Source: Amylostereum areolatum
Lineage: Eukaryota; Basidiomycota; Agaricomycetes; Russulales; Stereaceae
Direction: 5' to 3'
Length of the DNA stretch: 64,000 nt
Assembly (NCBI GenBank): GCA_012932865.1
Contig: SAXG01000036.1
Coordinates: 124,001-188,000 of the forward strand
Every line of letters starts with the position of its first letter. Position 1 is the first letter of the stretch. The position numbers and the translations under genes are program-made. The notes beneath the pieces were generated by a model. It made no database searches, was not told the origin of the DNA, and was given only the letters and a program-made list of their open reading frames with translations. Below are positions 1 through 64,000 of this stretch, in pieces.

Positions 1-1080
1 TGTGTTCCAGGTCTGCGTGAATTTATCGTCAGCATGCCGTCCTCGACGTCGTTGGACCGGGTAATCACAAAGGTATGCATATATGTGCATGTACTCCTCC
101 TGAACTTGCTGAACTGTTCCCAGATCACAAAGAGAGCTCAGAATGCCCGCGGTGAAGACACGGCAAATCTTCGGGCCGTATTGGATTTATTCCCCTGCGC
201 AAACGGGGTCGACTCACTGTTAGATCCACCATTGACGCACTCCAAGAAAACCCGAGGCACCAACCATCCCGATCTCGCGCGTTGGCTTTGCCCCGCAGAA
301 GATATAAGTCTGTACGACGAAGACCCAATAATGTATGCTTCACCTTCTCCTCTCATCCTATGCGTCCTCACCCATCATTAGTGGCCGGAAAATGCTTCGC
401 GACGGGCGGATTCCTGTCGAGGGTGACCGATACCCGCTCGGCCTGTACAAGGACGGCATTTTTAACCCCAAAAACCCTGAGGCGGGACTGTTCCAGTCTG
501 CTTCCATTCTCAAGGTAGTAAATGCTGTTCGCCCTCGGCTCTAGTTCGCTCACTCAACCCTGTTACAGGCTGGCCGTCTCATTTTCACTGGAAAAGCGAC
601 GATACGGGAAGGCTTCAATCCCCAGGGTCTGCGCGGCAACCTGAAGGCTAACAACGTACGCAAAATCGACGGGTATCATATCGCGTCCGTCATAGTCCAG
701 GTATGTTCCGTTGTACACAAAACCGAGCGCATATACTGACCGTTGAATTCTAGACTCGCTTTGCCGCATCCTCCTTCGAAACGTGGACCCCCATCGAAGC
801 AACTGGAAGCAAGAAAATCGGATCGAACACAGATGTGGAGCCGTACTCGTATGTGACGCTGTACAACTGCGTCGTGTCCAGCCTCGAAGACGACCCCGAT
901 GACGAGTTCGCCTGCCATGTCAAAGCGGTGTGGAACTTGTAAGTAACAGTGTCAGTTGTACTTACCGTTGGACCACTCACGCGCTCATACAGGCACATCC
1001 TCGGGACCGCGGACGGAATCGAGGATGAAGAAGAGCGTGTCCAGGTTGTTGCGCAACAGGCGGAACCCACCTGCTGGTAA
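1..1080 (+). CDS. DUF6698-type protein, 5' end outside the window
   Basis: I read five exons joined by short introns with GT..AG ends near 72-116, 334-381, 514-568, 702-753 and 939-992. The spliced protein has the order I know from the Agaricomycete DUF6698 family: a K..RG segment followed by LCP, then LRDG, then a GLYKDG / GLFQSASILK stretch, IFTG, and finally ETW with a YVTLYN-type segment. The frame ends with TAA at about 1080. The start is missing because the frame is open at the left edge. No catalytic role is known to me for this family, which is commonly multicopy near fungal transposons. Family call from memory of the pattern, not from a search; the exact exon borders are by eye. Confidence 0.65.
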
Positions 1081-1083
1081 ATA

Positions 1084-1596
1084 ATGGTCGGACTCCGAGC
1101 TGCACGTTCCAACGCACGTAAAGAAAAAGAAGGTACGTGTTTTTCTCTTTTCTCTGCTTCCAACACATCCATAATGTTGCCACCGCCGTCGATAGCCCCA
1201 CCTCCTGCACTGGACGCAATGGCTCCAGGATCCACCGACATACTATCTGCGCCGGCTACGCTGGTGGCCGTCCCAACTGGTTCCATTCAAGTCTTCCCTC
1301 CAGACATACTGCCGGCGCGTCGTCCTCCACCACCTGCGGGTAATAGCTCCGGGATGCTTGCTCTGCGCGGCAACTACCCAGCGGCTCGGTCGTCTTCGCC
1401 GCAACCGACCCCCGACGTTTCGCTCGAGGTTTTCGCACCCCAAGACTTACCAAGTCCACTCACGGAACATACACCATCTCCCCCTCCGGCGACTCGGACA
1501 ACGAGGTCTACCAATGGGCCTGCAAACAAGCGTCCGGGCAAGGTCGCGAAGGATGCCCCCCTCCCCAAGAAAGCGAAGACCACGAAGAAGCGGTGA
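1084..1596 (+). CDS. Pro/Ser-rich hypothetical protein with basic tail
   Basis: An open frame of 170 codons starts just 3 bases after the DUF6698 stop. It is rich in proline, serine and alanine and ends in a lysine-rich tail (KKAKTTKKR) that could be a nuclear localisation signal. No domain is visible. It could be an extra exon of the upstream gene reached by a donor near 1078, or the N-terminal exon of a lost gene. I do not recognise it. Confidence 0.25.
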   Translation: MVGLRAARSNARKEKEGTCFSLFSASNTSIMLPPPSIAPPPALDAMAPGSTDILSAPATLVAVPTGSIQVFPPDILPARRPPPPAGNSSGMLALRGNYPAARSSSPQPTPDVSLEVFAPQDLPSPLTEHTPSPPPATRTTRSTNGPANKRPGKVAKDAPLPKKAKTTKKR

Positions 1597-2021
1597 GTAT
1601 TTATGATGAACACGGACTTTGCTCTCCTCGGGTTCTCTCATTTCCGTCTCGCTGTCATGTTGCTCTCGTCGCTGTATTGCCGGTTCTCAAGCTCTCATCT
1701 CGCCTCATCGCATTCTGTATTGTCCTCTCGCTAGATTTGTATTACATAAACCAGTAGCAATTCAATAACCTGTATTTTTGTGAAATAAACTGCATTGTGA
1801 ACTATTCTATCCCGACCGATCCCCACCAACCTTGCCATGCATCAAACAGCCGTACCATACTGGCCAGATTCCACCAGTATGGTAGGATATAGCGGATATG
1901 GTGGAACCGGCAGGTGCACCAGTGGTGCATGGTGGCATCATCGGCGCGTGGTGGCATGGTGGGTCTCGCGATGCATCGTGAGGCCCTGGCCATGCATCGC
2001 GAAGCTCAGCCGACTTTGCTG

Positions 2022-3328
2022 ATGGAGGATGACCCATATGCGGATGTGGATGGCTCGTCGGCGGCTTCAGGTGCGTTATTCTTGACGAACTATGCAACTT
2101 TCTTAGGCTCATTGTGTTCAGACACCCTTCCCACTGAAGAAGAAGAGGTTTCCGAGTTCGGAATTGAATTCCTGGTACCCGTACCTGCTGGCAACACTGT
2201 CCGTGTCCTCGAAAGCAATGACTCGAAAGTCACTTCCCTCACCCCCTTCGCACAAGTCTTAGCTGCAATTGCACTATGCATGGGCACATCAATATCATTT
2301 ATCTCTGGTTTTGGATACCTTCCCTCCTATCTCCCGAAGAGCGAGCTGGCCAAGGCAACCCCAATGGCTTTTGACGATAAGGGCTGGCGTGTTCTCATTC
2401 GGAACGTGAGCTATCATATTTCAGAGAGTCAGAGTAAGAAGAGCGGGAAAGGTGTAGTCAAGCCATGGCATATTATCTTGCGGGATACAACTGAGGCCTC
2501 CACCATGGGGCGGGGCGGGAAGGTGAGTTGTAGTATGATAGTCATCTCGTGATTCTAACCTTGGGCTTAGAACTCGAAACCTGCACCACCCGCTCCACGC
2601 ACAGCTGTGCCTGATAAGGCAGCACTCGCTGACCATGATGCGAAGGAGCTAGAGATCATGAAACTCATCGAGAACAAGCATCGTTGCCAGACAGACAAGG
2701 TGCCGTGTTTGATCCAAGCAAACGGAGTTCACTACAAGTACACTCCGGAGGACCTCGCGAAATGGGCTCACCTGGTGGTATGTCTCTATTCTCATGATAA
2801 AGGCAATGTCTGATGTGTTCATAGGCCAAGTACAAGGCTACTATAGATTTTCCGCCTCCTGAACTCAACCTTGAGGATAAAATCTCTCGCCAAGCTCTCG
2901 TCAAGACTAAGGCTCCATTATCGAACACAAGTGCAGGTGGTGCAGTCGACTTTTGGGCTGAGCTTGCCACCAATGTTGCTCAATGATTCATGGCTCCGCC
3001 TCCTTCCCTTCCACCATCCACCCCCACCCCACCTGCAGGACCTGACTTGACACCAGTCCATCGAGCTGTTGTTCCAGCCAAGCGTCATGCCCCGCTTGAC
3101 TACCCTGGAATCGAAGAGTGGTTCACGTTGTTGGATAGTGATCCATACCGAGGCCATCGCTCTCCTAACTATTCGCAGTACGTTCCACAATTCGTTGGCC
3201 AGGGATTATTTGATCTTGGTGATCTATGTGGTTTGGATACGGACAAACTTGCGGAAGTTACAAAGATTCCGTGGGGGATTGCTAATCGTTTAGTCCAGTA
3301 TGTTGCTGAGGATGTGGACAAGTTGTAG
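2022..3328 (+). pseudogene. Unrecognised Agaricomycete protein with SAM-like C-terminus, one nonsense codon
   Basis: The start at 2022 (MEDDPYADVDG) follows a good purine context. Introns near 2070-2121, 2525-2571 and 2779-2824 join frames without loss. The middle contains a hydrophobic stretch (LAAIALCMGTSISFISGF) and a KWAHLV segment. The frame then reads NVAQ, TGA (2984-2986), and continues open and in frame through a Pro-rich linker into a final 70 residues with the look of a SAM domain (PLDYPGIEEWFTLLDSDP, GLFDLGDL, WGIANRLVQYV). The TGA would be CGA if one C-to-T change is undone, so I read this as one gene with a premature stop; two adjacent genes is the alternative. Function unknown. 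Confidence 0.5.
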
Positions 3329-4871
3329 GGTGACTGAGGGCAACTAAGTGTTACCCTTTTTCTGTCAAGTTTGCGAAAGTTATATCTTCACGTATGATAC
3401 TTTTTTACCAGTTTTACATAATCTTCCTGTGCATGCACCAATGTGAAGTTCAACTTTATTTTAGATATAACCACAGTGGTGAAAGAACCCCGCAGAATGA
3501 CTAGCTGTGATAGTAGTGTAGGCAACATCATAGAGATGAGTATAAACATAAGTATCATCAACAACCTGATCAACATCCTCTCGACCAAGAATCCTCTCCC
3601 GACGGACACGTGCCTTCATCTCCGAGAAGCCCAATTCAATTGGGTTCAAATCAGGAGAATATGGTGGGAGGAATAGCACCCGCATCCCCCTGTTATTACA
3701 TTTAGTTCACCCAATATGAGGACAAGGCTATGATAGTCATGCTTAGGCAGCTCACCTATCCTGGATCATCTGCATAGTCTCTGCATCCTTGTGAATGCGG
3801 GCATTATCCATCACGATGACCGAGCACGGAGCAGGATATGGTTGCATACGATCAAGTAAACCTTCTATGAAGACCCGAAAACGCGCTGAGGTGAATGAGC
3901 CTTCGATGATTTTTGCATAAACAACTCTGTCAAGGCCTAGTGCAGGTAGAAGGGAGTATCTAGCACCATTCTGTGTTAACAGGCACCAGATAGCAGACAC
4001 AAATAGACACAGACCTCTTTCCGCGGACAAAAAAACAGCACCGAACGGCACGCTTGCCTGATAGAGCCCATGCGTAGCCTCGTATATCAGTTCGGCGGTC
4101 AAAGGCACTCTCATCGACAAACACTGTCTGCTCGGGAGTGTATTGGCTACCATAAAGGTAGCGATACTCCGATCTTTTGTCCTCGTTACGCTCGAGGGCA
4201 TCACGAGACATCTAACAAAGAGCAGTGGTCAGAGCTGGCATCGTAGGAGCGAGAAGGATAGTGTAGTATACACATGCGCACCTTCTTCATTGTGTACCCA
4301 CTACGTTTCAGTGCTCTCCATACTGTTGATGGGCTCGCAGAGACCCCACGTCTGGTCTCTAAGAGCTCCTGCATCTCATCAAGGAAGGCGTCCGGACGGT
4401 AACCTACCCAGCCATGAAGAAACTGGAGCATATGGAAGAGTTGCTGTCAGCTGAGGGCAGGGCCAGATCTGAAGCATCAACGCACCTGTACATCATCCAA
4501 TACCAAAGTACGGTTCGCTCCGCGTGTCTCATGACTCACTCGTCGCCGTGACACTTGTCGGCGCTCTCGGAAGTCCTTGAGGATCTCTTGAATCGTTCGA
4601 AGGGGAACTTGGGTGAGCTTGTGGATATTCAGAGCCGAATCGTGAGCGGCCATGGTCAGAAGAACCCCCCGAAGGTCATCAGAGACAGGCCGGCCACGCG
4701 TCATGAGAGGAGAGCCTGTCGGAGTGTGCACACACGGACAGATCAATCGGCGCCTTGGACCATCAATTGCCCGTGCGCCAAAGGAGAAGGACCTGGACTG
4801 GGAAATGTTCCGTGTGTGCATGTGAGTAAATCAAGCCAGTGTTCCGTTCAAGGGCTCCAACTGACGCACCC
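3328..4871 (-). mobile_element. Tc1/mariner-type (IS630-like) DNA transposon, probable full length
   Basis: The unit contains the transposase gene and is bounded on both sides by TA (3326-3327 and 4872-4873), the target of this superfamily. Both ends begin GGGTG when read inward, but the inverted repeats beyond these five bases are poorly matched, so the exact borders are tentative. The left TA lies in the TAG stop of the upstream SAM-like gene. Confidence 0.45.
3461..4704 (-). CDS. Tc1/mariner (IS630-like) DDE transposase
   Basis: Cut-and-paste transposase. I choose the ATG at 4704 ([11 protein letters not shown]), which is where the family normally starts; an in-frame upstream ATG exists at 4821. 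The order is an N-terminal helix-turn-helix ([21 protein letters not shown]), a second winged-helix segment ([20 protein letters not shown]), then the DDE core: first Asp in [11 protein letters not shown], second in [12 protein letters not shown], and the acidic third residue in [11 protein letters not shown]. At least four introns are needed; the one near 3690-3756 joins IQDR to GMRVLF with canonical ends. All catalytic residues are present and I see no stop inside exons, so the gene may be functional. It carries introns as is usual for these elements in mushrooms. Confidence 0.8.
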
Positions 4872-5333
4872 TATAGCTTCGTTGAATGCGACGCCTTCAT
4901 GAGGTTCCGCGGGGGCGGCGTCGGTCACCTGGGCACTTGACACCTCAACCTGGATCTAGAGCAAGAGCACCACCGGAACCCCGACGCCCTGCGCATGCCA
5001 CAGACTGGGAGTGCCCTCGATGAACCACTGACATTCGACGACCAGGCTGACGAAGACGATGAGGCCATGTTCGATTTTTTGAACAGCCTCCGTCCTCACA
5101 ACGAAGGCATGGGCGACGCGACAGAGGGAGCGCAGGGTCAGGACAAAGGGGGCGGGGGCTACGACGAGGAGCTCGGTGACGAAGACGATGAAGACAACGA
5201 GGACAACGACGAAGACGAGGACGAGGACGAGGACGACAACGAGGACGACGAGGACGACGATTTTTACGAGGGCAACGAGGCGGGGGCAGAGACAGACGAG
5301 AGCATCCTCGCAAGGGAGGGCTTTACTTATTAA
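4853..5333 (+). pseudogene. Remnant with RFRGGGVGH motif and acidic tail
   Basis: From about 4853 one frame reads APTDAPYSFVECDAFMRF and then RGGGVGHLGT, stops at TGA (4938-4940), and continues in the same frame through HLNLDLEQEHH into an acidic stretch of Asp/Glu ending at 5333. The RFRGGGVGH...HLN pattern is one I associate with the end of a transposon-linked protein family in mushrooms. The TGA corresponds to CGA, which would give the expected TRHLN. The upstream part is missing, perhaps separated by the mariner insertion. Family role unknown. Confidence 0.4.
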
Positions 5334-5787
5334 CAGAGGTGTGCTCTCTGTGTCTCATATGTTCCTCTCAGTACTCACCTCCCATACAGGACTATGCCTC
5401 AACCCGGCTCTCCCTCTGTCCCTCCCTTCCCCATCCTCTAGTGCGCGTTGAAGCCTGCGGATGAGTCTCGCCCAGGCACTGGCGCGGCGGACGCGCGCAC
5501 TCTTTCAGCCTTTCTACCAACTACACTGGCACCCCACGGTCAAATTGAAGCCCCCAAGCGGCTGCTGGTTCATGAGGGTATATTAGCGAAGGTGAACAGC
5601 ATGTACATGTATTATAGAACCATTGTATCTCCGCTGCGTACTGTACATGAGCCCCCCGACGCCATCTCCAGCGGAGGGACGCGGCGCAAGCGAGTTGCAT
5701 TGTGCTCGCAGCGACGGCGTGGCCGTGCCTCCCGATGCATGGTCTGGCATGGCAGGTTTGACTGGTGCTGAGAATAAGCGCCCATGT

Positions 5788-6231
5788 TCAGCCGACTTTG
5801 CTGATGTCCTGTTCCATAGCCTCCTCCGCTCTCATCTGCACCTCCTGTATCTCCTGCTCTAGCTGTGGGCGCAGAGAGCGTGGCATTGCATTGATGAAAA
5901 CACGGTCCATGGCCATGACATTCCTAGATGCGGCTGTGAGCCCGGGGGAAGTTGTTGGTGCTTGTCTGCGCATGGTGACCAAAGCTTGAGCAGCGGTGTT
6001 TTCAGCTGAGATGGAATTGTCGTGGCCGGAGCGAGGTGTCTGTGGAGCAGAGGGGGAAGATGCAAAGGGTGGTACACGTATAATAGGACGGGGACGAGGG
6101 GGGGTCTTCTCTGGAGCGGTGTCGGTGTTGGAATGCTGAGTCTGAGCAGGGACCTGATTTTCCATGTTCCGGCCTGATTTGCGTGTTCCAGTGGGTCGAT
6201 TACCGGCTCGTTTAGGGGTGAGACGGCTCAT
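5788..6231 (-). CDS. Hypothetical 147-residue protein, Pro/Thr-rich with acidic helical end
   Basis: A single-exon frame starting MSRLTPKRAG. The first 75 residues are rich in proline, threonine and basic residues and look disordered. The C-terminus (LRPQLEQEIQEVQMRAEEAMEQD) is likely helical or coiled coil. I do not recognise a family. It could be an exon of a larger lost gene. Confidence 0.35.
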   Translation of the reverse strand: MSRLTPKRAGNRPTGTRKSGRNMENQVPAQTQHSNTDTAPEKTPPRPRPIIRVPPFASSPSAPQTPRSGHDNSISAENTAAQALVTMRRQAPTTSPGLTAASRNVMAMDRVFINAMPRSLRPQLEQEIQEVQMRAEEAMEQDISKVG

Positions 6232-6928
6232 GGAGAATTACAAGGGTGGAAGCACCACACCCAGGGAGATAGGGTAAATGTCGGTGGTGGTTGTAGACGA
6301 AGGTGCAACAGCGGCTGTGCACCTCGCGCGGCACGGTGTCTCCTGTTCCACACACACCGAATGTCTCGTTTTTTTTGCTGGGGGGCACAATGCGACTGTA
6401 CTCGCAACATTTCTATCCAGTCAGAATTCGATTATATGTACACTACACGTAGGAAACGAGTGAAACATGCTAGGAGGGGGTCCGATTTTACCCCGTCATA
6501 ATTCACACCGCATCGTCGAAATAAATATGGGGGGCACAGGGGGCAGCCTGTGCGATGAAAACGTGCTAATTTTCAGGTCGATACGTGCAGCGGTTGAGGA
6601 GATACAGCACAATCTTTGCTGAGCCTCAAATCTCGCACAGAAGAGCCGCGACGCCCGCGACGCGAACTATTCTGAAAACGGCAATAATGATCGATGACGA
6701 CAATGACATTTGACCACCCCAGCCGCTGGGAATCGCGTCACGTGATGGGAAAATATCATCGACGCGCCGACTGCACGCTCTGTACAAGCACAGAGCAGTA
6801 ACGAACAGTAACGGCGATGCAATCATAATAGTGTACAGGTATCCTCCAGTTTTCAATAATAAATCAGTAGACATAACTGATCTTGCAAATACCGATGTCT
6901 GCGATAACCCGACTCAACCCCAGACCAC
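6232..6928. other. Intergenic, no gene recognised
   Basis: AT-richer spacer between the small hypothetical frame and the monooxygenase 3' end. I find no convincing coding frame, RNA gene or repeat here. Confidence 0.5.
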
Positions 6929-8770
6929 CTATTCAGTGCATTCCACCGTGACTTCTCTCGTCACAAACCGGGAAGCAGTATTACCTACAGATCTATCTGA
7001 CTTCCCGTGAATGGAGTGCTTCTTTAACGTGCTCCACTGCTTCCACCAATCATCCGCCGCATCGAACGCGTCGTAGGTCCACACCGCATAGTTCTGCCAC
7101 CACTGCTGCGAAAACTGGTCCGTCTTCCACGGCTCACGTCGAACGGATACGAACTCTTTCATGCGCTCGTTTCGCGCATCGCGAGCGGGACCGGGGGGCA
7201 TGAAGCGAAAAGTGGCGTTGAGACTTTCGAGGTCTTCGAGGGCCTGCGCGCGCGGCTGGCGCAGTTCCTGGTATGCGTAGAGCAGCGTCGATATCTCGTC
7301 GTGCGAGCGCAGGTGCGAGAAGAGAGTGCCAAGGACAACGCTACTCTCGATCGCAGTCGATACGTTATGTGTGGTGCCGGTCTTGCGAGAAATGAGTACA
7401 CGTCTGCAGAAGAAGGGGCGTGCCAGTGTACTCGCCTCGGTTGGACGAGCGGCGTCTCCAATCAGGACGATGTGTGCCGAATCGTCAACCCAGTCTTCAA
7501 GTTTGGGCCAGCTCAGTCGCCGTACCCAAGAAACCGAGGTCAGGTTATTCATAAGCTTGACCAGTCTACGTTCGCAGGGGAAATATGGTTAAAAATCGTG
7601 CAGAAGAAAAGTTATTCGAAACGTGCCGTTTGTCAGCGCGAGAGAACCGATGTTTGAAGTGATCTGGGGAAAGCGTGGCCAACCACCCCTCGCCAATATC
7701 TGGTATTAGGGACCGGTACCAAAGATGCACTGCAAACTCCTTTTCTTTGGACTATCAAGTCAATCAGCCCGTCGTCGCGTCGCAGATATGCCACCGTGCT
7801 TACAACGGGGAAACCTGAAAGCGCGTTCAGGATCACCGGTGCCAAATCAAAGGAGCGAACGGTACGAAACGTTACCCACCGATTACCGCGTTATGCGCGC
7901 CGCACCATAATGGATCTCCCCGCGCGATATCCTCATTTCGAAGATCTTCCTCCTCGTCAAGGGTTTTCATTGGGATCACCCCGCTAAAATGTATGCTCCC
8001 GTCCCAACGCGGAACGGTAGGTTCGGTTTCCACGCTCTGCCGCACGACGCTGAAGGGTCCGTCGGCGCCCACAATCACGTCGGCAAACAGCTTCTCCCCA
8101 CCTCGTAGGGTAACAGAAGGTCTCGAAGCAGCCGTGAGGGGATTCTGGTGGGTACCTGGGGCGGAAGGCGCTGGGGATGCGGACACGACCTGTGCGTCGG
8201 GGACGACTTCGACGCCGACGGAGAGCGCGAGCCCTCGAAGCATGGTGTGCAGCTCGCGGTGCTGGTCGTCACTCCATTCTAAGGATATATGCGTAAGAGA
8301 ATAGGACTCGCGCGCACCTGCATCGTGTAGAATGGAGCACCGCTCTCCGCCTGCACTTCCTCTGCCCAAGGCATATACGCGATCGTCTCCCCGGTGTCGA
8401 CTGATGCGAATACGAGCATCAGGCGGGAGCACGGCGCATGAAGGGACCACTTACGGTCGCAGCAATAGGTGTTCCGTATTGTCCAACACGTTTCTCGTAG
8501 CTCCGCTTCCAGCCCCCACTCGAACAAAATCTTGGTGAGGTTTGGTGGCACCTGTATGCCTCCCGTCCATTGCGCGTCCCCAGGGAGCTTGTCGAGAACC
8601 CGCACGCGATGGCCAGCGCTGGCGAGCGTGTACGCCGCCGAGAGTCCCGATAAGCCTGGATGCAGGCAGGTATCAGACTATAAACAGAACCCTGAGCCAA
8701 CATGCCCAGACGTACCTCCACCCACGATGATGAAGTCGATCTTCAGAGGGGCTTGCCTTGGATTCCTCAT
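6929..8770 (-). CDS. FAD-dependent aromatic monooxygenase (salicylate-hydroxylase-like), possibly decaying
   Basis: Class A flavin monooxygenase of the UbiH/salicylate hydroxylase type, which hydroxylates aromatic substrates with NAD(P)H and O2. I choose ATG 8770 (MRNPRQAPLKIDFIIVGGG). Splicing at 8719/8660 gives the dinucleotide-binding segment IIVGGGLSGLSAAYTLASAG followed by RVLDK. Later exons carry GAPFYTMQ, RELHTMLRGLA, the DG motif (ADVIVGADGPFSVVR), then SAHIVLIGDAARP, the second FAD-binding motif. After GDAARP the usual PYxxQGxxxAxED segment is represented only by GTTHNVSTAIESSVVLG, so this loop is degenerate or an intron is mis-drawn. The C-terminal helices (FSQQWWQNYAVWTYDAFDA) are typical. 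About seven exons. Substrate cannot be told from sequence. Confidence 0.7.
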
Positions 8771-10118
8771 AGAACGAAAGACGGCTGAAGGATGAGAGGG
8801 GCGAGCAATGGAGTGATGGTCAAGAACAAGGAAAGGACGGCGATGCAACCACCACCACCGGCGCTCACAACCACTGCCACGAGGACGCATACCCTAGGTT
8901 CTCTAGGACTGATCAGACGGCAACAATCCGTGGCCTTCACCTCGTGATGACCGCGTCCATTCCATACGGGTCGCCGAGCTCGCCGTTTACATTGAGCTCG
9001 CGGCTGCTCGCGGCGGTCTGCTAGATGTCGGCATTGATATCACCCGTCCTTGGGTTCCAACGGAGCGCTCATAGTCGCCGGAATGTATGCAGGCGCGCGC
9101 GGAGGCCGATGCCCAATATCTGTGCATAAGTTGAAGAACGTTGGGTGCAAGTATTAGTACAACTTATTAACAAAGCATCGAGTTCGGGGCAACCGAGACT
9201 TACTTGAACGGAGGTAAGTAGAACGTGTTCTTACCAATAATGCTGGATGTGGGGTCAAATTAAGCGCCAAAGATGGTAGCTGTGGCGAGGGCGTGGGTGG
9301 CTATGTATCGACTATCATCTATGTAGGTAGGTTACGGGCTTTGCAATTGAGCCTTGAAGATAAGTAGCTTAGACTCGCCGACTCACCTGAGTTGCACCTG
9401 AGCGCGCTTGACGTGGCACCGAAAACCTTGCAATTGCAGTTGCGAATTAGGAATTTCGGCCACGCGACGAAAATACGTATATGCACGCGGAATCCACTAT
9501 CATATATGCGTATTGTGGAGTAGGTGGTACAAGAGCCTACAAGGATCAGGATGTGGTCAAGTATCTCGAGTCTCGACATGACATGAGTGCCAGGGATTAC
9601 ACCATCCGCGTGACTTCACCTGAGGCTTGATGCTTTTGAACTGTTTTCTTGATTTAGATTTTACTTGAGCATCTGTATGGGGTATATCACGTCAAAAAAA
9701 TGGCTGAGTGGTTTTCTGTAACTTGTGCCGTTGTGCGGCGGTTGCGCGCAACTTCGATCGATCGCGCGTGTAACTTAGTTCCTTTGTTGCACAATTGAGC
9801 TGTACATTATCTTCGTTTTCCCACTTCGCTTCTTCACCTTCCGCCTTCATCAAGTTCTTGTGTGTAAGTACTCCTGATACCGTACATGGATCATTATCTG
9901 TCTTTGTCTTTATGCAGGATTTTACTGGAGTGCAGTAGATGATTCTGCAACTTGGCCCGGGGACGGTCTGGCTCATTCTCATCGAAGACGAGGAGTGCAA
10001 CACTTACTAAACCTCTGGATGTTTATATTGACTCTGGCTCTGCTTGCATTTAGTACCCGAGGTCTGGGAGCTTTGCAGCACACCTGACATTTCTTTGGAT
10101 GGTGAGTAGCATGACAAT
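8771..10118. other. Intergenic, no gene recognised
   Basis: About 1.35 kb with only short unsupported frames. It probably includes the monooxygenase promoter near 8771-8950. I see no element ends or RNA genes. Confidence 0.5.
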
Positions 10119-10481
10119 GAGACTGTCACGGTTCGCCCTTTTGCTCCGCTTTTTTCTTGCTTTCTTGCGCTATCTGATCTCACACCTGTGGATCAATCCC
10201 CTTTGATGGCATCGCTGATGTGCCCCTTGGTCTGTGCACATCCCCTCCCTAGTATATATAGCTGGCCTGCATGTATCTAGTTCCTTAGTCTTTCCTCCTA
10301 GTCTTTACCGGCTTAGAGTGCAATGTACTGTTCTCCCTTTGTTCCCTGATTCCCCCTTCCTCTGAGCCACTGCCTGTGTCGCGACTTAGAAGGCTATTGG
10401 ATGCATTCCTTAGTCGGTCGTTCTAGGGGTCATAGAACAAGTGGAAGTGCATCAAAAGTGTCGCGAGGTAGAAGTAAGAAG

Positions 10482-10670
10482 AGTCTTTCCTAATGTCAAG
10501 AACGACCGACTAAGGAATGCATCCAATAGCCTTCTAAGTCGCGACACAGGCAGTGGCTCAGAGGAAGGGGGAATCAGGGAACAAAGGGAGAACAGTACAT
10601 TGCACTCTAAGCCGGTAAAGACTAGGAGGAAAGACTAAGGAACTAGATACATGCAGGCCAGCTATATATA
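10482..10670 (-). promoter_or_regulatory. TATA box, inferred RNA start and self-complementary primer site of family P
   Basis: On the minus strand the TATA starts at 10670 and AGTCTTTCCT starts at 10636, exactly 34 nt further. The LTR ends at 10494; after two bases (TT) comes AGGAAAGACT (10491-10482), the perfect reverse complement of AGTCTTTCCT. This is the arrangement of Tf1-type self-priming. The RNA start itself is inferred. Confidence 0.7.
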
Positions 10671-10799
10671 CTAGGGAGGGGATGTGCACAGACCAAGGGG
10701 CACATCAGCGATGCCATCAAAGGGGATTGATCCACAGGTGTGAGATCAGATAGCGCAAGAAAGCAAGGAAAAAGCGGAGCAAAAGGGCAAACCGTGACA
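10494..10799 (-). repeat. Complete LTR of family P
   Basis: 306 bp, begins TGTCAC and ends TTGACA on the minus strand. It has a TATATATAG box whose first T is at 10670. The left arm (10124-10424) is the same LTR in the opposite orientation, with its TATA at 10253 and the same 34-nt spacing to AGTCTTTCCT. Confidence 0.8.
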
Positions 10800-10968
10800 G
10801 AGACACACTGAAACATTTTGGCGAGGCTGAAGATTAGCTAACTCTGGCTCTGGGCAAAAAAAAACTTAGGGGTCTTGAGGGCTTTCTGTCGACGGCCATC
10901 TTCCCTTCCAATTATCCTGGAGTCAACGGGCCCGCTGTTGCTCTGTCCTACCCTTCTTTCCCCCGACA

Positions 10969-13936
10969 ATGGGGCTCGACCTCGACACTCTCGGGATCTG
11001 CCTTCAAGATGACTGCAAAACGTCCGGAAAAGGCAAAAGGCACCAGTTCTGCCCAGCCACCGACCTCCTAGACGAGTCTGGCATCGACCCCAACTCTCCT
11101 TGTGACCTCTGTGGCCATGCTGCCATTTTTCACTTCACATTCCCGGTGCGTAGCTATATGTTCTTGCAATGATTTCGCTCAATGAAGTCATGCAGACTTC
11201 GACCCCTTTTACCCGACCTGATCTCCCTTCCACTTCCGCTCCTACCTCCTCTTCTTCCTTCCCCATCCCCCCCCAAAATCCCTCTTCTTCATCGAGTGGG
11301 AAACCCGAAAGCCACAGCAAAACTCATGAGGCGATGGGAAAATTTCGACAGTCAAAATACCAAGGCAATGCATGGACTGAGATGGCCAAAAAGTGGACGG
11401 AGGCTCAGGCAGGTGGATCGTTCTCCTTGGGAGGCTCATCGTCATTTGATCCATCGGCAAAGGTGCATTGGGTGTTTATCTATCAACGATGCCGTCTCAT
11501 GTTTGAATCATCTAGCACCGAGAGCAAGCGGCAGCTCAGAAAGGCAGTGACCATTGACGTGATCGCAAGCGGAACCGCAAGAAAGGGACATCCGGCAAGG
11601 AAAAGACTACAACTCCGACATCAGCAGCCAGCAAAAAAGCGAAGACAAAGGCGGTCACATTCACTATCGTGCTGATGCCCCCGACTTCGCTCATACACAA
11701 GCAACCACAGTCGATGTGTGCAAAGCCAGACCCCTCAAGGTACGTTTGGGAATGACTATCAATATAATTTCTGCTGACTATGCTTATCCGCCAGGTTTCA
11801 AGACTTAGACGATGCAATGTTTGTGCGTGAAGCCACCGTTCAAGATGACGAAGATGCCGTAGCCATTGATCAGACTATCGTCAAGCTTTTCTCTCACATC
11901 CCTGCACTTATAGCTCATGACCGTGCGGTGATGCGCAATATACACGACAAATGGACACGCGGTTGGACACCTTTGCGTGTTATCACTCGAGGCAAGGGCC
12001 GGCTTGGTCGGTTGCAGCCTCTGGACGAGATCCTGCCTGTGACATTGCAGTCTCTATTACGGTGAGAATTCTTGTGTGATCTACTACTTTTTTCGGCCAC
12101 TGATTACAAATGTCTGCTTATACTCTAGGGCTTCATCAAATACGAACATCCGTAACATCAAAGGTTATCCGAACATCCTGTTTATCGGCGTATCCAGCGG
12201 CGGTCAGGACATCCCCTACAGTGGGACCGGCACCTTGGATCTGGCCAGGGAGGATGACGACGACAATTCTAGCAGCAATGAGAGCCGTTCAGGTGGCAAC
12301 ATGGGTGATGGAGATGTAGACGACGTTGGCAGCGACAGCAATAAAGTGCGTGGTACTTGCTCTTATCTTTTAGTAACTTATTAACCCGACGAGTTAGAAA
12401 GCCGAGGACGGCACTGCACCCAACGATGACAACAAGCTGTCTGAGTCGTCTGATCCTCCTGCCGCATTCAACGAGGTGAGTCATAAAACATGTACTATAC
12501 TGGTTTGGCTATGAGCTCATCTCTTCCTCAGACACCCAGCTATGACACCAGCCACTCGGATAGCTTGGACTTGGACGAGATTGACCCGGGAACGGTCGAC
12601 AATGAATTCAACCATGGTTCCTCCACGCTGCCGAGGTCCCACGTCCTCCTGATTTGTTCTTTGCACAATATGCACGCACCGAGCGGGCCTGCAATATAGG
12701 TGTGTCCATGTCGTTTTTTTTCTGGTCTATAGCCCTCTTTCTAACAACCGATCAAGTGGCCGTTGAACGCCCCAACCAGCAACGAGTTTAGCAGCGCTAT
12801 CAAGGCTTGCGACTATCTAGACTTCACGATCGAATTTTGGTCAGGCCCCGCCATGAACACTGCCGACGTATGGACTAAAGCTGGGGAGGGACTGATCAAA
12901 AGCCTCGATTTCATCCGTGTTCTGGATCTTCGCCTTCTCGACCTTCAATTGCTTATCTCTGAGGTTGGAGACGACGAGAGAGGACATATTCTGGAAGCCA
13001 TTCTTCCAGAGATTGCATTTGGCGAGTACGGTTTGGGGCGGATAGTCCCATCGCTTTCCATTCTGTACCAGCTGGTGGCCTCACTACCTCCCAGTATGGC
13101 AACACTTCAGGCGGGACGCTGGGCGCGTCTTCTCCGGTTTTCTATGGCCCTCCGTCGTCTTGTGCATTGCTTCAAGGAGAACACGTCGCGAACACTCTAT
13201 GACCCGCTCAGCTTTCGCCTCCTGGGGCTTGAGATAGAGAAAGCGATGAAAGGCAAAAAACTTTTTGTAAGTGTCCTCTCTTTGACTGTACACGATAGGA
13301 TAGACTACACTCTTACCTGCATTTAGGACGCGACAATAGAACAATGGGAACGTCTCCTCATCACCAAATTGTCGTTCAGTACCGCATCTCCTGAAGAGAT
13401 AAAGGAGGCGTTGGACGAAGACTTTGGACATTCTTCCGATCCTTCTCTTATATGGCCGTCGGCGCTTCGTGGTGGTTCCTTTGGTCTCCCTTTCTTTTTT
13501 AGCCTCGTTATAGCGCCGTTCCTCGACCAGTTCCCTGTCGATCACGAACATTTCTCCGCTTTCTTTGCGATCTTCGACGTGTTTTCCCAAGCGCTCACAG
13601 TGAAGATACAGAGATTCTTCAAGGTACGACAGCTACCTTGTATCCAACTCGTTGCTCATATTTAATCTCTCTCTATTATCCTTCTAGAGTGGTAAAGGTC
13701 AGGCTTCCTCCAAAACACCCGATGACACCACCAAAAAGGATAAGAGAAAGCGAAGCGAAACAGACGATGCTCCAGATTCCGTCCCCGGTGATGGTGCATC
13801 TGGCAAGGAGCCACCTCCATTGCGGTGTTCTGGGAGAAAGCGTGCATGCACTGAGGCTGAGGAGTCGACTGAACAGGCAGAGGGATATGGAGAAAAGTCT
13901 GGGGGTTCGGGGTCTGCGAAGAAGTACGAGCTTTGA
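10969..13936 (+). CDS. Large multi-exon protein of unknown function with N-terminal Cys cluster
   Basis: Starts MGLDLDTLGICLQDDCK. The first exon has paired cysteines (CLQDDC, QFCPATD, SPCDLCGHAAIFHF) that could bind zinc. Later exons give a Ser/Pro/Gln-rich stretch, a segment LFSHIPALIAHDRAVMRNIH followed by RGWTPLRVI, GFIKYEHPNIRNIKGYPNIL, an acidic Asp/Ser region, then a leucine-rich helical region from about 12763 to 13620 (FWSGPAMNTADVWTKAGEGL, LLDLQLLISEVGDDERGHIL, VSPFxxF-like end). The tail is Lys/Glu-rich and ends at TGA 13934-13936. Roughly nine exons with consistent GT..AG borders suggest a real gene. I do not recognise the family. Confidence 0.55.
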
Positions 13937-13985
13937 TTTATCGCTCCCTTGATGTTGTCAATAAACAAACACTTTCACTGATAGT

Positions 13986-14819
13986 ATGCCCTCCAAAACA
14001 CCACCGCTCTTTAACCCAAGCGCGAGCGATGATGAGACGGACTTTAACATGCAAGACTTTATTGACGAGTTGGAAAAAGGCATGTCAAACGAGTTTCAAG
14101 TGCGCCCGCATCTACTAACTGTCTTAAAACACCTCTTTGTAGAAAACTTCGACCTCTGGAAGGACTGGGACAAACATGAACGACAAAAGAAAGACTCTCG
14201 AGGTAAAGTAGCATTGTTCTGATTGATGCACCTGCGTCGTTGATAGAGTCTGCTTTCTTAGAATTTGCCGGCTTGTTCAATGAGGAGCCCGCTACCGCCG
14301 AACAGCCGTCTTTCACTTCACCCATGTCACCTATGTCACCTTCTCCTCCAACAGATGCCGAGTCTTCGAGCGAACCTGACATTGAAGTTGTCTCCCCTCC
14401 CTCAACGCCATGGCCTAGCAAGCCGAAAAAGCAAAACTCGGAGGAGATAGTAGAGGCGCGGTTGCGCCGTGAAGAGGCTGAGCTGAAGGCGGCTCACAAG
14501 CTTCAGGACATCTTGGTTTGGAATGTCCTTGTCGCCAAGATCTTGGACAACTTTGAACATCCGGTCTCTGAGATACGCAATTCCTTGGTGCAAGGTATAA
14601 AATCTAAGTCTCCTCGTGAACAATTCTATGCTCTCCAACGGGTAGGAGTTCTCTGCCTTACTAACAGTGTGCACAGCATGCTTACCCTGTTTACACAAGG
14701 CTTACCATCCAGACAAGAACACCAAGAATAGGGTCGCTCGCACGGGCCATTGGGCAGCAGTATGTGAGGAAATCGCAAAGGCGTTGAACTTGAGAGCCCC
14801 ACATCGTTGTCGTAGCTAA
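13986..14819 (+). CDS. Small protein with J-domain-like HPD segment
   Basis: Starts MPSKTPPLFNPSASDDETDF, 50 bases after the stop of the previous gene on the same strand. A Ser/Pro-rich middle (TSPMSPMSPSPPTDAES) is followed by a long charged helix (SEEIVEARLRREEAELKAAH) and, across an intron at about 14642-14696, the C-terminus ALQRAYHPDKNTKN...HWAAVCEEIAKALN. The HPD tripeptide in YHPDKN, with helices on both sides, is the hallmark of DnaJ J-domains, which stimulate Hsp70 ATPase. Here it sits at the C-terminus and the preceding helix is unusual, so it is a J-like protein at best. Ends at TAA 14817-14819. Confidence 0.55.
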
Positions 14820-15041
14820 AAATGTTTATTGTCACGGGTTTATTCGTAAAGTGGCTCTCATTATGGCATAGACAAGGTAGCTATAGTATGCTAAAGGTCA
14901 ATGAATCACAGTATTGTTATTTGCTCTCAAGAAGAAGGTGAGAGAAGGACTCTCGACGAGTAGCAGACTCTGGAGTCAGTGCATGAGAGAGGACACGCGT
15001 CCGCTTATGTAAGTGTGCACTAGAGGGCACTGGACTTATAT

Positions 15042-15164
15042 GGATTACAAAGGTCGCTTAATCTGGTCCAATAGGCTCAAAATTGCAGATTTAGGACTAT
15101 CTAGGACCAGGCTATCAGACAAAAATAAGTTGAGCAAAATTGTATTAACAAAATAACGCTGGGT
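15042..15164 (+). repeat. Left terminal inverted repeat
   Basis: Begins GGATTACAAAGGTCG; contains ACAAAAATAAGTTGAGC at 15119-15135. Pairs with 31264-31384. Confidence 0.55.
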
Positions 15165-15687
15165 GTGCCGGGCTCAGAGCCCCCACTGCAGGTCATGTGA
15201 CTCCACCACTCATACTTCACTCTATACCACCATACCACCGCACTCCGCGCCCCGCCAATCTCTTTGTTTATCATTACAACCCTCACAAGTGAATCCTCCT
15301 TGCCATATCCGTCCATTCGCGCAGAAGATCGCCTGCATTGAATTCCCACCACCCGCGCGCATACTCTTCTCAGCCTGTGTCCTTCTCCACTTCTCCACCT
15401 GTGTAAGGGACGCAAGCTGGATGGCCTGCAGCAGCGATCACCACCTCTGTGTGCACGTCGAACACGGAACCGGGCTCCGAACGAACTTCTAGGCGAGTCT
15501 CGCTTCTCGCAACCGCTTCTCGCAACGGAAATGGATGGCCAACACTCACTTCGCGCTGCCCCCACTGGATCACCTTCGTGTGAGATGATCTGAACCTCGG
15601 CCAGAGGGACTCTTTCCTCCCCCATCTCATTCCTCTTCCCGACCACATCACCATCTCACCATCGACCAGTCCTTCCATGGCTCCACC

Positions 15688-16065
15688 ATGGCTCCCCCGT
15701 GTACGCCGCTTGCAATGCCGGCATCAACACCAGTGTCAACCGCTTCTACAGCCAACACAGTGTCTGCCTCTTCCGCCGTGCGCTCACCGTTCCAACACCC
15801 GGATTTCTGCAAGATCCCCTCGTGGGAGCGCGCCCGTTCGTGCAGGCGCGCTCACCCTAAGTAAGTACACATCCCCGAGCTGGACCTCATGTGCCACCTC
15901 CTCGCTAACTTCTTCTACCTTGGCGGAGCCGTCTGCCCGCTCTTCCACCGGCCCACGTTCAAGCAGGAGGTCGTGGACGGCCTCAACCTCGTTCGTGCTC
16001 CTGCTCGGTATACGGTCCGCCACCTCCAGCACATCGGCCACCACCCCTACCTTCCCACCCTCTAG
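15688..16065 (+). pseudogene. Fragment of a fungal-specific transcription factor domain
   Basis: From ATG 15688 the frame reads through a Ser/Thr-rich start, then SPFQHPDFCKIPSW, a TAA (15862-15864), and continues HIPELDLMCHLLANFFYLGG followed by AVCPLFHRPTFKQEVVDGL. The PLFHRPTF signature with the preceding xxxDL...YF helix is the start of the fungal-specific transcription factor domain (PF04082 type) found downstream of Zn2Cys6 fingers. The expected continuation is scrambled and the frame stops at TAG 16063-16065, twelve bases before the LTR of element A. No Zn2Cys6 cluster is present. It is clearly a dead fragment. Confidence 0.6.
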
Positions 16066-16076
16066 CGGGCTCACAC

Positions 16077-16497
16077 TGTCACGGATCGCTCCATTTCTTT
16101 CTTCGTTTGCAGACCTTGTACACGCGACACATCACGGCACATGACTTTCCTTCGCATCACATGCTCCAACGATGTCATTGCCCGGACTTCCGAACGGTGT
16201 TCCGCATCCTTATCTATGACATCATTGCTCCGGACTTCCGTCCTCCTCCCCATGACTCCTTTCTTATTGTTCCCCCTGCTCGCACCACTATCGCATCGCA
16301 TCGCACCATCGTTCCCACTTGTATATAAGGACAGTATCCCTTTTCCCTTTTCCTCAGACTGTCCATCTCGTCATACGGTACTGTAGCGCACGTTGCACTA
16401 CCCTAGACCCCGGCACTCTCGAATCTATTTTCTTCTCACTCCTCCCATCGTCGCGACTTAGGCGGTTCATCGGTCTCATAAACTGCGTTTCTGACAC
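16077..16497 (+). repeat. 5' LTR of element A
   Basis: 421 bp, TGTCACGG...TTTCTGACA. TATATAA at 16322-16328; the inferred RNA start AGACTGTCCA is at 16356. Confidence 0.9.
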
Positions 16498-16509
16498 CTG
16501 GACAGTCTA
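16322..16509 (+). promoter_or_regulatory. TATA box, inferred RNA start and self-primer site of element A
   Basis: TATATAA begins at 16322 and AGACTGTCCA at 16356, 34 nt further. The LTR ends at 16497; after CC comes TGGACAGTCT (16500-16509), the perfect reverse complement of AGACTGTCCA. Fits Tf1-type self-priming. Confidence 0.7.
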
Positions 16510-16510
16510 C

Positions 16511-17113
16511 CCCTACGCCTACCTCGCACCCCTCTCTCCATCTACCTCTGCCGTCTCTACGACGTTAAAAACTCCCACCACGGACCTCCCGAATGCACCG
16601 GTTTTCCTCCCGTTCAACGGAAAGCCGATCACTCCCCGCGACGACGCACCACTCCCCTACCCTTGGTCCGACGCTGTCACCGTCAACTGCCTCGTCCCCG
16701 TACAGAACCTCTGCAAGAAAGATCCCTGGACCGCACACGGCCTCAACTTCCGCATCTTCGAGTGGAGGTGGCACAAGGATCACGGTACTGTCGTCCTCGC
16801 CCTATACGTCCGGATCACTACATGCATCAACGTAGATCTCGAACGCCTTGAATTCACCCTCCACGCCCCCACCTACCACACATACCTCATCCAGGACGCC
16901 CCCAACCCGATCCTCCAAACCAGATTCACCTCCGTCTCCCAGTTTAACCGCCGGACCCCCGAATCCACCCTGCCACCAGTCCTCCGTCCCACCATCAAGG
17001 GTAAGACCCTTCGTCGCCGCCACCACGAACATAAGATCCGCCAGGCAGTAAAAGCCAGCTACCTCACCAAGAAACTCCTCGGCCGTCGCCCCATCGCGGC
17101 GGACTTCTTCTAG
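16511..17113 (+). pseudogene. ORF1 of element A (upstream of gag, start codon not found)
   Basis: The frame is open from the primer site to TAG 17111-17113 (about 200 codons) with no ATG in that frame. It contains KKDPWTAHGLNFRIFEW and a Tyr/Arg-rich stretch, ending in a basic segment (KTLRRRHHEHKIRQAVKASY) and RRPIAADFF. The KDPW..H block resembles KDPWAWHNW in ORF1 of element B, suggesting a shared N-terminal domain. It lies in the same frame as gag; after the TAG the frame stays open for 197 codons up to the gag Met. The TAG may be original or a CAG-to-TAG change. Confidence 0.5.
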
Positions 17114-18730
17114 ACCACCATCACGTCCTCCACAGCCCCTCGTCCCCCCACTCCGAACCTCCCCCCAGGCGTTTTTCGAGACTACTGTCCCGAAGAATAC
17201 TATATCCTCACCTCGCAGCAGACTAAGGAATCCGTACATTGGCTGCACGACGAACCAAACCGGCAACGTCGAGACTGGTACTTCGACGACCGCAACGAAC
17301 AACCCTACGTCGAAGAATCGGATTTTGCCACCGCTGCGGACGTTCTACAGTGCTTCCTGAACCCCCCTCCGACCAACTCGCCCCCACCCCGTCGACGTAC
17401 TGTAATCGAAGTCCCAGAAGGGATCAACCACAACAACACAACTGGGAAGTGGTACGCCTATAGACGGAACAAGAACGGAACCCCAGGACGATCAGTAGTT
17501 GAGTGGCAGCCCACTTCGTTCAGTCCCGTCCAAGATCACTGGTCGTGGCATCATAACCAGCAATTCCTCACCCCCGCCGACTTCCTTGTCGCAAAACAAG
17601 TTGAGGACGAAGTTGAAGAAGCAGAAGAACGCCGACGAGAAACCCTACGCCGCCTTGATCAAGAACTCGCCCAATCCCTCACCGTCCCCCTCCCCTTCGA
17701 CAAGATGTCCGACGCTGAATCCAAACCTGCCGTCTCCAAGCGGGAGATCGGCCCCAAGCCAAAGCCATTCAAAGGCGATAGACGCGACACCCTCCGGTTC
17801 TCCCTCGAGCTCCGCATGTTCCTGCGCGTTAACAAGGATGTTTATGCCACAGATGACGCCAAGATGATGCTCCTCCTCAGCCTGATGGAGGACGACACGG
17901 CGAAAGCCTGGGCCACACATCGCCGCATGGAACTCTTCGCCGACGAAGACGAGAAGGAAGACGCCGACACCCTCGACCCCACGCCCCCAACACTCCACTA
18001 TAGCTCCTACAAAGAGCTCTTCGAGAGGTTTGGCAAAGACTTCGTGCCCGTCGATCCGAAGATAGAGGCTCAGCGTAAGATCAACGAGCTCGCAATGACC
18101 ACCCGGGACGTCACTGACTTTATCACCGAGTTTGAGATGCTGGCAACCATGTCAGCGTACGACGACGAGGCGCTAATCCACTTTTTCAAGAAGGGACTTC
18201 AGCGTGACCTCGGCAAGCAGGTGGCCCGGTCGTACCTGTTCCCCACCAAGCTCGCGGAGTGGAAGGAGCGCGCCCGCCGCATCAACCACCAGTGGCTCGA
18301 AGAGAACCCGGAGAGGAAGAGCAGTCAGTCCAAGGGGGCTGTCGCGCTCACCTCAAACGGTTCGACCAACGACTCCTCGTCGCCCCGAGTCGGCGCCTTC
18401 ACCAACACCTCGACCCGCCCTGCAAAGCTGACGGACGACGAGCGCGCAAAGATGATGCGCGAAGGCAAGTGCTTCATGTGTCGACAAGCCGGTCACGTCT
18501 CTCGCGACTGCCCCAACCGCGACTCGAGCGCGCGACGGGTGGGCGCAGTAGAGACTGGGTCCAAGGCCCCCCCCCTGCCGACGAACACGGCTCCGTCCAC
18601 TGCGAAAGCAGCTCCCGACCCATCCAAAACCATCGCGGCGATCACTCGCCAGCTGAAGGATCTGGACGCGGAAGGCAAGGAGCAGGCAGTAGCGCTGTTG
18701 AAGGACATCCTGGAATCGCAGGATTTTTGA
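17114..18730 (+). CDS. gag: Gag of element A
   Basis: Structural protein of the retroelement particle. The frame is open from the TAG at 17113, but the first ATG in any frame is at 17705 (MSDAESKPAVSKREIG), which gives 341 residues. The capsid-like region shows FKGDRRDTLRFSLELRMFL and ELFERFGKDF...ITEFEMLA typical of retrotransposon gag. A CCHC zinc knuckle (CFMCRQAGHVSRDC) sits near residues 256-269. The protein ends ESQDF at TGA 18728-18730, embedded in GGATTTTTGA where pol continues in the -1 frame. The 197 codons before the Met include an acidic coiled-coil-like segment (VEDEVEEAEERRRETLRRLD) and may be translated by readthrough. Confidence 0.8.
   Translation, partial: TTITSSTAPRPPTPNLPPGVFRDYCPEEYYILTSQQTKESVHWLHDEPNRQRRDWYFDDRNEQPYVEESDFATAADVLQCFLNPPPTNSPPPRRRTVIEVPEGINHNNTTGKWYAYRRNKNGTPGRSVVEWQPTSFSPVQDHWSWHHNQQFLTPADFLVAKQVEDEVEEAEERRRETLRRLDQELAQSLTVPLPFDKMSDAESKPAVSKREIGPKPKPFKGDRRDTLRFSLELRMFLRVNKDVYATDDAKMMLLLSLMEDDTAKAWATHRRMELFADEDEKEDADTLDPTPPTLHYSSYKELFERFGKDFVPVDPKIEAQRKINELAMTTRDVTDFITEFEMLATMSAYDDEALIHFFKKGLQRDLGKQVARSYLFPTKLAEWKERARRINHQWLEENPERKSSQSKGAVALTSNGSTNDSSSPRVGAFTNTSTRPAKLTDDERAKMMREGKCFMCRQAGHVSRDCPNRDSSARRVGAVETGSKAPPLPTNTAPSTAKAAPDPSKTIAAITRQLKDLDAEGKEQAVALLKDILESQDF
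18722..18730 (+). other. Putative -1 frameshift site gag/pol, element A
   Basis: GATTTTTGA: gag reads GAT TTT TGA; pol reads TTT TTG AAA one base earlier. The same T5GA lies at the gag end of elements B and C. Confidence 0.55.
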
Positions 18731-19907
18731 AACGCCCCCCAGTCGCGTCGTCTGGTGGAGGCAAAGGACTTTTGGTATCATCGTCGAATCGTTTCGCTGT
18801 ATTATCATCCATGCATACCTGTGAGCAATCGTATCCCCCGTGTTTGTATCTGTCTACTGTCACCAAGAACAGGCAAACACCATCGATCACGCTCAAAGTC
18901 AAGCTGATCGGACGAGTTACCAAAAGAGAAATCGACGCAGATGCGCTGCTTGATAGCGGCGCAGAAGGAATTATCCTGAACCGAAGCTTCGTTGAACGCA
19001 AGAAGCTCACCACAAGAAAACTAGAAAACCCGTTCCCCGTGCGTAATGTGGATGGCACCGAGAACGTCATGGGCTGGGTACGCGACACAACGACCCAGCG
19101 GATCCGGATATACTCGCAAGATTCAAGGGCGTACCATGAGGAAGAAGCTGAGTTCTTCATCACCGACATCGGCGATCATGACATGATCCTTGGAACAGAC
19201 TGGCTCGACGAGCACAATCCCACCATAGACTGGCAGCGAGACCGTGTTGACATGCTCCGCTGCCCTCCCTCGTGCACTCTGTCCAAACCTCCTGTGACGA
19301 ACCTCGCAACCAAGCCACGGAAACCATCATCGGTCCAATCACAGCGTAAGGTTGAAGCAGGTAAAACCCCGAGGACACCTCTCGTCGTGGACGATCCCTT
19401 CCCAGAGCCGACATATGTGTCCTGGACCCCAGTCCCCACTTATGTTATTCCTGCATGCAGAGTCAAAGGTGTTCGCATCCGCACGGTCCATCGCTCCCCT
19501 CTACCCGCACGACTCTTCACTGAAGACGACGACGAGCGGCCCATGGTATTCCGAGACTGGGAGATCAATGGACTACGCCGCGCCGGAATCCTCCCTGAAA
19601 CCGATGGTCCTAATCCAGATGCAATACCCATCCGCGCGGGCTTTACAAAAGCGCAGGAGCTTGCAGAGCATTCAAAAGAGAACGCACGCCCGCAAACCTT
19701 TGAAGACTTAGTCCCCCCGCCGTACCGCGACTTTGCGCCTGTATTCGACAAGAAAACCTCCGAGCGACTTCCTGACCGACGGCCATGGGACCATGCTATC
19801 GACATGAAAGACGGCTTTGAACCCAAACCGTGCAAGATCTACCCCCTCTCACCGTCCGAGCAGATCGAACTTGACACCTTCCTCGACGACCACCTGAAGA
19901 AGGGCTA
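18729..19907 (+). CDS. pol: Pol of element A, N-terminal part (protease and start of RT)
   Basis: Frame -1 to gag. The aspartic protease active site is LLDSGAEGIIL, with the flap-side IGDHDMILGTDWL and HNPTIDWQ further on. The RT lead-in reads RPWDHAIDMKDGFEPKPCKI followed by YPLSPSEQ and DDHLKKGY, where the frame is cut at 19907 by insertion of element B. It resumes at 27428 with IRPSKSPQASPFF. Confidence 0.85.
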
Positions 19908-20364
19908 TGTCAGCAACGACTAGTGCGACAGCACCAAGTTACGACAAAGCTGACAGAGGAAGAGGACGACAGAGGGGAGCCGATCAGACACGGCGACAGA
20001 CAAGGGAAAGCAAGCAAAGTCGGTAGAATTGACTAGCTCGAGATAAGGAATATGTACAGCGAGAGCGAGCCTTATATACACAAGAGGAGAGAGACTTAGG
20101 TAAGCAACCAATACACGGCGATCAGTAAGCAGACCAAGTATAAGTAAGCAGTCGTATGTAAAAGAGCACAGCATGAGTCAGTATCGTACAGCATGAGTCA
20201 AGAGAAAGGAGTCAGACCCGGACCGAGATGAGTCACGTGGGTCCGGGCGGGATATAGATGAGCCGGGTCCGGGCCAAGGTGGAGCCGGACCGGTGATAAG
20301 TCGATAAGTCCTAAAGCGTGTAACCGATGTAAAGTAAAAAGAAAATTATAGACCGTTCATGACA
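19908..20364 (-). repeat. 3' LTR of element B
   Basis: 457 bp, nearly identical to the 5' LTR. Preceded on the minus strand by a polypurine tract AAGGAAGGGGTGA (20377-20365). Confidence 0.92.
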
Positions 20365-23300
20365 TCACCCCTTCCTTAGATTCGACGTCCTCGTCGTAAT
20401 CAGATCCAGTTTCTTCCTCCGACAGGAGTTTCCAACGATTAAGGCGTGCAGGTTTCGGGGCACCCGGATGTTCACGGTGGAAGTCGTCAATGCGTTTCTT
20501 GGCATTCTGGAGATTGGTGAGAGGCTCCCAAGTATTGTCATTGTCTGGGTAGCCTTTCCATTTGACGAGGTACTTGAAGCCGCGACCAACCTTCTTGGAG
20601 TCTATAATCTTTTCGACCTCATAGACTTCCTCTCCTTGGACTAACTCTGGCGGTGGAGGTGTAGGTGCTTTCTGATTGTCAAAGGCGGGACCGTTGTGTG
20701 GAGATAGGAGGGACTCGTTGAAGACCGGATGTTTTCGTGACCAGGATGTAGGGAGGCGAAGCTTGTAAGCCGATGCTCCGACTTTTTCCAGGATTTCGAA
20801 AGGACCAAAGCGCTTGTCATCTAGCTTTTGCATAGGACGTGCCGTTTTGATTACGGTTTGGCCATCTCTGGTCTTGGCTTCCAGCCAGACGAAGTCGCCA
20901 ATTTTGTAATCTATTGGTTCGTCCTTCTTGCGATCGTAAAAGCGCTTTTGATCGTCCTGTGCTGCCTTTAGCGCAGAGCGGGCTTCCTCATAGATGTCTC
21001 GCATGCGTTGTGCAAACTCGTTCGCCGATGGGTTGTCTGTCTCACGTCGAGGGTTTGTCCCCAGGTAGAGTTCCCGACCATAGTTGGCAAAGTTGGGAGA
21101 CATCCCAATCGAACTATGGACCATGTTGTTGAGTGCAGTCATGGCAAGTGGGAGGTAACGTGTCCAATTGTCCTGTCGTTGATTGACGAAGATGCGAAGG
21201 TAGTTTTCCATGGTCATGTTGGAGCGTTCGGTCTGTCCGTCCGTCTGAGGGTGATACGCCGTGGACGGGTTCCCTTCAATGCCTAACAGTTGGAACAATG
21301 CTGTGGTGAATTTGGAGACAAACACGCTGCCACGGTCGCTGACGATCTTTCTAGGAATTCCATGATGGGGGACCACCTCGCGTAGGTACTCGAAGGCGAG
21401 TTCGTCCTCCGTTAGGTCTTTGGTCGTGGCCCAGAATACAACCTGCTTGGTACCCATGCAGTTCACATTGCAGATGGCGTCTTTTCCATCCGAGACTGGG
21501 AGCGGCATGACAAAGTCGATGGATACATGCTCCCAAGGCGCTTGTGGCGGGTCATGTGGGTGGAGTGGAGCGGCAATGCGATCATGTCTAATCTTGGTAC
21601 GTTGGCAGGTCTCACATCCTTCAACATATTTCCGGACATCGTCTCTAATGGCAGGCCACCAGTAGTTGCGCGTGATGAGCTCATGGGTCTTGTATCGTCC
21701 TGGGTGACCGACAAGCGGGCCGTCATGATGAGCTTGGATGATGTCTGCACGGAGTCCTTTGTCTCTTGGGACATAGAGTCTGTGTTGCCAGGTGATCGTT
21801 CCATCTGCGTGTTCCAGCCATCCCTTCACTTTGAGTGCTAAGGCGCGTTCTACTGCATGGTCTCGGAGTAAGGTAGCCTCCTGAATCCGCTCAATGAAGA
21901 TATTGTCAGGTCCATTGGTTATAATTCCTGCATGGTTGAGGGCGCGAAAGAGTTCTGGTTTCAGGAGGACAATGTTTTCATTGTCTTTCTCCCCCTTCTC
22001 AAGGCCCGCTAGTCGGGAAATAGCATCGGGTTTACCCATTGTTTTGCCAGGCTTGTGGAGTAGCGTACAATGATACTCTTGTAGCTCCGTTAACCATCGT
22101 GCTTGTCTCCGATTTAGCTTCTGCGCCTTGCGGAAGTACGTGAGATTGCGATGATCCGACCAGATTTCAAACTCCTGTCGTGCCCCCATGAGGTATTGTC
22201 TCCATTCCTCTAGCGCCGTCATGATAGCCAGTAATTCCTTGTCATAAATCTCATAGTTCCTCTCAGCTTCGCTGAGGGACTTTGAGAGGAAGGCGACCGG
22301 GTGCCATTTGCCATTGTCCTGTTGTTGCGAAAGTACCGCGCCCGTGGCATAGTCAGAGGAGTCCGCCTCGACACGGAACTGTCCATCGTCTGTAGGGATT
22401 GCTAGAACTGGCTGCGATGTTATACGTCGCTTGAGTTCCTCAAAAGCCTCCTGCTGTGGGGTGTCCCAGACCCATTCCGTCTTCCCAGTGAGTTTAGTCA
22501 TTGGGTGAGCAATGCCACTGAAGTCCTTGATAAAGCGACGGTAGAAGTTGCAAAAGCCCAAAAATGATTGAAGTTGTTTCTTCGTTTTGGGGGCTGGCCA
22601 ATTGGTGATTGCCGCGACCTTTGCTGGATCCATGCGAACCCTTCCTCCGCCGACAATCATGCCCAGGTATTCGATTTCTGCCTTCTCAAACTCGCACTTT
22701 TCTGGCTTCAGATAGAGTTTGTTTTCTCGCAGGATCCGAAGGACCTCCTTGACTATTCGACGATGTTCTTCTAGCGTATGTGTGAAGATGAGGATGTCGT
22801 CCAAATAGACGACCACGACTCCTTGGTGGATCAAGTCTTTGAACAGGTCATTCATCATGGCTTGGAACGTAGACGGGGAGTTGGTGAGTCCAAAGAACAT
22901 GACCGTAGGCTCGTAGAGACCTTTGTTCGTGCGGAATGCAGCTTTCCACTCGTCCCCTTCTTTAATCCGAACATTGTTGTACCCCCATCGGACATCGAGC
23001 TTGGTAAAGTGCCGTGCTCCTTTAAGTTTGTCAACCAACTCTTGGATGAGCGGGAGCGGGTAACGGTTCTTTATTGTCATCTCATTGAGCTTTCGATAGT
23101 CCTGCACAGGACGTAGCGAGCCGTCTTTTTTCTTGATGAAGAAGAATGGGGAGGCCATGGGTGATTTGGACGGTTGGATCCGGCCAGATCTCAGGTTCTC
23201 TTCCAGAAAGGCGTCCAGTTGCTTCTGCTCGTCCAATGTGAGGGGGTAAACTTTGCAATCAACCGGTTTGAAGTTAGGAGTGAGCTCAATGGCGTGGTCC

Positions 23301-24532
23301 CATGGGCGTCGCTCAGGGAGCTTGTCGAAGTCGTCTTTGTCAAAGATGTCCTTGAATTCGTGGTACGCCGTTGGGACTCGCTCAGAGAAGGTCTGTTCCT
23401 TTTTCTTAGCGTGCTCTTCAATTGCAATGTCCGATGCATGGGTCCGGATGTGGTATGTCGCTTTGTAGCCATCCCAGTCGAAAGCAAACAGCTGCTCGTC
23501 CTTTTCCATGTGGACTGGCTCTTCCTCCTCCTCTTCATCCTCATCGATATTGAGGAGGGGAGGGGGACGAGAGCAGCTGATAGGGCATCGGTCAAATTCA
23601 ATTGACCCGGATTTCCAGTCGATGTGAGGGTTGTGCTTCTTTAGCCACTCATGTCCAATGAAAAGGTCCGTATCTCCTAGATTGGAGACCGCCAGGTCAA
23701 TGTTTTCTTCATGGTCTTGAATATTTAGGCGAAGTGTGACATATTCCGTAATGGGACCTCCTGTGTTGAGAGTGCCGTCTGCATTTCGTACTGGGATTGG
23801 GCGAGCAGTCCGTCGCGTGGGGATGTGATTTTCCTGCACAAACTTCGTGTTGATACACGAGCCAGTGCAACCACTGTCCAGGAGTGCGAGAGCTTTGACA
23901 ATGCGTTTGGAATCTACCACCAGTTGTGTGGGAATGACCGTTTGTTCCTTGGCGCTGGCGGAGCGTATGAACTGCATAGGAGTGGCGAGCTCTAGTAGAG
24001 CTTGACATGCTAACTCGTCTCCCATGCCAGTTATTTCCTTGATGGCTTCATAAGTAGCCTCGTCACGGCGTCGGTGGTGTGTCCAGATGCGAAGGATTGC
24101 AATCGCACTTTCGGGTTTGTCTTCCCTTAAGCGACGAAGCGTCCATTGAGCCGTTCCAGGTGCCATATAACATGATTTGGGCGCCGTGCCCCTTCCATCG
24201 CACGGCGTTGTCCCTGACTTCACAGGGTCCATATCCAAAACCGAGTCCGTATCCAAAGCCGTATCCAAAACTGAAGCCGAAACCGAAGCCATATCCAAAG
24301 CCGAAGGCTCACAAATCGAGGCCTGAGTATCTAAAATAACAACGGGACGCGTGCCCGTACCGATAGAGTCCGTAAGAGAAGTCATAATGGGGATATCCCC
24401 CGTAGTAGTACAGTCCGAATCAACAATGCGCATATGTAAACGAGAACCAGGCCACCGAGGCGCCACAAAACCAGACGAGCGAGAAACAGAAACTTGGGCT
24501 TCAGATGCCGTGTACATCGTCAGCCCCCTCAA
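20357..24532 (-). CDS. pol: Pol of element B: protease, RT, RNase H, integrase, chromodomain
   Basis: 1391 codons, uninterrupted, entered by -1 shift (the frame opens with TTG, not ATG). Protease LLDSGCTGSCI near residue 219; HEWLKKHNPHIDW after it. RT: SLRPVQDYRKLNEM, LDVRWGYNNVR, catalytic VVYLDDILIF near 577. RNase H: VEADSSDYATGAVLSQ and YEIYDKELLAIMTALEEW. Integrase: HHCC finger (VGHPGRYKTHEL...CETCQRTK) and DDE core (SIDFVMPL, IVSDRGSVFVSKF, STAYHPQTDGQTERSN). A C-terminal chromodomain (YEVEKIIDSKK...YLVKWKGYPDNDNTWEP) would direct integration to modified chromatin in known chromoviruses. All catalytic residues are present. This is the only apparently functional pol in the window. Confidence 0.93.
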   Translation of the reverse strand: MRGLTMYTASEAQVSVSRSSGFVAPRWPGSRLHMRIVDSDCTTTGDIPIMTSLTDSIGTGTRPVVILDTQASICEPSALDMASVSASVLDTALDTDSVLDMDPVKSGTTPCDGRGTAPKSCYMAPGTAQWTLRRLREDKPESAIAILRIWTHHRRRDEATYEAIKEITGMGDELACQALLELATPMQFIRSASAKEQTVIPTQLVVDSKRIVKALALLDSGCTGSCINTKFVQENHIPTRRTARPIPVRNADGTLNTGGPITEYVTLRLNIQDHEENIDLAVSNLGDTDLFIGHEWLKKHNPHIDWKSGSIEFDRCPISCSRPPPLLNIDEDEEEEEEPVHMEKDEQLFAFDWDGYKATYHIRTHASDIAIEEHAKKKEQTFSERVPTAYHEFKDIFDKDDFDKLPERRPWDHAIELTPNFKPVDCKVYPLTLDEQKQLDAFLEENLRSGRIQPSKSPMASPFFFIKKKDGSLRPVQDYRKLNEMTIKNRYPLPLIQELVDKLKGARHFTKLDVRWGYNNVRIKEGDEWKAAFRTNKGLYEPTVMFFGLTNSPSTFQAMMNDLFKDLIHQGVVVVYLDDILIFTHTLEEHRRIVKEVLRILRENKLYLKPEKCEFEKAEIEYLGMIVGGGRVRMDPAKVAAITNWPAPKTKKQLQSFLGFCNFYRRFIKDFSGIAHPMTKLTGKTEWVWDTPQQEAFEELKRRITSQPVLAIPTDDGQFRVEADSSDYATGAVLSQQQDNGKWHPVAFLSKSLSEAERNYEIYDKELLAIMTALEEWRQYLMGARQEFEIWSDHRNLTYFRKAQKLNRRQARWLTELQEYHCTLLHKPGKTMGKPDAISRLAGLEKGEKDNENIVLLKPELFRALNHAGIITNGPDNIFIERIQEATLLRDHAVERALALKVKGWLEHADGTITWQHRLYVPRDKGLRADIIQAHHDGPLVGHPGRYKTHELITRNYWWPAIRDDVRKYVEGCETCQRTKIRHDRIAAPLHPHDPPQAPWEHVSIDFVMPLPVSDGKDAICNVNCMGTKQVVFWATTKDLTEDELAFEYLREVVPHHGIPRKIVSDRGSVFVSKFTTALFQLLGIEGNPSTAYHPQTDGQTERSNMTMENYLRIFVNQRQDNWTRYLPLAMTALNNMVHSSIGMSPNFANYGRELYLGTNPRRETDNPSANEFAQRMRDIYEEARSALKAAQDDQKRFYDRKKDEPIDYKIGDFVWLEAKTRDGQTVIKTARPMQKLDDKRFGPFEILEKVGASAYKLRLPTSWSRKHPVFNESLLSPHNGPAFDNQKAPTPPPPELVQGEEVYEVEKIIDSKKVGRGFKYLVKWKGYPDNDNTWEPLTNLQNAKKRIDDFHREHPGAPKPARLNRWKLLSEEETGSDYDEDVESKEGVMS

Positions 24533-24537
24533 AAACC
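24529..24537 (-). other. Putative -1 frameshift site gag/pol, element B
   Basis: Minus strand GGTTTTTGA: gag GGT TTT TGA, pol TTT TTG AGG. Identical in the second copy at 57332-57340. Confidence 0.55.
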
Positions 24538-25785
24538 CTCCTTCTTCTCCTCCACCTTCGGCTGAGCTTGAAGCGCGTCCATCACGCTTTTCCGATCTTC
24601 GGCCGACAGGCTCCTAGCCCAGGCGGTGGGCGTCTCGAACGTCTGTGCTCGAGCCTCCCGCTTTGGTGGTTCCGTGTACCGGTCCCTCCCCCACATGTCT
24701 CGGATGTTCTTCACGTCCACCCTGCAGTCCCGCACCTGGTGGCCATTCTGTCCGCAGCGGAAGCATCGCCCCTTGATGTCGACACGGTTGACGTCCATCG
24801 GCTGACCTTTGCCACCGTGCACCGTGCCGGTTCCATCGCGGCGCCATGGGACCTGCCCCCCTTGTTGCCCATTGGACGATCCTTGTCCTTTGGGTTTTTG
24901 GTTCTGCACGGGTCCACTGCGCTGGGTCTTAAGGTCCTCCCGCTCCTGTCGCAGACCGTCGATCAGGATGATGCGCTCTTTGAGGTCCTCATATTTCTGA
25001 GGAACGTGACCGCTGTCGTAGATGGAGTCGATGGTCCGATAGTAGACGTTGTGTTTGAGCAGCTGCATGAGGTGGATAGGGTCCTGCGCCGTGGAGTATC
25101 CTGCCTTTCTTGCGAGTTGCTCGAACTTGGCGAAGTATTCATGGGCAGTGGTACCCTTCGTCTGTTTGAACCCGTCCAGTTCGACTGCGGCACGGTGCTG
25201 CTCATTGACGTCGGTGAAGGCCCCTTTGAGTGCTTTGTGGAAGTCCACCCAGGCGACCATGGCTCCATTGGCCAAGTGTGCATCCTCATACTCGGCCTTC
25301 CAGGTGCGTGCTGCCTCCCCCGTCATGTAGGTGAGAATGAAGAGGACTTTGTCCTTGTCCGTCACGAGGTCATCCTCAGCAGCTCGCATGTATTCCTCGC
25401 ACGACCGCATCCAGTCATTGAAGTCCTCTCGTTTCCCAGAGAAGCCTTCAGGAGTTTTCGCGTGGACTTTCTTTCGGGGGGGTCTGGCGGCGGCGGCGGC
25501 TGGGGCACTAACAGTGACCGCAGGGGGGTTGACGGTGATGGGGGGGGCCGTGACGTTGACGGTGGGGGGTGGCAGGTTGAGGGCAGCAACAAGCACGGCA
25601 GGGATGGCGACCCATTGGCCATTTACTTCCATGAGCCAGGCATCGTCGGTGCCGTTATTCATGTGTTGGATGGGAGAGCCAGTTTGGCCGATGACAATGT
25701 TCCATGTTCCACCGATTTCGGTGCAGTTGGCAAGTTCGGCGGGGAGAGGGGGTTGGGGGTCGGTGCGGATCCACTGGGCAGCCAT
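24529..25785 (-). CDS. gag: Gag of element B
   Basis: 418 residues from ATG 25785 (MAAQWIRTDPQPPLP), the next AUG in any frame after that of ORF1. A Pro/Val/Thr-rich linker (VNVTAPPITVNPPAVTVSAP) precedes the capsid-like region (GFSGKREDFNDWMRSCEEYM, LTYMTGEAARTW, EYFAKFEQLARKAGY). The CCHC knuckle CFRCGQNGHQVRDC is near residues 340-355. Ends KKEGF at TGA 24531-24529 inside GGTTTTTGA, with pol in the -1 frame. Upstream the same frame stays open 102 codons to the ORF1 stop. Confidence 0.88.
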   Translation of the reverse strand: MAAQWIRTDPQPPLPAELANCTEIGGTWNIVIGQTGSPIQHMNNGTDDAWLMEVNGQWVAIPAVLVAALNLPPPTVNVTAPPITVNPPAVTVSAPAAAAARPPRKKVHAKTPEGFSGKREDFNDWMRSCEEYMRAAEDDLVTDKDKVLFILTYMTGEAARTWKAEYEDAHLANGAMVAWVDFHKALKGAFTDVNEQHRAAVELDGFKQTKGTTAHEYFAKFEQLARKAGYSTAQDPIHLMQLLKHNVYYRTIDSIYDSGHVPQKYEDLKERIILIDGLRQEREDLKTQRSGPVQNQKPKGQGSSNGQQGGQVPWRRDGTGTVHGGKGQPMDVNRVDIKGRCFRCGQNGHQVRDCRVDVKNIRDMWGRDRYTEPPKREARAQTFETPTAWARSLSAEDRKSVMDALQAQPKVEEKKEGF

Positions 25786-26091
25786 GATTGGTTCGTCGAG
25801 GTCGGAGAAGTCTTCGTCGGTGACAGGCGGTAGGGCGGAGGCGGCGATGAGGTTGAAGTCGGCTTCAGTGAGGTCGTCTTGGCTTTCGTTGGCGAAGTAC
25901 CAACTGATGCCACTTGTTTGGGTTGCTACGAAGGCGACTTCGACAGTGGTGTCTCCGAGTTGGACAAAGAAGTCGTTTCCTCGTTCAGTGAAGCCTAGAG
26001 GGAGGGGATATATGTAGCAGTTTTCGTCCTCAACGTCGGTGTCGGAGTCAGAACTGGAGTCGGAGCCGTTGAGTCCGAACGAGGGAATTGT

Positions 26092-26493
26092 TTATAAGTG
26101 GGTGAGGTCGATGACCTCTGGCTGGGTGAGGTCGATGACCTCTGGCTCTGGTGTGGGGCTGGGGGTGTTGCCTGGTGTAAGGAGGCGGTGGGTGTGTCGA
26201 GTGTCTACTGGTATTTTCTCGTTGGGCGCGTAGAAGGATTTTGGGGGTTGCTCGAGTTTGTAGCGGTAGGTGACGTATGGGCAGGAGTAGACGTAGAGGT
26301 TTCCGTTTCCTTGTTCGCTTATTTTGAGGCGATAGAAGTGGATGTCTATGATGGAGTCTTCAAGTTCTTCTACACCGAGGGCGACCTTCCAATTGTGCCA
26401 GGCCCAAGGGTCTTTAGATTCGTTGATGAGGGAGATGATAGCGTCGTGGCTGATGGGGATGAATTCTTGTACTTGCGAGCGCCAATCTTCCAT
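26092..26493 (-). CDS. ORF1 of element B with tandem SUMO-interacting-type motif
   Basis: 133 residues from ATG 26493 (MEDWRSQVQEF), the first AUG I find after the inferred RNA start at 27101. An N-terminal globular part has SKDPWAWHNWKVALGVEELE, IIDIHFYRLKI and YVYSCPYVTYRYKLEQPP. A Pro-rich linker leads to the end PEVIDLTQPEVIDLTHL and TAA (26094-26092). VIDLT is a textbook SUMO-interacting core; it is present twice because of a 24-bp direct duplication (26101-26148). The frame is the same as gag: after TAA there are 102 open codons without Met, including GSDSSSDSDTDVEDE, then gag. Function is unknown; SUMO binding is inference from the motif. Confidence 0.65.
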   Translation of the reverse strand: MEDWRSQVQEFIPISHDAIISLINESKDPWAWHNWKVALGVEELEDSIIDIHFYRLKISEQGNGNLYVYSCPYVTYRYKLEQPPKSFYAPNEKIPVDTRHTHRLLTPGNTPSPTPEPEVIDLTQPEVIDLTHL

Positions 26494-26952
26494 GCACGAG
26501 CCCCCAGTCGAAATGGTTACTCTGTGCGGCAAGGGAAGATTTTGTCGAGGGAAGGTGGTTCTGTTATGAGATCGCAAGACGGTCTGCCTCAGTCTTCTCG
26601 ACCTGTTGGCTGTCTCTTCGTCTAGGGGACACGAGCCCAAAGACTTCCTAAACCGCTTTCCTTTCGCCGCTTTTACTCGTTTCCTACACCAAAGGTGCAC
26701 CTTCTACTGTCACCTCTGAGCTTTCAACTCCTGGTATTGGAGAGTCTCGAGTAGGTGTAACGTTTCGAGGAAACGTCAAGCCGGCACCGGTATACGTGCG
26801 CACGACCACAATGTCAGGGTAACGAGTCGCGTACTCTGGGGGCAACGGTCTAGGGCGGCACGGGGGAAGAACAAGGTCAGTACCAGACGGGTACTACTAC
26901 TACTACGCTACAGTACGTAGGGACGGTCGTAGGGTGGTGCAAGAGTAAACAG

Positions 26953-27135
26953 ATCTCGAGCTTATGTCAGCAACGACTAGTGCGACAGCACCAAGTTACG
27001 ACAAAGCTGACAGAGGAAGAGGACGACAGAGGGGAGCCGATCAGACACGGCGACAGACAAGGGAAAGCAAGCAAAGTCGGTAGAATTGACTAGCTCGAGA
27101 TAAGGAATATGTACAGCGAGAGCGAGCCTTATATA
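26953..27135 (-). promoter_or_regulatory. TATA box, inferred RNA start and self-primer site of element B
   Basis: First T of TATATAA at 27135, ATCTCGAGCT begins at 27101, exactly 34 nt further. After the LTR end (26965) and two bases (TA) comes AGCTCGAGAT (26962-26953), the perfect reverse complement. The primer site is followed by an AUG-free leader. Confidence 0.72.
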
Positions 27136-27422
27136 CACAAGAGGAGAGAGACTTAGGTAAGCAACCAATACACGGCGATCAGTAAGCAGACCAAGTATAA
27201 GTAAGCAGTCGTATGTAAAAGAGCACAGCATGAGTCAGTATCGTACAGCATGAGTCAAGAGAAAGGAGTCAGACCCGGACCGAGATGAGTCACGTGGGTC
27301 CTGGGCGGGATATAGATGAGCCGGGTCCGGGCCAAGGTGGAGCCGGACCGGTGATAAGTCGATAAGTCCTAAAGCGTGTAACCGATGTAAAGTAAAAAGA
27401 AAATTATAGACCGTTCATGACA
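26965..27422 (-). repeat. 5' LTR of element B
   Basis: 458 bp; minus strand begins TGTCATGAACGG and ends GTTGCTGACA. TATATAA starts at 27135 and the inferred RNA start ATCTCGAGCT at 27101. Confidence 0.92.
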
Positions 27423-27427
27423 GGCTA

Positions 27428-30335
27428 TATCCGCCCTTCGAAGTCACCTCAGGCGAGTCCGTTCTTCTTTGTGAAGAAAAAGGATGGAAAGCTGCGTCCC
27501 GTACAGGACTATCGAGAATTAAACAAGGGCACTGTCAAGAATGAATACCCCTTGCCACTGATCTCTGAAATTGTCGACCGCCTCAAAGGTGCAAAGATCT
27601 TCTCCAAGATGGATGTTCGCTGGGGCTACAACAATGTCCGCATCAAGGAAGGCGACGAGTGGAAGGCTGCGTTCAAGACGAATCGCGGTCTCTTCGAACC
27701 TACGGTGATGTTTTTCGGGCTTATGAACTCCCCTGCGACATTTCAGGCAATGATGAATGAACTGTTCAAGGATCTCATCGACTCGGGCAAGGTCATCATC
27801 TACATGGACGACATCTTGGTGTTCACTCGCACCATGAACGAACACCGTGCCATAGTGCGGCAGGTTCTGCAGCGTTTGCAAGACAACGACCTCTTCCTCA
27901 AACCGGAGAAATGCGTCTTTGAACAAGACTCTGTTGAATACCTCGGACTCATCATCTCGCACGACAAGATCGCTATGGACCCCGTCAAGGTAGCAGGTAT
28001 TCAGGACTGGCCGACACCACGAACGGTCAAAGATGTGCAATCCTTCCTCGGCTTTGGCAACTTCTACCGACGTTTCATCAAGGACTTCTCCAAGGTGGCA
28101 CGGCCCCTATTTGATCTGACAAAGAAGGACTGCACATGGGACTGGTCGACGGACTGCCAAACTGCGTTTGACGCACTGAAAGCTGCGTTTACTTCCTCCC
28201 CCGTCTTGGTCATGCCTGACCCAAAGAAGCCTTACCTCGTTGAAGTCGATGCCTCGGACTTTGCTACTGGAGGTATACTCTCGCAGAAAGGCGACGGTCA
28301 CTGGCATCCAGTGGCGTATCTGTCTAAGGCCCTATCGGAACCGGAACGGAACTACGACATCTACGACAAGGAGCTGCTTGCGATCATCCGTGCGCTTGAA
28401 GCCTGGCGCCACTACCTTGAAGGCGCCCCCGACACCGTCGAAATCTGGACAGATCACAAGAACCTGGAGCACTTCAAGACGGCACAGAAGCTGAGCCGCC
28501 GACAGGCACGTTGGGCTCTATTCCTCACTCGATTTGACTTCTCGCTCGTTCATAAACCAGGAATTTCCCACCGCCCGGACCCAATGTCTCGACGACCCGA
28601 TCACAAGGATGGTGTTGAAAACGACAACAAGGAGCGCGTCTTGCTTGACCCCAAGTACTTCCAAGTATGCGCAACAAGGCCAGGAGCAGTAACCTCCCTC
28701 GGTGATGTCGAACTCCGACGACGTATCCGCGACTGCAAAACCAAGGACATCGAGGTCGTTCAAGCCCTGGACGCCATCTTACGAAACGGACCACATACAC
28801 TCGTCAAGAACCTTCAAGAGTGGAACTACGAAGAAGGCCTGGTCCTGTTTAGAGGAAAGGTATATGTCCCTGCAGATGACGAGTTGCGACGCGACATTGT
28901 CAAAATGTACCATGAATCGCCCCTGGCTGGACACCCCGGTCGCTTCAAGACTTACGAGCTTGTGAGTCGTGAATATTGGTGGCCTGGCATGTCTGTCTTT
29001 GTCCGTGACTTTGTAGCAGGATGCGCAACCTGCCAGTCGACAAAGACACAGAGCAGCCGACCCCACGTCGACATGATCCCAAATGAAGTACCCGATTGAC
29101 CATTTGGCGTCATCTCCACCGACTTCATCGTCGAACTCCCTGACTGCGAAGGCTATAACGCCGTCAATGTCGTGGTCGATCGCCTCACCAAGATGGTGGT
29201 TACCACCCCATGTACAACGAAGATCACCAGCGATGGCACGGCCGACATTCTCTTCGATAAGGTATACCGACACTACGGCTTAGCAGACAAGATCATCTCG
29301 GATCGTGGACCCCAATTTGCTGGACAGGTGATGCGTACACTCAACGAGAAGCTCGGGATCAAGTCCGCCCTCAGCACAGCGTATCACCCACAGACAGACG
29401 GCCAAACCAAACGCGAGAACCAGAACCTCGAGCAGTTTCTGCGAGTATTCTGCAACTACCGTCAAGACGACTGGGTGAAGTGGTTGCCCTTCTTCGAGTT
29501 TTCTCACAACTCTCGCACCCATGCAGCTACTGGAAAGGCTCCCTTTGAAGTCCTCTACGGCTTCCTCCCCAAGATGTACCCATCCGTAAACCCGTCCTCA
29601 AAGGTCCCTGCAGTTGAAGAACGCCTCCGTCAACTTGAAGAAGTCCGACAAGAGATCAAAGCCAGCCTTGCCCTCGCATCGGACTTAATGAAGCACTACA
29701 ATGGTGACACGATCAGCAAATCGACACTGTTCGCCATTGGAGACAAGGTCTGGCTCGAAGGCAAAAACCTGAAGACGACGAGGCTGAAAGCTAAGCTTGC
29801 TGCCAAACGATTTGGACCCTTCGAGATCGTTGACGTCATTAGCCTAGTGAACTACCGCCTGAAGCTGCCGAAGACGTGGAGAATCCACCCAGTCTTCCAT
29901 GCTTCGCTGCTCACCGCGTACAAGGAGACAACGGCACATGGTCCAAACTATGAACAACCGCCGCCTGACCTCGTTGATGACGAAGAAGAATATGACGTTG
30001 AAGACATCATCGACTCGAAGCCGACCTGCAACAAGAAAGGCATACAATACCTCGTCAAGTGGGCAGGCTATCCTGACTCCGAGAATACCTGGCTCCCTCG
30101 CTCCTCGCTCTCAAAGGTCACCGACATGATCGACGCCTTCCACAAACGCCATCCAAACGCGCCCCGCCCTGTGCGTTCCCTCGGCATCTCCTTTGACAAT
30201 TTTCTCGCATCTACCCTTGCAGATGACATCGCGCTCCAGGCGAAAGCGCGTCTTAAAGGGGGGGTAATGTCACGGATCGCTCCATTTCTCTCTTCGTTTG
30301 CAGACCTCGTACACACGACGTGTCACAGCACATGA
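27428..30335 (+). pseudogene. pol: Pol of element A, C-terminal part (RT, RNase H, integrase, chromodomain), one stop
   Basis: Continues from 19907 after removal of B. RT has LRPVQDYRELN, KMDVRWGYNNV and the catalytic IYMDDILVF. RNase H shows VEVDASDFATGGIL and YDIYDKELLAI. Integrase has the HHCC finger (HESPLAGHPGRFKTYELVS, CATCQSTK), then a TGA at 29097-29099 just before FGVISTDFIVELPD. The rest (IISDRGPQF, AYHPQTDGQT) is open in the same frame. A chromodomain follows (DVEDIIDSKP...YLVKWAGYPDSENTWLP). The reading frame runs on into the 3' LTR and stops at 30335. The stop fits CGA-to-TGA, so this copy cannot make full integrase. Confidence 0.85.
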
Positions 30336-30687
30336 CTTTCCCTTGCATCACATGCTTCAATGACGTCATTGCCCGGACTTCCGAGCGGGGTTCCGCATCC
30401 TTATCTATGACATCACTGCTCCGGACCTTCATCCTCCGCCCCATGACTCCTTTCCTATTGTTCCCCCTGCTCGCACCACTATCGCATTGCATCGCACCAT
30501 CGTTCCCACTTGTATATAAGGACAGTGTTTCTCTTCCCTTTTCCCTAGACTGTCCATCTCATCATACGGTACTGTAGCGCACGTTGCACTACCCTAGACC
30601 CCGGCACTCTCGAATCTATTTTCTTCTCACTCCTCCCATCGTCGCGACTTAGGCGGTTCATCGGTCTCATAAACTGCGTTTCTGACA
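30268..30687 (+). repeat. 3' LTR of element A
   Basis: 420 bp, same ends as the 5' LTR. TATATAA at 30513 and AGACTGTCCA at 30547 keep the 34-nt spacing despite divergence elsewhere. Confidence 0.9.
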
Positions 30688-30688
30688 G

Positions 30689-31270
30689 TCAATTGCGCAT
30701 TGATGAAGAGAGATGACAACGCACATATCCCGCAGCGAGAGCGAGCTGCTTTCCACGGGCAGCACACAATACATCTCCCTGTGCAAGCGGCTTGAGGAGA
30801 TACTGGAATGGCTCCCGACGCGACCGCTGCGCGTCCCACCCGTTCACGAAATGGGAAGGAGGAACAGGCTCTAGGTCATCAGTATATGCGCGTCGATCTA
30901 CTGTGCATGTTGTATACGATTTTTTCTCCGTTCCGAGAGCAAAATCGCGAGGGAATATCATGAGACGCCCTGATACAATAGCAATGCCAAGATTGGCATG
31001 CCAGGTCAGTGGATGTGCGCACAGAAACTGTTCACCACGCACCTTTGGGATGTAGACCAGTTTTGGAACGCACATTTCGGATCCAACGCTGAACGTGATA
31101 GTTCCATGCCGAGACCTCCGGCTGTTCTGGCATTGGACGTTACTGCTGAAAGCCTGAGATGTGCAGTGTGTAAGGCAAAGAGCAATGACGGACGACACGA
31201 CACGCTGAGTTTGCGTTACGGTCACATGACACTTTGGTGCAGCCTTAGAGACCAGCCACTTATCTAGCAC
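30689..31270 (-). CDS. Unrecognised frame between element A and right inverted repeat
   Basis: 194-codon minus-strand frame with segments such as KLVYIPKVRGEQFLCAHPL and PPSHFVNGWDAQRSRREPF. I see no known motif. It ends 2 bases from the element A LTR, so it may be a truncated coding remnant of the DNA element or noncoding. Confidence 0.2.
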   Translation of the reverse strand: MLDKWLVSKAAPKCHVTVTQTQRVVSSVIALCLTHCTSQAFSSNVQCQNSRRSRHGTITFSVGSEMCVPKLVYIPKVRGEQFLCAHPLTWHANLGIAIVSGRLMIFPRDFALGTEKKSYTTCTVDRRAYTDDLEPVPPSHFVNGWDAQRSRREPFQYLLKPLAQGDVLCAARGKQLALAAGYVRCHLSSSMRN

Positions 31271-31384
31271 GTTTTCGTTAGTACATTTTCGCTCAACTTA
31301 TTTTTGTACGATAGATATGTAGTAGATTAGCTCAAATCTCAAGTTTCATAGCAATCGGACTCTATTAATCGACCTTTGTAATCC
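31264..31384 (-). repeat. Right terminal inverted repeat
   Basis: Inverted and diverged copy of 15042-15164; the plus strand ends CGACCTTTGTAATCC at 31384. Confidence 0.55.
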
Positions 31385-32993
31385 AAACAAGGTCGGCGCT
31401 TAATGTTCGTTCAAGTGATTACATCATCTGCTGCGTCTCCATTGGCCATTATCTAGGCTCGACCATCCCCTTCGTCCCCTTCCTTCCCGCACACCTTCCC
31501 CGCACACTTGGCCTGTCCACGTCTGTGACCCCTCCTCACCTATGCGACGAGCATCGTCTTCGACGCCACTCCCGCTGGCCGAGCAACGTGGATGGTGACC
31601 GGACACACCCTTCGTGCGCTGCCCCCTCTGCTCCCTCCGCAATCTCCTCGCCGCTGCCGTACAACCGCCACCCTTGCCTGCAAGTGCATCCTCTGCACGA
31701 GGCCCTCGAAGAAGGGCAGGTGTACCGCCGCACATTGTGCACTCCCGGCGCGGAGAAATTGAAGAATGGACAGGTGCGTAACTTGCCGCTCGAGTTCACC
31801 ACTCCAACTTACCACAATCCCACAGAAACATCGCGAACATCTTCGCGATGTTAGGCCCATCGGCCCACATCAAGATGTTCCCTACGCCACGCACTCGGAC
31901 GGACGACAAAGGTGAGTCACGCATAGTTCGACACCTTCGCAAATACTCATCTCCTCCGCATCACTGTCCTCCGCCCTCCGCACGGATGTCCTTCGCAACC
32001 CCGGACACCTCGTCATCTCCTCCCTCCCTCTCTCAGTGCACTCGCCACGCGAACAACGGCGTACACACGTGCATCGCACGTGGCGGCATCGTTGTTCGCG
32101 TCGAGCCGTGCTTTCCGGATCGTGCTTTTCGGATCGGGTCCTGTTTCCCCTCCCCCTGTCCCCCCTCCGCCCTTGTGTTGGACACGTGCGTGGGCCTTGG
32201 ACGCGCACGTCTCGTGCATCATCTTCCTCCCCTCCGCTCTCTTTCGACACAATCGCCCGTGACACCTCCACCATGACAATCCGCCCTTGTACCCGACTCT
32301 CGCACTCCCAACACTCTGGACTCCCCCCCTCGCTATGCCCGCCCACCAAGCGGCCTCGACGCGGACATGTGTCTCCCCCCCCCTGCACTCACATAAATTC
32401 TGAAGACTCACACAAGACAACGTGGTCTGGTAGTGGAGGCAGCACGAGCTGGCATGCAACGGCAGGCGCATCGCGGCGCCCTCGTCATCTTCCTCGCCCC
32501 AATGCGAGACTGGAGACTCAAGTACTCAACACGGGTTTGTCGTTCGCCAACCCCTGCTCGCACGCGTGGACACGCTGGCGATGGCATCGTCGTCATGCCC
32601 TGCGACCCTCGGCTCATGCCCGTAGCACGCTCAAGCTCAAGCTCCCGGAATGCTCGTCTCCCCTGCTCACCAACGGACGGGCTCAATGGGTGTGCTGCCT
32701 GCGCACTCTCATCCCCACGCCCACCGTGCTGCATCCGCACACCCTTCTCATGCACACCCACACCCACACCACGACGGTGTTCTCAGGAGGGGACGGGAAT
32801 AGGCTTAGGAACGCACTCGCAATGGCCGTGCCACGAAGGCAGGCGGCGACTGCCGGACGGGAGCAGCGCGGCGACGGTGGCAGTGGTAGAAGAGCACGCG
32901 ACATTCTATAGTGTTCTTGCTTCCGCATTTCTTTTTCTCGGGGACGTATGGAAACATGAATATATATTATATCTGTGAAATAGCTCTCCGGAA
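31385..32993. other. GC-rich spacer without recognisable gene
   Basis: Several overlapping frames on both strands arise from biased C/G composition. A short CACACCCACACC-type repeat lies near 32750-32770. Nothing supports a gene. Confidence 0.45.
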
Positions 32994-34772
32994 TCATAAA
33001 GACACAGAAGATGAATCTGTGTCTGAGTCTACTACATTATCGGGCTGCGATGGGACCCGAGATTTGAGCAAAGTGACTGCCTGGCAATAAACATTTATCC
33101 CCCAATTACCATCGTCCGCTTTCAAGTCCATGTCTTGTAAAAGCTCCCGTGCTTCGTCTAGGTCATCCTCGTCGATGTCGTCGTCTTGCCGCATTTCGGA
33201 AGGGTCTTCGTCAGGATTTCTAGGCGGCGCTGGGGCATCTAAGTCAATTCCATAGAGTGGGTCCAATGCGATATCGATAGGGTCACCAGGATCCCCTGTC
33301 CAGTATCCACGGTTGATCGCGGTTTCCCTGCTAAGCTCAAAGAGTGCGATTGGGGTGCGATTCCCGGCGGTACGGATTCGGTGAAGGTTCCACGCATCGC
33401 GGGTGCGGTCTAAAGATGCCTGGATGCGCGGGAGAAATACGAGAACGAGGCAATCGCGATGCGCCGCATCCTCCATGTCCAGCATCCCGCATTCTTCTAG
33501 ATCAAGGAATATTTGTCGGTATGTCTCCAAGGTTCCCTTGCGGACGTCCCTCCATAAACGCTCAATTCGAACATTGTGAATAGATCTGCAGGTAGATGTT
33601 TGCGTCCTTGAACAACCACGAACAATCGACGGCTTACCGGCCTTGCAAATACGCTCGATGCCCTTCACCCCATCGCTGAACCATAAGCACCTCGACGAGA
33701 TTGTTTTCTGTGCCAAAGTCCCCTCGTACTCGACTCGGCCAGCCAAATTCACTGATGCCGGAGCGGATGAATATGTCCTGGACAGTCTTCGACCGCTTGT
33801 TTGCGCGACACTGCAGATAGATAGCCTGTCGAGAGTGGCCGTCGACACAACCATGGACGTAAAATCCCCAAGGGCGGAGCTTCTCATTTCCATCCATATG
33901 CCAAAGGGCATTTGAACCACGTACACGGTAGACGCGATGCTTGATGATTCCGGACCAACTAGTCGTCAAACGCACATTTGTTAGACCCTGGATTACTTCA
34001 AACAAAAGGGGACGCACCGAGTAAGAACACCGAATGGATCAACACGACGCAAGCTCTCCTGCACACGAGTGATGGAGACGTTGATATCCCGTGCCAGAAG
34101 GTATCCTCGCATGAGAACGGACCCTTCAAAAGGATGGAGAAGAGACAGTTCGGCGACTACCTCATCTAGATCATCGTCCTCGATATCTGTGAATGCAGGC
34201 CGCGAGGACGAGAGACCCTTCACCTTGAGATGGTTGAACAAGGTCTGTCGTTGTACACCCATTGACTTTGCGACATCTGCCCATGATATTCCAAGGTCGT
34301 GCAAAGCCCGCGCGCGATCCAAATCCAGATCATAGGCAGGACGGCCGCGTTTTCCTGTCGCTACCCGGGGAATGTGGGGAGTGTTGATTGAGGTGGGAGA
34401 ATCGAGGTAATCTTCTAGAGGGTTGAGGAGCATAAGCACGTCTTCAAGGAGAGTGTCGATGTCGTCATCGGTAAGAATGGGATCATTCAAACCGAGAAGA
34501 ATCCGAGTTATCGCGTCCAGCTGGAGACATATGCGCTCCACGGCCGTACGTTCGGCGTTAGGGAGGGAGGTGAGGATGAAGCGCGCCTCCATGCATATTT
34601 TGCGAGACTCGAAAAGGAAGGCCTGTACGTTCCCACCTCCAGATTCGTCATTAGGAGGCGATAGATCCGGCGATCCTGGGGACGGAGCGGCAGAAGCATG
34701 GGACGAGGACCACTCAGAGCCTGAGGCCGCCTCCGAGTTGCTGCCGTCCGATTCGTCGCTGGAGGTCGACAT
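32994..34772 (-). CDS. Integrase-core (Ginger-like DDE) gene of mushrooms, apparently intact
   Basis: Starts MSTSSDESDGSNSEAASGSE. The N-terminal half holds a helix-turn-helix (ARALHDLGISWADVAKSMGV) and a segment LARDINVSITRVQESLRRVD. Introns near 34005-33966 and 33639-33585 lead into a retroviral-type integrase core: first Asp in LWHMDGNEKLRPWG, second in VRGDFGTENN, Glu in HNVRIERLWRDVRKG, reached by a clean splice GR/SIHN. Further on ASLDRTRDAWNLHRIRT and GNRTPIALFELS are typical of this family, widespread in Agaricomycetes. The tail is acidic (DDDIDEDDLDEARELL) and ends at TAA 32996-32994. No stops in exons. Exact borders of the first intron are uncertain by one base. Confidence 0.7.
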
Positions 34773-35609
34773 TACACTGTACGGACCGGCGATATGATTT
34801 CAATCAGTACTCCGAAGGTTTTCAGAGCAGCTGCTCACCTTTTTGAATGGACTCTGCTTTGGTAGTCGCACCAGGAGAACCAGGAGAAAGGGCACAATGG
34901 TGAGAGCTAAGCCACAAGAGAGCCAGCTCAATGAAAATTTATGGCCAGGGCCAAGGCGCTCTTGAGTACAAGTCCCAAGCCCCGGGGGTCCATAGCAATA
35001 AGGTGTTTTGCAGAGTTGTCCAAGTTATGGGGAAGTTCAACGTCGGGTTCAAGAACTTATGGTACAAGCTACTACAAGTCAAGGCCTGCGTGCAAGACAA
35101 GTTACCGGTTCCATTCGCGGCAAATGTTCAATGTTCGAGCTTCAAGATTCAAGGTGCAACGCGGAAGTGGCGGAAGATAAGTTACATCAATGGAAGTAAG
35201 TTGCGTCCGCGGGTGCGGTGAGAGGTAAGTTACGTTAGGTGGACAGTAAGTTACGTGGGAAAGTTGCGTCGGGAGGTAAGTTACGTGCGATGGATGCAAG
35301 TTACGCAGTATGATTTTTTGGACAGTATATTTGCCATACATCTGCCATCTGGGTGCTGCATCGGTGTATCCTCGAATTCCATGACTTTTCCTCTGATACA
35401 CCTCCGTTGGCCGAGTTCTCGGTAGTGCTTTCGCCTTCTCGCTCGGTCGGCAATCGCGAGCAGACCCCGCGTCGCGGCGGTCACGCGGTATGTAACGGCT
35501 TTGCTTCTGTTTCGTGGCTGGTCTCAGCTGGTCTCCTTTAAGTATCACCAACTGACACCACTGACCATCTATCCACCCCTACCTTTGTCTTCTCTTCTCT
35601 CTTCCAACC
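34773..35609. other. Intergenic with cluster of AAGTTACGT-type repeats
   Basis: No gene recognised. Seven copies of AAGTT(A/G)CGT-like 9-mers occur at 35179, 35198, 35227, 35248, 35261, 35278 and 35298, with a further related one at 35099. It is upstream of the GRG/LRR gene. Confidence 0.5.
35179..35306 (+). repeat. Dispersed short repeat cluster AAGTTACGT
   Basis: Seven near-identical 9-mers with spacings of 19, 29, 21, 13, 17 and 20 bases; most are preceded by GT, giving GTAAGTTACGT. Could be protein-binding sites for a promoter (the LRR gene starts at 35610) or a degenerate minisatellite. Confidence 0.5.
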
Positions 35610-36585
35610 ATGCCTGTCGAACGCACCGCTCGAGCGTCCTCCTCCGCATCTCAGCGCGGCAGAGGTCGTGGACGCGGCGGAAGGACAACCGCAAGGGGTG
35701 GCGGCGGGAACGCGTCAACCTCAACGCGAGCGGGATGTGGTGGGGGACGGGGCTCTGGTCGAGGAAGAGGCCGAGGCGGGGGCGCATCCAGGAGGAACGA
35801 ACCATACACACCACCCGCATTCTCCGACGACGCCACCCTGCGCTTCGACTCCAGCACGGTCCCCGACTTCGCCGCTAAGCTCGACCGCGCGGGCGTGAAG
35901 AGCATACACTTCGGGCCCGACTTCTCTATTCGCGAGTACGCACCCTTCAACCCTTCTTGCCCCATTGGCCTCATCCTTTGACCAGCGAACATCTGCTAGC
36001 CATCGCGCAACGTCCCCAGCTCGCCGCCGGCCTCGAGGTGCTCTCCCTCGGCGATTCAGACACAGGGTGCGGAGGCCAGCTCAGCGACGACGGCGTCCGA
36101 ACGCTCCTCAACGCCTCCCCGAACCTGCGCTCTCTCTCCCTCGACGCGTGCACTCACCTCACACCCGCCACCCTCTTCTGCGCACTCGAATCCTGTCCTC
36201 GTCTCGAACACCTCCGCATCACCGGCCACGACAAGTCCAGCGGGCAGATCAACGTCAAGGCCTTGAAGGACCTGAAAGCGAAGCCTGAAGTGGGCACCGC
36301 GCTACGGGAGTTGGTGCTCTACGACCAGTTCCTAGGTGACGACAGGGCGATTGTCGCGCTCACGAAGGCGAGGAAGAAGCTCACGGTTAGGACGGGGGAG
36401 ACCTCGGGGTGCGTCGCTCTTCTTCTTGTGGAATCCTCTCTGTACTGAGGGGCCCGGACGTTCGCAGGAATGGCATGTATGCCCGCATGAGGGGTGACAT
36501 GCTGACCACCTATAGAGGCGGGAAGATGCTAGGATTCGACCTCGACGGTGGCATGTTCGGCGGCGGTCGTTTCCCTTTCTTCTAG
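35610..36585 (+). CDS. RGG/GRG-rich leucine-rich-repeat protein
   Basis: Starts MPVERTARASSSASQRGRGR. Residues 15-65 are arginine/glycine-rich (GRGRGGRTTARGGG), a type of region that binds RNA. Then FDSSTVPDFAAKLDRAGVKS. A 50-base intron (about 35939-35988) joins FSIRD to EHLLAIAQRPQLAAGLEVL. Leucine-rich repeats of the RNI type follow (LEVLSLGDSD, NLRSLSLDACTHLTP, RLEHLRITGHD). A second intron near 36408-36469 leads to a short Gly-rich end (NGMYARMRGDM...GGGRFPFF) with TAG at 36583-36585. Splicing removes the apparent stops, so it looks like a real host gene. Partner unknown. Confidence 0.6.
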
Positions 36586-37044
36586 CAGGTCTCTTTGTAC
36601 GTGAACCGTCGTGGTCGAACTCGATACTCTCTACGAATTTATCCGCAACGCCGGGGGAATTGTCGACACCCACCCGATGCGCCCCTTCATACTTAATACT
36701 ATGATATGATACTTCCGTCTTGCTCATTGTCCTAGTCATTCATGAACAATGGCACACTGAGCATCACTGCGGTCTGAATTGAGAGAGTTTCCGGTGGACA
36801 GATTCTCTTCGGACCCCCTCAGACAAAAACGAATGAATTATTGTACAGTACAACGTGTAACACATGAGATGATAAACAGAACGCTGCAAGGCTGCAAGTG
36901 TTGGTGACACCAGGTGACCGTCCACGCCCACTGGGGCTTTGCGCCAGGATGTTCGGCCAAAAGTGCATCTTAGCTCTGAGGCTACTGGAGATGAAGCTTG
37001 AAGGATCTGCTCCGCAATCCAACATGTGGTAAAACAGCGCCTGG

Positions 37045-37553
37045 GTGTTACATAAAAGATGCGCACGTCGACCAACCGTTCTGGTTGATACAAAGGGACT
37101 GGGCGTGCGACGTGCCCACCCACCTTCTCTTCCATCTTCCGCCTCGTCTGATCCTTGGACTTTCCAGTACGCGATCGAGTTTTCGAGCGACGCGATGGTC
37201 GCGCAAGGTACGTTCTCGTCCTTTACAGCAATAGTTCGTAGAATCAAACTGTCCGCCCAACCCTCACCCAGACGGACGTGCACAAGCCATACTACCCGAA
37301 CTTGTTCAGCTGGAACGTCCCTAACCATGAAACAACTGCCATCGAGTCGTACCACTCCCTCCTCAGCATCCTTGCCGCCGCCTATGACTCCCCTTACGAT
37401 CCTGACGCCTGCTCGCCCAACGCACCTAAGACGCACTCACCCCGGAACGCCAGACCGAGATTCGACGGCTAATTGCGTGCTGGGTCCCGTCCGTGCTCTC
37501 CGTGCGGACGCCCGAGGTGCTCACGAACGAGGCTGCTGGTGGGGCCATGCAGA
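37045..37553 (+). pseudogene. Unrecognised gene remnant
   Basis: Protein-like stretches occur in different frames: DPWTFQYAIEFSSDAMVAQ, then HKPYYPNLFSWNVPNHETTA with ESYHSLLSILAAAYDSPYDP, then DALTPERQTEIRRLIACWVP continuing VLSVRTPEVLTNEAAGGAM to a TGA. The last two are joined only across a frame change with an in-frame TAA. It may be a small intron-containing gene with decay. Family not recognised. Confidence 0.3.
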
Positions 37554-37853
37554 GAGGAGATTGAAGGACCATCGCACGCGGGCGTGGTCACTGGCGAGTG
37601 AGATATATTCCGCAACGCGAGAGGCCAGGGACGAGGAGAAGGAAGATCGCAACATCATAATTTCGCATCATGATTGTGAAGACTTCGACATGCCGGTGTG
37701 GTTCAAGATGTCTGTTGAACCCTCCATCTTGGTATGGGCCTTGATGTTTTCAACGGACAAAGATTGAGACGGCTGTCCATTGTCCCCGCCACCACCGCCA
37801 TCACCACCGCTTGACCTTCGAATATTGCCCGAGAGAGGGTTATCGGCTCGCCA

Positions 37854-39076
37854 CTAATCACGGCCCTGATGTTGCTCCAGAGTACGTATAATCTCTTCGA
37901 GCGTCAGCTTGCGGAAATCTTTGATGATGTGGGTGTCCAAGTGGTCTGCGAGCTTGCAGAGGAACGAATAGAGTCGGAGGAATTCCAGCGGCTGCCGTAG
38001 ATTGAAGGTCGCAAAAGGGTATTCCAGGAACTCGTAGCAAGTTATCTCCTCGTCTAGCTTCCTCATGCCGTATATCTGGACCACTCCGTTCAAAGCTACG
38101 AAGCCGAAGTTCTCGTCAAGAGGAAGGCCGAGACTCTCCTGCTGGTGGAGGCAGGTAGACAGATCGTATATGAGTCGATTTTTGTTGTGGTCCTGGGGAA
38201 CCCGCTTGCCCTCGCCGGGGAGAAGCAATAGCGTGATGAGTTCCACAAGCCTTGTATCCACCTGCCACAGCACGTCCAAGGTCTTGGGAACGTTAGGATC
38301 GCCGATGAAGAAAGATGTCCAAAGCGAACGGTGATCGTAAATGACGGAAAAGTCGAGCTGCGCTCTTGTTGGGAAGCCAGGACCGGCTGCTGTAAGGCAT
38401 ATCTCTGATTCACGTCTAGTGTCCATAGTAAATGGCGTAGACACTCAAGAGACAAGAGGATTAAACTTACTCGATGCGAGGACGACGGATTCCCGGCTCT
38501 GAGCCGCGCCGGAAAGCCATATTCAACAGAGGAACGAAGGGATGCAGTTGATTGGCTTCAATGACATTTGCGTCTCCGTATTGCTCGTGAGTATCGAACA
38601 GATTCGAAAGGCCAGGAAGGTGGAGATGGATGTCGAAGGGGTCGTCGTCGTCGATTGTCACGCTGCCTTTCGACGCCTGCACGGCGGTAAGAAAGGATCG
38701 AATCATTCTTCGTTTATTGTGGATTGCGGGCTGCCAGAGACGTCAGGGGGGAGCTCGCCGAGGGTATTCGACAACATACATCAATTTCGAACAGGGACCT
38801 GGGAAGACTGAACTCAAGAAGCTCGTGTATGGTGCTGTCGGGGGCGTCCTCTTCTGAAACCACCACGGGAACGACTGGTGGTCGAATGTTCCTCAACCAG
38901 TCACCCATCTTAGGGCTGCGAGCAATGCTGAGGTAGACGGTGAGCCAAAGCAAAGTAGGAATGCGATTATCAGCCCGCTGACATAATATCGCCTCAAGAC
39001 GTCCGACCCAACTCCGCCCTCGATACATTTTCCCTCTGAAGCCTTCACTAGTACTGCCTCTGTCTCGAGTATTCAA
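37854..39076 (-). CDS. Hypothetical multi-exon fungal protein
   Basis: Three blocks on the minus strand: IRPPVVPVVVSEEDAPDSTI with HELLEFS (39076-38800), ASKGSVTIDDDDPFDIHLHL with PGLSNLFDTHEQYGDANVIE (38680-38467), and a longer block with LDFSVIYDHRSLWTSFFIGD, LITLLLLPGEGKR, NRLIYDLSTCLHQQESLGLP and LYSFLCKLADHLDTHIIKDF (38400-37854), ending at TAG 37856-37854 or nearby. The protein looks globular and soluble. No known motif; start codon and splice sites are uncertain. Confidence 0.4.
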
Positions 39077-40004
39077 GTTATCGCCCCATTATCGCCTCTT
39101 CTGAATCTTTACTGTGTTTGAGTGCCCCACGTTCATCTCTTCTAGCCTCTTGCGACAAGATTTCATTCAAGGATTTTAGGTACTATACCCAACTTAAACT
39201 CATCGACCATACTGACGTTATCTCTCTATGATCTCAGTTTATCCACCGAGCATCACAGAACGGAACATGCCTAGATCAGTTGTATCTGACGTCACAGACA
39301 AATCAGCCAGCGCGTCCGCGTGAGTCCAACACCCGGCCCGCTACACCACACGACTCACGGACAATGGCGTCGCCGCAGACGAGTTGTGCAGGGGATAGTC
39401 AGGGATAGTCAGAATCACAGAGGAGGAGGTTATATGGGATGACGAAGGCGTCGAGTACTGGTCCTTGCGCGCCGGATCGAGTGGGAAACCGTCTGGATCC
39501 GACACTATAGGTGTTCCGGGTGTTCGTACTTCGTAGTGTCCGCTAGCAAATCGCCATTCTTCGTCAATCGCCCTTTTTCGTCAATGCACATTCATCGACA
39601 AGGACAACTTATCAAGATATGTCAACGCGAATGGGGTGACGTGACGTGAAATTTTGCACTTGTACAAAAGGCACTATGTAAGTGATATCAACAGAAGAGG
39701 ATACAGGTAAGTAGGTGATACAAGGACAGAGAGAACAGAAGAGATCGGCTGTGAGAATAGCGACAAAATACTTAGAGCAAGTGGAGGCCGCTCTGCCTCC
39801 AACGCCCCGGAAACATCGCCAAGATCGAGATAAACAGGACCTTCGCTGTAACGTCGACTCGAAAGCACCGAAAGTTTCCTGCAGGGTATACATTTTAGAT
39901 CGGGGTGAGCCGAAGGCCAGGAAAGGACGACACACATCATAATTTAGTGGGGCACCGGCATCCCATCAGCACCAAACCCGTCAAATGGAGAGCGAGAGCA
40001 TATG
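39077..40004. other. Intergenic, no gene recognised
   Basis: Contains a small direct repeat GGGATAGTCA twice near 39395-39415. Nothing else supported. Confidence 0.45.
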
Positions 40005-40640
40005 CTACCAGAACGAATGGTGAGGCAGTCGAGAAAAGGTGAAGGGACGTTTTGCGGAAAGAGGGAGTACGGGAAAGGGCGGGATGGGCACATGGTCGGA
40101 GTGTAGATACCCCGCAGGAGCTCTCGCCTGTCTTGGGCTTGAGAGACAGTGGCAGGATCGCGGTGAGATGAGGGGCGCGGGGTTGTCGCGACGAAATAGC
40201 GAGCACGGCCGCCGTCGGGGATGATGAGGGCCTGAGATCGATGCTTCACTATCAGTGTCATACTCCGAATCCGAGTCCGAATCGGAGGGGATGAAGGGAC
40301 ACGGGTCGTCGCGTAGGTCGTATTTGGGGACTGGCGGTGTCGGAAGAGGGTCGTAGATGTATCCCCGTGAACGGGTGGGAGGAGGTTGTGGCGGCATGGG
40401 GGGTTGTGGCGAGGCATACAAGTAGCGATGAAATGTTGTGTATCCTGCACAAGTGTTCCAGCACCACGTTGTCCCGAAGCTGGTGGGGTGGTGGGGGATG
40501 GCCCAGGGAAGGTGCGCCATGCTTGTGTTGGAAGATGGGAGCGTATGTGAGATTGGTCTGAGCGTTCGGGCCTTTATAGCCCACGTAAGAGGGGAGGGGA
40601 AGGATTGGGAGAGCTGTGCGTGGTCGTGAAAAGGTGTCAA
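40005..40640 (-). CDS. Possible Pro/Ser-rich hypothetical protein
   Basis: A 211-codon minus-strand frame beginning MTPFHDHAQLSQSFPSP. It has a proline-rich middle (PQPPMPPQPPPTRSRGYIYD) and an acidic serine stretch (SDSDSDSEYDTDSEAS). No domain. Composition may be coding but could equally be chance in a GC-rich region. Confidence 0.25.
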   Translation of the reverse strand: MTPFHDHAQLSQSFPSPLTWAIKARTLRPISHTLPSSNTSMAHLPWAIPHHPTSFGTTWCWNTCAGYTTFHRYLYASPQPPMPPQPPPTRSRGYIYDPLPTPPVPKYDLRDDPCPFIPSDSDSDSEYDTDSEASISGPHHPRRRPCSLFRRDNPAPLISPRSCHCLSSPRQARAPAGYLHSDHVPIPPFPVLPLSAKRPFTFSRLPHHSFW

Positions 40641-41156
40641 TCCTAGAACAAGCCGGGGGCGATGACGGAAGCCTTGTCAGAGTTGTCACCGAGTACATAC
40701 GCTTTGACGATATTCAGCTCCGCATCCGCAGGTTACAAGGCTTGAATCAGCCGAATGCAGAAAAGAGGATCGCACGACGACGGACCTGCCCGCTACGGAT
40801 CCAGCTTCAACCTTCAAGAGCCTTCAGCGTTAGCTTCGACATTCATCCTGCGCTTTGTCGAATGTGACGTCCCTGCGTGACAGGGGAGGTGAGAGTCATA
40901 GTTTTCGGATTATCAGATCCCGGCGGGGGTGTGGAAACGACAGCGGGTCACAAAGGACCTGTAGAAGAGAAGGCGAGGGACAACTTGAAGCTTGAAGCTT
41001 GATGGGTGGTTGGAAGAACTTGGGACTAGTTGGGACTCGGGGACTCGGGACTCGGGAGGACGGCCAGTTGAGACGGAGTCTGTTTCCCCGCCTAGCGTGG
41101 ATTATCAGATAACCTCCATCTGAACTTCGGCCCCCATCATCATCAACGGCGACAGG

Positions 41157-43544
41157 ATGGGCTCAGACCACACCCACGACCATGACCACGACCACCACGA
41201 CCTCACCATTCTCTACGCAACCGAGACCGGCACTGCCCAAGAGGTCGCCGACCGGATCGCCCGACACTGTCGACACATCCGACTTCGTTGCCGCGTTTTC
41301 GACGTCGAATCCTATCCCTCAGTACGCGTCCCCCCCCTCTCGAACCCGCTACGTGATTCCTAAACTCAACGGCCACGCAGGAAAGCATCGTTCTCGAAAA
41401 CCTTGTCGTGTTCGTCGTCGCGACAGCAGGGTCCGGCAAGGAGCCACGGACGATGAGCCCGCTCTGGAACATGCTCCTTCGCGCCGATCTCACCCACGAC
41501 TTCTTCGAGGACCTCCATTTCGCGGTCTTTGGCCTCGGAGACTCGGCCTACGACAGATTCTGCTGGCCCGCGAAGAAGCTGTGTCGGCGGTTGGAAGGCC
41601 TGGGCGCCACGGAGATCTGTCCAAGAGGAGAGGGCGACACACAACATCCGCTTGGGTACGTCCATGCCGTTTTGTACGACAATATCTCCGAGAGAGGCCT
41701 GCGCCGATGCTCTCTGTCATCCCGCATGTGACAATCTCACTCTCCTATTGCCTTTTCCTCGTCTCCTCCATGCGGTGGATAAGTGCTGACGATCGCCTAG
41801 GACAGATGGCGCACTCGACCCGTGGATCGAATCTCTCACGGATAGAATGCTCCAGTTCAACCCACTCCCACCGGGTGTCTCCAAGCCGCCCTACGGCGCT
41901 CTGCATGCTCCCCGTGTGCACCTGTCCCCCGCCAACCAAGACGACCTCGCCAGTTCGACCGACCCCCTGTCCACGGCCGAAGGCTACCACACATTCGAAC
42001 TCAAGTGCAACTCCCGCATCACGGCTTCTGACTGGTACCAAGACGTCCGACATTTTGAGTTCCGTTGCGACGATCTTATCCAGTACGTGTGCCATCCGCT
42101 TAACCTCTGTGTAGCTCACCTCTTCGCTCCTAGGTATGTCCCCGGGGATGTGGCTGTGATTCATCCTGAAGCCGACCCATCCGATGTGGAGGCATTCTTG
42201 AAGACAGCTGGATGGACAGATGTCGCGGACGATCCTCTGCGAATAACTCACACACTCTCAGGTGCTTCCCTTCTATCCTTTTTCGTCAACTGTCGCCAAC
42301 CTTTCCACAGACCAGAGCCTGCCGGAGTTCATCCCCACCACCACCACCCTCCGCATCATCTTCACACGCTACCTCGACTTCAGCGCCGTCCCAAAGCGCC
42401 CCTTCTACCGCATCCTGCGGCACTTCGCGTCAGACGACCGTGAACGTGAAAAACTTGACGAGTTCGTCTCCCCCGAAGGAGCGGTCAGTCTTCGAGCCCG
42501 TCTTTCCGCAGCTTCCAGTTCTGATTAGGCTGGGTTTTAGGAAGACCTGTATGACTACTGCCAACGCGTCCGCCGCACCATCCGCGAAGTCCTTGAAGAA
42601 TTCCGGAGCGTCAAGGTACCCAAGGAGCACATATTCGACGTGTTTCCCCCGCTTCGGCCGCGCGAGTTCTCGATCGCAAGTTCCGTCAAGGTGCGTTGTC
42701 CCTCCTTTCGACCCGGTCCGTCGCCTCGCTGAACTAGCCGCCTTCGTCGTCCAAAGCGTCACCCGCACGAAGTTCATCTCTGCGTCGCCATCGTGGATTA
42801 TCGCACCAAGCTCAAAGCGCCTCGGCGAGGGGTGTGCACGCGATATCTTGTCGGATTGACTCCCGGTTCGTCGTTCCCGCTTCTTTGACTTCCTCATCTA
42901 ATATCCAACGCATAGGTGTCACTCTGCGGATCGGGCTTAAAAAGGGTGTGATCGTTCTACCCAAGGATCCCACAATACCCGTCATTTGCATCGGCCCTGG
43001 GACAGGGATCGCCCCCATGCGCGCGCTTATTCAAGAGCGCATCCACGCAGGCTCACATGGTGCGTTGTTTTCGCAACTCTTTCTCTGGTTTCAAGCGATG
43101 TTAACCACAATCCCCTCGCAGAAAATACCCTCTACTTCGGCTGCCGCGCAGCCTTCAAAGACGAGCACTATGCCTCGGAGTGGCAGGCCCACGTCGACGA
43201 GCAGGCCCTCACGTACCGTGTCGCACGTTCGAGGGACGGGCCAGAGGGCGTGCGGCGGACGTATGTCCAGCATCTGCTCGAGGAGGACGCGGAGAGGCTG
43301 TGGACACTCCTCGACTCCCAGGATGCCCGTGTGTACATTTCCGGGTACGTGCATCCTGCCCTTTTCTACCTCACCCAACCCTGACAATGCCTGCGGCAGG
43401 TCCTCGAATAAGATGCCTGCGGCCGTCCGACGCGCGCTGGCCCGTGCCGCGGAGACGGCGGGCGGTGTGAACGAGACCATCGCTCTGGAATATGTTGCGC
43501 GGATGGAGAGGGAGGGACGTTTGTTTGAGGAGTGCTGGAGCTAG
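41157..43544 (+). CDS. TAH18: NADPH-dependent diflavin oxidoreductase (Tah18/NDOR1)
   Basis: Cytosolic FAD/FMN reductase that passes electrons from NADPH to Dre2 in cytosolic Fe-S cluster assembly. Starts MGSDHTHDHDHDHHDLTILY. Flavodoxin domain: TILYATETGTAQEVADRI, then FVVATAGSGKEPRTMSPLWN and FAVFGLGDSAYDRFCWPAKK. FAD-binding part: DVRHFEFRCDDL, YVPGDVAVIHPEA, RPFYRILRHFASDD, and PREFSIASS matching RxYS. NADPH part: GVCTRYL, CIGPGTGIAPMRALIQER, LYFGCRAAFKDEHY with VYISG and a terminal FEECWS. About ten short introns are needed; domain order and lengths match the family. Only the His/Asp-rich N-terminus is unusual. Looks intact. Stop at TAG 43542-43544. Confidence 0.9.
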
Positions 43545-44147
43545 ATCGTCTGCGACGAGAGTAGAAAACCAAAACTAACAGCGTACCCGGAAATGTATAC
43601 ACAGGCATTCTGGGAGTCAAACAGTGTCCATGCCCTCTCCGCGTCCTCCTCTAGTAGCAGACGTTGGACTGCATATGTCTTCCGGATACCGTCTGGCCCG
43701 CCGCTGACGCTCACGTCTCGCCAGAGTTTTTGTCCGGTCGCCGCATCGCCCTCGCCCCTTTCGTTCCACGCCTACCCTCCGATGCCCCGTTCCTTCAGCT
43801 CGCCTGCGACCGTTATCATTCCCGCCGAAAATATTTACATACCCCACACGCGTACACGCTTTTGTACCGCATCCACCCCATACAGTCATTGCTCGTTTGA
43901 CTCTTTCCGTTTTTCCCGTGTAACGATCTCGTTCTCGCTCGAGCCGCATACGCCTCTTCGGGTAGTCTCTCGTACTACTCACCGCGTCACCCACGCCTCT
44001 TCCATCACGTTTAACGATTCGAAAATCGAAACTAAGCGGAAAGCCTGAGAGTGGAGAAGAGTGACGTCAAACACGAACATACAGCAACGTCGTCCATTCC
44101 GACGCCTACTTACTTTCTTCGCTCCTCATCGGCGATCGCTGTCAACC
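43545..44147. other. Intergenic between TAH18 and the Crinkler-like gene
   Basis: A 151-codon frame (43593-44048) lacks any motif. I see nothing supported here. Confidence 0.4.
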
Positions 44148-46379
44148 ATGCTCCCATCGCCTTCAACCACGTATTGCAGAGTCTATGTCTTCGATGAAGA
44201 TCCCAACCAGAAACCTTTGTTACTACTTCCGATAAACCCCAGTGACCTCATCGACAAGCTCCACGCCTTCATCTGTTTGCATTGCCTACCTCACGAGAGC
44301 ATGGGGGTACTACAAATAACACGCCTCCACTGGTACGTCGTGAGTACTCGTCCAGTACTGGCACACCGTCGGTTACACTGACATGAGGACCCCAGCCTAT
44401 CGCAGGAGTCAAAATCCCTCTTTCACCGCTCGCAGGGCTACACGAGCGCGTGGCGAACATAGACATCTTCCGCTTAGTGACAGGACTCGAGACCTTCCAA
44501 GACATCAAGGAGAGGTGGGGGTCAAAAGACGAATTAGACATCCTTGTGCGCGGTGAGTACATGCTTCTTACTTTCTTTTTGCTTACCGTGTTAACGCCTG
44601 CGTGCTCTTAGTCGGCGAAAAGATAGTGCCAGTGGCTCCTCTTAGCTCGTGTGAAAAACGTAAAGCCACATCCTATATCATGTTGTGTATGACCGTATTC
44701 ATGATTACGGCGTCACAAAACAGCTGAGTGCTGTCAGCAAGGCCCTGAAGGCCTCCTCGCCCTCAGATCTGTGCACGTCGGGGCACACGTTCAAGACGGA
44801 TCAAAACGAGTACCCTATGTTCATTGGACGTCCAGGGAGGTTAACTGGCCCCCCCGTGTACCTCTACCATCCAATTCTCGCTCGCCTCAAACACGCGATT
44901 GACAACTACGACTCCCGAGATATGAGGGGCGAGGCGGAGCTTCTCGAGGACACGCATGAGTTTTTCGTTCAATCCCAGAAGACACATTCAACGAAGAAAC
45001 TCCGGATGAATTTCCTGCATCTCGCGCGGCTGCTCAACGTAAACATCCATTCCGATTGCAAGGTCGAGGGTGGCCAAACAGAGCTTGATGGTGGCGTGCT
45101 TGCTGTAGCCGACGCGATGGTCGACTCGGACGGTTCATCGGACGCTAAAGAAAACATCCCCCAGGTAGCAGACACCCTTCCCTCCGGAACATGCGTGACG
45201 ACCATCGTTCAATATAAGGACGGGTTCATCGGCGGAGACCCATCGATCCGGGGGTTCGCCAGTGCGCGGCGAATTATGGTGCAGGAACATGTGGGACCTT
45301 GTCCTCGTCGTTTAACGATACTTTCTAATGGGTATCCGTGTAGTATGGTCTCGTACGGGATGCATGCTGCTGCCCGATGCTCATCGTTACCGTCGCGGAC
45401 TCAAGCATCCGCGTCATGGCGGCCATCCTGACCGAGGAGTTCATCGGCGAGCCCCTCAGCGACTGGATCGACCTCAGCGGGAGCTCCACGGAGGAGGCGC
45501 GCGTCGTCCGCGTCGCGGCCCTTTTCAAAGCGCTCCGTCGAGCGATCCGCGACCTGACGGACTTCTACCACGCCGTCAAGGGACAACCCTTAGGTTATAA
45601 AGACCCCCGCCGATTTTTCCCCCAGCCTCATCCACTTATTCTATCCGACGTCGGCGGCGTATCCACCCTCGAGCGCGACCTCACGTATGGCCCACGGATC
45701 CGGAAGCATATACTGCATCCCATCTGGTACGGCACCCTCTCTGTAGGAACGGAAAAACGCGCGGTCGTCATCAAGTTCACTCGGCGCTACGGAGAAGCTG
45801 CGCATACCCTGCTCGCCGCCATAGGACTGGCACCCAAGCTGCATCACCACATACCACTTGAGAGCGGCTAGTGCATGGTTGTTATAGACAGAGTCGACGG
45901 CGAGCATCCTAGCAACGGCACTGTTGGATGAGGACAGCTTGCACGACGTCCAGCTTGCACTGAAACCCCCGCACTCGAATGGCTACGTCTACGGTGATCT
46001 GCGGCGTCCCAACGTCATGCTATTGCGCCGGGCCCTTCCGACTTCTTGCGTTCCCGTGGAAGGTGCGCGCGGTGTGGCCATGCTGATCGACTTCGACTGG
46101 GTGGCGCAGGAAGGGGACAAGGACAGCTGCTATCCTGCCGTGCTGAACGATTTGGGCGCGATCCAGTGGGCGAAGGGTGTCGTGCGATCTGGTGCTATGC
46201 GGAGAGACCATGACCTGGCCATGTTGGAGCAACTGATTGCCCCTTCCGCCAACGCGGCGAGCGCGTTCGCGTTGTCATCCGACACCTCTGAACGGCCCAT
46301 CGGAGGATCTCGCTGCGCTCGAATGTTCACATACAACGACGTGGAGGGAAGGATAAATGGTCCATGCTTGGTGCCATAG
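44148..46379 (+). pseudogene. Crinkler-type protein with kinase-like C-terminus, disrupted
   Basis: Crinkler (CRN) family proteins combine a ubiquitin-like N-terminal module with a C-terminal effector domain; in mushrooms a kinase-like domain is common. ATG 44148 begins a short exon (CRVYVFDEDPN...LPINPSDLIDKL) spliced through PIAGVKIPLSPLAGLH to ERWGSKDELDILVRV, the usual end of the CRN header. Next, PPVYLYHPILARL, GDPSIRGFASARR and, across an intron with a CTAAT branch site (about 45291-45343), DACCCPMLIVTVADSSIRVM. The kinase core shows GYVYGDLRRPNVML (catalytic loop) and AMLIDFDWVAQEGDKD. Between them a TAG (45869-45871) and a frame change near 45910 interrupt the protein, so I call it a pseudogene. 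Family call from memory of motifs. Confidence 0.6.
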
Positions 46380-46686
46380 GCTGTACGTGCATTACACGGT
46401 AATAGTGCCCACTGCCCTGTGAGCGTAGCTTCGACTGGGGCCGTCTTTGGACAAGTTCCACAAACGCGCAAGATAAGGCATGTGTATAGCATAGGAGTAA
46501 CAGTACACGACTATGTAATCTGCACGTATATCCGAGGACGACAGTCCAAGGCTTCTACAGAAGACGTGGGGTGTATGGTTATATAGCTACTATCGTAATT
46601 GTTACAACTCCGATAAGGTATCTCATTTTCCCTTACCTTATTCGGAAGGACGTCGCTAAACGACGGATTACGACTGTGCCCCAGTT

Positions 46687-46810
46687 TGTAACCGTCTCAA
46701 CGACGCGACCACGACAGTGCCACAGATTGTCACCGTCTCAACGGCATAGCCACGACGGTGCCGCAGATCGTCACCGTCTCAACGGCATAGCCACGACGGT
46801 GCCACAGTCT
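46687..46810. repeat. Three tandem copies of a 41-bp unit
   Basis: ACCGTCTCAACG starts at 46691, 46732 and 46773, each followed by a similar CACGAC(G/A)GTGCC(A/G)CAG. Copies two and three are nearly identical. Confidence 0.7.
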
Positions 46811-47099
46811 CGTCCCCGTAGATACTTGATACATCAGCAATATCACACTTTTTGTTGGGGTGTTGCTGACGGTTTCGGCTCTGTTGCCGGTGTTGGGGTG
46901 TTGATGGCAGTTGTCAGGCCCGGCCGAGTTTGGCAAACCCGGCAACTCCCCGCAATTCCGGGGCAATTCATCGATCACACTTCCCGGCATCAAATTTTGA
47001 TCAGAAGGGAAATTGAGCCGGCCCTAAACTGCTTTTGACCGTGAGACTTTCTCCTTTCTCATATTTCCCTGCCACGACACGTCTTTCCTTCCTTCTCAA

Positions 47100-47800
47100 C
47101 CACCACCATCCCTTCACCACCGCCGTCGCCACCATCGTCCCCCTCGCCACCATCGTCCCCCTCGCCATCGCCACCATCGTCCCCCTCGCCGCCTCGTCAC
47201 CGCCGCCGCCGCCGCCGCCGTTGCCACCCCGTCACCGCCGCCGTTGCCACCTCGTCACAGCCGCCATCGCCATCGTGTCACCGCCGCTGTCGCTGCCGCG
47301 TCACCGACGCTGTCGCCGCCGCGTCACTGCTGCCCTTGCCGCCTCGTCACTCCCGCCGTCACCACCTCATCACTCCCGCCCTCGCCGCCCCGTCACTCCC
47401 GCTCTCGCCGCCCCGTCACTCCCGCTCTCGCCATCTTCTCATTGTCGCCTTCACCGCCCCGTCACCGCCGCCCTGTCACCGCCACCTTCGCCGCCCCGTC
47501 ACCGCCGCCTTCGCCGCCCCGTCACCGCCGTCGCCACCTCGTCACCGCCGCCCTTGTCATCGCGTCACTCCCGCCCTCGCCATCTCCTCACAGCCGCCCT
47601 CGCCGCCCCGTCACAGCCGCCGCCCTTGTCATCACATCACTCCCGCCGTCGCCACCTCGTCACTCCCGCTGTCACTCCCACCGTCACCACCTCGTCACTC
47701 CCGCCCTCGCCGCTCCGTCACCGCCGCTGTCGCCACCACCATGGCCAGCCTCGCCACCAGTGCTGTCGGCGCCTTGTCACCCCTGCCGTTGCCGCCTCAT
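47100..47800. repeat. GC-rich minisatellite, imperfect 15-24 bp units
   Basis: Runs of CCGCC(C/G)TCGCC(G/A)CC(C/T)CGTCAC with variations, e.g. near 47380-47430 three almost perfect copies. It forces long Pro/Ser/His frames on the plus strand that I do not regard as genes. It lies between the Crinkler pseudogene and element C. Confidence 0.7.
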
Positions 47801-48066
47801 CACCCTTGTTACATAGTCTTTTCATCATCATTATCGTACTTTTCCTTCTCTACTTTGTGTAGCCCATGTAGTATGTACCATTGATTAATAATGATATTGA
47901 TTTACCCATGAAAATGTTTGGATATGAGCAATATAAATTAAATATATGTATTGAAATGTGTTGTTGTCATGTACTTGAGCCTAAGTTGTACCCAAATGTA
48001 TGGTGAATTGGACACTAGTTGGCTCAACTCCATGACAGTTGTCCAACCAGACATGGCCTGGGAGAC

Positions 48067-48518
48067 TGTTGGGGTGTTGGGGTGTTTTGTGAGTTTTCGC
48101 GAGTTTTGAGTGTTGGACAACTCCGAAACAGGCTCAAACAAGCCCAAACAAAATGGCTGATGTACAACTGTCGCTCAATGTACATATGTTTACTCGACCT
48201 CCTTTCTTATAAAAGGAGGCTCAACGAACGAGCTATTCCCCAGCTCATTCTCTTTGTAAATACAGGACTGTTCTAAATAGAACCTCCTCTTAAAGCTATT
48301 AAAGAGAACCCAAAGTAACTAAGTCGAAAGCTCACCTAAGTCTTCCGTGAAGACTTACTGCTTCGCTTATCGACCTCCACCTTCGCATAACCGAGACGTC
48401 TGGATCACCTGATCCCACTTCTCACACGCACGAGTACTGTAGCCTGAGCCGCTTGTCACGTGATAAGGACCGTCCTTAACACTAGAACGAGCTCTCCTCT
48501 ACACTAGCTCACCCTACA
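48067..48518 (+). repeat. 5' LTR of element C
   Basis: 452 bp from TGTTGGGGTGTT to CACCCTACA. TATAAAAGG at 48208-48216 is a good TATA box. Confidence 0.7.
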
Positions 48519-48539
48519 GTTTGGCGCAGAGCGTCAAAC
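48519..48539 (+). promoter_or_regulatory. Primer-binding region of element C, forms a hairpin
   Basis: Directly after the LTR, GTTTGGCGC AGA GCGTCAAAC can fold into a 9-bp stem (one G-T pair) with a 3-base loop. TGGCGC near its start is compatible with a tRNA 3' CCA primer, but I cannot name the tRNA. Confidence 0.45.
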
Positions 48540-48551
48540 GAAACACCCACC

Positions 48552-49499
48552 ACGGAGTCAGCAGAACAACCCGCTGAAAAAAGACCATCAGATTTTGAGA
48601 TCCCTCAGCTCCAATCAAACTGCAGTCGAGACTTCCCCAACGGAAACGAAGATCATCGCTGGACATTTGACCCCTATCATCTCCTTTTTTACTACGATGG
48701 AGCCCTCATCGCGAAAGAAAGCAAAGGGACATACGTATATCAGTGGAACCCACCCATATACAGATACAACCTTCCCCCAGCAGCAGAATACTACAAGGAT
48801 AGATCCAAAAGAGAAAAAGAAGACGGAAGCTACGACAACTCACATTGGAAGCGCCCAGATTATTCAAGACCTCATATTGGGCCCCTCTCATCAGAAGAAC
48901 TCTGGAAACACCCGGACGCACAGAAAGTCGAAGAGAAGCCTTACACTGGGAATATTAAGGACTACTGGGAATTTGATCCAGATACCGACACAGCCAATAC
49001 AACAACCGAACCACAGAACCCTCAAACCGAACTTCAGCATCCTCAAGAACCCGCAACAACTACACCACCTCCAGAGGAAACCGCACCAGAACCTAAGAGA
49101 ACTATATCAAGCCCCCAAATTAAGTCCGATTCCGGAGGAAGTCGAGAATGCAGCCCATCGAGCGCAGCAGAAACGGAAGAACATACAGAGAACCCAACAA
49201 GATCCCCATCACCTGACGACATCTTCGGAACCACACAAGGAAGAAAAGGAAATCTATTCGGAAAACCCGAAAACATCACATCAATGGGAGACACCGCCAC
49301 CTCGATACCCAACCCCACCACCACACTTGGCAATGTCCCCCCTGGAGAGACTAATGTACCGTGCCAGACGCCTGCAACTCCAACACCAGCCGATCCCGCA
49401 AAACCGAGACATGAGACTCGATTCTCCCTAGGACTTGGCATGGTCGACCCAGTAGGATGGAGAACGCTATCACCACGATCACCATCGCTTTCCGACTGA
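48552..49499 (+). pseudogene. ORF1 of element C (non-ATG frame upstream of gag)
   Basis: The frame from ACG 48552 is open for 315 codons to TGA 49497-49499 and is in frame with gag. It begins TESAEQPAEKRPSDFEIP and contains DHRWTFDPYHLLFYYDGA, YVYQWNPPIYRYNLPPAAEY and a long Pro/Thr/Glu-rich tail. The YVY...YRYxL block resembles YVYSCPYVTYRYKL of ORF1 in element B. No in-frame Met occurs before residue 230, so the start may be lost. A competing ATG frame (48696 onward) exists but is not in frame with gag and is compositionally odd. Confidence 0.45.
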
Positions 49500-50613
49500 T
49501 CAGGCGATAATAAGAAAGGAAAAGGAGTTCAGGACTACGTCTTCGGAAGAGGAGCAACCGCAGATCTTCCGAAAGAATTGAAGCACCCACCAGGGAATTC
49601 CCCACCAGGAGGAACAGGAACAATCGGATCAAAACCCGAAGACAAGGATAAGGGATTCAAACTGAATGCACTAGGAGTATACGACGGAAGAGACCGGGCA
49701 AAGGCAGCAAAGTTCATAGAACAATGCGTACTTCGCTTCATAGCATTCCCCAACGCATATGCGGCCAACATGCGCAAAATAACATTCGTACTCTCGCATC
49801 TCACCGATGGACCTGCCCTCCACTGGGCGTCCCTTTTAATAAGCAAGATCGACAAGATATGAGATCGCGGTCTAGATCCAGAAGTATACCTTCCATGGAC
49901 GATGTTCCGCGACCACTTCTTAGAAACCTTTGGGGAAATAGACCCAGGAAGAGACGCTAGATTTAACATACTTTAACATACAGCGCCTGGAACAAGGCAC
50001 CATGGAAACCAAAGATTATATCACGATCTTCAGAGACTATGCCATGGAAGCCGGTTACAATCATAAAGCATTGATCGACCAATTCAAGAGAGGACTGCGC
50101 AACGATATCGTAGTCGAGATCCTCAAGAGAGATCACATCTCGAACGATATTGACGAATGGTATGAACTCGCATTGCGCATTGATAATAACTGGCGAGAAG
50201 CTCAAGCATTCCAACGGCATTATACAAGACCAATGAACCCGACGAGCGATCTCACACTCCTGTACAAGAAACCACAGACGTACGTTCCATTCCGAAGAGG
50301 AAACGGAAATAAAGGAAATGTTACCACCGCCAGAGTCGCTCAAACAGGAAACAACGGCCGAAACTTCAGACACCTTACCCCGCAAGAACGTACCGAACTC
50401 CAGAAATCAGGATCATGCTTCTACTGCCGGAAGCCAGGACACATCTCCAGGAACTGCCCAGAGAAACGTACCCAAACAACGATCAATGCACGAACAGCGA
50501 ATCTAACATCGGAAGAATCCCCGATTGATCAGATCACCAAACTTGTGAACAAGATGGACAGTGAAACATTCGCACGCACTGCCAACATGTTCAAAGACAA
50601 TCAGGGTTTTTGA
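49500..50613 (+). pseudogene. gag: Gag of element C, one stop and one 10-bp duplication
   Basis: Continues in frame from the ORF1 stop: GVQDYVFGRGATADLPKELK, LNALGVYDGRDRAKAAKFIE, then TGA 49860-49862 (CGA expected), then a direct 10-bp duplication TTTAACATAC (49962-49971, 49972-49981) that shifts the frame. Removing one copy restores ARFNIQRLEQGTMETKDY. The rest has IFRDYAMEAGYNHKALIDQF and the CCHC knuckle CFYCRKPGHISRNC. Ends KDNQGF at TGA 50611-50613 in GGTTTTTGA, pol in -1 frame. Confidence 0.8.
50605..50613 (+). other. Putative -1 frameshift site gag/pol, element C
   Basis: GGTTTTTGA: gag GGT TTT TGA, pol TTT TTG AAT. Same arrangement as elements A and B. Confidence 0.55.
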
Positions 50614-52702
50614 ATCGTCCTTCAACCGCGGCTGTTGAAAGGACACAGACAATGAACTTTTCAAATCAATCTCCTGTGCAGGAAACAGAAGATGACGTAA
50701 ATAGAACAGTGTATATAAGGTCATACCAAGACGGAGCAACACATGCTCCATCAATTCATATACCTGTTATATTTCATGGAAAGTTCCGTAAAGCCGCAGC
50801 AAAAGCACTACTAGATAGCGGAGCAAGCAGCACCCTGATCCATCCAGAATTCGTACGAAAACACAAGATGAATCTAATCCAGCTCCAGAAGCCGATACCA
50901 ATATACAACGTTGATGGATCTCGAAACACTCTGGGAGAGATCAAACAGAAAGTATACCTTCCGATGACAATGAACGGGATCAACGGAGAAATTCACCGCG
51001 AAAATTTAGGGCTGTTCGTCACAGCCCTGGGAGGAGACGAAGTAATCTTGGGAACCCCTTGGCTCAAAAAACATAATCCTAGTATCGATTGGAGAAAGAG
51101 ACAGATTACACTACAAACGTGTCCAGGTACGTGCTCCACTACGAGTAAAACGATGACCGTCCAAGGGAAGGACGAACCCTTCCCACAATCATTCGAAGAA
51201 CAAAAGGCAAACCATCGCGCAACGATGGAAGAACAAGAAGATCCCGAATTCGATTCTGATCTTGTCGAGATCAAGACAATCAGAACATTCTATGGAAAAG
51301 CTAACATAGAAACGATACCAGTTGCAGAAGAAATGAACGAAACCAATACCTGGATAATGGCAAGAGCAACTAAGGCACAAGAACTCGCAGAAAGAGCGGC
51401 CCTAGGAGAGAAGAAGAAGACACTCGATGAGATGATTCCACCCAGCTACAAACAATATCAGAAAGTATTCGAAAAGAAGGCGTCCGAACGCTTTCCAATC
51501 AGTAGACCTTGGGATCACGCGATAGACCTAACTGAAGGATGGAAACCTCGGAATTGTAAACTATACCCAATGACGGTACCAGAACGAAAGGAACTGGACA
51601 CATTTGTAGACGAACATCTACGAAAAGGGTACATCCGAGAATCAAAATCAGAGATATCATCACCCTTCTTTTTTATCAAAAAGAAAGATGGATCTCTTCG
51701 GCCAGTACAGGACTATCGCTATCTCAACTCCATCACAGTAAAAAACGAATACCCAATCCCTCTTATCTCGGACCTCATTGATAAATTAAAAGGCGCTAAA
51801 ATCTTCTCAAAACTCGATCTCCGATGGGGCTATAACAACGTTCGGATCAAAGAAGGAGATCAATGGAAAGCCGCGTTTAAAACAAACAGAGGCCTATTCG
51901 AACCAATGATAATGTTCTTCGGACTAACCAATTCACCCGCAACATTCCAAGCAATGATGAACGCACTGTTCAAAGAATTGATAGACACGGGAAAGGTAGT
52001 AGTATACATGGACGACATATTGATATTCACGGAAACGCTCGACGAACATCGAAGACTGATGAAAGAAGCCCTTCAAATTCTGGAACGGAACGACCTATTC
52101 CTAAAACCCGAAAAATGCTTCTTCGAACAATCATCGGTCGAATACCTAGGCGTGATAATCACGCATAACAAGGTACAGATGGATCCGATCAAAGTTCAAG
52201 GACTATCTGAATGGCCCACACCGAGAAAAGTAAAAGAAGTTCAATCCTTTCTCGGATTTGGGAATTTCTATAGGCGCTTCATCAAAGACTATTCTAAGAT
52301 CGCAAGGCCACTATTCCAGCTCACAAAGAAGGACCATGAGTGGAATTGGACGACCGAATGTGAACGCGCTTTCGAAAGACTGAAACACGAATTCACGTCA
52401 TCCCCTGTCTTGATCATGCCCGACGAAAACAAACCATTCCGTATAGAAAGTGATGCCTCCGACTTCGCATACGGAGCCATTCTATCACAACCAGATGAAA
52501 CCGAAAGATGGCACCCAGTCGCGTACCTATCCAAATCACTATCACCCGCGGAACAGAATTACGAAATATACGACAAGGAACTTTTAGGAGTAGTAAAAGC
52601 TCTGGAACACTGGCGACACTATCTAGAAGGAGCGAACTACAAGATTGAGATCTGGACAGATCATAAAAATCTAGAATACTTCACAACAGCCCAGAAACTT
52701 AA
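50612..52702 (+). CDS. pol: Pol of element C, N-terminal part (protease, RT, start of RNase H)
   Basis: Open in the -1 frame. Protease LLDSGASSTLIHPEF; LGTPWLKKHNPSIDWRKRQ. RT: SLRPVQDYRYLNSIT, LDLRWGYNNVRIKEG, catalytic VVYMDDILIF, and SFLGFGNFYRRFIKDYSKI. RNase H: IESDASDFAYGAILSQ, YEIYDKELLGVVKALEHW. Cut at 52702 after AQKLN by insertion of B-prime; resumes at 60182 with [18 protein letters not shown]. Confidence 0.87.
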
Positions 52703-53161
52703 TGTCAGCAACGACTAGTGCGACAGCACCAAGTTATGACACAGCTGACTAGAAGATGAGGACGACGGAGGGGAGCCGATCAGACACGGCGACAGACAAG
52801 GGAAAGCAAGCAAAGTCGGTAGAATTGACTAGCTCGAGATAGGGAATATGTACAGCGAGAGGGAGCCTTATATACATGAGAGGAGAGAGACTTAGGTAAG
52901 CAACCAATACACGGCGATCAGTAAGCAGACCAAGTATAAGTAAGCAGTCGTATGTAAAAGAGCACAGCATGAGTCAGTACTGTACAGCATGAGTCAGGGG
53001 AAAGGAGTCAGACCCGGGCCGAGATGAGTCACGTGGGCCCGGGTGGGATATAGATGAACCGGGTCCAGGCCGAAGTGGAGCCGGACCGGTGATAAGCCAA
53101 TAAGTCCTAAAGCGTGTAACCGATGTAAAGTAAAAAAGAAAATTATAGACCGTTCATGACA
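52703..53161 (-). repeat. 3' LTR of element B-prime
   Basis: 459 bp; the adjoining polypurine tract AAGGAAGGGGTGA is conserved with element B. Confidence 0.92.
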
Positions 53162-56100
53162 TCACCCCTTCCTTAGATTTGATGTCCTCGTCGCAATCAG
53201 ATCCAACTTCCTCTTCCGCCAGGAGTTCCCAACGATTAAGGCGTGCAGGTTTCGGGGCACCCGGGTGCTCGCGGTGGAAGTCGTCGATACATTTCTTGGC
53301 ATTCTGGAGATTGGCAAGAGGTTCCCAAGTATTGTCATTGTCTGGGTAGCCTTTCCATTTGACAAGGTACTTGAAGCCACGACCAACTTTCTTGGAGTCT
53401 ATAATCTTTTCGAACTCATAGACTTCCTCTCCTTGGACTAACTCTGGGGGTGCAGGTGCAGGTGCTTTCTGGTTGTCAAAGGCGGGACCATTGTGTGGAG
53501 ATAGGAGGGACTCGTTGAAGACCAGATGTTTTCGTGACCAGGATGCAGGGAGGCGAAGCTTGTAAGCTGATGCTCCGACTTTTTCCAGGATTTCGAAAGG
53601 ACCGAAGCGCTTGTCATCTAGCTTTTACATAGGACGTGCCGTTTTGATTACGGTTTGGCCATCTCTGGTCTTGGCTTCCAGCCAGACGAAGTCGCCAATT
53701 TTGTAATCTATTGGTTCGTCCTTCTTGCGATCGTAAAAGCGTTTTTGATCATCCTGTGCTGCTTTTAGCGCAGAGCGGGCTTCCTCGTAGATGTCTCGCA
53801 GGCGTTGTGCAAACTCGTTCGCCGATGGGTTGTCTGTCTCACGTCGAGGGTTTGTTCCCAGGTAGAGTTCCCGACCATAGTTGGCAAAGTTGGGAGACAT
53901 CCCAATCGAACTATGGACCATGTTGTTGATCGCAGTCATGGCAAGTGGGAGGTAACGTGTCCAATTGTCTTGTCGTTGATTGACGAAGATGCGAAGGTAA
54001 TTTTCCATGGTCATGTTGGAGCGTTTGGTCTGTCCGTCCATCTGAGGGTGGTATGCCGTAGATGGATTCCCTTCAATGCCTAGCAGTTGGAACAATGCCG
54101 TGGTGAACTTGGAGACAAAGACGCTGCCGCGGTCACTGACAATCTTTCTAGGAATTCCATGATGGGGGACTACTTCTCGTAGGTACTCAAAGGCAAGCTC
54201 GTCTTCCATTAGGTCTTTGGTCGTGGCCCAGAATACAACCTGCTTGGTACCCATGCAGTTCACATTGCAGATGGCGTCTTTTCCATCCGAGACCAGGAGT
54301 GGCATGACGAAGTCAATGGATATGTGCTCCCAAGGTGCTTGTGGCGGGTCATGTGGGTGGAGTGGAGCGGCAATACGATCATGTCTAATCTTGGTACGTT
54401 GGCAGGTCTCACATCCTTCGACATATTTCCGGACGTCATCTCTAATGGCAGGCCACCAGTAGTTGCGCGTGATAAGCTCGTGGGTCTTGTATCGTCCTGG
54501 ATGACCGACAAGCGGGCTGTCATGATGAGCCTGGATGATGTCTGCACGGAGTCCTTTGTCTCTTGGGACATAGAGTCTGTGTTGCCAGGTGACCGTGACT
54601 GTTCCATCTGCATGTTCCAGCCATCCCTTTACTTTGAGTGCTAAGGCGCGTTCTACTGCATGGTCTCGGAGTAAGGTAGCCTCCTGAATCCGCTCAATGA
54701 AGGCATTGTCAGGTCCGTTGGTTACGATTCCTGCATGGTTGAGGGCGCGAAAGAATCCTGGTTTCAGGAGGACGATGTTTTCATTGTCTTTCTCCCCCTT
54801 CTCAAGGCCCGCTAGTCGGGAAATAGCATCGGGTTTACCCATTGTTTTGCCAGGCTTGTGGAGTAGCGTACAATGATACTCTTGTAGCTCCGTTAACCAC
54901 CGTGCTTGTCTCCGATTTAGCTTCTGCGCCTTGCGGAAGTACGTGAGATTGCGATGATCCGACCAGATTTCAAACTCCTGTCGCGCCCCCATGAGGTATT
55001 GTCTCCATTCCTCTAGCGCCGTCATGATAGCCAGTAATTCCTTATCATAAATCTCATAGTTCCTCTCAGCTTCGCTGAGGGACTTTGAGAGGAAGGCGAC
55101 CGGGTGCCATTTGTCATTGTCCTGTTGTTGCGAAAGTACCGCGCCCGTGGCATAGTCAGAGGAGTCCGCCTCGACACGGAACTGCCCATCATCTGTAGGG
55201 ATTGCTAGAACTGGCTGCGATGTTATACGTCGCTTGAGTTCCTCAAAAGCCTCCTGCTGTGGGGTGTCCCAGACCCATTCCGTCTTCCCAGTGAGTTTAG
55301 TCATTGGGTGAGCAATGTCGTTGAAGTCCTTGATAAAGTGACGGTAGAAGTTGCAAAAGCCCAAAAACGATTGAAGTTGTTTCTTCGTTTTGGGGGCTGG
55401 CCAATTGGTGATTGCCGCGACTTTTGCTGGATCCATGCGAACCCTTCCTCCGCCGACAATTATGCCCAGGTATTCAATTTCTGCCTTCTCAAACTCGCAC
55501 TTTTCTGGCTTCAGATAGAGTTTGTTTTCTCGCAGGATCCGAAGGACCTCCTTGACTATCCGACGATGTTCTTCTAGCGTATGCGTGAAGATGAGGATGT
55601 CGTCCAAATAGACGACCACGACTCCTTGGTGGATCAAGTCTTTGAACAGGTCATTCATCATGGCTTGGAACGTAGATGGGGAGTTGGTGAGTCCGAAGAA
55701 CATGACTGTAGGCTTGTAGAGACCTTTGTTCGTGCAGAACGCAGCTTTCCATTCGTCCCCTTCTTTAATCCGAACATTGTTGTACCCCCATCGGACATCG
55801 AGCTTGGTAAAGTGCCGTGCTCCCTTAAGCTTATCAACCAACTCTTGGATGAGTGGGAGCGGGTAACGGTTCTTTATTGTCATTTCATTGAGCTTTCGAT
55901 AGTCTTGCACAGGGCGTAACGAGCCGTCTTTTTTCTTGATGAAGAAGAATGGGGAGGCCATGAGTGATTTGGACGGTTGGATCCGGCCAGATCTCAGGTT
56001 CTCTTCCAGAAAGGCGTCCAGTTGCTTCTGCTCATCCAATGTGAGGGGGTAAACTTTGCAATCGACCGGTTTGAAGTTAGGAGTGAGCTCAATGGTGTGG

Positions 56101-57335
56101 TCCCATGGGCGTCGCTCAGGGAGCTTGTCGAAGTCGTCTTTGTCAAAGATGTCCTTGAATTCGTGGTACGCCGTTGGAACTCGCTCAGAGAAGGTCTGTT
56201 CCTTTTTCTTAGCGTGCTCTTCAATTGCAATGTCCGATGCATGGGTCCGGATGTGGTATCTCGCTTTGTAACCATCCCAGTCGAAAGCAAACAGCTGCTC
56301 GTCTTTTTCCATGTGGACTGGCTCTTCCTCCTCTTCTTCATCATCATCAATATTGAGGAGGGGAGGAGGACGAGAGCAGCTGATAGGGCATCGGTCGAAT
56401 TCAATTGACCCAGATTTCCAGTCGATGTGAGGGTTATGCTTCTTCAGCCACTCATGTCCAATGAAAAGGTCCGTATCTCCTAGATTGGAGACCGCCAGGT
56501 CAATGTTTTCTTCATGGTCTTGAATATTTAGGCGAAGTGTGACATATTCCGTGATGGGACCTCCTGCGTTGAGAGTGCCGTCTGCATTTCGTACTGGGAT
56601 TGGGTGAGCAGTCCGTCGCGTGGGGATGTGATTTTCCTGCACAAGCTTCGTGTTGATACACGAGCCAGTGCAACCACTGTCCAGGAGTGCGAGAGCTTTG
56701 ACAATGCACTTGGAATCTACCACAAGTTGTGTGGGAATGACCGTTTGTTCCTTGGCGCTGGAGGAGCGTATGAACTGCATGGGAGTGGCGAGCTCTAGTA
56801 GAGCTTGGCATGCTAATTCATCTTCCATGCCAGTTATCTCCTTGATGGCTTCATAAGTAGCTTCGTTGCGGCATCGATGGTGTGTCCAGATGCGAAGGAT
56901 TGCAATCGCACTTTCGGGTTTGTCTTCCCTTAAGCGACGAAGCGTCCATTGAGCTGTTCCAGGTGCCATATAACATGATTTGGGCGCCGTGCCCCTTCCA
57001 TCGCACAGCGTTGTCCCTGACTTCACAGGGTCCATATCCAAAACCGAGTCCGTATCCAAAGCCGTATCCAAAACTGAAGCCGAAACCAGTGCCGTATCCA
57101 AAGCCGAAGGCTCACAAATTGAAGCCGGAGTATCTAAAATAACAACGGGACGCGTGCCCGTACTGATAGAGTCCGTAAGAGAAGTCATAATGGGGATATC
57201 CCCCGTAGTAGTACAGTCCGAATCAACAATGCGCATATGTAAACGAGAACCAGGCCACCGAGGCGCAACAAAACCAGACGAGCGAGAAACAGAAACTTGG
57301 GCTTCAGATGCCGTGTACATCGTCAGCCCCCTCAA
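53162..57335 (-). pseudogene. pol: Pol of element B-prime, premature stop before the chromodomain
   Basis: Protease, RT (VVYLDDILIF), RNase H and integrase core are open for 1236 codons, then TAA at 53627-53625 where B has CAA. The remaining integrase tail and chromodomain (YLVKWKGYPDNDNTWEP) follow in frame to 53162. Some conserved residues changed, e.g. TERSN to TKRSN. Not functional as full-length pol. Confidence 0.88.
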
Positions 57336-58587
57336 AAACCCTCCTTCTTCTCCTCCACCTTCGGCTGAGCTTGAAGCGCATCCATCACACTTTTCCGATC
57401 TTCGGCCAACAGGCTTCTAGCCCAGGCGGTGGGCGTCTCGAACGTCTGTGCTCGAGCCTCCCGCTTTGGTGGTTCCGTGTACCGGTCCCTCCCCCACATG
57501 TCTCGGATGTTCTTCACATCCACCCTGCAGTCCCGCACCTGGTGGCCATTCTGTCCACAGCGGAAGCATCGGCCCTTAATGTCGACATGGTTGACGTCCA
57601 TCGGCTGTCCTTTGCCACCGTGTACCGTGCCGGTTCTGTCGCGGCGCCATGGGACCTGTCCCCCTTGCTGCCCATTGGACGACCCTTGTCCTTTGGGTTT
57701 TTGGTTCTGCGCGGGGCCGCTGCGTTGAGTTTTCAGGTCCTCCCGCTCCTGTCGCAGTCCATCAATCAGAATGATGCGCTCCTTGAGGTCCTCATATTTC
57801 TGAGGGACGTGACCGCTGTCATAGATGGAGTCGATGGTCCGGTAGTAGATGTTGTGCTTAAGCAGCTGCATGAGGTGGATGGGGTCCTGCGCCGTGGAGT
57901 ACCCAGCCTTCCTTGCCAGTTGTTCAAACCTGGCAAAGTATTCATGGGCGGTGGTACCCTTTGTCTGTTTGAACCCGTCCAGTTCGACCGCGGCACGGTG
58001 CTGCTCATTGACATCGGTGAACGCGCTTTTGAGTGCCTTGTGGAAGTCCACCCAGGCAACCATGGCTCCATTGGCTAGGTGCGCATCTTCGTACTCGGCC
58101 TTCCAGGTGCGTGCTGCCTCCCCTGTCATGTAGGTGAGGATGAAGAGTACTTTGTCCTTGTCCGTCACGAGGTCATCCTCGGCGGCTCGCATGTACTCCT
58201 CGCATGACCGCATCCAGTCGTTGAAGTCCTCTCGTTTCCCAGAGAAGCCTTCAGGAGTTTTCGCGTGGACCTTCTTTCGAGGGGGTCTGGCGGCGGCAGC
58301 TGCTGGGGCGCTAACAGTGACCGCAGGGGGGTTGACGGTGATGGGGGGGGTGGTGACGTTGACGGTGGGGGTGGCAGGTTAAGGGCGGCAACAAGTACGG
58401 CAGGGATGGCGACCCATTGGCCATTTACTTCCATGAGCCATGCATTGTCGGTGCCATTATTCATGTGTTGGATGGGAGAGCCCGTTTGGCCGATGACGAT
58501 GTTCCATCTTCCCCCAATTTCGGTGCAGTTGGTAAGTTCGGCAGGGAGAGGGGGTTGGGGGTCGGTGCAGACCCACTGGGCAGCCAT
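57332..58587 (-). pseudogene. gag: Gag of element B-prime, frameshifted
   Basis: Starts MAAQWVCTDPQPPLP at 58587. Near 58374 the G-tract in the Pro/Val linker is one base shorter than in B, shifting the frame; the capsid part and CCHC knuckle (CFRCGQNGHQVRDC) continue in another frame from about 58330 to TGA 57332. Otherwise like gag of B. Confidence 0.85.
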
Positions 58588-58893
58588 GATTGGTTCGTCG
58601 AGGTCGGAGAAGTCTTCGTCGGTGACAGGTGGTAGGGCGGAGGTGGCAATGAGGTTGAAGTCGGCTTCAGTGAGGTCGTCTTGGCTTTCGTTGGCGAAGT
58701 ACCAACTGATGCCACTTGTTTGGGTTGCTACAAAGGCGACTTCGACAGTGGTGTCTCCAAGTTGGACAAAGAAGTCGTTTCCTCGTTCAGTGAAGCCTAG
58801 AGGGAGGGGATATATGTAGCAGTTTTTGTCCTCGACGTCGGTGTCGGAGTCAGAACTGGAGTCGGAGCCGTTGAGTCCGAACGAGAGAATTGT

Positions 58894-59271
58894 TTATAAG
58901 TGGGTGAGGTCGATGACCTCTGGCTCTGGTGTGGGGCTGGGGGTGTTGCCTGGTGTAAGGAGGCGGTGGGTGTGTCGAGTGTCTACTGGTATTTTCTCGT
59001 TGGGCGCGTAGAAGGATTTTGGGGGTTGCTCGAGTTTGTAGCGGTAGGTGACGTATGGGCAGGAGTAGACGTAGAGGTTTCCGTTTCCTTGTTCGCTTAT
59101 TTTGAGGCGATAGAAGTGGATGTCTATGATGGAGTCTTCAAGTTCTTCTACACCGAGGGCGACCTTCCAATTGTGCCAGGCCCAAGGGTCTTTAGATTCG
59201 TTGATGAGGGAGATGATAGCGTCGTGGCTGATGGGGATGAATTCTTGTACTTGCGAGCGCCAATCTTCCAT
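58894..59271 (-). CDS. ORF1 of element B-prime, single VIDLT motif
   Basis: 125 residues from ATG 59271, almost identical to ORF1 of B but with only one copy of the 24-bp repeat, so it ends PEPEVIDLTHL and TAA. The stop and the in-frame relation to gag are conserved. Two AUGs (in the run CATGCGCATG, 59550-59559 of the plus strand) precede it in the leader, unlike B. Confidence 0.6.
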   Translation of the reverse strand: MEDWRSQVQEFIPISHDAIISLINESKDPWAWHNWKVALGVEELEDSIIDIHFYRLKISEQGNGNLYVYSCPYVTYRYKLEQPPKSFYAPNEKIPVDTRHTHRLLTPGNTPSPTPEPEVIDLTHL

Positions 59272-59719
59272 GCACGAGCCCCCAGTCGAAATGGTTACTC
59301 TGTGCGGCAAGGGAAGATTTTGTCGAGGGAAGGTGGTTCTGTTATGAGATCGCAAGACGGTCTGCCTCAGTCTTCTCGACCTGTTGGCTGTCTCTTCGTC
59401 TAGGGGACACGAGCCCAAAGACTTCCTAAACCGCTTTCCTTTCGCCGCTTTTACTCGTTTCCTACACCAAAGGTGCACCTTCTACTGTCACCTCTGAGCT
59501 TTCAACTCCTGGTATTGGAGAGTCTCGAGTAGGTGCCGGCACCGGTATACATGCGCATGACCACAATGTCAGGGTAACGAGTCGCGTACTCTGGGGGCAA
59601 CGGTCTAGGGCGGCACGGGGGAAGAACAAGGTCAGTACCAGATGGGTACTACTACTACTACGCTACAGTACGTACGGACGGTCGTAGGGTGGTGCAAGAG
59701 TAAACAGATCTCGAGCTTA

Positions 59720-60178
59720 TGTCAGCAACGACTAGTGCGACAGCACCAAGTTACGACACAGCTGACTAGAAGATGAGGACGACGGAGGGGAGCCGATCAG
59801 ACACGGCGACAGACAAGGGAAAGCAAGCAAAGTCGGTAGAATTGACTAGCTCGAGATAGGGAATATGTACAGCGAGAGGGAGCCTTATATACATGAGAGG
59901 AGAGAGACTTAGGTAAGCAACCAATACACGGCGATCAGTAAGCAGACCAAGTATAAGTAAGCAGTCGTATGTAAAAGAGCACAGCATGAGTCAGTACTGT
60001 ACAGCATGAGTCAGGGGAAAGGAGTCAGACCCGGGCCGAGATGAGTCACGTGGGCCCGGGTGGGATATAGATGAACCGGGTCCAGGCCGAAGTGGAGCCG
60101 GACCGGTGATAAGCCAATAAGTCCTAAAGCGTGTAACTGATGTAAAGTAAAAAAGAAAATTATAGACCGTTCATGACA
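59720..60178 (-). repeat. 5' LTR of element B-prime
   Basis: 459 bp. TATATAA first T at 59891; ATCTCGAGCT begins at 59857 (34 nt). The primer site AGCTCGAGAT follows the LTR after TA (59717-59708). Confidence 0.92.
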
Positions 60179-61981
60179 CTTAATCGACGACAAGCACGAT
60201 GGAGCCTGTATCTGTCCCGCTTTGACTACACCCTAGTGCACAAACCAGGAAGCACCAATAAAGCGGACGGACTTTCTAGGAGACCAGATCACAAAGAAGA
60301 CATTCCAGATAACGATGAATGAATCTTACTCCATCCTTCGATATTCAAAGCTAGAGCCACCGGAAGAGGAACAGTTGAAACGATCGGAGATAAAGAACTT
60401 CTCAAAGAACTAAGGAACTTCTCACACCTAGATGATGAAGTCTGGACGGCACTAGACACGATCAAAAGATCGGGACCACGCACCCTTGCAAAAGGGATCG
60501 AAGATTGGAATTTCGAGAACGATTTGATCATCAGAAAAGGAAAAATCTATGTACCACAAAATCTCGAACTTCAACAAATGATCCTAAAATCACATCATGA
60601 TCTCCAAACGATTGGACATCCAGGAGAAATGAAAACTCTAGAACTAGTACAGAGAAACTTTTGGTGGCCGAAGATGATCTCTTTCGTAAAAGGCTACGTT
60701 CAAGGATGTCCCATATGTCAGTCAACAGAAAATGTCACGCATCCGGCGAAACATCCATTACAACCTACAGAGATACCGAAACGACCATGGGAAACGATCA
60801 CATCAGACTTCATCACAGATCTTCCGATCTCCAACGGATTTGATTCAATCAACGTAGTTGTCGACAGGTTCACTAAAACCGCAGTATTCACACCGTGCCT
60901 AAAGACAATCAACGCAGAAGAAATGGCTGATCTTCTGATCGACAACGTCTACAGACGATTCGGCCTATGGAAAAGAATGATATCAGATAGGGGTCCTCAA
61001 TTTGTGTCCAAAGTATTCCAATCCATTTGCAAAAGCCTTGGAATTGTATCGTCACTCAGTACGGCGTACCATCCCCAAACAGACGGAGAAACTGAAAGAG
61101 TGAATTAAGAATTAGAACAATACCTTCGGGCGTTTTGCAATGGAGATCAAATGAATTGGGCAAAACTTTTGCCAAAAGCAGAATTTGCACACAATATACG
61201 ACAACATTCAGCCACGAAAACTTCCCCATTTGAACTCCTACACGGATATCAACCGGTGTTTAACCCAACAATACCAACCGACCCGTGAATACCGACAGCC
61301 GAAGAAAGAATAAAGAACTTTAAGAACGCATGGGACAACGCAGAAGCAAGTCTGGAAATAGCTGCCAAATTAATGAAAATGCAGCATGACCAAACTTTCA
61401 CACTACGAGATCAACTCAAACAGGGCGACCAAGTATGGTTAGATGGAAAAAATCTTAACACGGTATACCCAAAAACCAAACTAGCACCAAAACGATTTGG
61501 CCCATTCAAAATCGAAAAAGTTATAGGACCAGTAACCTACCGCCTAGAACTACCGACGAAGTGGAAAATACACCCGGTATTCCACGCAGCACTGTTAATT
61601 CCGTTCAAAGAGACAGAACAATACGGCGAAGCTTACGAAAAACCACCTCCGGAACTAGTAAACGATGAAGAACTCTATGAACTAGAAACAATAATAGCCT
61701 CAAAATTAGACAAATGGTATTCCGAACCGTTACATTACTTCGTAAAATGGAAAGGATACCCCGACTCCGGTAACACATGGGAACCGGCATCTAATCTCGA
61801 AGGATCAAAAGATGCGATCGCAGAGTTCCATCGGAATAACCCCAAGGCACCGAAGTTGCCACCACAGCCAATCAGAGATACCAACACAGAAGTTACTGAT
61901 CGTGAAGAGATCGCTGCAACACCGCAAGAGCAAAGACCAACAAGACGAAATAAACGCAAGACGAAAGTAAGACATTGGTGA
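60179..61981 (+). pseudogene. pol: Pol of element C, C-terminal part with three stops
   Basis: Continues RNase H end, integrase HHCC finger (IGHPGEMKTLELVQ, CPICQSTE), DDE core (TSDFITDLP, MISDRGPQFVSKVF, STAYHPQTDGETERVN) and chromodomain (YELETIIASKLDK...YFVKWKGYPDSGNTWEP). In-frame stops: TGA 60320-60322, TAA 61106-61108, TGA 61286-61288. Each fits one C-to-T change (CGA or CAA). Ends KTKVRHW at TGA 61979-61981, before the polypurine tract. Confidence 0.85.
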
Positions 61982-62123
61982 GACTCAACGCCATTCAGGC
62001 GAATGCACTGCCAACAAGGGGGGGATAAAAACCCTACGGGTTCAACAAGACAAGATCACCAATGTCCATCACCCCCAAACGCAGCCAACACCTCCTCTAC
62101 CAATCCAATCGTCTCACCCAACA

Positions 62124-64000
62124 ATGTCGACCGCCTCCGCCTCGTCTGCAACAGAGCACACCACACTCAGCAGGAACACGCCCTCTGCGGAGACTGCTTC
62201 ATCGCTCGATCGGCAGCAATCCTTGCAATTAAGTCAGTACCTCCTCCGTCTAGGTCAGGACCAGACGGAAGAACAGGGGGTAAGCCGATTAGAAGCACAC
62301 GGAAGAACCCTAACTAAAGCACCCGGATTCCTCACAGGTGCTAATGCAATCCCCGTGGCCCGGAGCCACGGAAGTCCCACCGCCCGATTCCCCGATCCTA
62401 GAGAGCCAGATAGCCCGCATGATAGCCGGAAGTAGCGCTCGAACAAGCCAGAGAACGGATCAACGACCTCAAGAGGGAGTCAACCGACGTCCAGAACATC
62501 TTGAAGAACCACATCAAGATGCTCGACGGAGAACTCCATCAGCTAGACTCGAGGTACCTGATGCTCTCGACCGAAATGGAGGAGAGAGAGGTCAAGCTTC
62601 TTCGACGATTCAGGAAACTAGCGCAGCAGCTATACTCAATGTCGCAGAACTCCGAAAATTCCTTACTGAAGTTGGACATCGAGTCAACTGGCTCAACTGG
62701 GAAAGACACACCTTCCGTGCCGCTTACGAAGGAGAAATCCTCCGAAGGCGAATGGAAACTACCGGAGTTCCCCATATGTCGTCACGCGACGGCCCAGACA
62801 TCGACCTTATCTTCCATGGACATCACATCTCCCCGGGCTACACTATTCGACCCGATCCCATCACATCCGCCCTCGCCAGACCCCCGTTCCTTCCTAACGC
62901 CCCTCCACGACCCGTCACCGCTCCCACGCCGCCAGGACCCCTACCCATCCCCAGTATCACCCAGATTAACCCCGTCCAGCCTCCCGTCACTAGAAACGGA
63001 TTACCCGGAGAGCGAGTCGGACAGCCCCTTACTTCCCCAGAGCCCAGACAACCAACCGGCGATCCGCGACCAGTACCTAGGACATCTTCTCGGCTGCCCA
63101 CAATGCCTAGACCGCCAACTCCATTCCCGGTATCTGCTAGCGACACTCCCATGCCATGGCACGGAGGTCCCCCTGCTTATCCCTCGCTCCTACATTCGCA
63201 CTCCGACCACGATCGAGATTCCATCGCCCAGGATCCCCGAGTCACCTCACAGCGACGTAAACATGAATCTGTCGACCCCGACGGAAGACCACTCAAGCGA
63301 ATCAGAGACGTCGGATTCTCCGATAAGTCGAGTGATAAAGAAATGCGACAAGATCCAGGAGATAATCGAGGAAATGATGGAAACCCGCGCTCGCTGGAAA
63401 CGAGACCGCGAGTCAACGGACAAATCGGACAGCTCAGCGGACGAACCAGACAGTCCGATGGACACCAAGACGAAGGAAGTAGCCGAGAATCGCTCGGACA
63501 AATGGAACGACAAGCCGACCACATGGACGCAAGAGAAGTGGGACGCGATTCCCGCGAAGCCGCGGAAACGCTGCTGGAAATGCGGCGAGCGAGGCCATCT
63601 CCGCCGAGACTGTCCCCGTCGCAAGAACGCTCCCCCTCACTTCCCCCGATTGCGGTCTTGCTATCCCCTCCGACCACAGACTCCTCTTCCTCGCCCTCGC
63701 CCGAACCGTCCGGATATCGGCTACGGTCCAGGAACACTGATGTCCCACCCCCACCTCCGACGTACCGACGCTACCGCCCGCGCTCACAGGCAGCTTCTGG
63801 GATTCCTCGCGCGACGTGAGAGCCTGACGCACGAAGCCGCCCAACACGCCACCGAACAGTGGCTGTACTGGGAGGACGCCGTGCTCCGCACTCAACGGAA
63901 ACCCCCTTCGCGCTTCAACCACTCCTGGCGCGTCGACGATCTCTTCTGGAAGGAAGAAGATTGGAACTTGCAGGAAGCGGAAGAGTCGAAGGATCACTGG
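62124..64000 (+). pseudogene. gag: Gag of a fourth gypsy-like element (D), runs off the right edge
   Basis: ATG 62124 (MSTASASSATEHTTLSRNTP) starts a frame with QLSQYLLRLGQDQTEEQG. Protein-like sequence then moves to a second frame (PPPDSPILESQIARMIAG, about 62350-62430) and to a third, which is open from 62432 to 64000 (523 codons): coiled coil (ALEQARERINDLKRE, STEMEEREVKLLRRFRKLAQ), Pro-rich region, AIRDQYLGHLLGCPQCLDRQ, a second charged helix (KIQEIIEEMMETRARWKRDR) and a CCHC knuckle CWKCGERGHLRRDC near 63572. After it, FLARRESLTHEAAQHATEQW and WRVDDLFWKEEDW reach the edge. The two frame changes suggest indels. Family name unknown; gag by the knuckle and layout. Confidence 0.6.

Follow-up and report, generated by a model that had tools for sequence, protein, structure and literature searches.

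Four Ty3/gypsy families of the agaricomycete Amylostereum areolatum, A, B, C and D, very probably prime reverse transcription from their own RNA 5' end in the manner of Tf1, and a fifth family, P, appears to be a miniature bearing the same start module. A, B, C and P are found in the window, meaning the whole stretch of 64,000 nt that was analyzed (contig SAXG01000036.1, positions 124,001 to 188,000), while D lies outside it. For A, both copies of B, and P, the ten bases that begin 34 nt past the first T of their TATA box (R) are a perfect complement of the PBS, and the PBS 10-mer starts 2 nt past the LTR end in all five families. The R:PBS duplex is exactly 10 bp long in each of the five, the adjoining bases on both sides being unpaired. 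The initial annotation had described this arrangement for A, B and P, and its coordinates, spacing and complementarity proved exact on recomputation; the coordinates likewise confirm the 34-nt spacing in the second B copy and in the 3' LTR of A. A fourth family in the window, C, had been overlooked. The spacing of 34 nt, claimed to be shared, holds for A, B, C and P and is not universal, because D has 36 nt (8 of 10 copies, with 35 and 37 once each). Nor do the 10-mers differ completely, as had been stated, since all five families have A as their first base and C as their ninth.

Element A, assigned to the chromoviruses, extends over 16077-30687 on the plus strand and is interrupted by the first B copy (B1). 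Its LTRs (16077-16496 and 30268-30687) have an identity of 93%, and no target-site duplication was seen for it. The TATA box is located at 16322-16329, the putative self-primer and predicted RNA 5' end AGACTGTCCA at 16356-16365 and the PBS TGGACAGTCT, 2 nt past the LTR end, at 16499-16508. B1, nested in A, occupies 19908-27422 on the minus strand, with an LTR identity of 99.8% and a 5-bp target-site duplication (GGCTA). Its TATA box is at 27128-27135 (first T at 27135), its putative self-primer ATCTCGAGCT at 27092-27101 and its PBS AGCTCGAGAT at 26953-26962. The second copy, B2 (52703-60178, minus strand), is nested in C and has an LTR identity of 99.4% and the target-site duplication CTTAA; its putative self-primer (59848-59857) stands 34 nt from the TATA box at 59891 and its PBS is at 59708-59717. 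The 3' LTRs of A, B1 and B2 retain both the 34-nt spacing and the identical 10-mer, which in A, together with the TATA box, covers 30513-30556 (plus strand). Element C, on the plus strand, has its TATA box at 48208-48215 and its PBS AGAACGAGCT, 2 nt past the LTR end, at 48484-48493. Its putative self-primer, AGCTCATTCT, stands 34 nt from the TATA box at 48242-48251 and carries one base changed relative to other C copies. The pol frames of C (50565-61981, plus strand) are split by B2 into 50565-52718, 60323-61108 and 61289-61981, the last one containing a chromodomain.

On the evidence of its sequence, P is a coding-less miniature retrotransposon (TRIM). The geometry reported for it is exact, but the copy in the window is no ordinary element: it is a palindromic derivative (10124-10799, unstranded) made up of a truncated plus-strand LTR (10124-10424), a spacer and a minus-strand LTR (10494-10799), flanked by the target-site duplication GAGAC. 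On the minus strand lie the TATA box (10663-10670, first T at 10670), the putative self-primer AGTCTTTCCT (10627-10636) and the PBS AGGAAAGACT (10482-10491). Elsewhere we identified six insertions of about 1.26 kb with two direct LTRs (about 306 bp each) and 651 nt of non-coding sequence between them, five of the six with clear 5-bp target-site duplications; a single LTR stands at 17 of the 30 P loci fetched. The longest stop-free frame of the interior is 82 codons, in one copy. An autonomous parent was not found in the window and 34 loci, where the first 25 matches listed for the P interior comprise only the window copy and short chance matches. Like TRIMs, which have been reported from basidiomycete genomes (PMC5689174, in passages), P has direct terminal repeats, a short non-coding interior and a target-site duplication. 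It differs from the description given in passages of PMC6934838 (tRNA-complementary PBS, terminal repeats of 100-250 bp, total below 1,000 bp) by its putative self-primer, its 306-bp repeats and its length of about 1.26 kb. The window copy, lying within an inverted LTR pair of 99% identity that yields many spurious pairs, is also what could make the matches an artefact of inverted repeats or low-complexity sequence. This explanation is scarcely credible: all six two-LTR insertions keep the R:PBS pair outside any palindrome, which refutes it, and the register and shuffle controls are negative.

The shuffle control was run independently of the TATA box. When the window was scanned for any 10-mer whose reverse complement lies 80-260 nt downstream and 2 nt after ACA, pairs within the P inverted repeat having been removed beforehand, five places emerged: four are A, B, B2 and P, and the fifth, at 43339, is unrelated to them. 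Ten shuffled windows, of which one strand each was scanned, gave one match altogether. In the 2-nt register, 330,324 bases (the window and 98 loci, with overlapping loci counted in) contain 128 pairs, of which 62 are the 10-mers of the five families. Seven other registers gave 60-80 pairs each, and the family 10-mers are absent from the eight most frequent pairs listed at each of them.

All 50 R:PBS cells of the five families are Watson-Crick, with two or three pair types in 8 of the 10 columns, and among the 120 possible assignments of PBSs to families the true one alone scores 50 (runner-up 48). A single compensatory pair separates the 10-mers of B from those of D. Among distinct places that resemble a family in R as well as at the LTR-PBS junction, the pairing is perfect in 53 of 60 and has one mismatch in seven; three further junctions lack R. 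In the comparison with other genome copies that the initial annotation had called for, no covariation was seen within families, whose copies differ too little for it, and each R:PBS mismatch is a single change confined to one strand of the pair. A-type stretches picked by RT position alone have a perfect R:PBS pair in 18 of 19 cases, as does one further stretch picked by its two 10-mers; stretches picked for a candidate sixth family turned out to be of the A type again. In the corresponding search for B and D, the pair is absent from seven of 20 stretches picked by RT position, five of which have no LTR similarity, while one is part of a D LTR and the remaining one is a D LTR, R included, after which other DNA follows. 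Since retroviral-type replication makes the new PBS by copying the primer, copying in itself could preserve the match between R and PBS. Covariation of the 10-mers alone is thus no proof of selection, and the earlier argument from compensatory change to selection does not follow.

It could also be supposed that host tRNAs read these PBSs, the match to the RNA start being a coincidence or a leftover. The PBS of A does begin with TGG, as the 3' CCA of a tRNA requires, and the 37 distinct tRNAs examined (63 of 1,434 candidates scored, 40 stretches fetched) are an incomplete set. However, TGG is absent from the start of the other four PBSs, the R 10-mers match the 37 distinct tRNAs of this partial set at best at 7/10 positions at the 3' end and 8/10 anywhere, and 50 matched cells out of 50 in five families are not expected by coincidence. 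A pattern of T-arm and acceptor end built for A has 12 exact places; the three that were fetched were rejected, ARAGORN predicting no tRNA in them, and once a mismatch was tolerated, the reversed control outnumbered the pattern itself (239 vs 111). On this partial tRNA set and the matched cells, we regard tRNA priming of these families as very improbable.

Three copia families were examined, with the LTR end within the fetched pieces for two of them (Co2 and Co3) and no LTR pair for the third. Directly past the LTR, these two have one common sequence in place of a self-match, GGTTATGGGCCC, which may resemble an internal initiator-tRNA site; an initiator tRNA for it was not found with a search pattern whose T-arm was poorly chosen. 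The self-match in Co3 never exceeds 7/10 bases (Co2 being covered in part). Near Co2 the copia site also occurs as its exact reverse complement, which proved to be an inverted copia end lying outside the Co2 LTR.

A second duplex accompanies the first in all five families, where U5 pairs with sequence 8-15 nt past the PBS, with a CC loop. Its U5 and post-PBS arms are located, respectively, at 16453-16464 and 16516-16527 in A and 48436-48449 and 48507-48520 in C (plus strand), and at 26988-27002 and 26926-26940 in B1, 59743-59757 and 59681-59695 in B2 and 10531-10542 and 10463-10474 in P (minus strand). None of the 20 cross-family combinations forms such a duplex. Single-family shuffle frequencies are 0.002-0.035 with an architecture defined after the sequences had been viewed; scored simply as the best duplex, the signal is weaker. 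The duplex resembles part of the published "pretzel" of Tf1. A third Tf1-like duplex, sought between the LTR and the region on the 5' side of the PBS, is unsupported, as 86 to 382 of 500 shuffles (17-76%) reach the observed score. Single-strand folds, which cannot include a pseudoknot, lend no separate support: they gave R:PBS pairing probabilities that 75, 86 and 87 of 100 shuffled-middle leaders reached for A, B and D, respectively, and a probability of zero, lower than all 100 shuffles, for C and P, where enforcing the pair costs 5.8 and 4.2 kcal/mol. The pairing might be real and serve RNA circularization, packaging or dimerization instead: pairing by itself does not prove a primer, and the second duplex is also compatible with a packaging or translation structure. 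Against such a role, which we find improbable, the partner lies 2 nt past the LTR in all five families, the place expected of a PBS, and the arrangement is that of Tf1, for which self-priming is demonstrated in passages of PMC7175516 and PMC10085805.

Under self-priming, transcription would start at an A after a pyrimidine-rich motif (mostly TTCCYY), 34 nt from the first T of the TATA box, or 36 nt in D. RNA bases 1-10 could then pair with the PBS 2 nt past the 5' LTR, a potential read from the sequence, and the pseudoknotted duplex between U5 and the region 8-15 nt past the PBS, which covaries, may hold the fold. In Tf1 the cut falls between bases 11 and 12; by analogy, cleavage by RNase H would here follow base 10, and minus-strand synthesis would begin from the resulting RNA primer of 10 nt. 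P, devoid of coding capacity, would be copied in trans by chromovirus enzymes. If so, a very short RNA would be enough for priming in trans. We tentatively propose, at rather less than even confidence, that the self-priming module (TATA-start spacing, 10-nt primer, PBS and pseudoknot arm) is a transferable unit, all of which P carries while exploiting the chromovirus machinery, and that copying keeps the 10-mers identical while selection holds the second arm. That arm is not copied from the primer and would hence be the selected part, whereas the 10-mers would be free to drift between families without mismatched intermediates. Self-primed elements write their RNA start into DNA, so the start of the PBS complement should mark base +1; if confirmed, the transcription starts of such LTRs would be readable from sequence alone, and promoter geometry in basidiomycetes could be put to a sharp test. 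The priming mechanism itself is already known, self-priming being established in the Tf1/sushi group; less ordinary are the putatively self-primed TRIM, the covarying second duplex and the possibility that copying keeps the 10-mers matched.

Concerning kinship, a domain scan of A, B and C revealed RT, RNase H, integrase, SH3_Tf2-1 and Chromo domains. For D the analysis covered an RT match. An RT tree built with 25 of the 120 proteins listed, among them neither D nor any named Tf1, sushi or MarY1 sequence, places A, B and C with other fungal and with vertebrate elements, the split from those of plants and algae having 100/100 support, and groups them with proteins of Lyophyllum, Armillaria, Trametes and Pleurotus. 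They are accordingly classified as chromoviruses of a single agaricomycete clade, and the tree leads us to reject the claim that the families are unrelated. Tf1-type self-priming, as first proposed, remains the best explanation and has gained two more families and a covarying second duplex, while unrelatedness, a common 34-nt spacing and the inference of selection have been dropped. A search for relatives in viral contigs with the B RT region and a three-protein alignment as queries confirmed none. Likeness to Tf1/sushi consists in the chromodomain Ty3/gypsy type (A, B and C), complementarity of the PBS to the predicted start of the RNA and, in all five families, an extra duplex that joins U5 to the vicinity of the PBS. 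The differences are a primer of 11 nt in Tf1 (PMC7175516, in passages) against a putative one of 10 nt here, two accessory duplexes there against one here, and the agaricomycete host; for an accessory duplex of the kind Tf1 needs, the five families provide natural covariation. As basidiomycete chromoviruses, A, B and C also recall MarY1 and Laccy, although the tree holds no named sequence of either, and the passages of PMC2864245 on these clades give no primer site. TAR-type copia elements of plants (Houba, Osr1) are likewise predicted to be self-priming in passages of PMC6317226, but belong to a different superfamily from A-D.

Element A is a chromovirus located at 16077-30687 on the forward strand, and it is interrupted by B1, the first of two copies of family B, which occupies 19908-27422 on the reverse strand. 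B1 has 99.8% identity between its LTRs and the target-site duplication GGCTA. The second copy, B2, is established inside an element of family C at 52703-60178, also on the reverse strand, with 99.4% LTR identity and the duplication CTTAA, so that both duplications are 5-bp. The RT, RNase H, integrase, SH3_Tf2-1 and chromodomain regions are present in A, B and C. The LTRs of A (16077-16496 and 30268-30687) share 93.3% identity, and between the TATA box and R (the 10-mer at the predicted RNA 5' end) they are unlike each other in the way two subfamilies are, with a spacing of 34 in both. No target-site duplication was seen for A; judging from this and from the differing LTRs, A may have arisen by recombination between two subfamilies.

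The initial annotation placed, in A, B and the miniature family P, a 10-mer 34 nt after the first T of the TATA box and its complement (PBS) 2 nt after the LTR end, and all of its coordinates and strands proved correct. The same pattern is present in B2, while the 3' LTR of A keeps both the spacing and the 10-mer, as do the 3' LTRs of B1 and B2. Two further families were added. Family C has R AGCTCGTTCT and PBS AGAACGAGCT at spacing 34, and family D, which lies elsewhere in the genome and has a longer frame, combines R ATCTCGACCT with PBS AGGTCGAGAT, which differ from the 10-mers of B by a single compensatory pair; with its spacing of 36, D shows that 34 nt does not hold in every family. The duplex is exactly 10 bp in all five families and the bases on either side are unpaired.

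The window was scanned without a TATA requirement for 10-mers with a reverse complement 80-260 nt downstream and 2 nt after ACA, pairs within the P inverted repeat being removed before counting. Five places emerged, four belonging to A, B, B2 and P and the fifth, at 43339, being unrelated, against a total of one match in 10 shuffled windows (one strand each). The C copy in the window was missed by this exact-match scan because one R base is changed; the change (R at 48242-48251) turns the G of a CpG into A, as deamination of methylated DNA would. In 330,324 bases (98 loci and the window), family 10-mers make up 62 of the 128 pairs at the 2-nt register (32 A, 14 P, 8 D, 5 B and 3 C, overlapping loci counted separately). 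Gaps of 0, 1, 3, 4, 5, 6 and 8 gave 60 to 80 pairs each, and family 10-mers were absent among the eight commonest pairs listed per gap. Since many of the 98 loci were chosen for likeness to A or P, this count tests the register and not the frequency.

Genome-wide (57.1 Mb, 182 contigs), the A 10-mer occurs 1,240 times vs 105 for its reversed control, and the junction patterns of B and C, at up to three mismatches, occur 314 vs 29 and 221 vs 65 times. Allowing at most 4/22 differences at the LTR-PBS junction and at most 3/10 at R, 60 distinct family-like places were identified (32 A, 6 B, 7 P, 10 D and 5 C), with R and PBS perfectly paired in 53 and a single mismatch in seven; R was not found at three further junctions (2 A, 1 C). 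Spacing is 34 in 31/32 A, 6/6 B, 7/7 P and 5/5 C places and 36 in 8/10 D places. Thirty of the A places came from a similarity search whose query contained R and PBS, and these are not independent of it; choosing stretches by RT position is the cleaner test. Chosen in this way, 18 of 19 A-type stretches have perfect pairing (19/20 with one extra stretch chosen by its 10-mers). In the B/D set of 20 stretches, eight of which were selected because the listing showed no exact B junction at their position, pairing was found in 13 (10 perfect, three with one mismatch). Among the other seven, five have no LTR similarity, one has part of a D LTR, and one has a D LTR with R intact, followed by other DNA.

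Across the five families all 50 R:PBS cells are Watson-Crick, and 8 of the 10 columns use two or three pair types, the invariant ones being base 1 (A) and base 9 (C). Among the 120 ways of assigning PBSs to families, the true one alone gives 50, the runner-up giving 48. No covariation was visible within families when other genome copies were compared, the copies being too alike. The earlier claim that compensatory change implies selection does not follow from the 10-mers alone. In retroviral-type replication, as established for tRNA-primed elements, plus-strand synthesis copies the primer, and this copy becomes the new PBS. A single cycle could thus carry a changed R base over into the PBS, so that copying can produce perfect covariation of the 10-mers.

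A better sign of selection is covariation in a second arm, as this is not copied from the primer. Sequence 8-15 nt past the PBS pairs with U5 in all five families, following one common architecture (a helix of at least 4 bp and another of at least 5 bp, with a loop of 2-3 between them that is CC on the downstream side), which appeared in 0 of 20 cross-family combinations. All 45 core pairs are Watson-Crick, and 8 of the 9 columns vary; of the 19 later A-type stretches having the R and PBS pairing, 17 retain the strict form. Taken family by family, this architecture has a frequency of 0.002-0.035 in dinucleotide shuffles; multiplying the larger values gives about 1e-10, which is too generous, as the architecture was defined once the sequences had been inspected. 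A plain best-duplex score is weaker, being reached by 60 (A), 90 (B), 5 (P), 3 (D) and 122 (C) of 1,000 shuffles. The other accessory duplex described for Tf1, with the LTR end, is unsupported: of 500 shuffles, 284 reach it for A, 86 for B, 382 for P, 287 for D and 106 for C. The second duplex crosses the helix of R and PBS, forming a pseudoknot, so ordinary folding cannot display both. Predicted pairing probabilities for R and PBS were 0.95 (A), 0.87 (B), 0.88 (D) and zero (C and P), values reached by 75, 86, 87, 100 and 100 of 100 leaders with shuffled middles, respectively; in a longer leader, enforcing the helix cost 0.2 (A), 0 (B and D), 5.8 (C) and 4.2 (P) kcal/mol. Folding predictions thus add nothing for this pairing, and for C and P they are mildly against it.

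Concerning tRNAs, the R 10-mers matched 37 distinct ones (40 stretches fetched) at no more than 7/10 bases at the 3' end and 8/10 anywhere, in a partial set (63 places scored of 1,434 candidates), making this a good but incomplete test. There were 12 exact matches for A-type tRNA ends, and none of the three fetched is a tRNA. Copia elements served as a contrast, two of the three families examined sharing one sequence directly after the LTR. For the Co3 family its complement was matched at no more than 7/10 bases in the pieces examined; for Co2, tested in part elsewhere, an exact match belongs to an inverted copia end and not to the LTR. Copia RT matches also follow one another at regular intervals (about 3.73, 4.00 and 4.28 kb) at G000:C41:4367-30782, C148:185243-201713 and C85:71284-80125, which suggests tandem copia arrays. 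Near such arrays a multi-copy tRNA-like sequence was seen (L118, L119, L120, L124, L126 and L128, on C148, C98, C1 and C131); it could represent either a cluster of tRNA genes that copia targets or a repeat derived from a tRNA.

With pairing potential, fixed place, covariation, second arm and clade all observed, Tf1-type self-priming is the best reading for the five families. The first base of the RNA would be the A following a motif, mostly TTCCYY; cleavage would come after base 10, and the 10-mer would then prime reverse transcription. In Tf1, the founding case, the consulted passages give an 11-nt primer cut between 11 and 12 (PMC7175516). A self-primer was not found in lycophyte SM-Tcn1 or in most Skipper chromoviruses, according to the relevant portions of those reports (PMC2864245; PMC5006619), which argues against a universal rule. 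The families had been called unrelated, and this does not hold for A, B and C, whose RT regions group with proteins of Lyophyllum, Armillaria, Trametes, Pleurotus, Amanita, Phanerochaete and Peniophora (100/99), on the fungal/vertebrate side and split from plant and algal proteins (100/100), in a midpoint-rooted tree of 25 of the 120 listed proteins, built without D and named Tf1, sushi and MarY1. Pol-frame identity to B is 51% for C and 56% for A. The highest identities of the B RT region among named proteins are 67-75%, in agaricomycetes, and the host is accordingly taken to be an agaricomycete; unnamed proteins reach up to 82%, and ranked by bits, vertebrate proteins (51-53%) come on top. 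A real pattern of a known mechanism is well supported, in a host group for which the parts of the literature consulted say little about it; its less ordinary parts are the covarying second duplex and P, a predicted self-primed TRIM (a miniature coding-less LTR element).

P consists of two direct LTRs of about 306 bp flanking 651 nt without coding capacity, the longest stop-free frame being 82 codons, in one copy. The two-LTR form was found at six sites whose flanks differ, five showing flanking 5-bp repeats by eye and the sixth (L042) not clearly, and a single LTR at 17 of 30 loci fetched. Enzymes of a chromovirus would act on P in trans. P and A have the U5 motif GTCGCGACTTAG in common, while their second arms differ by compensatory changes; these sequence features hint at an A-like parent, which was not found. 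TRIMs are reported from Boletales genomes (PMC5689174), and a bivalve TRIM paper states, in the section consulted, that the priming mechanism is not clear (PMC6934838); a limited literature search found no self-primed TRIM in print. The window copy of P (10119-10804) is an inverted LTR pair with a short spacer and the 5-bp duplication GAGAC on both sides, and this palindrome seems to have inserted as one unit, with two U3 ends outward. Finally, a 23-bp tandem repeat array (47169-47666) lies just upstream of the C promoter region, and an open frame at 32994-33965 on the reverse strand, outside A, B1, B2 and C, matches the Pfam integrase core rva_4.
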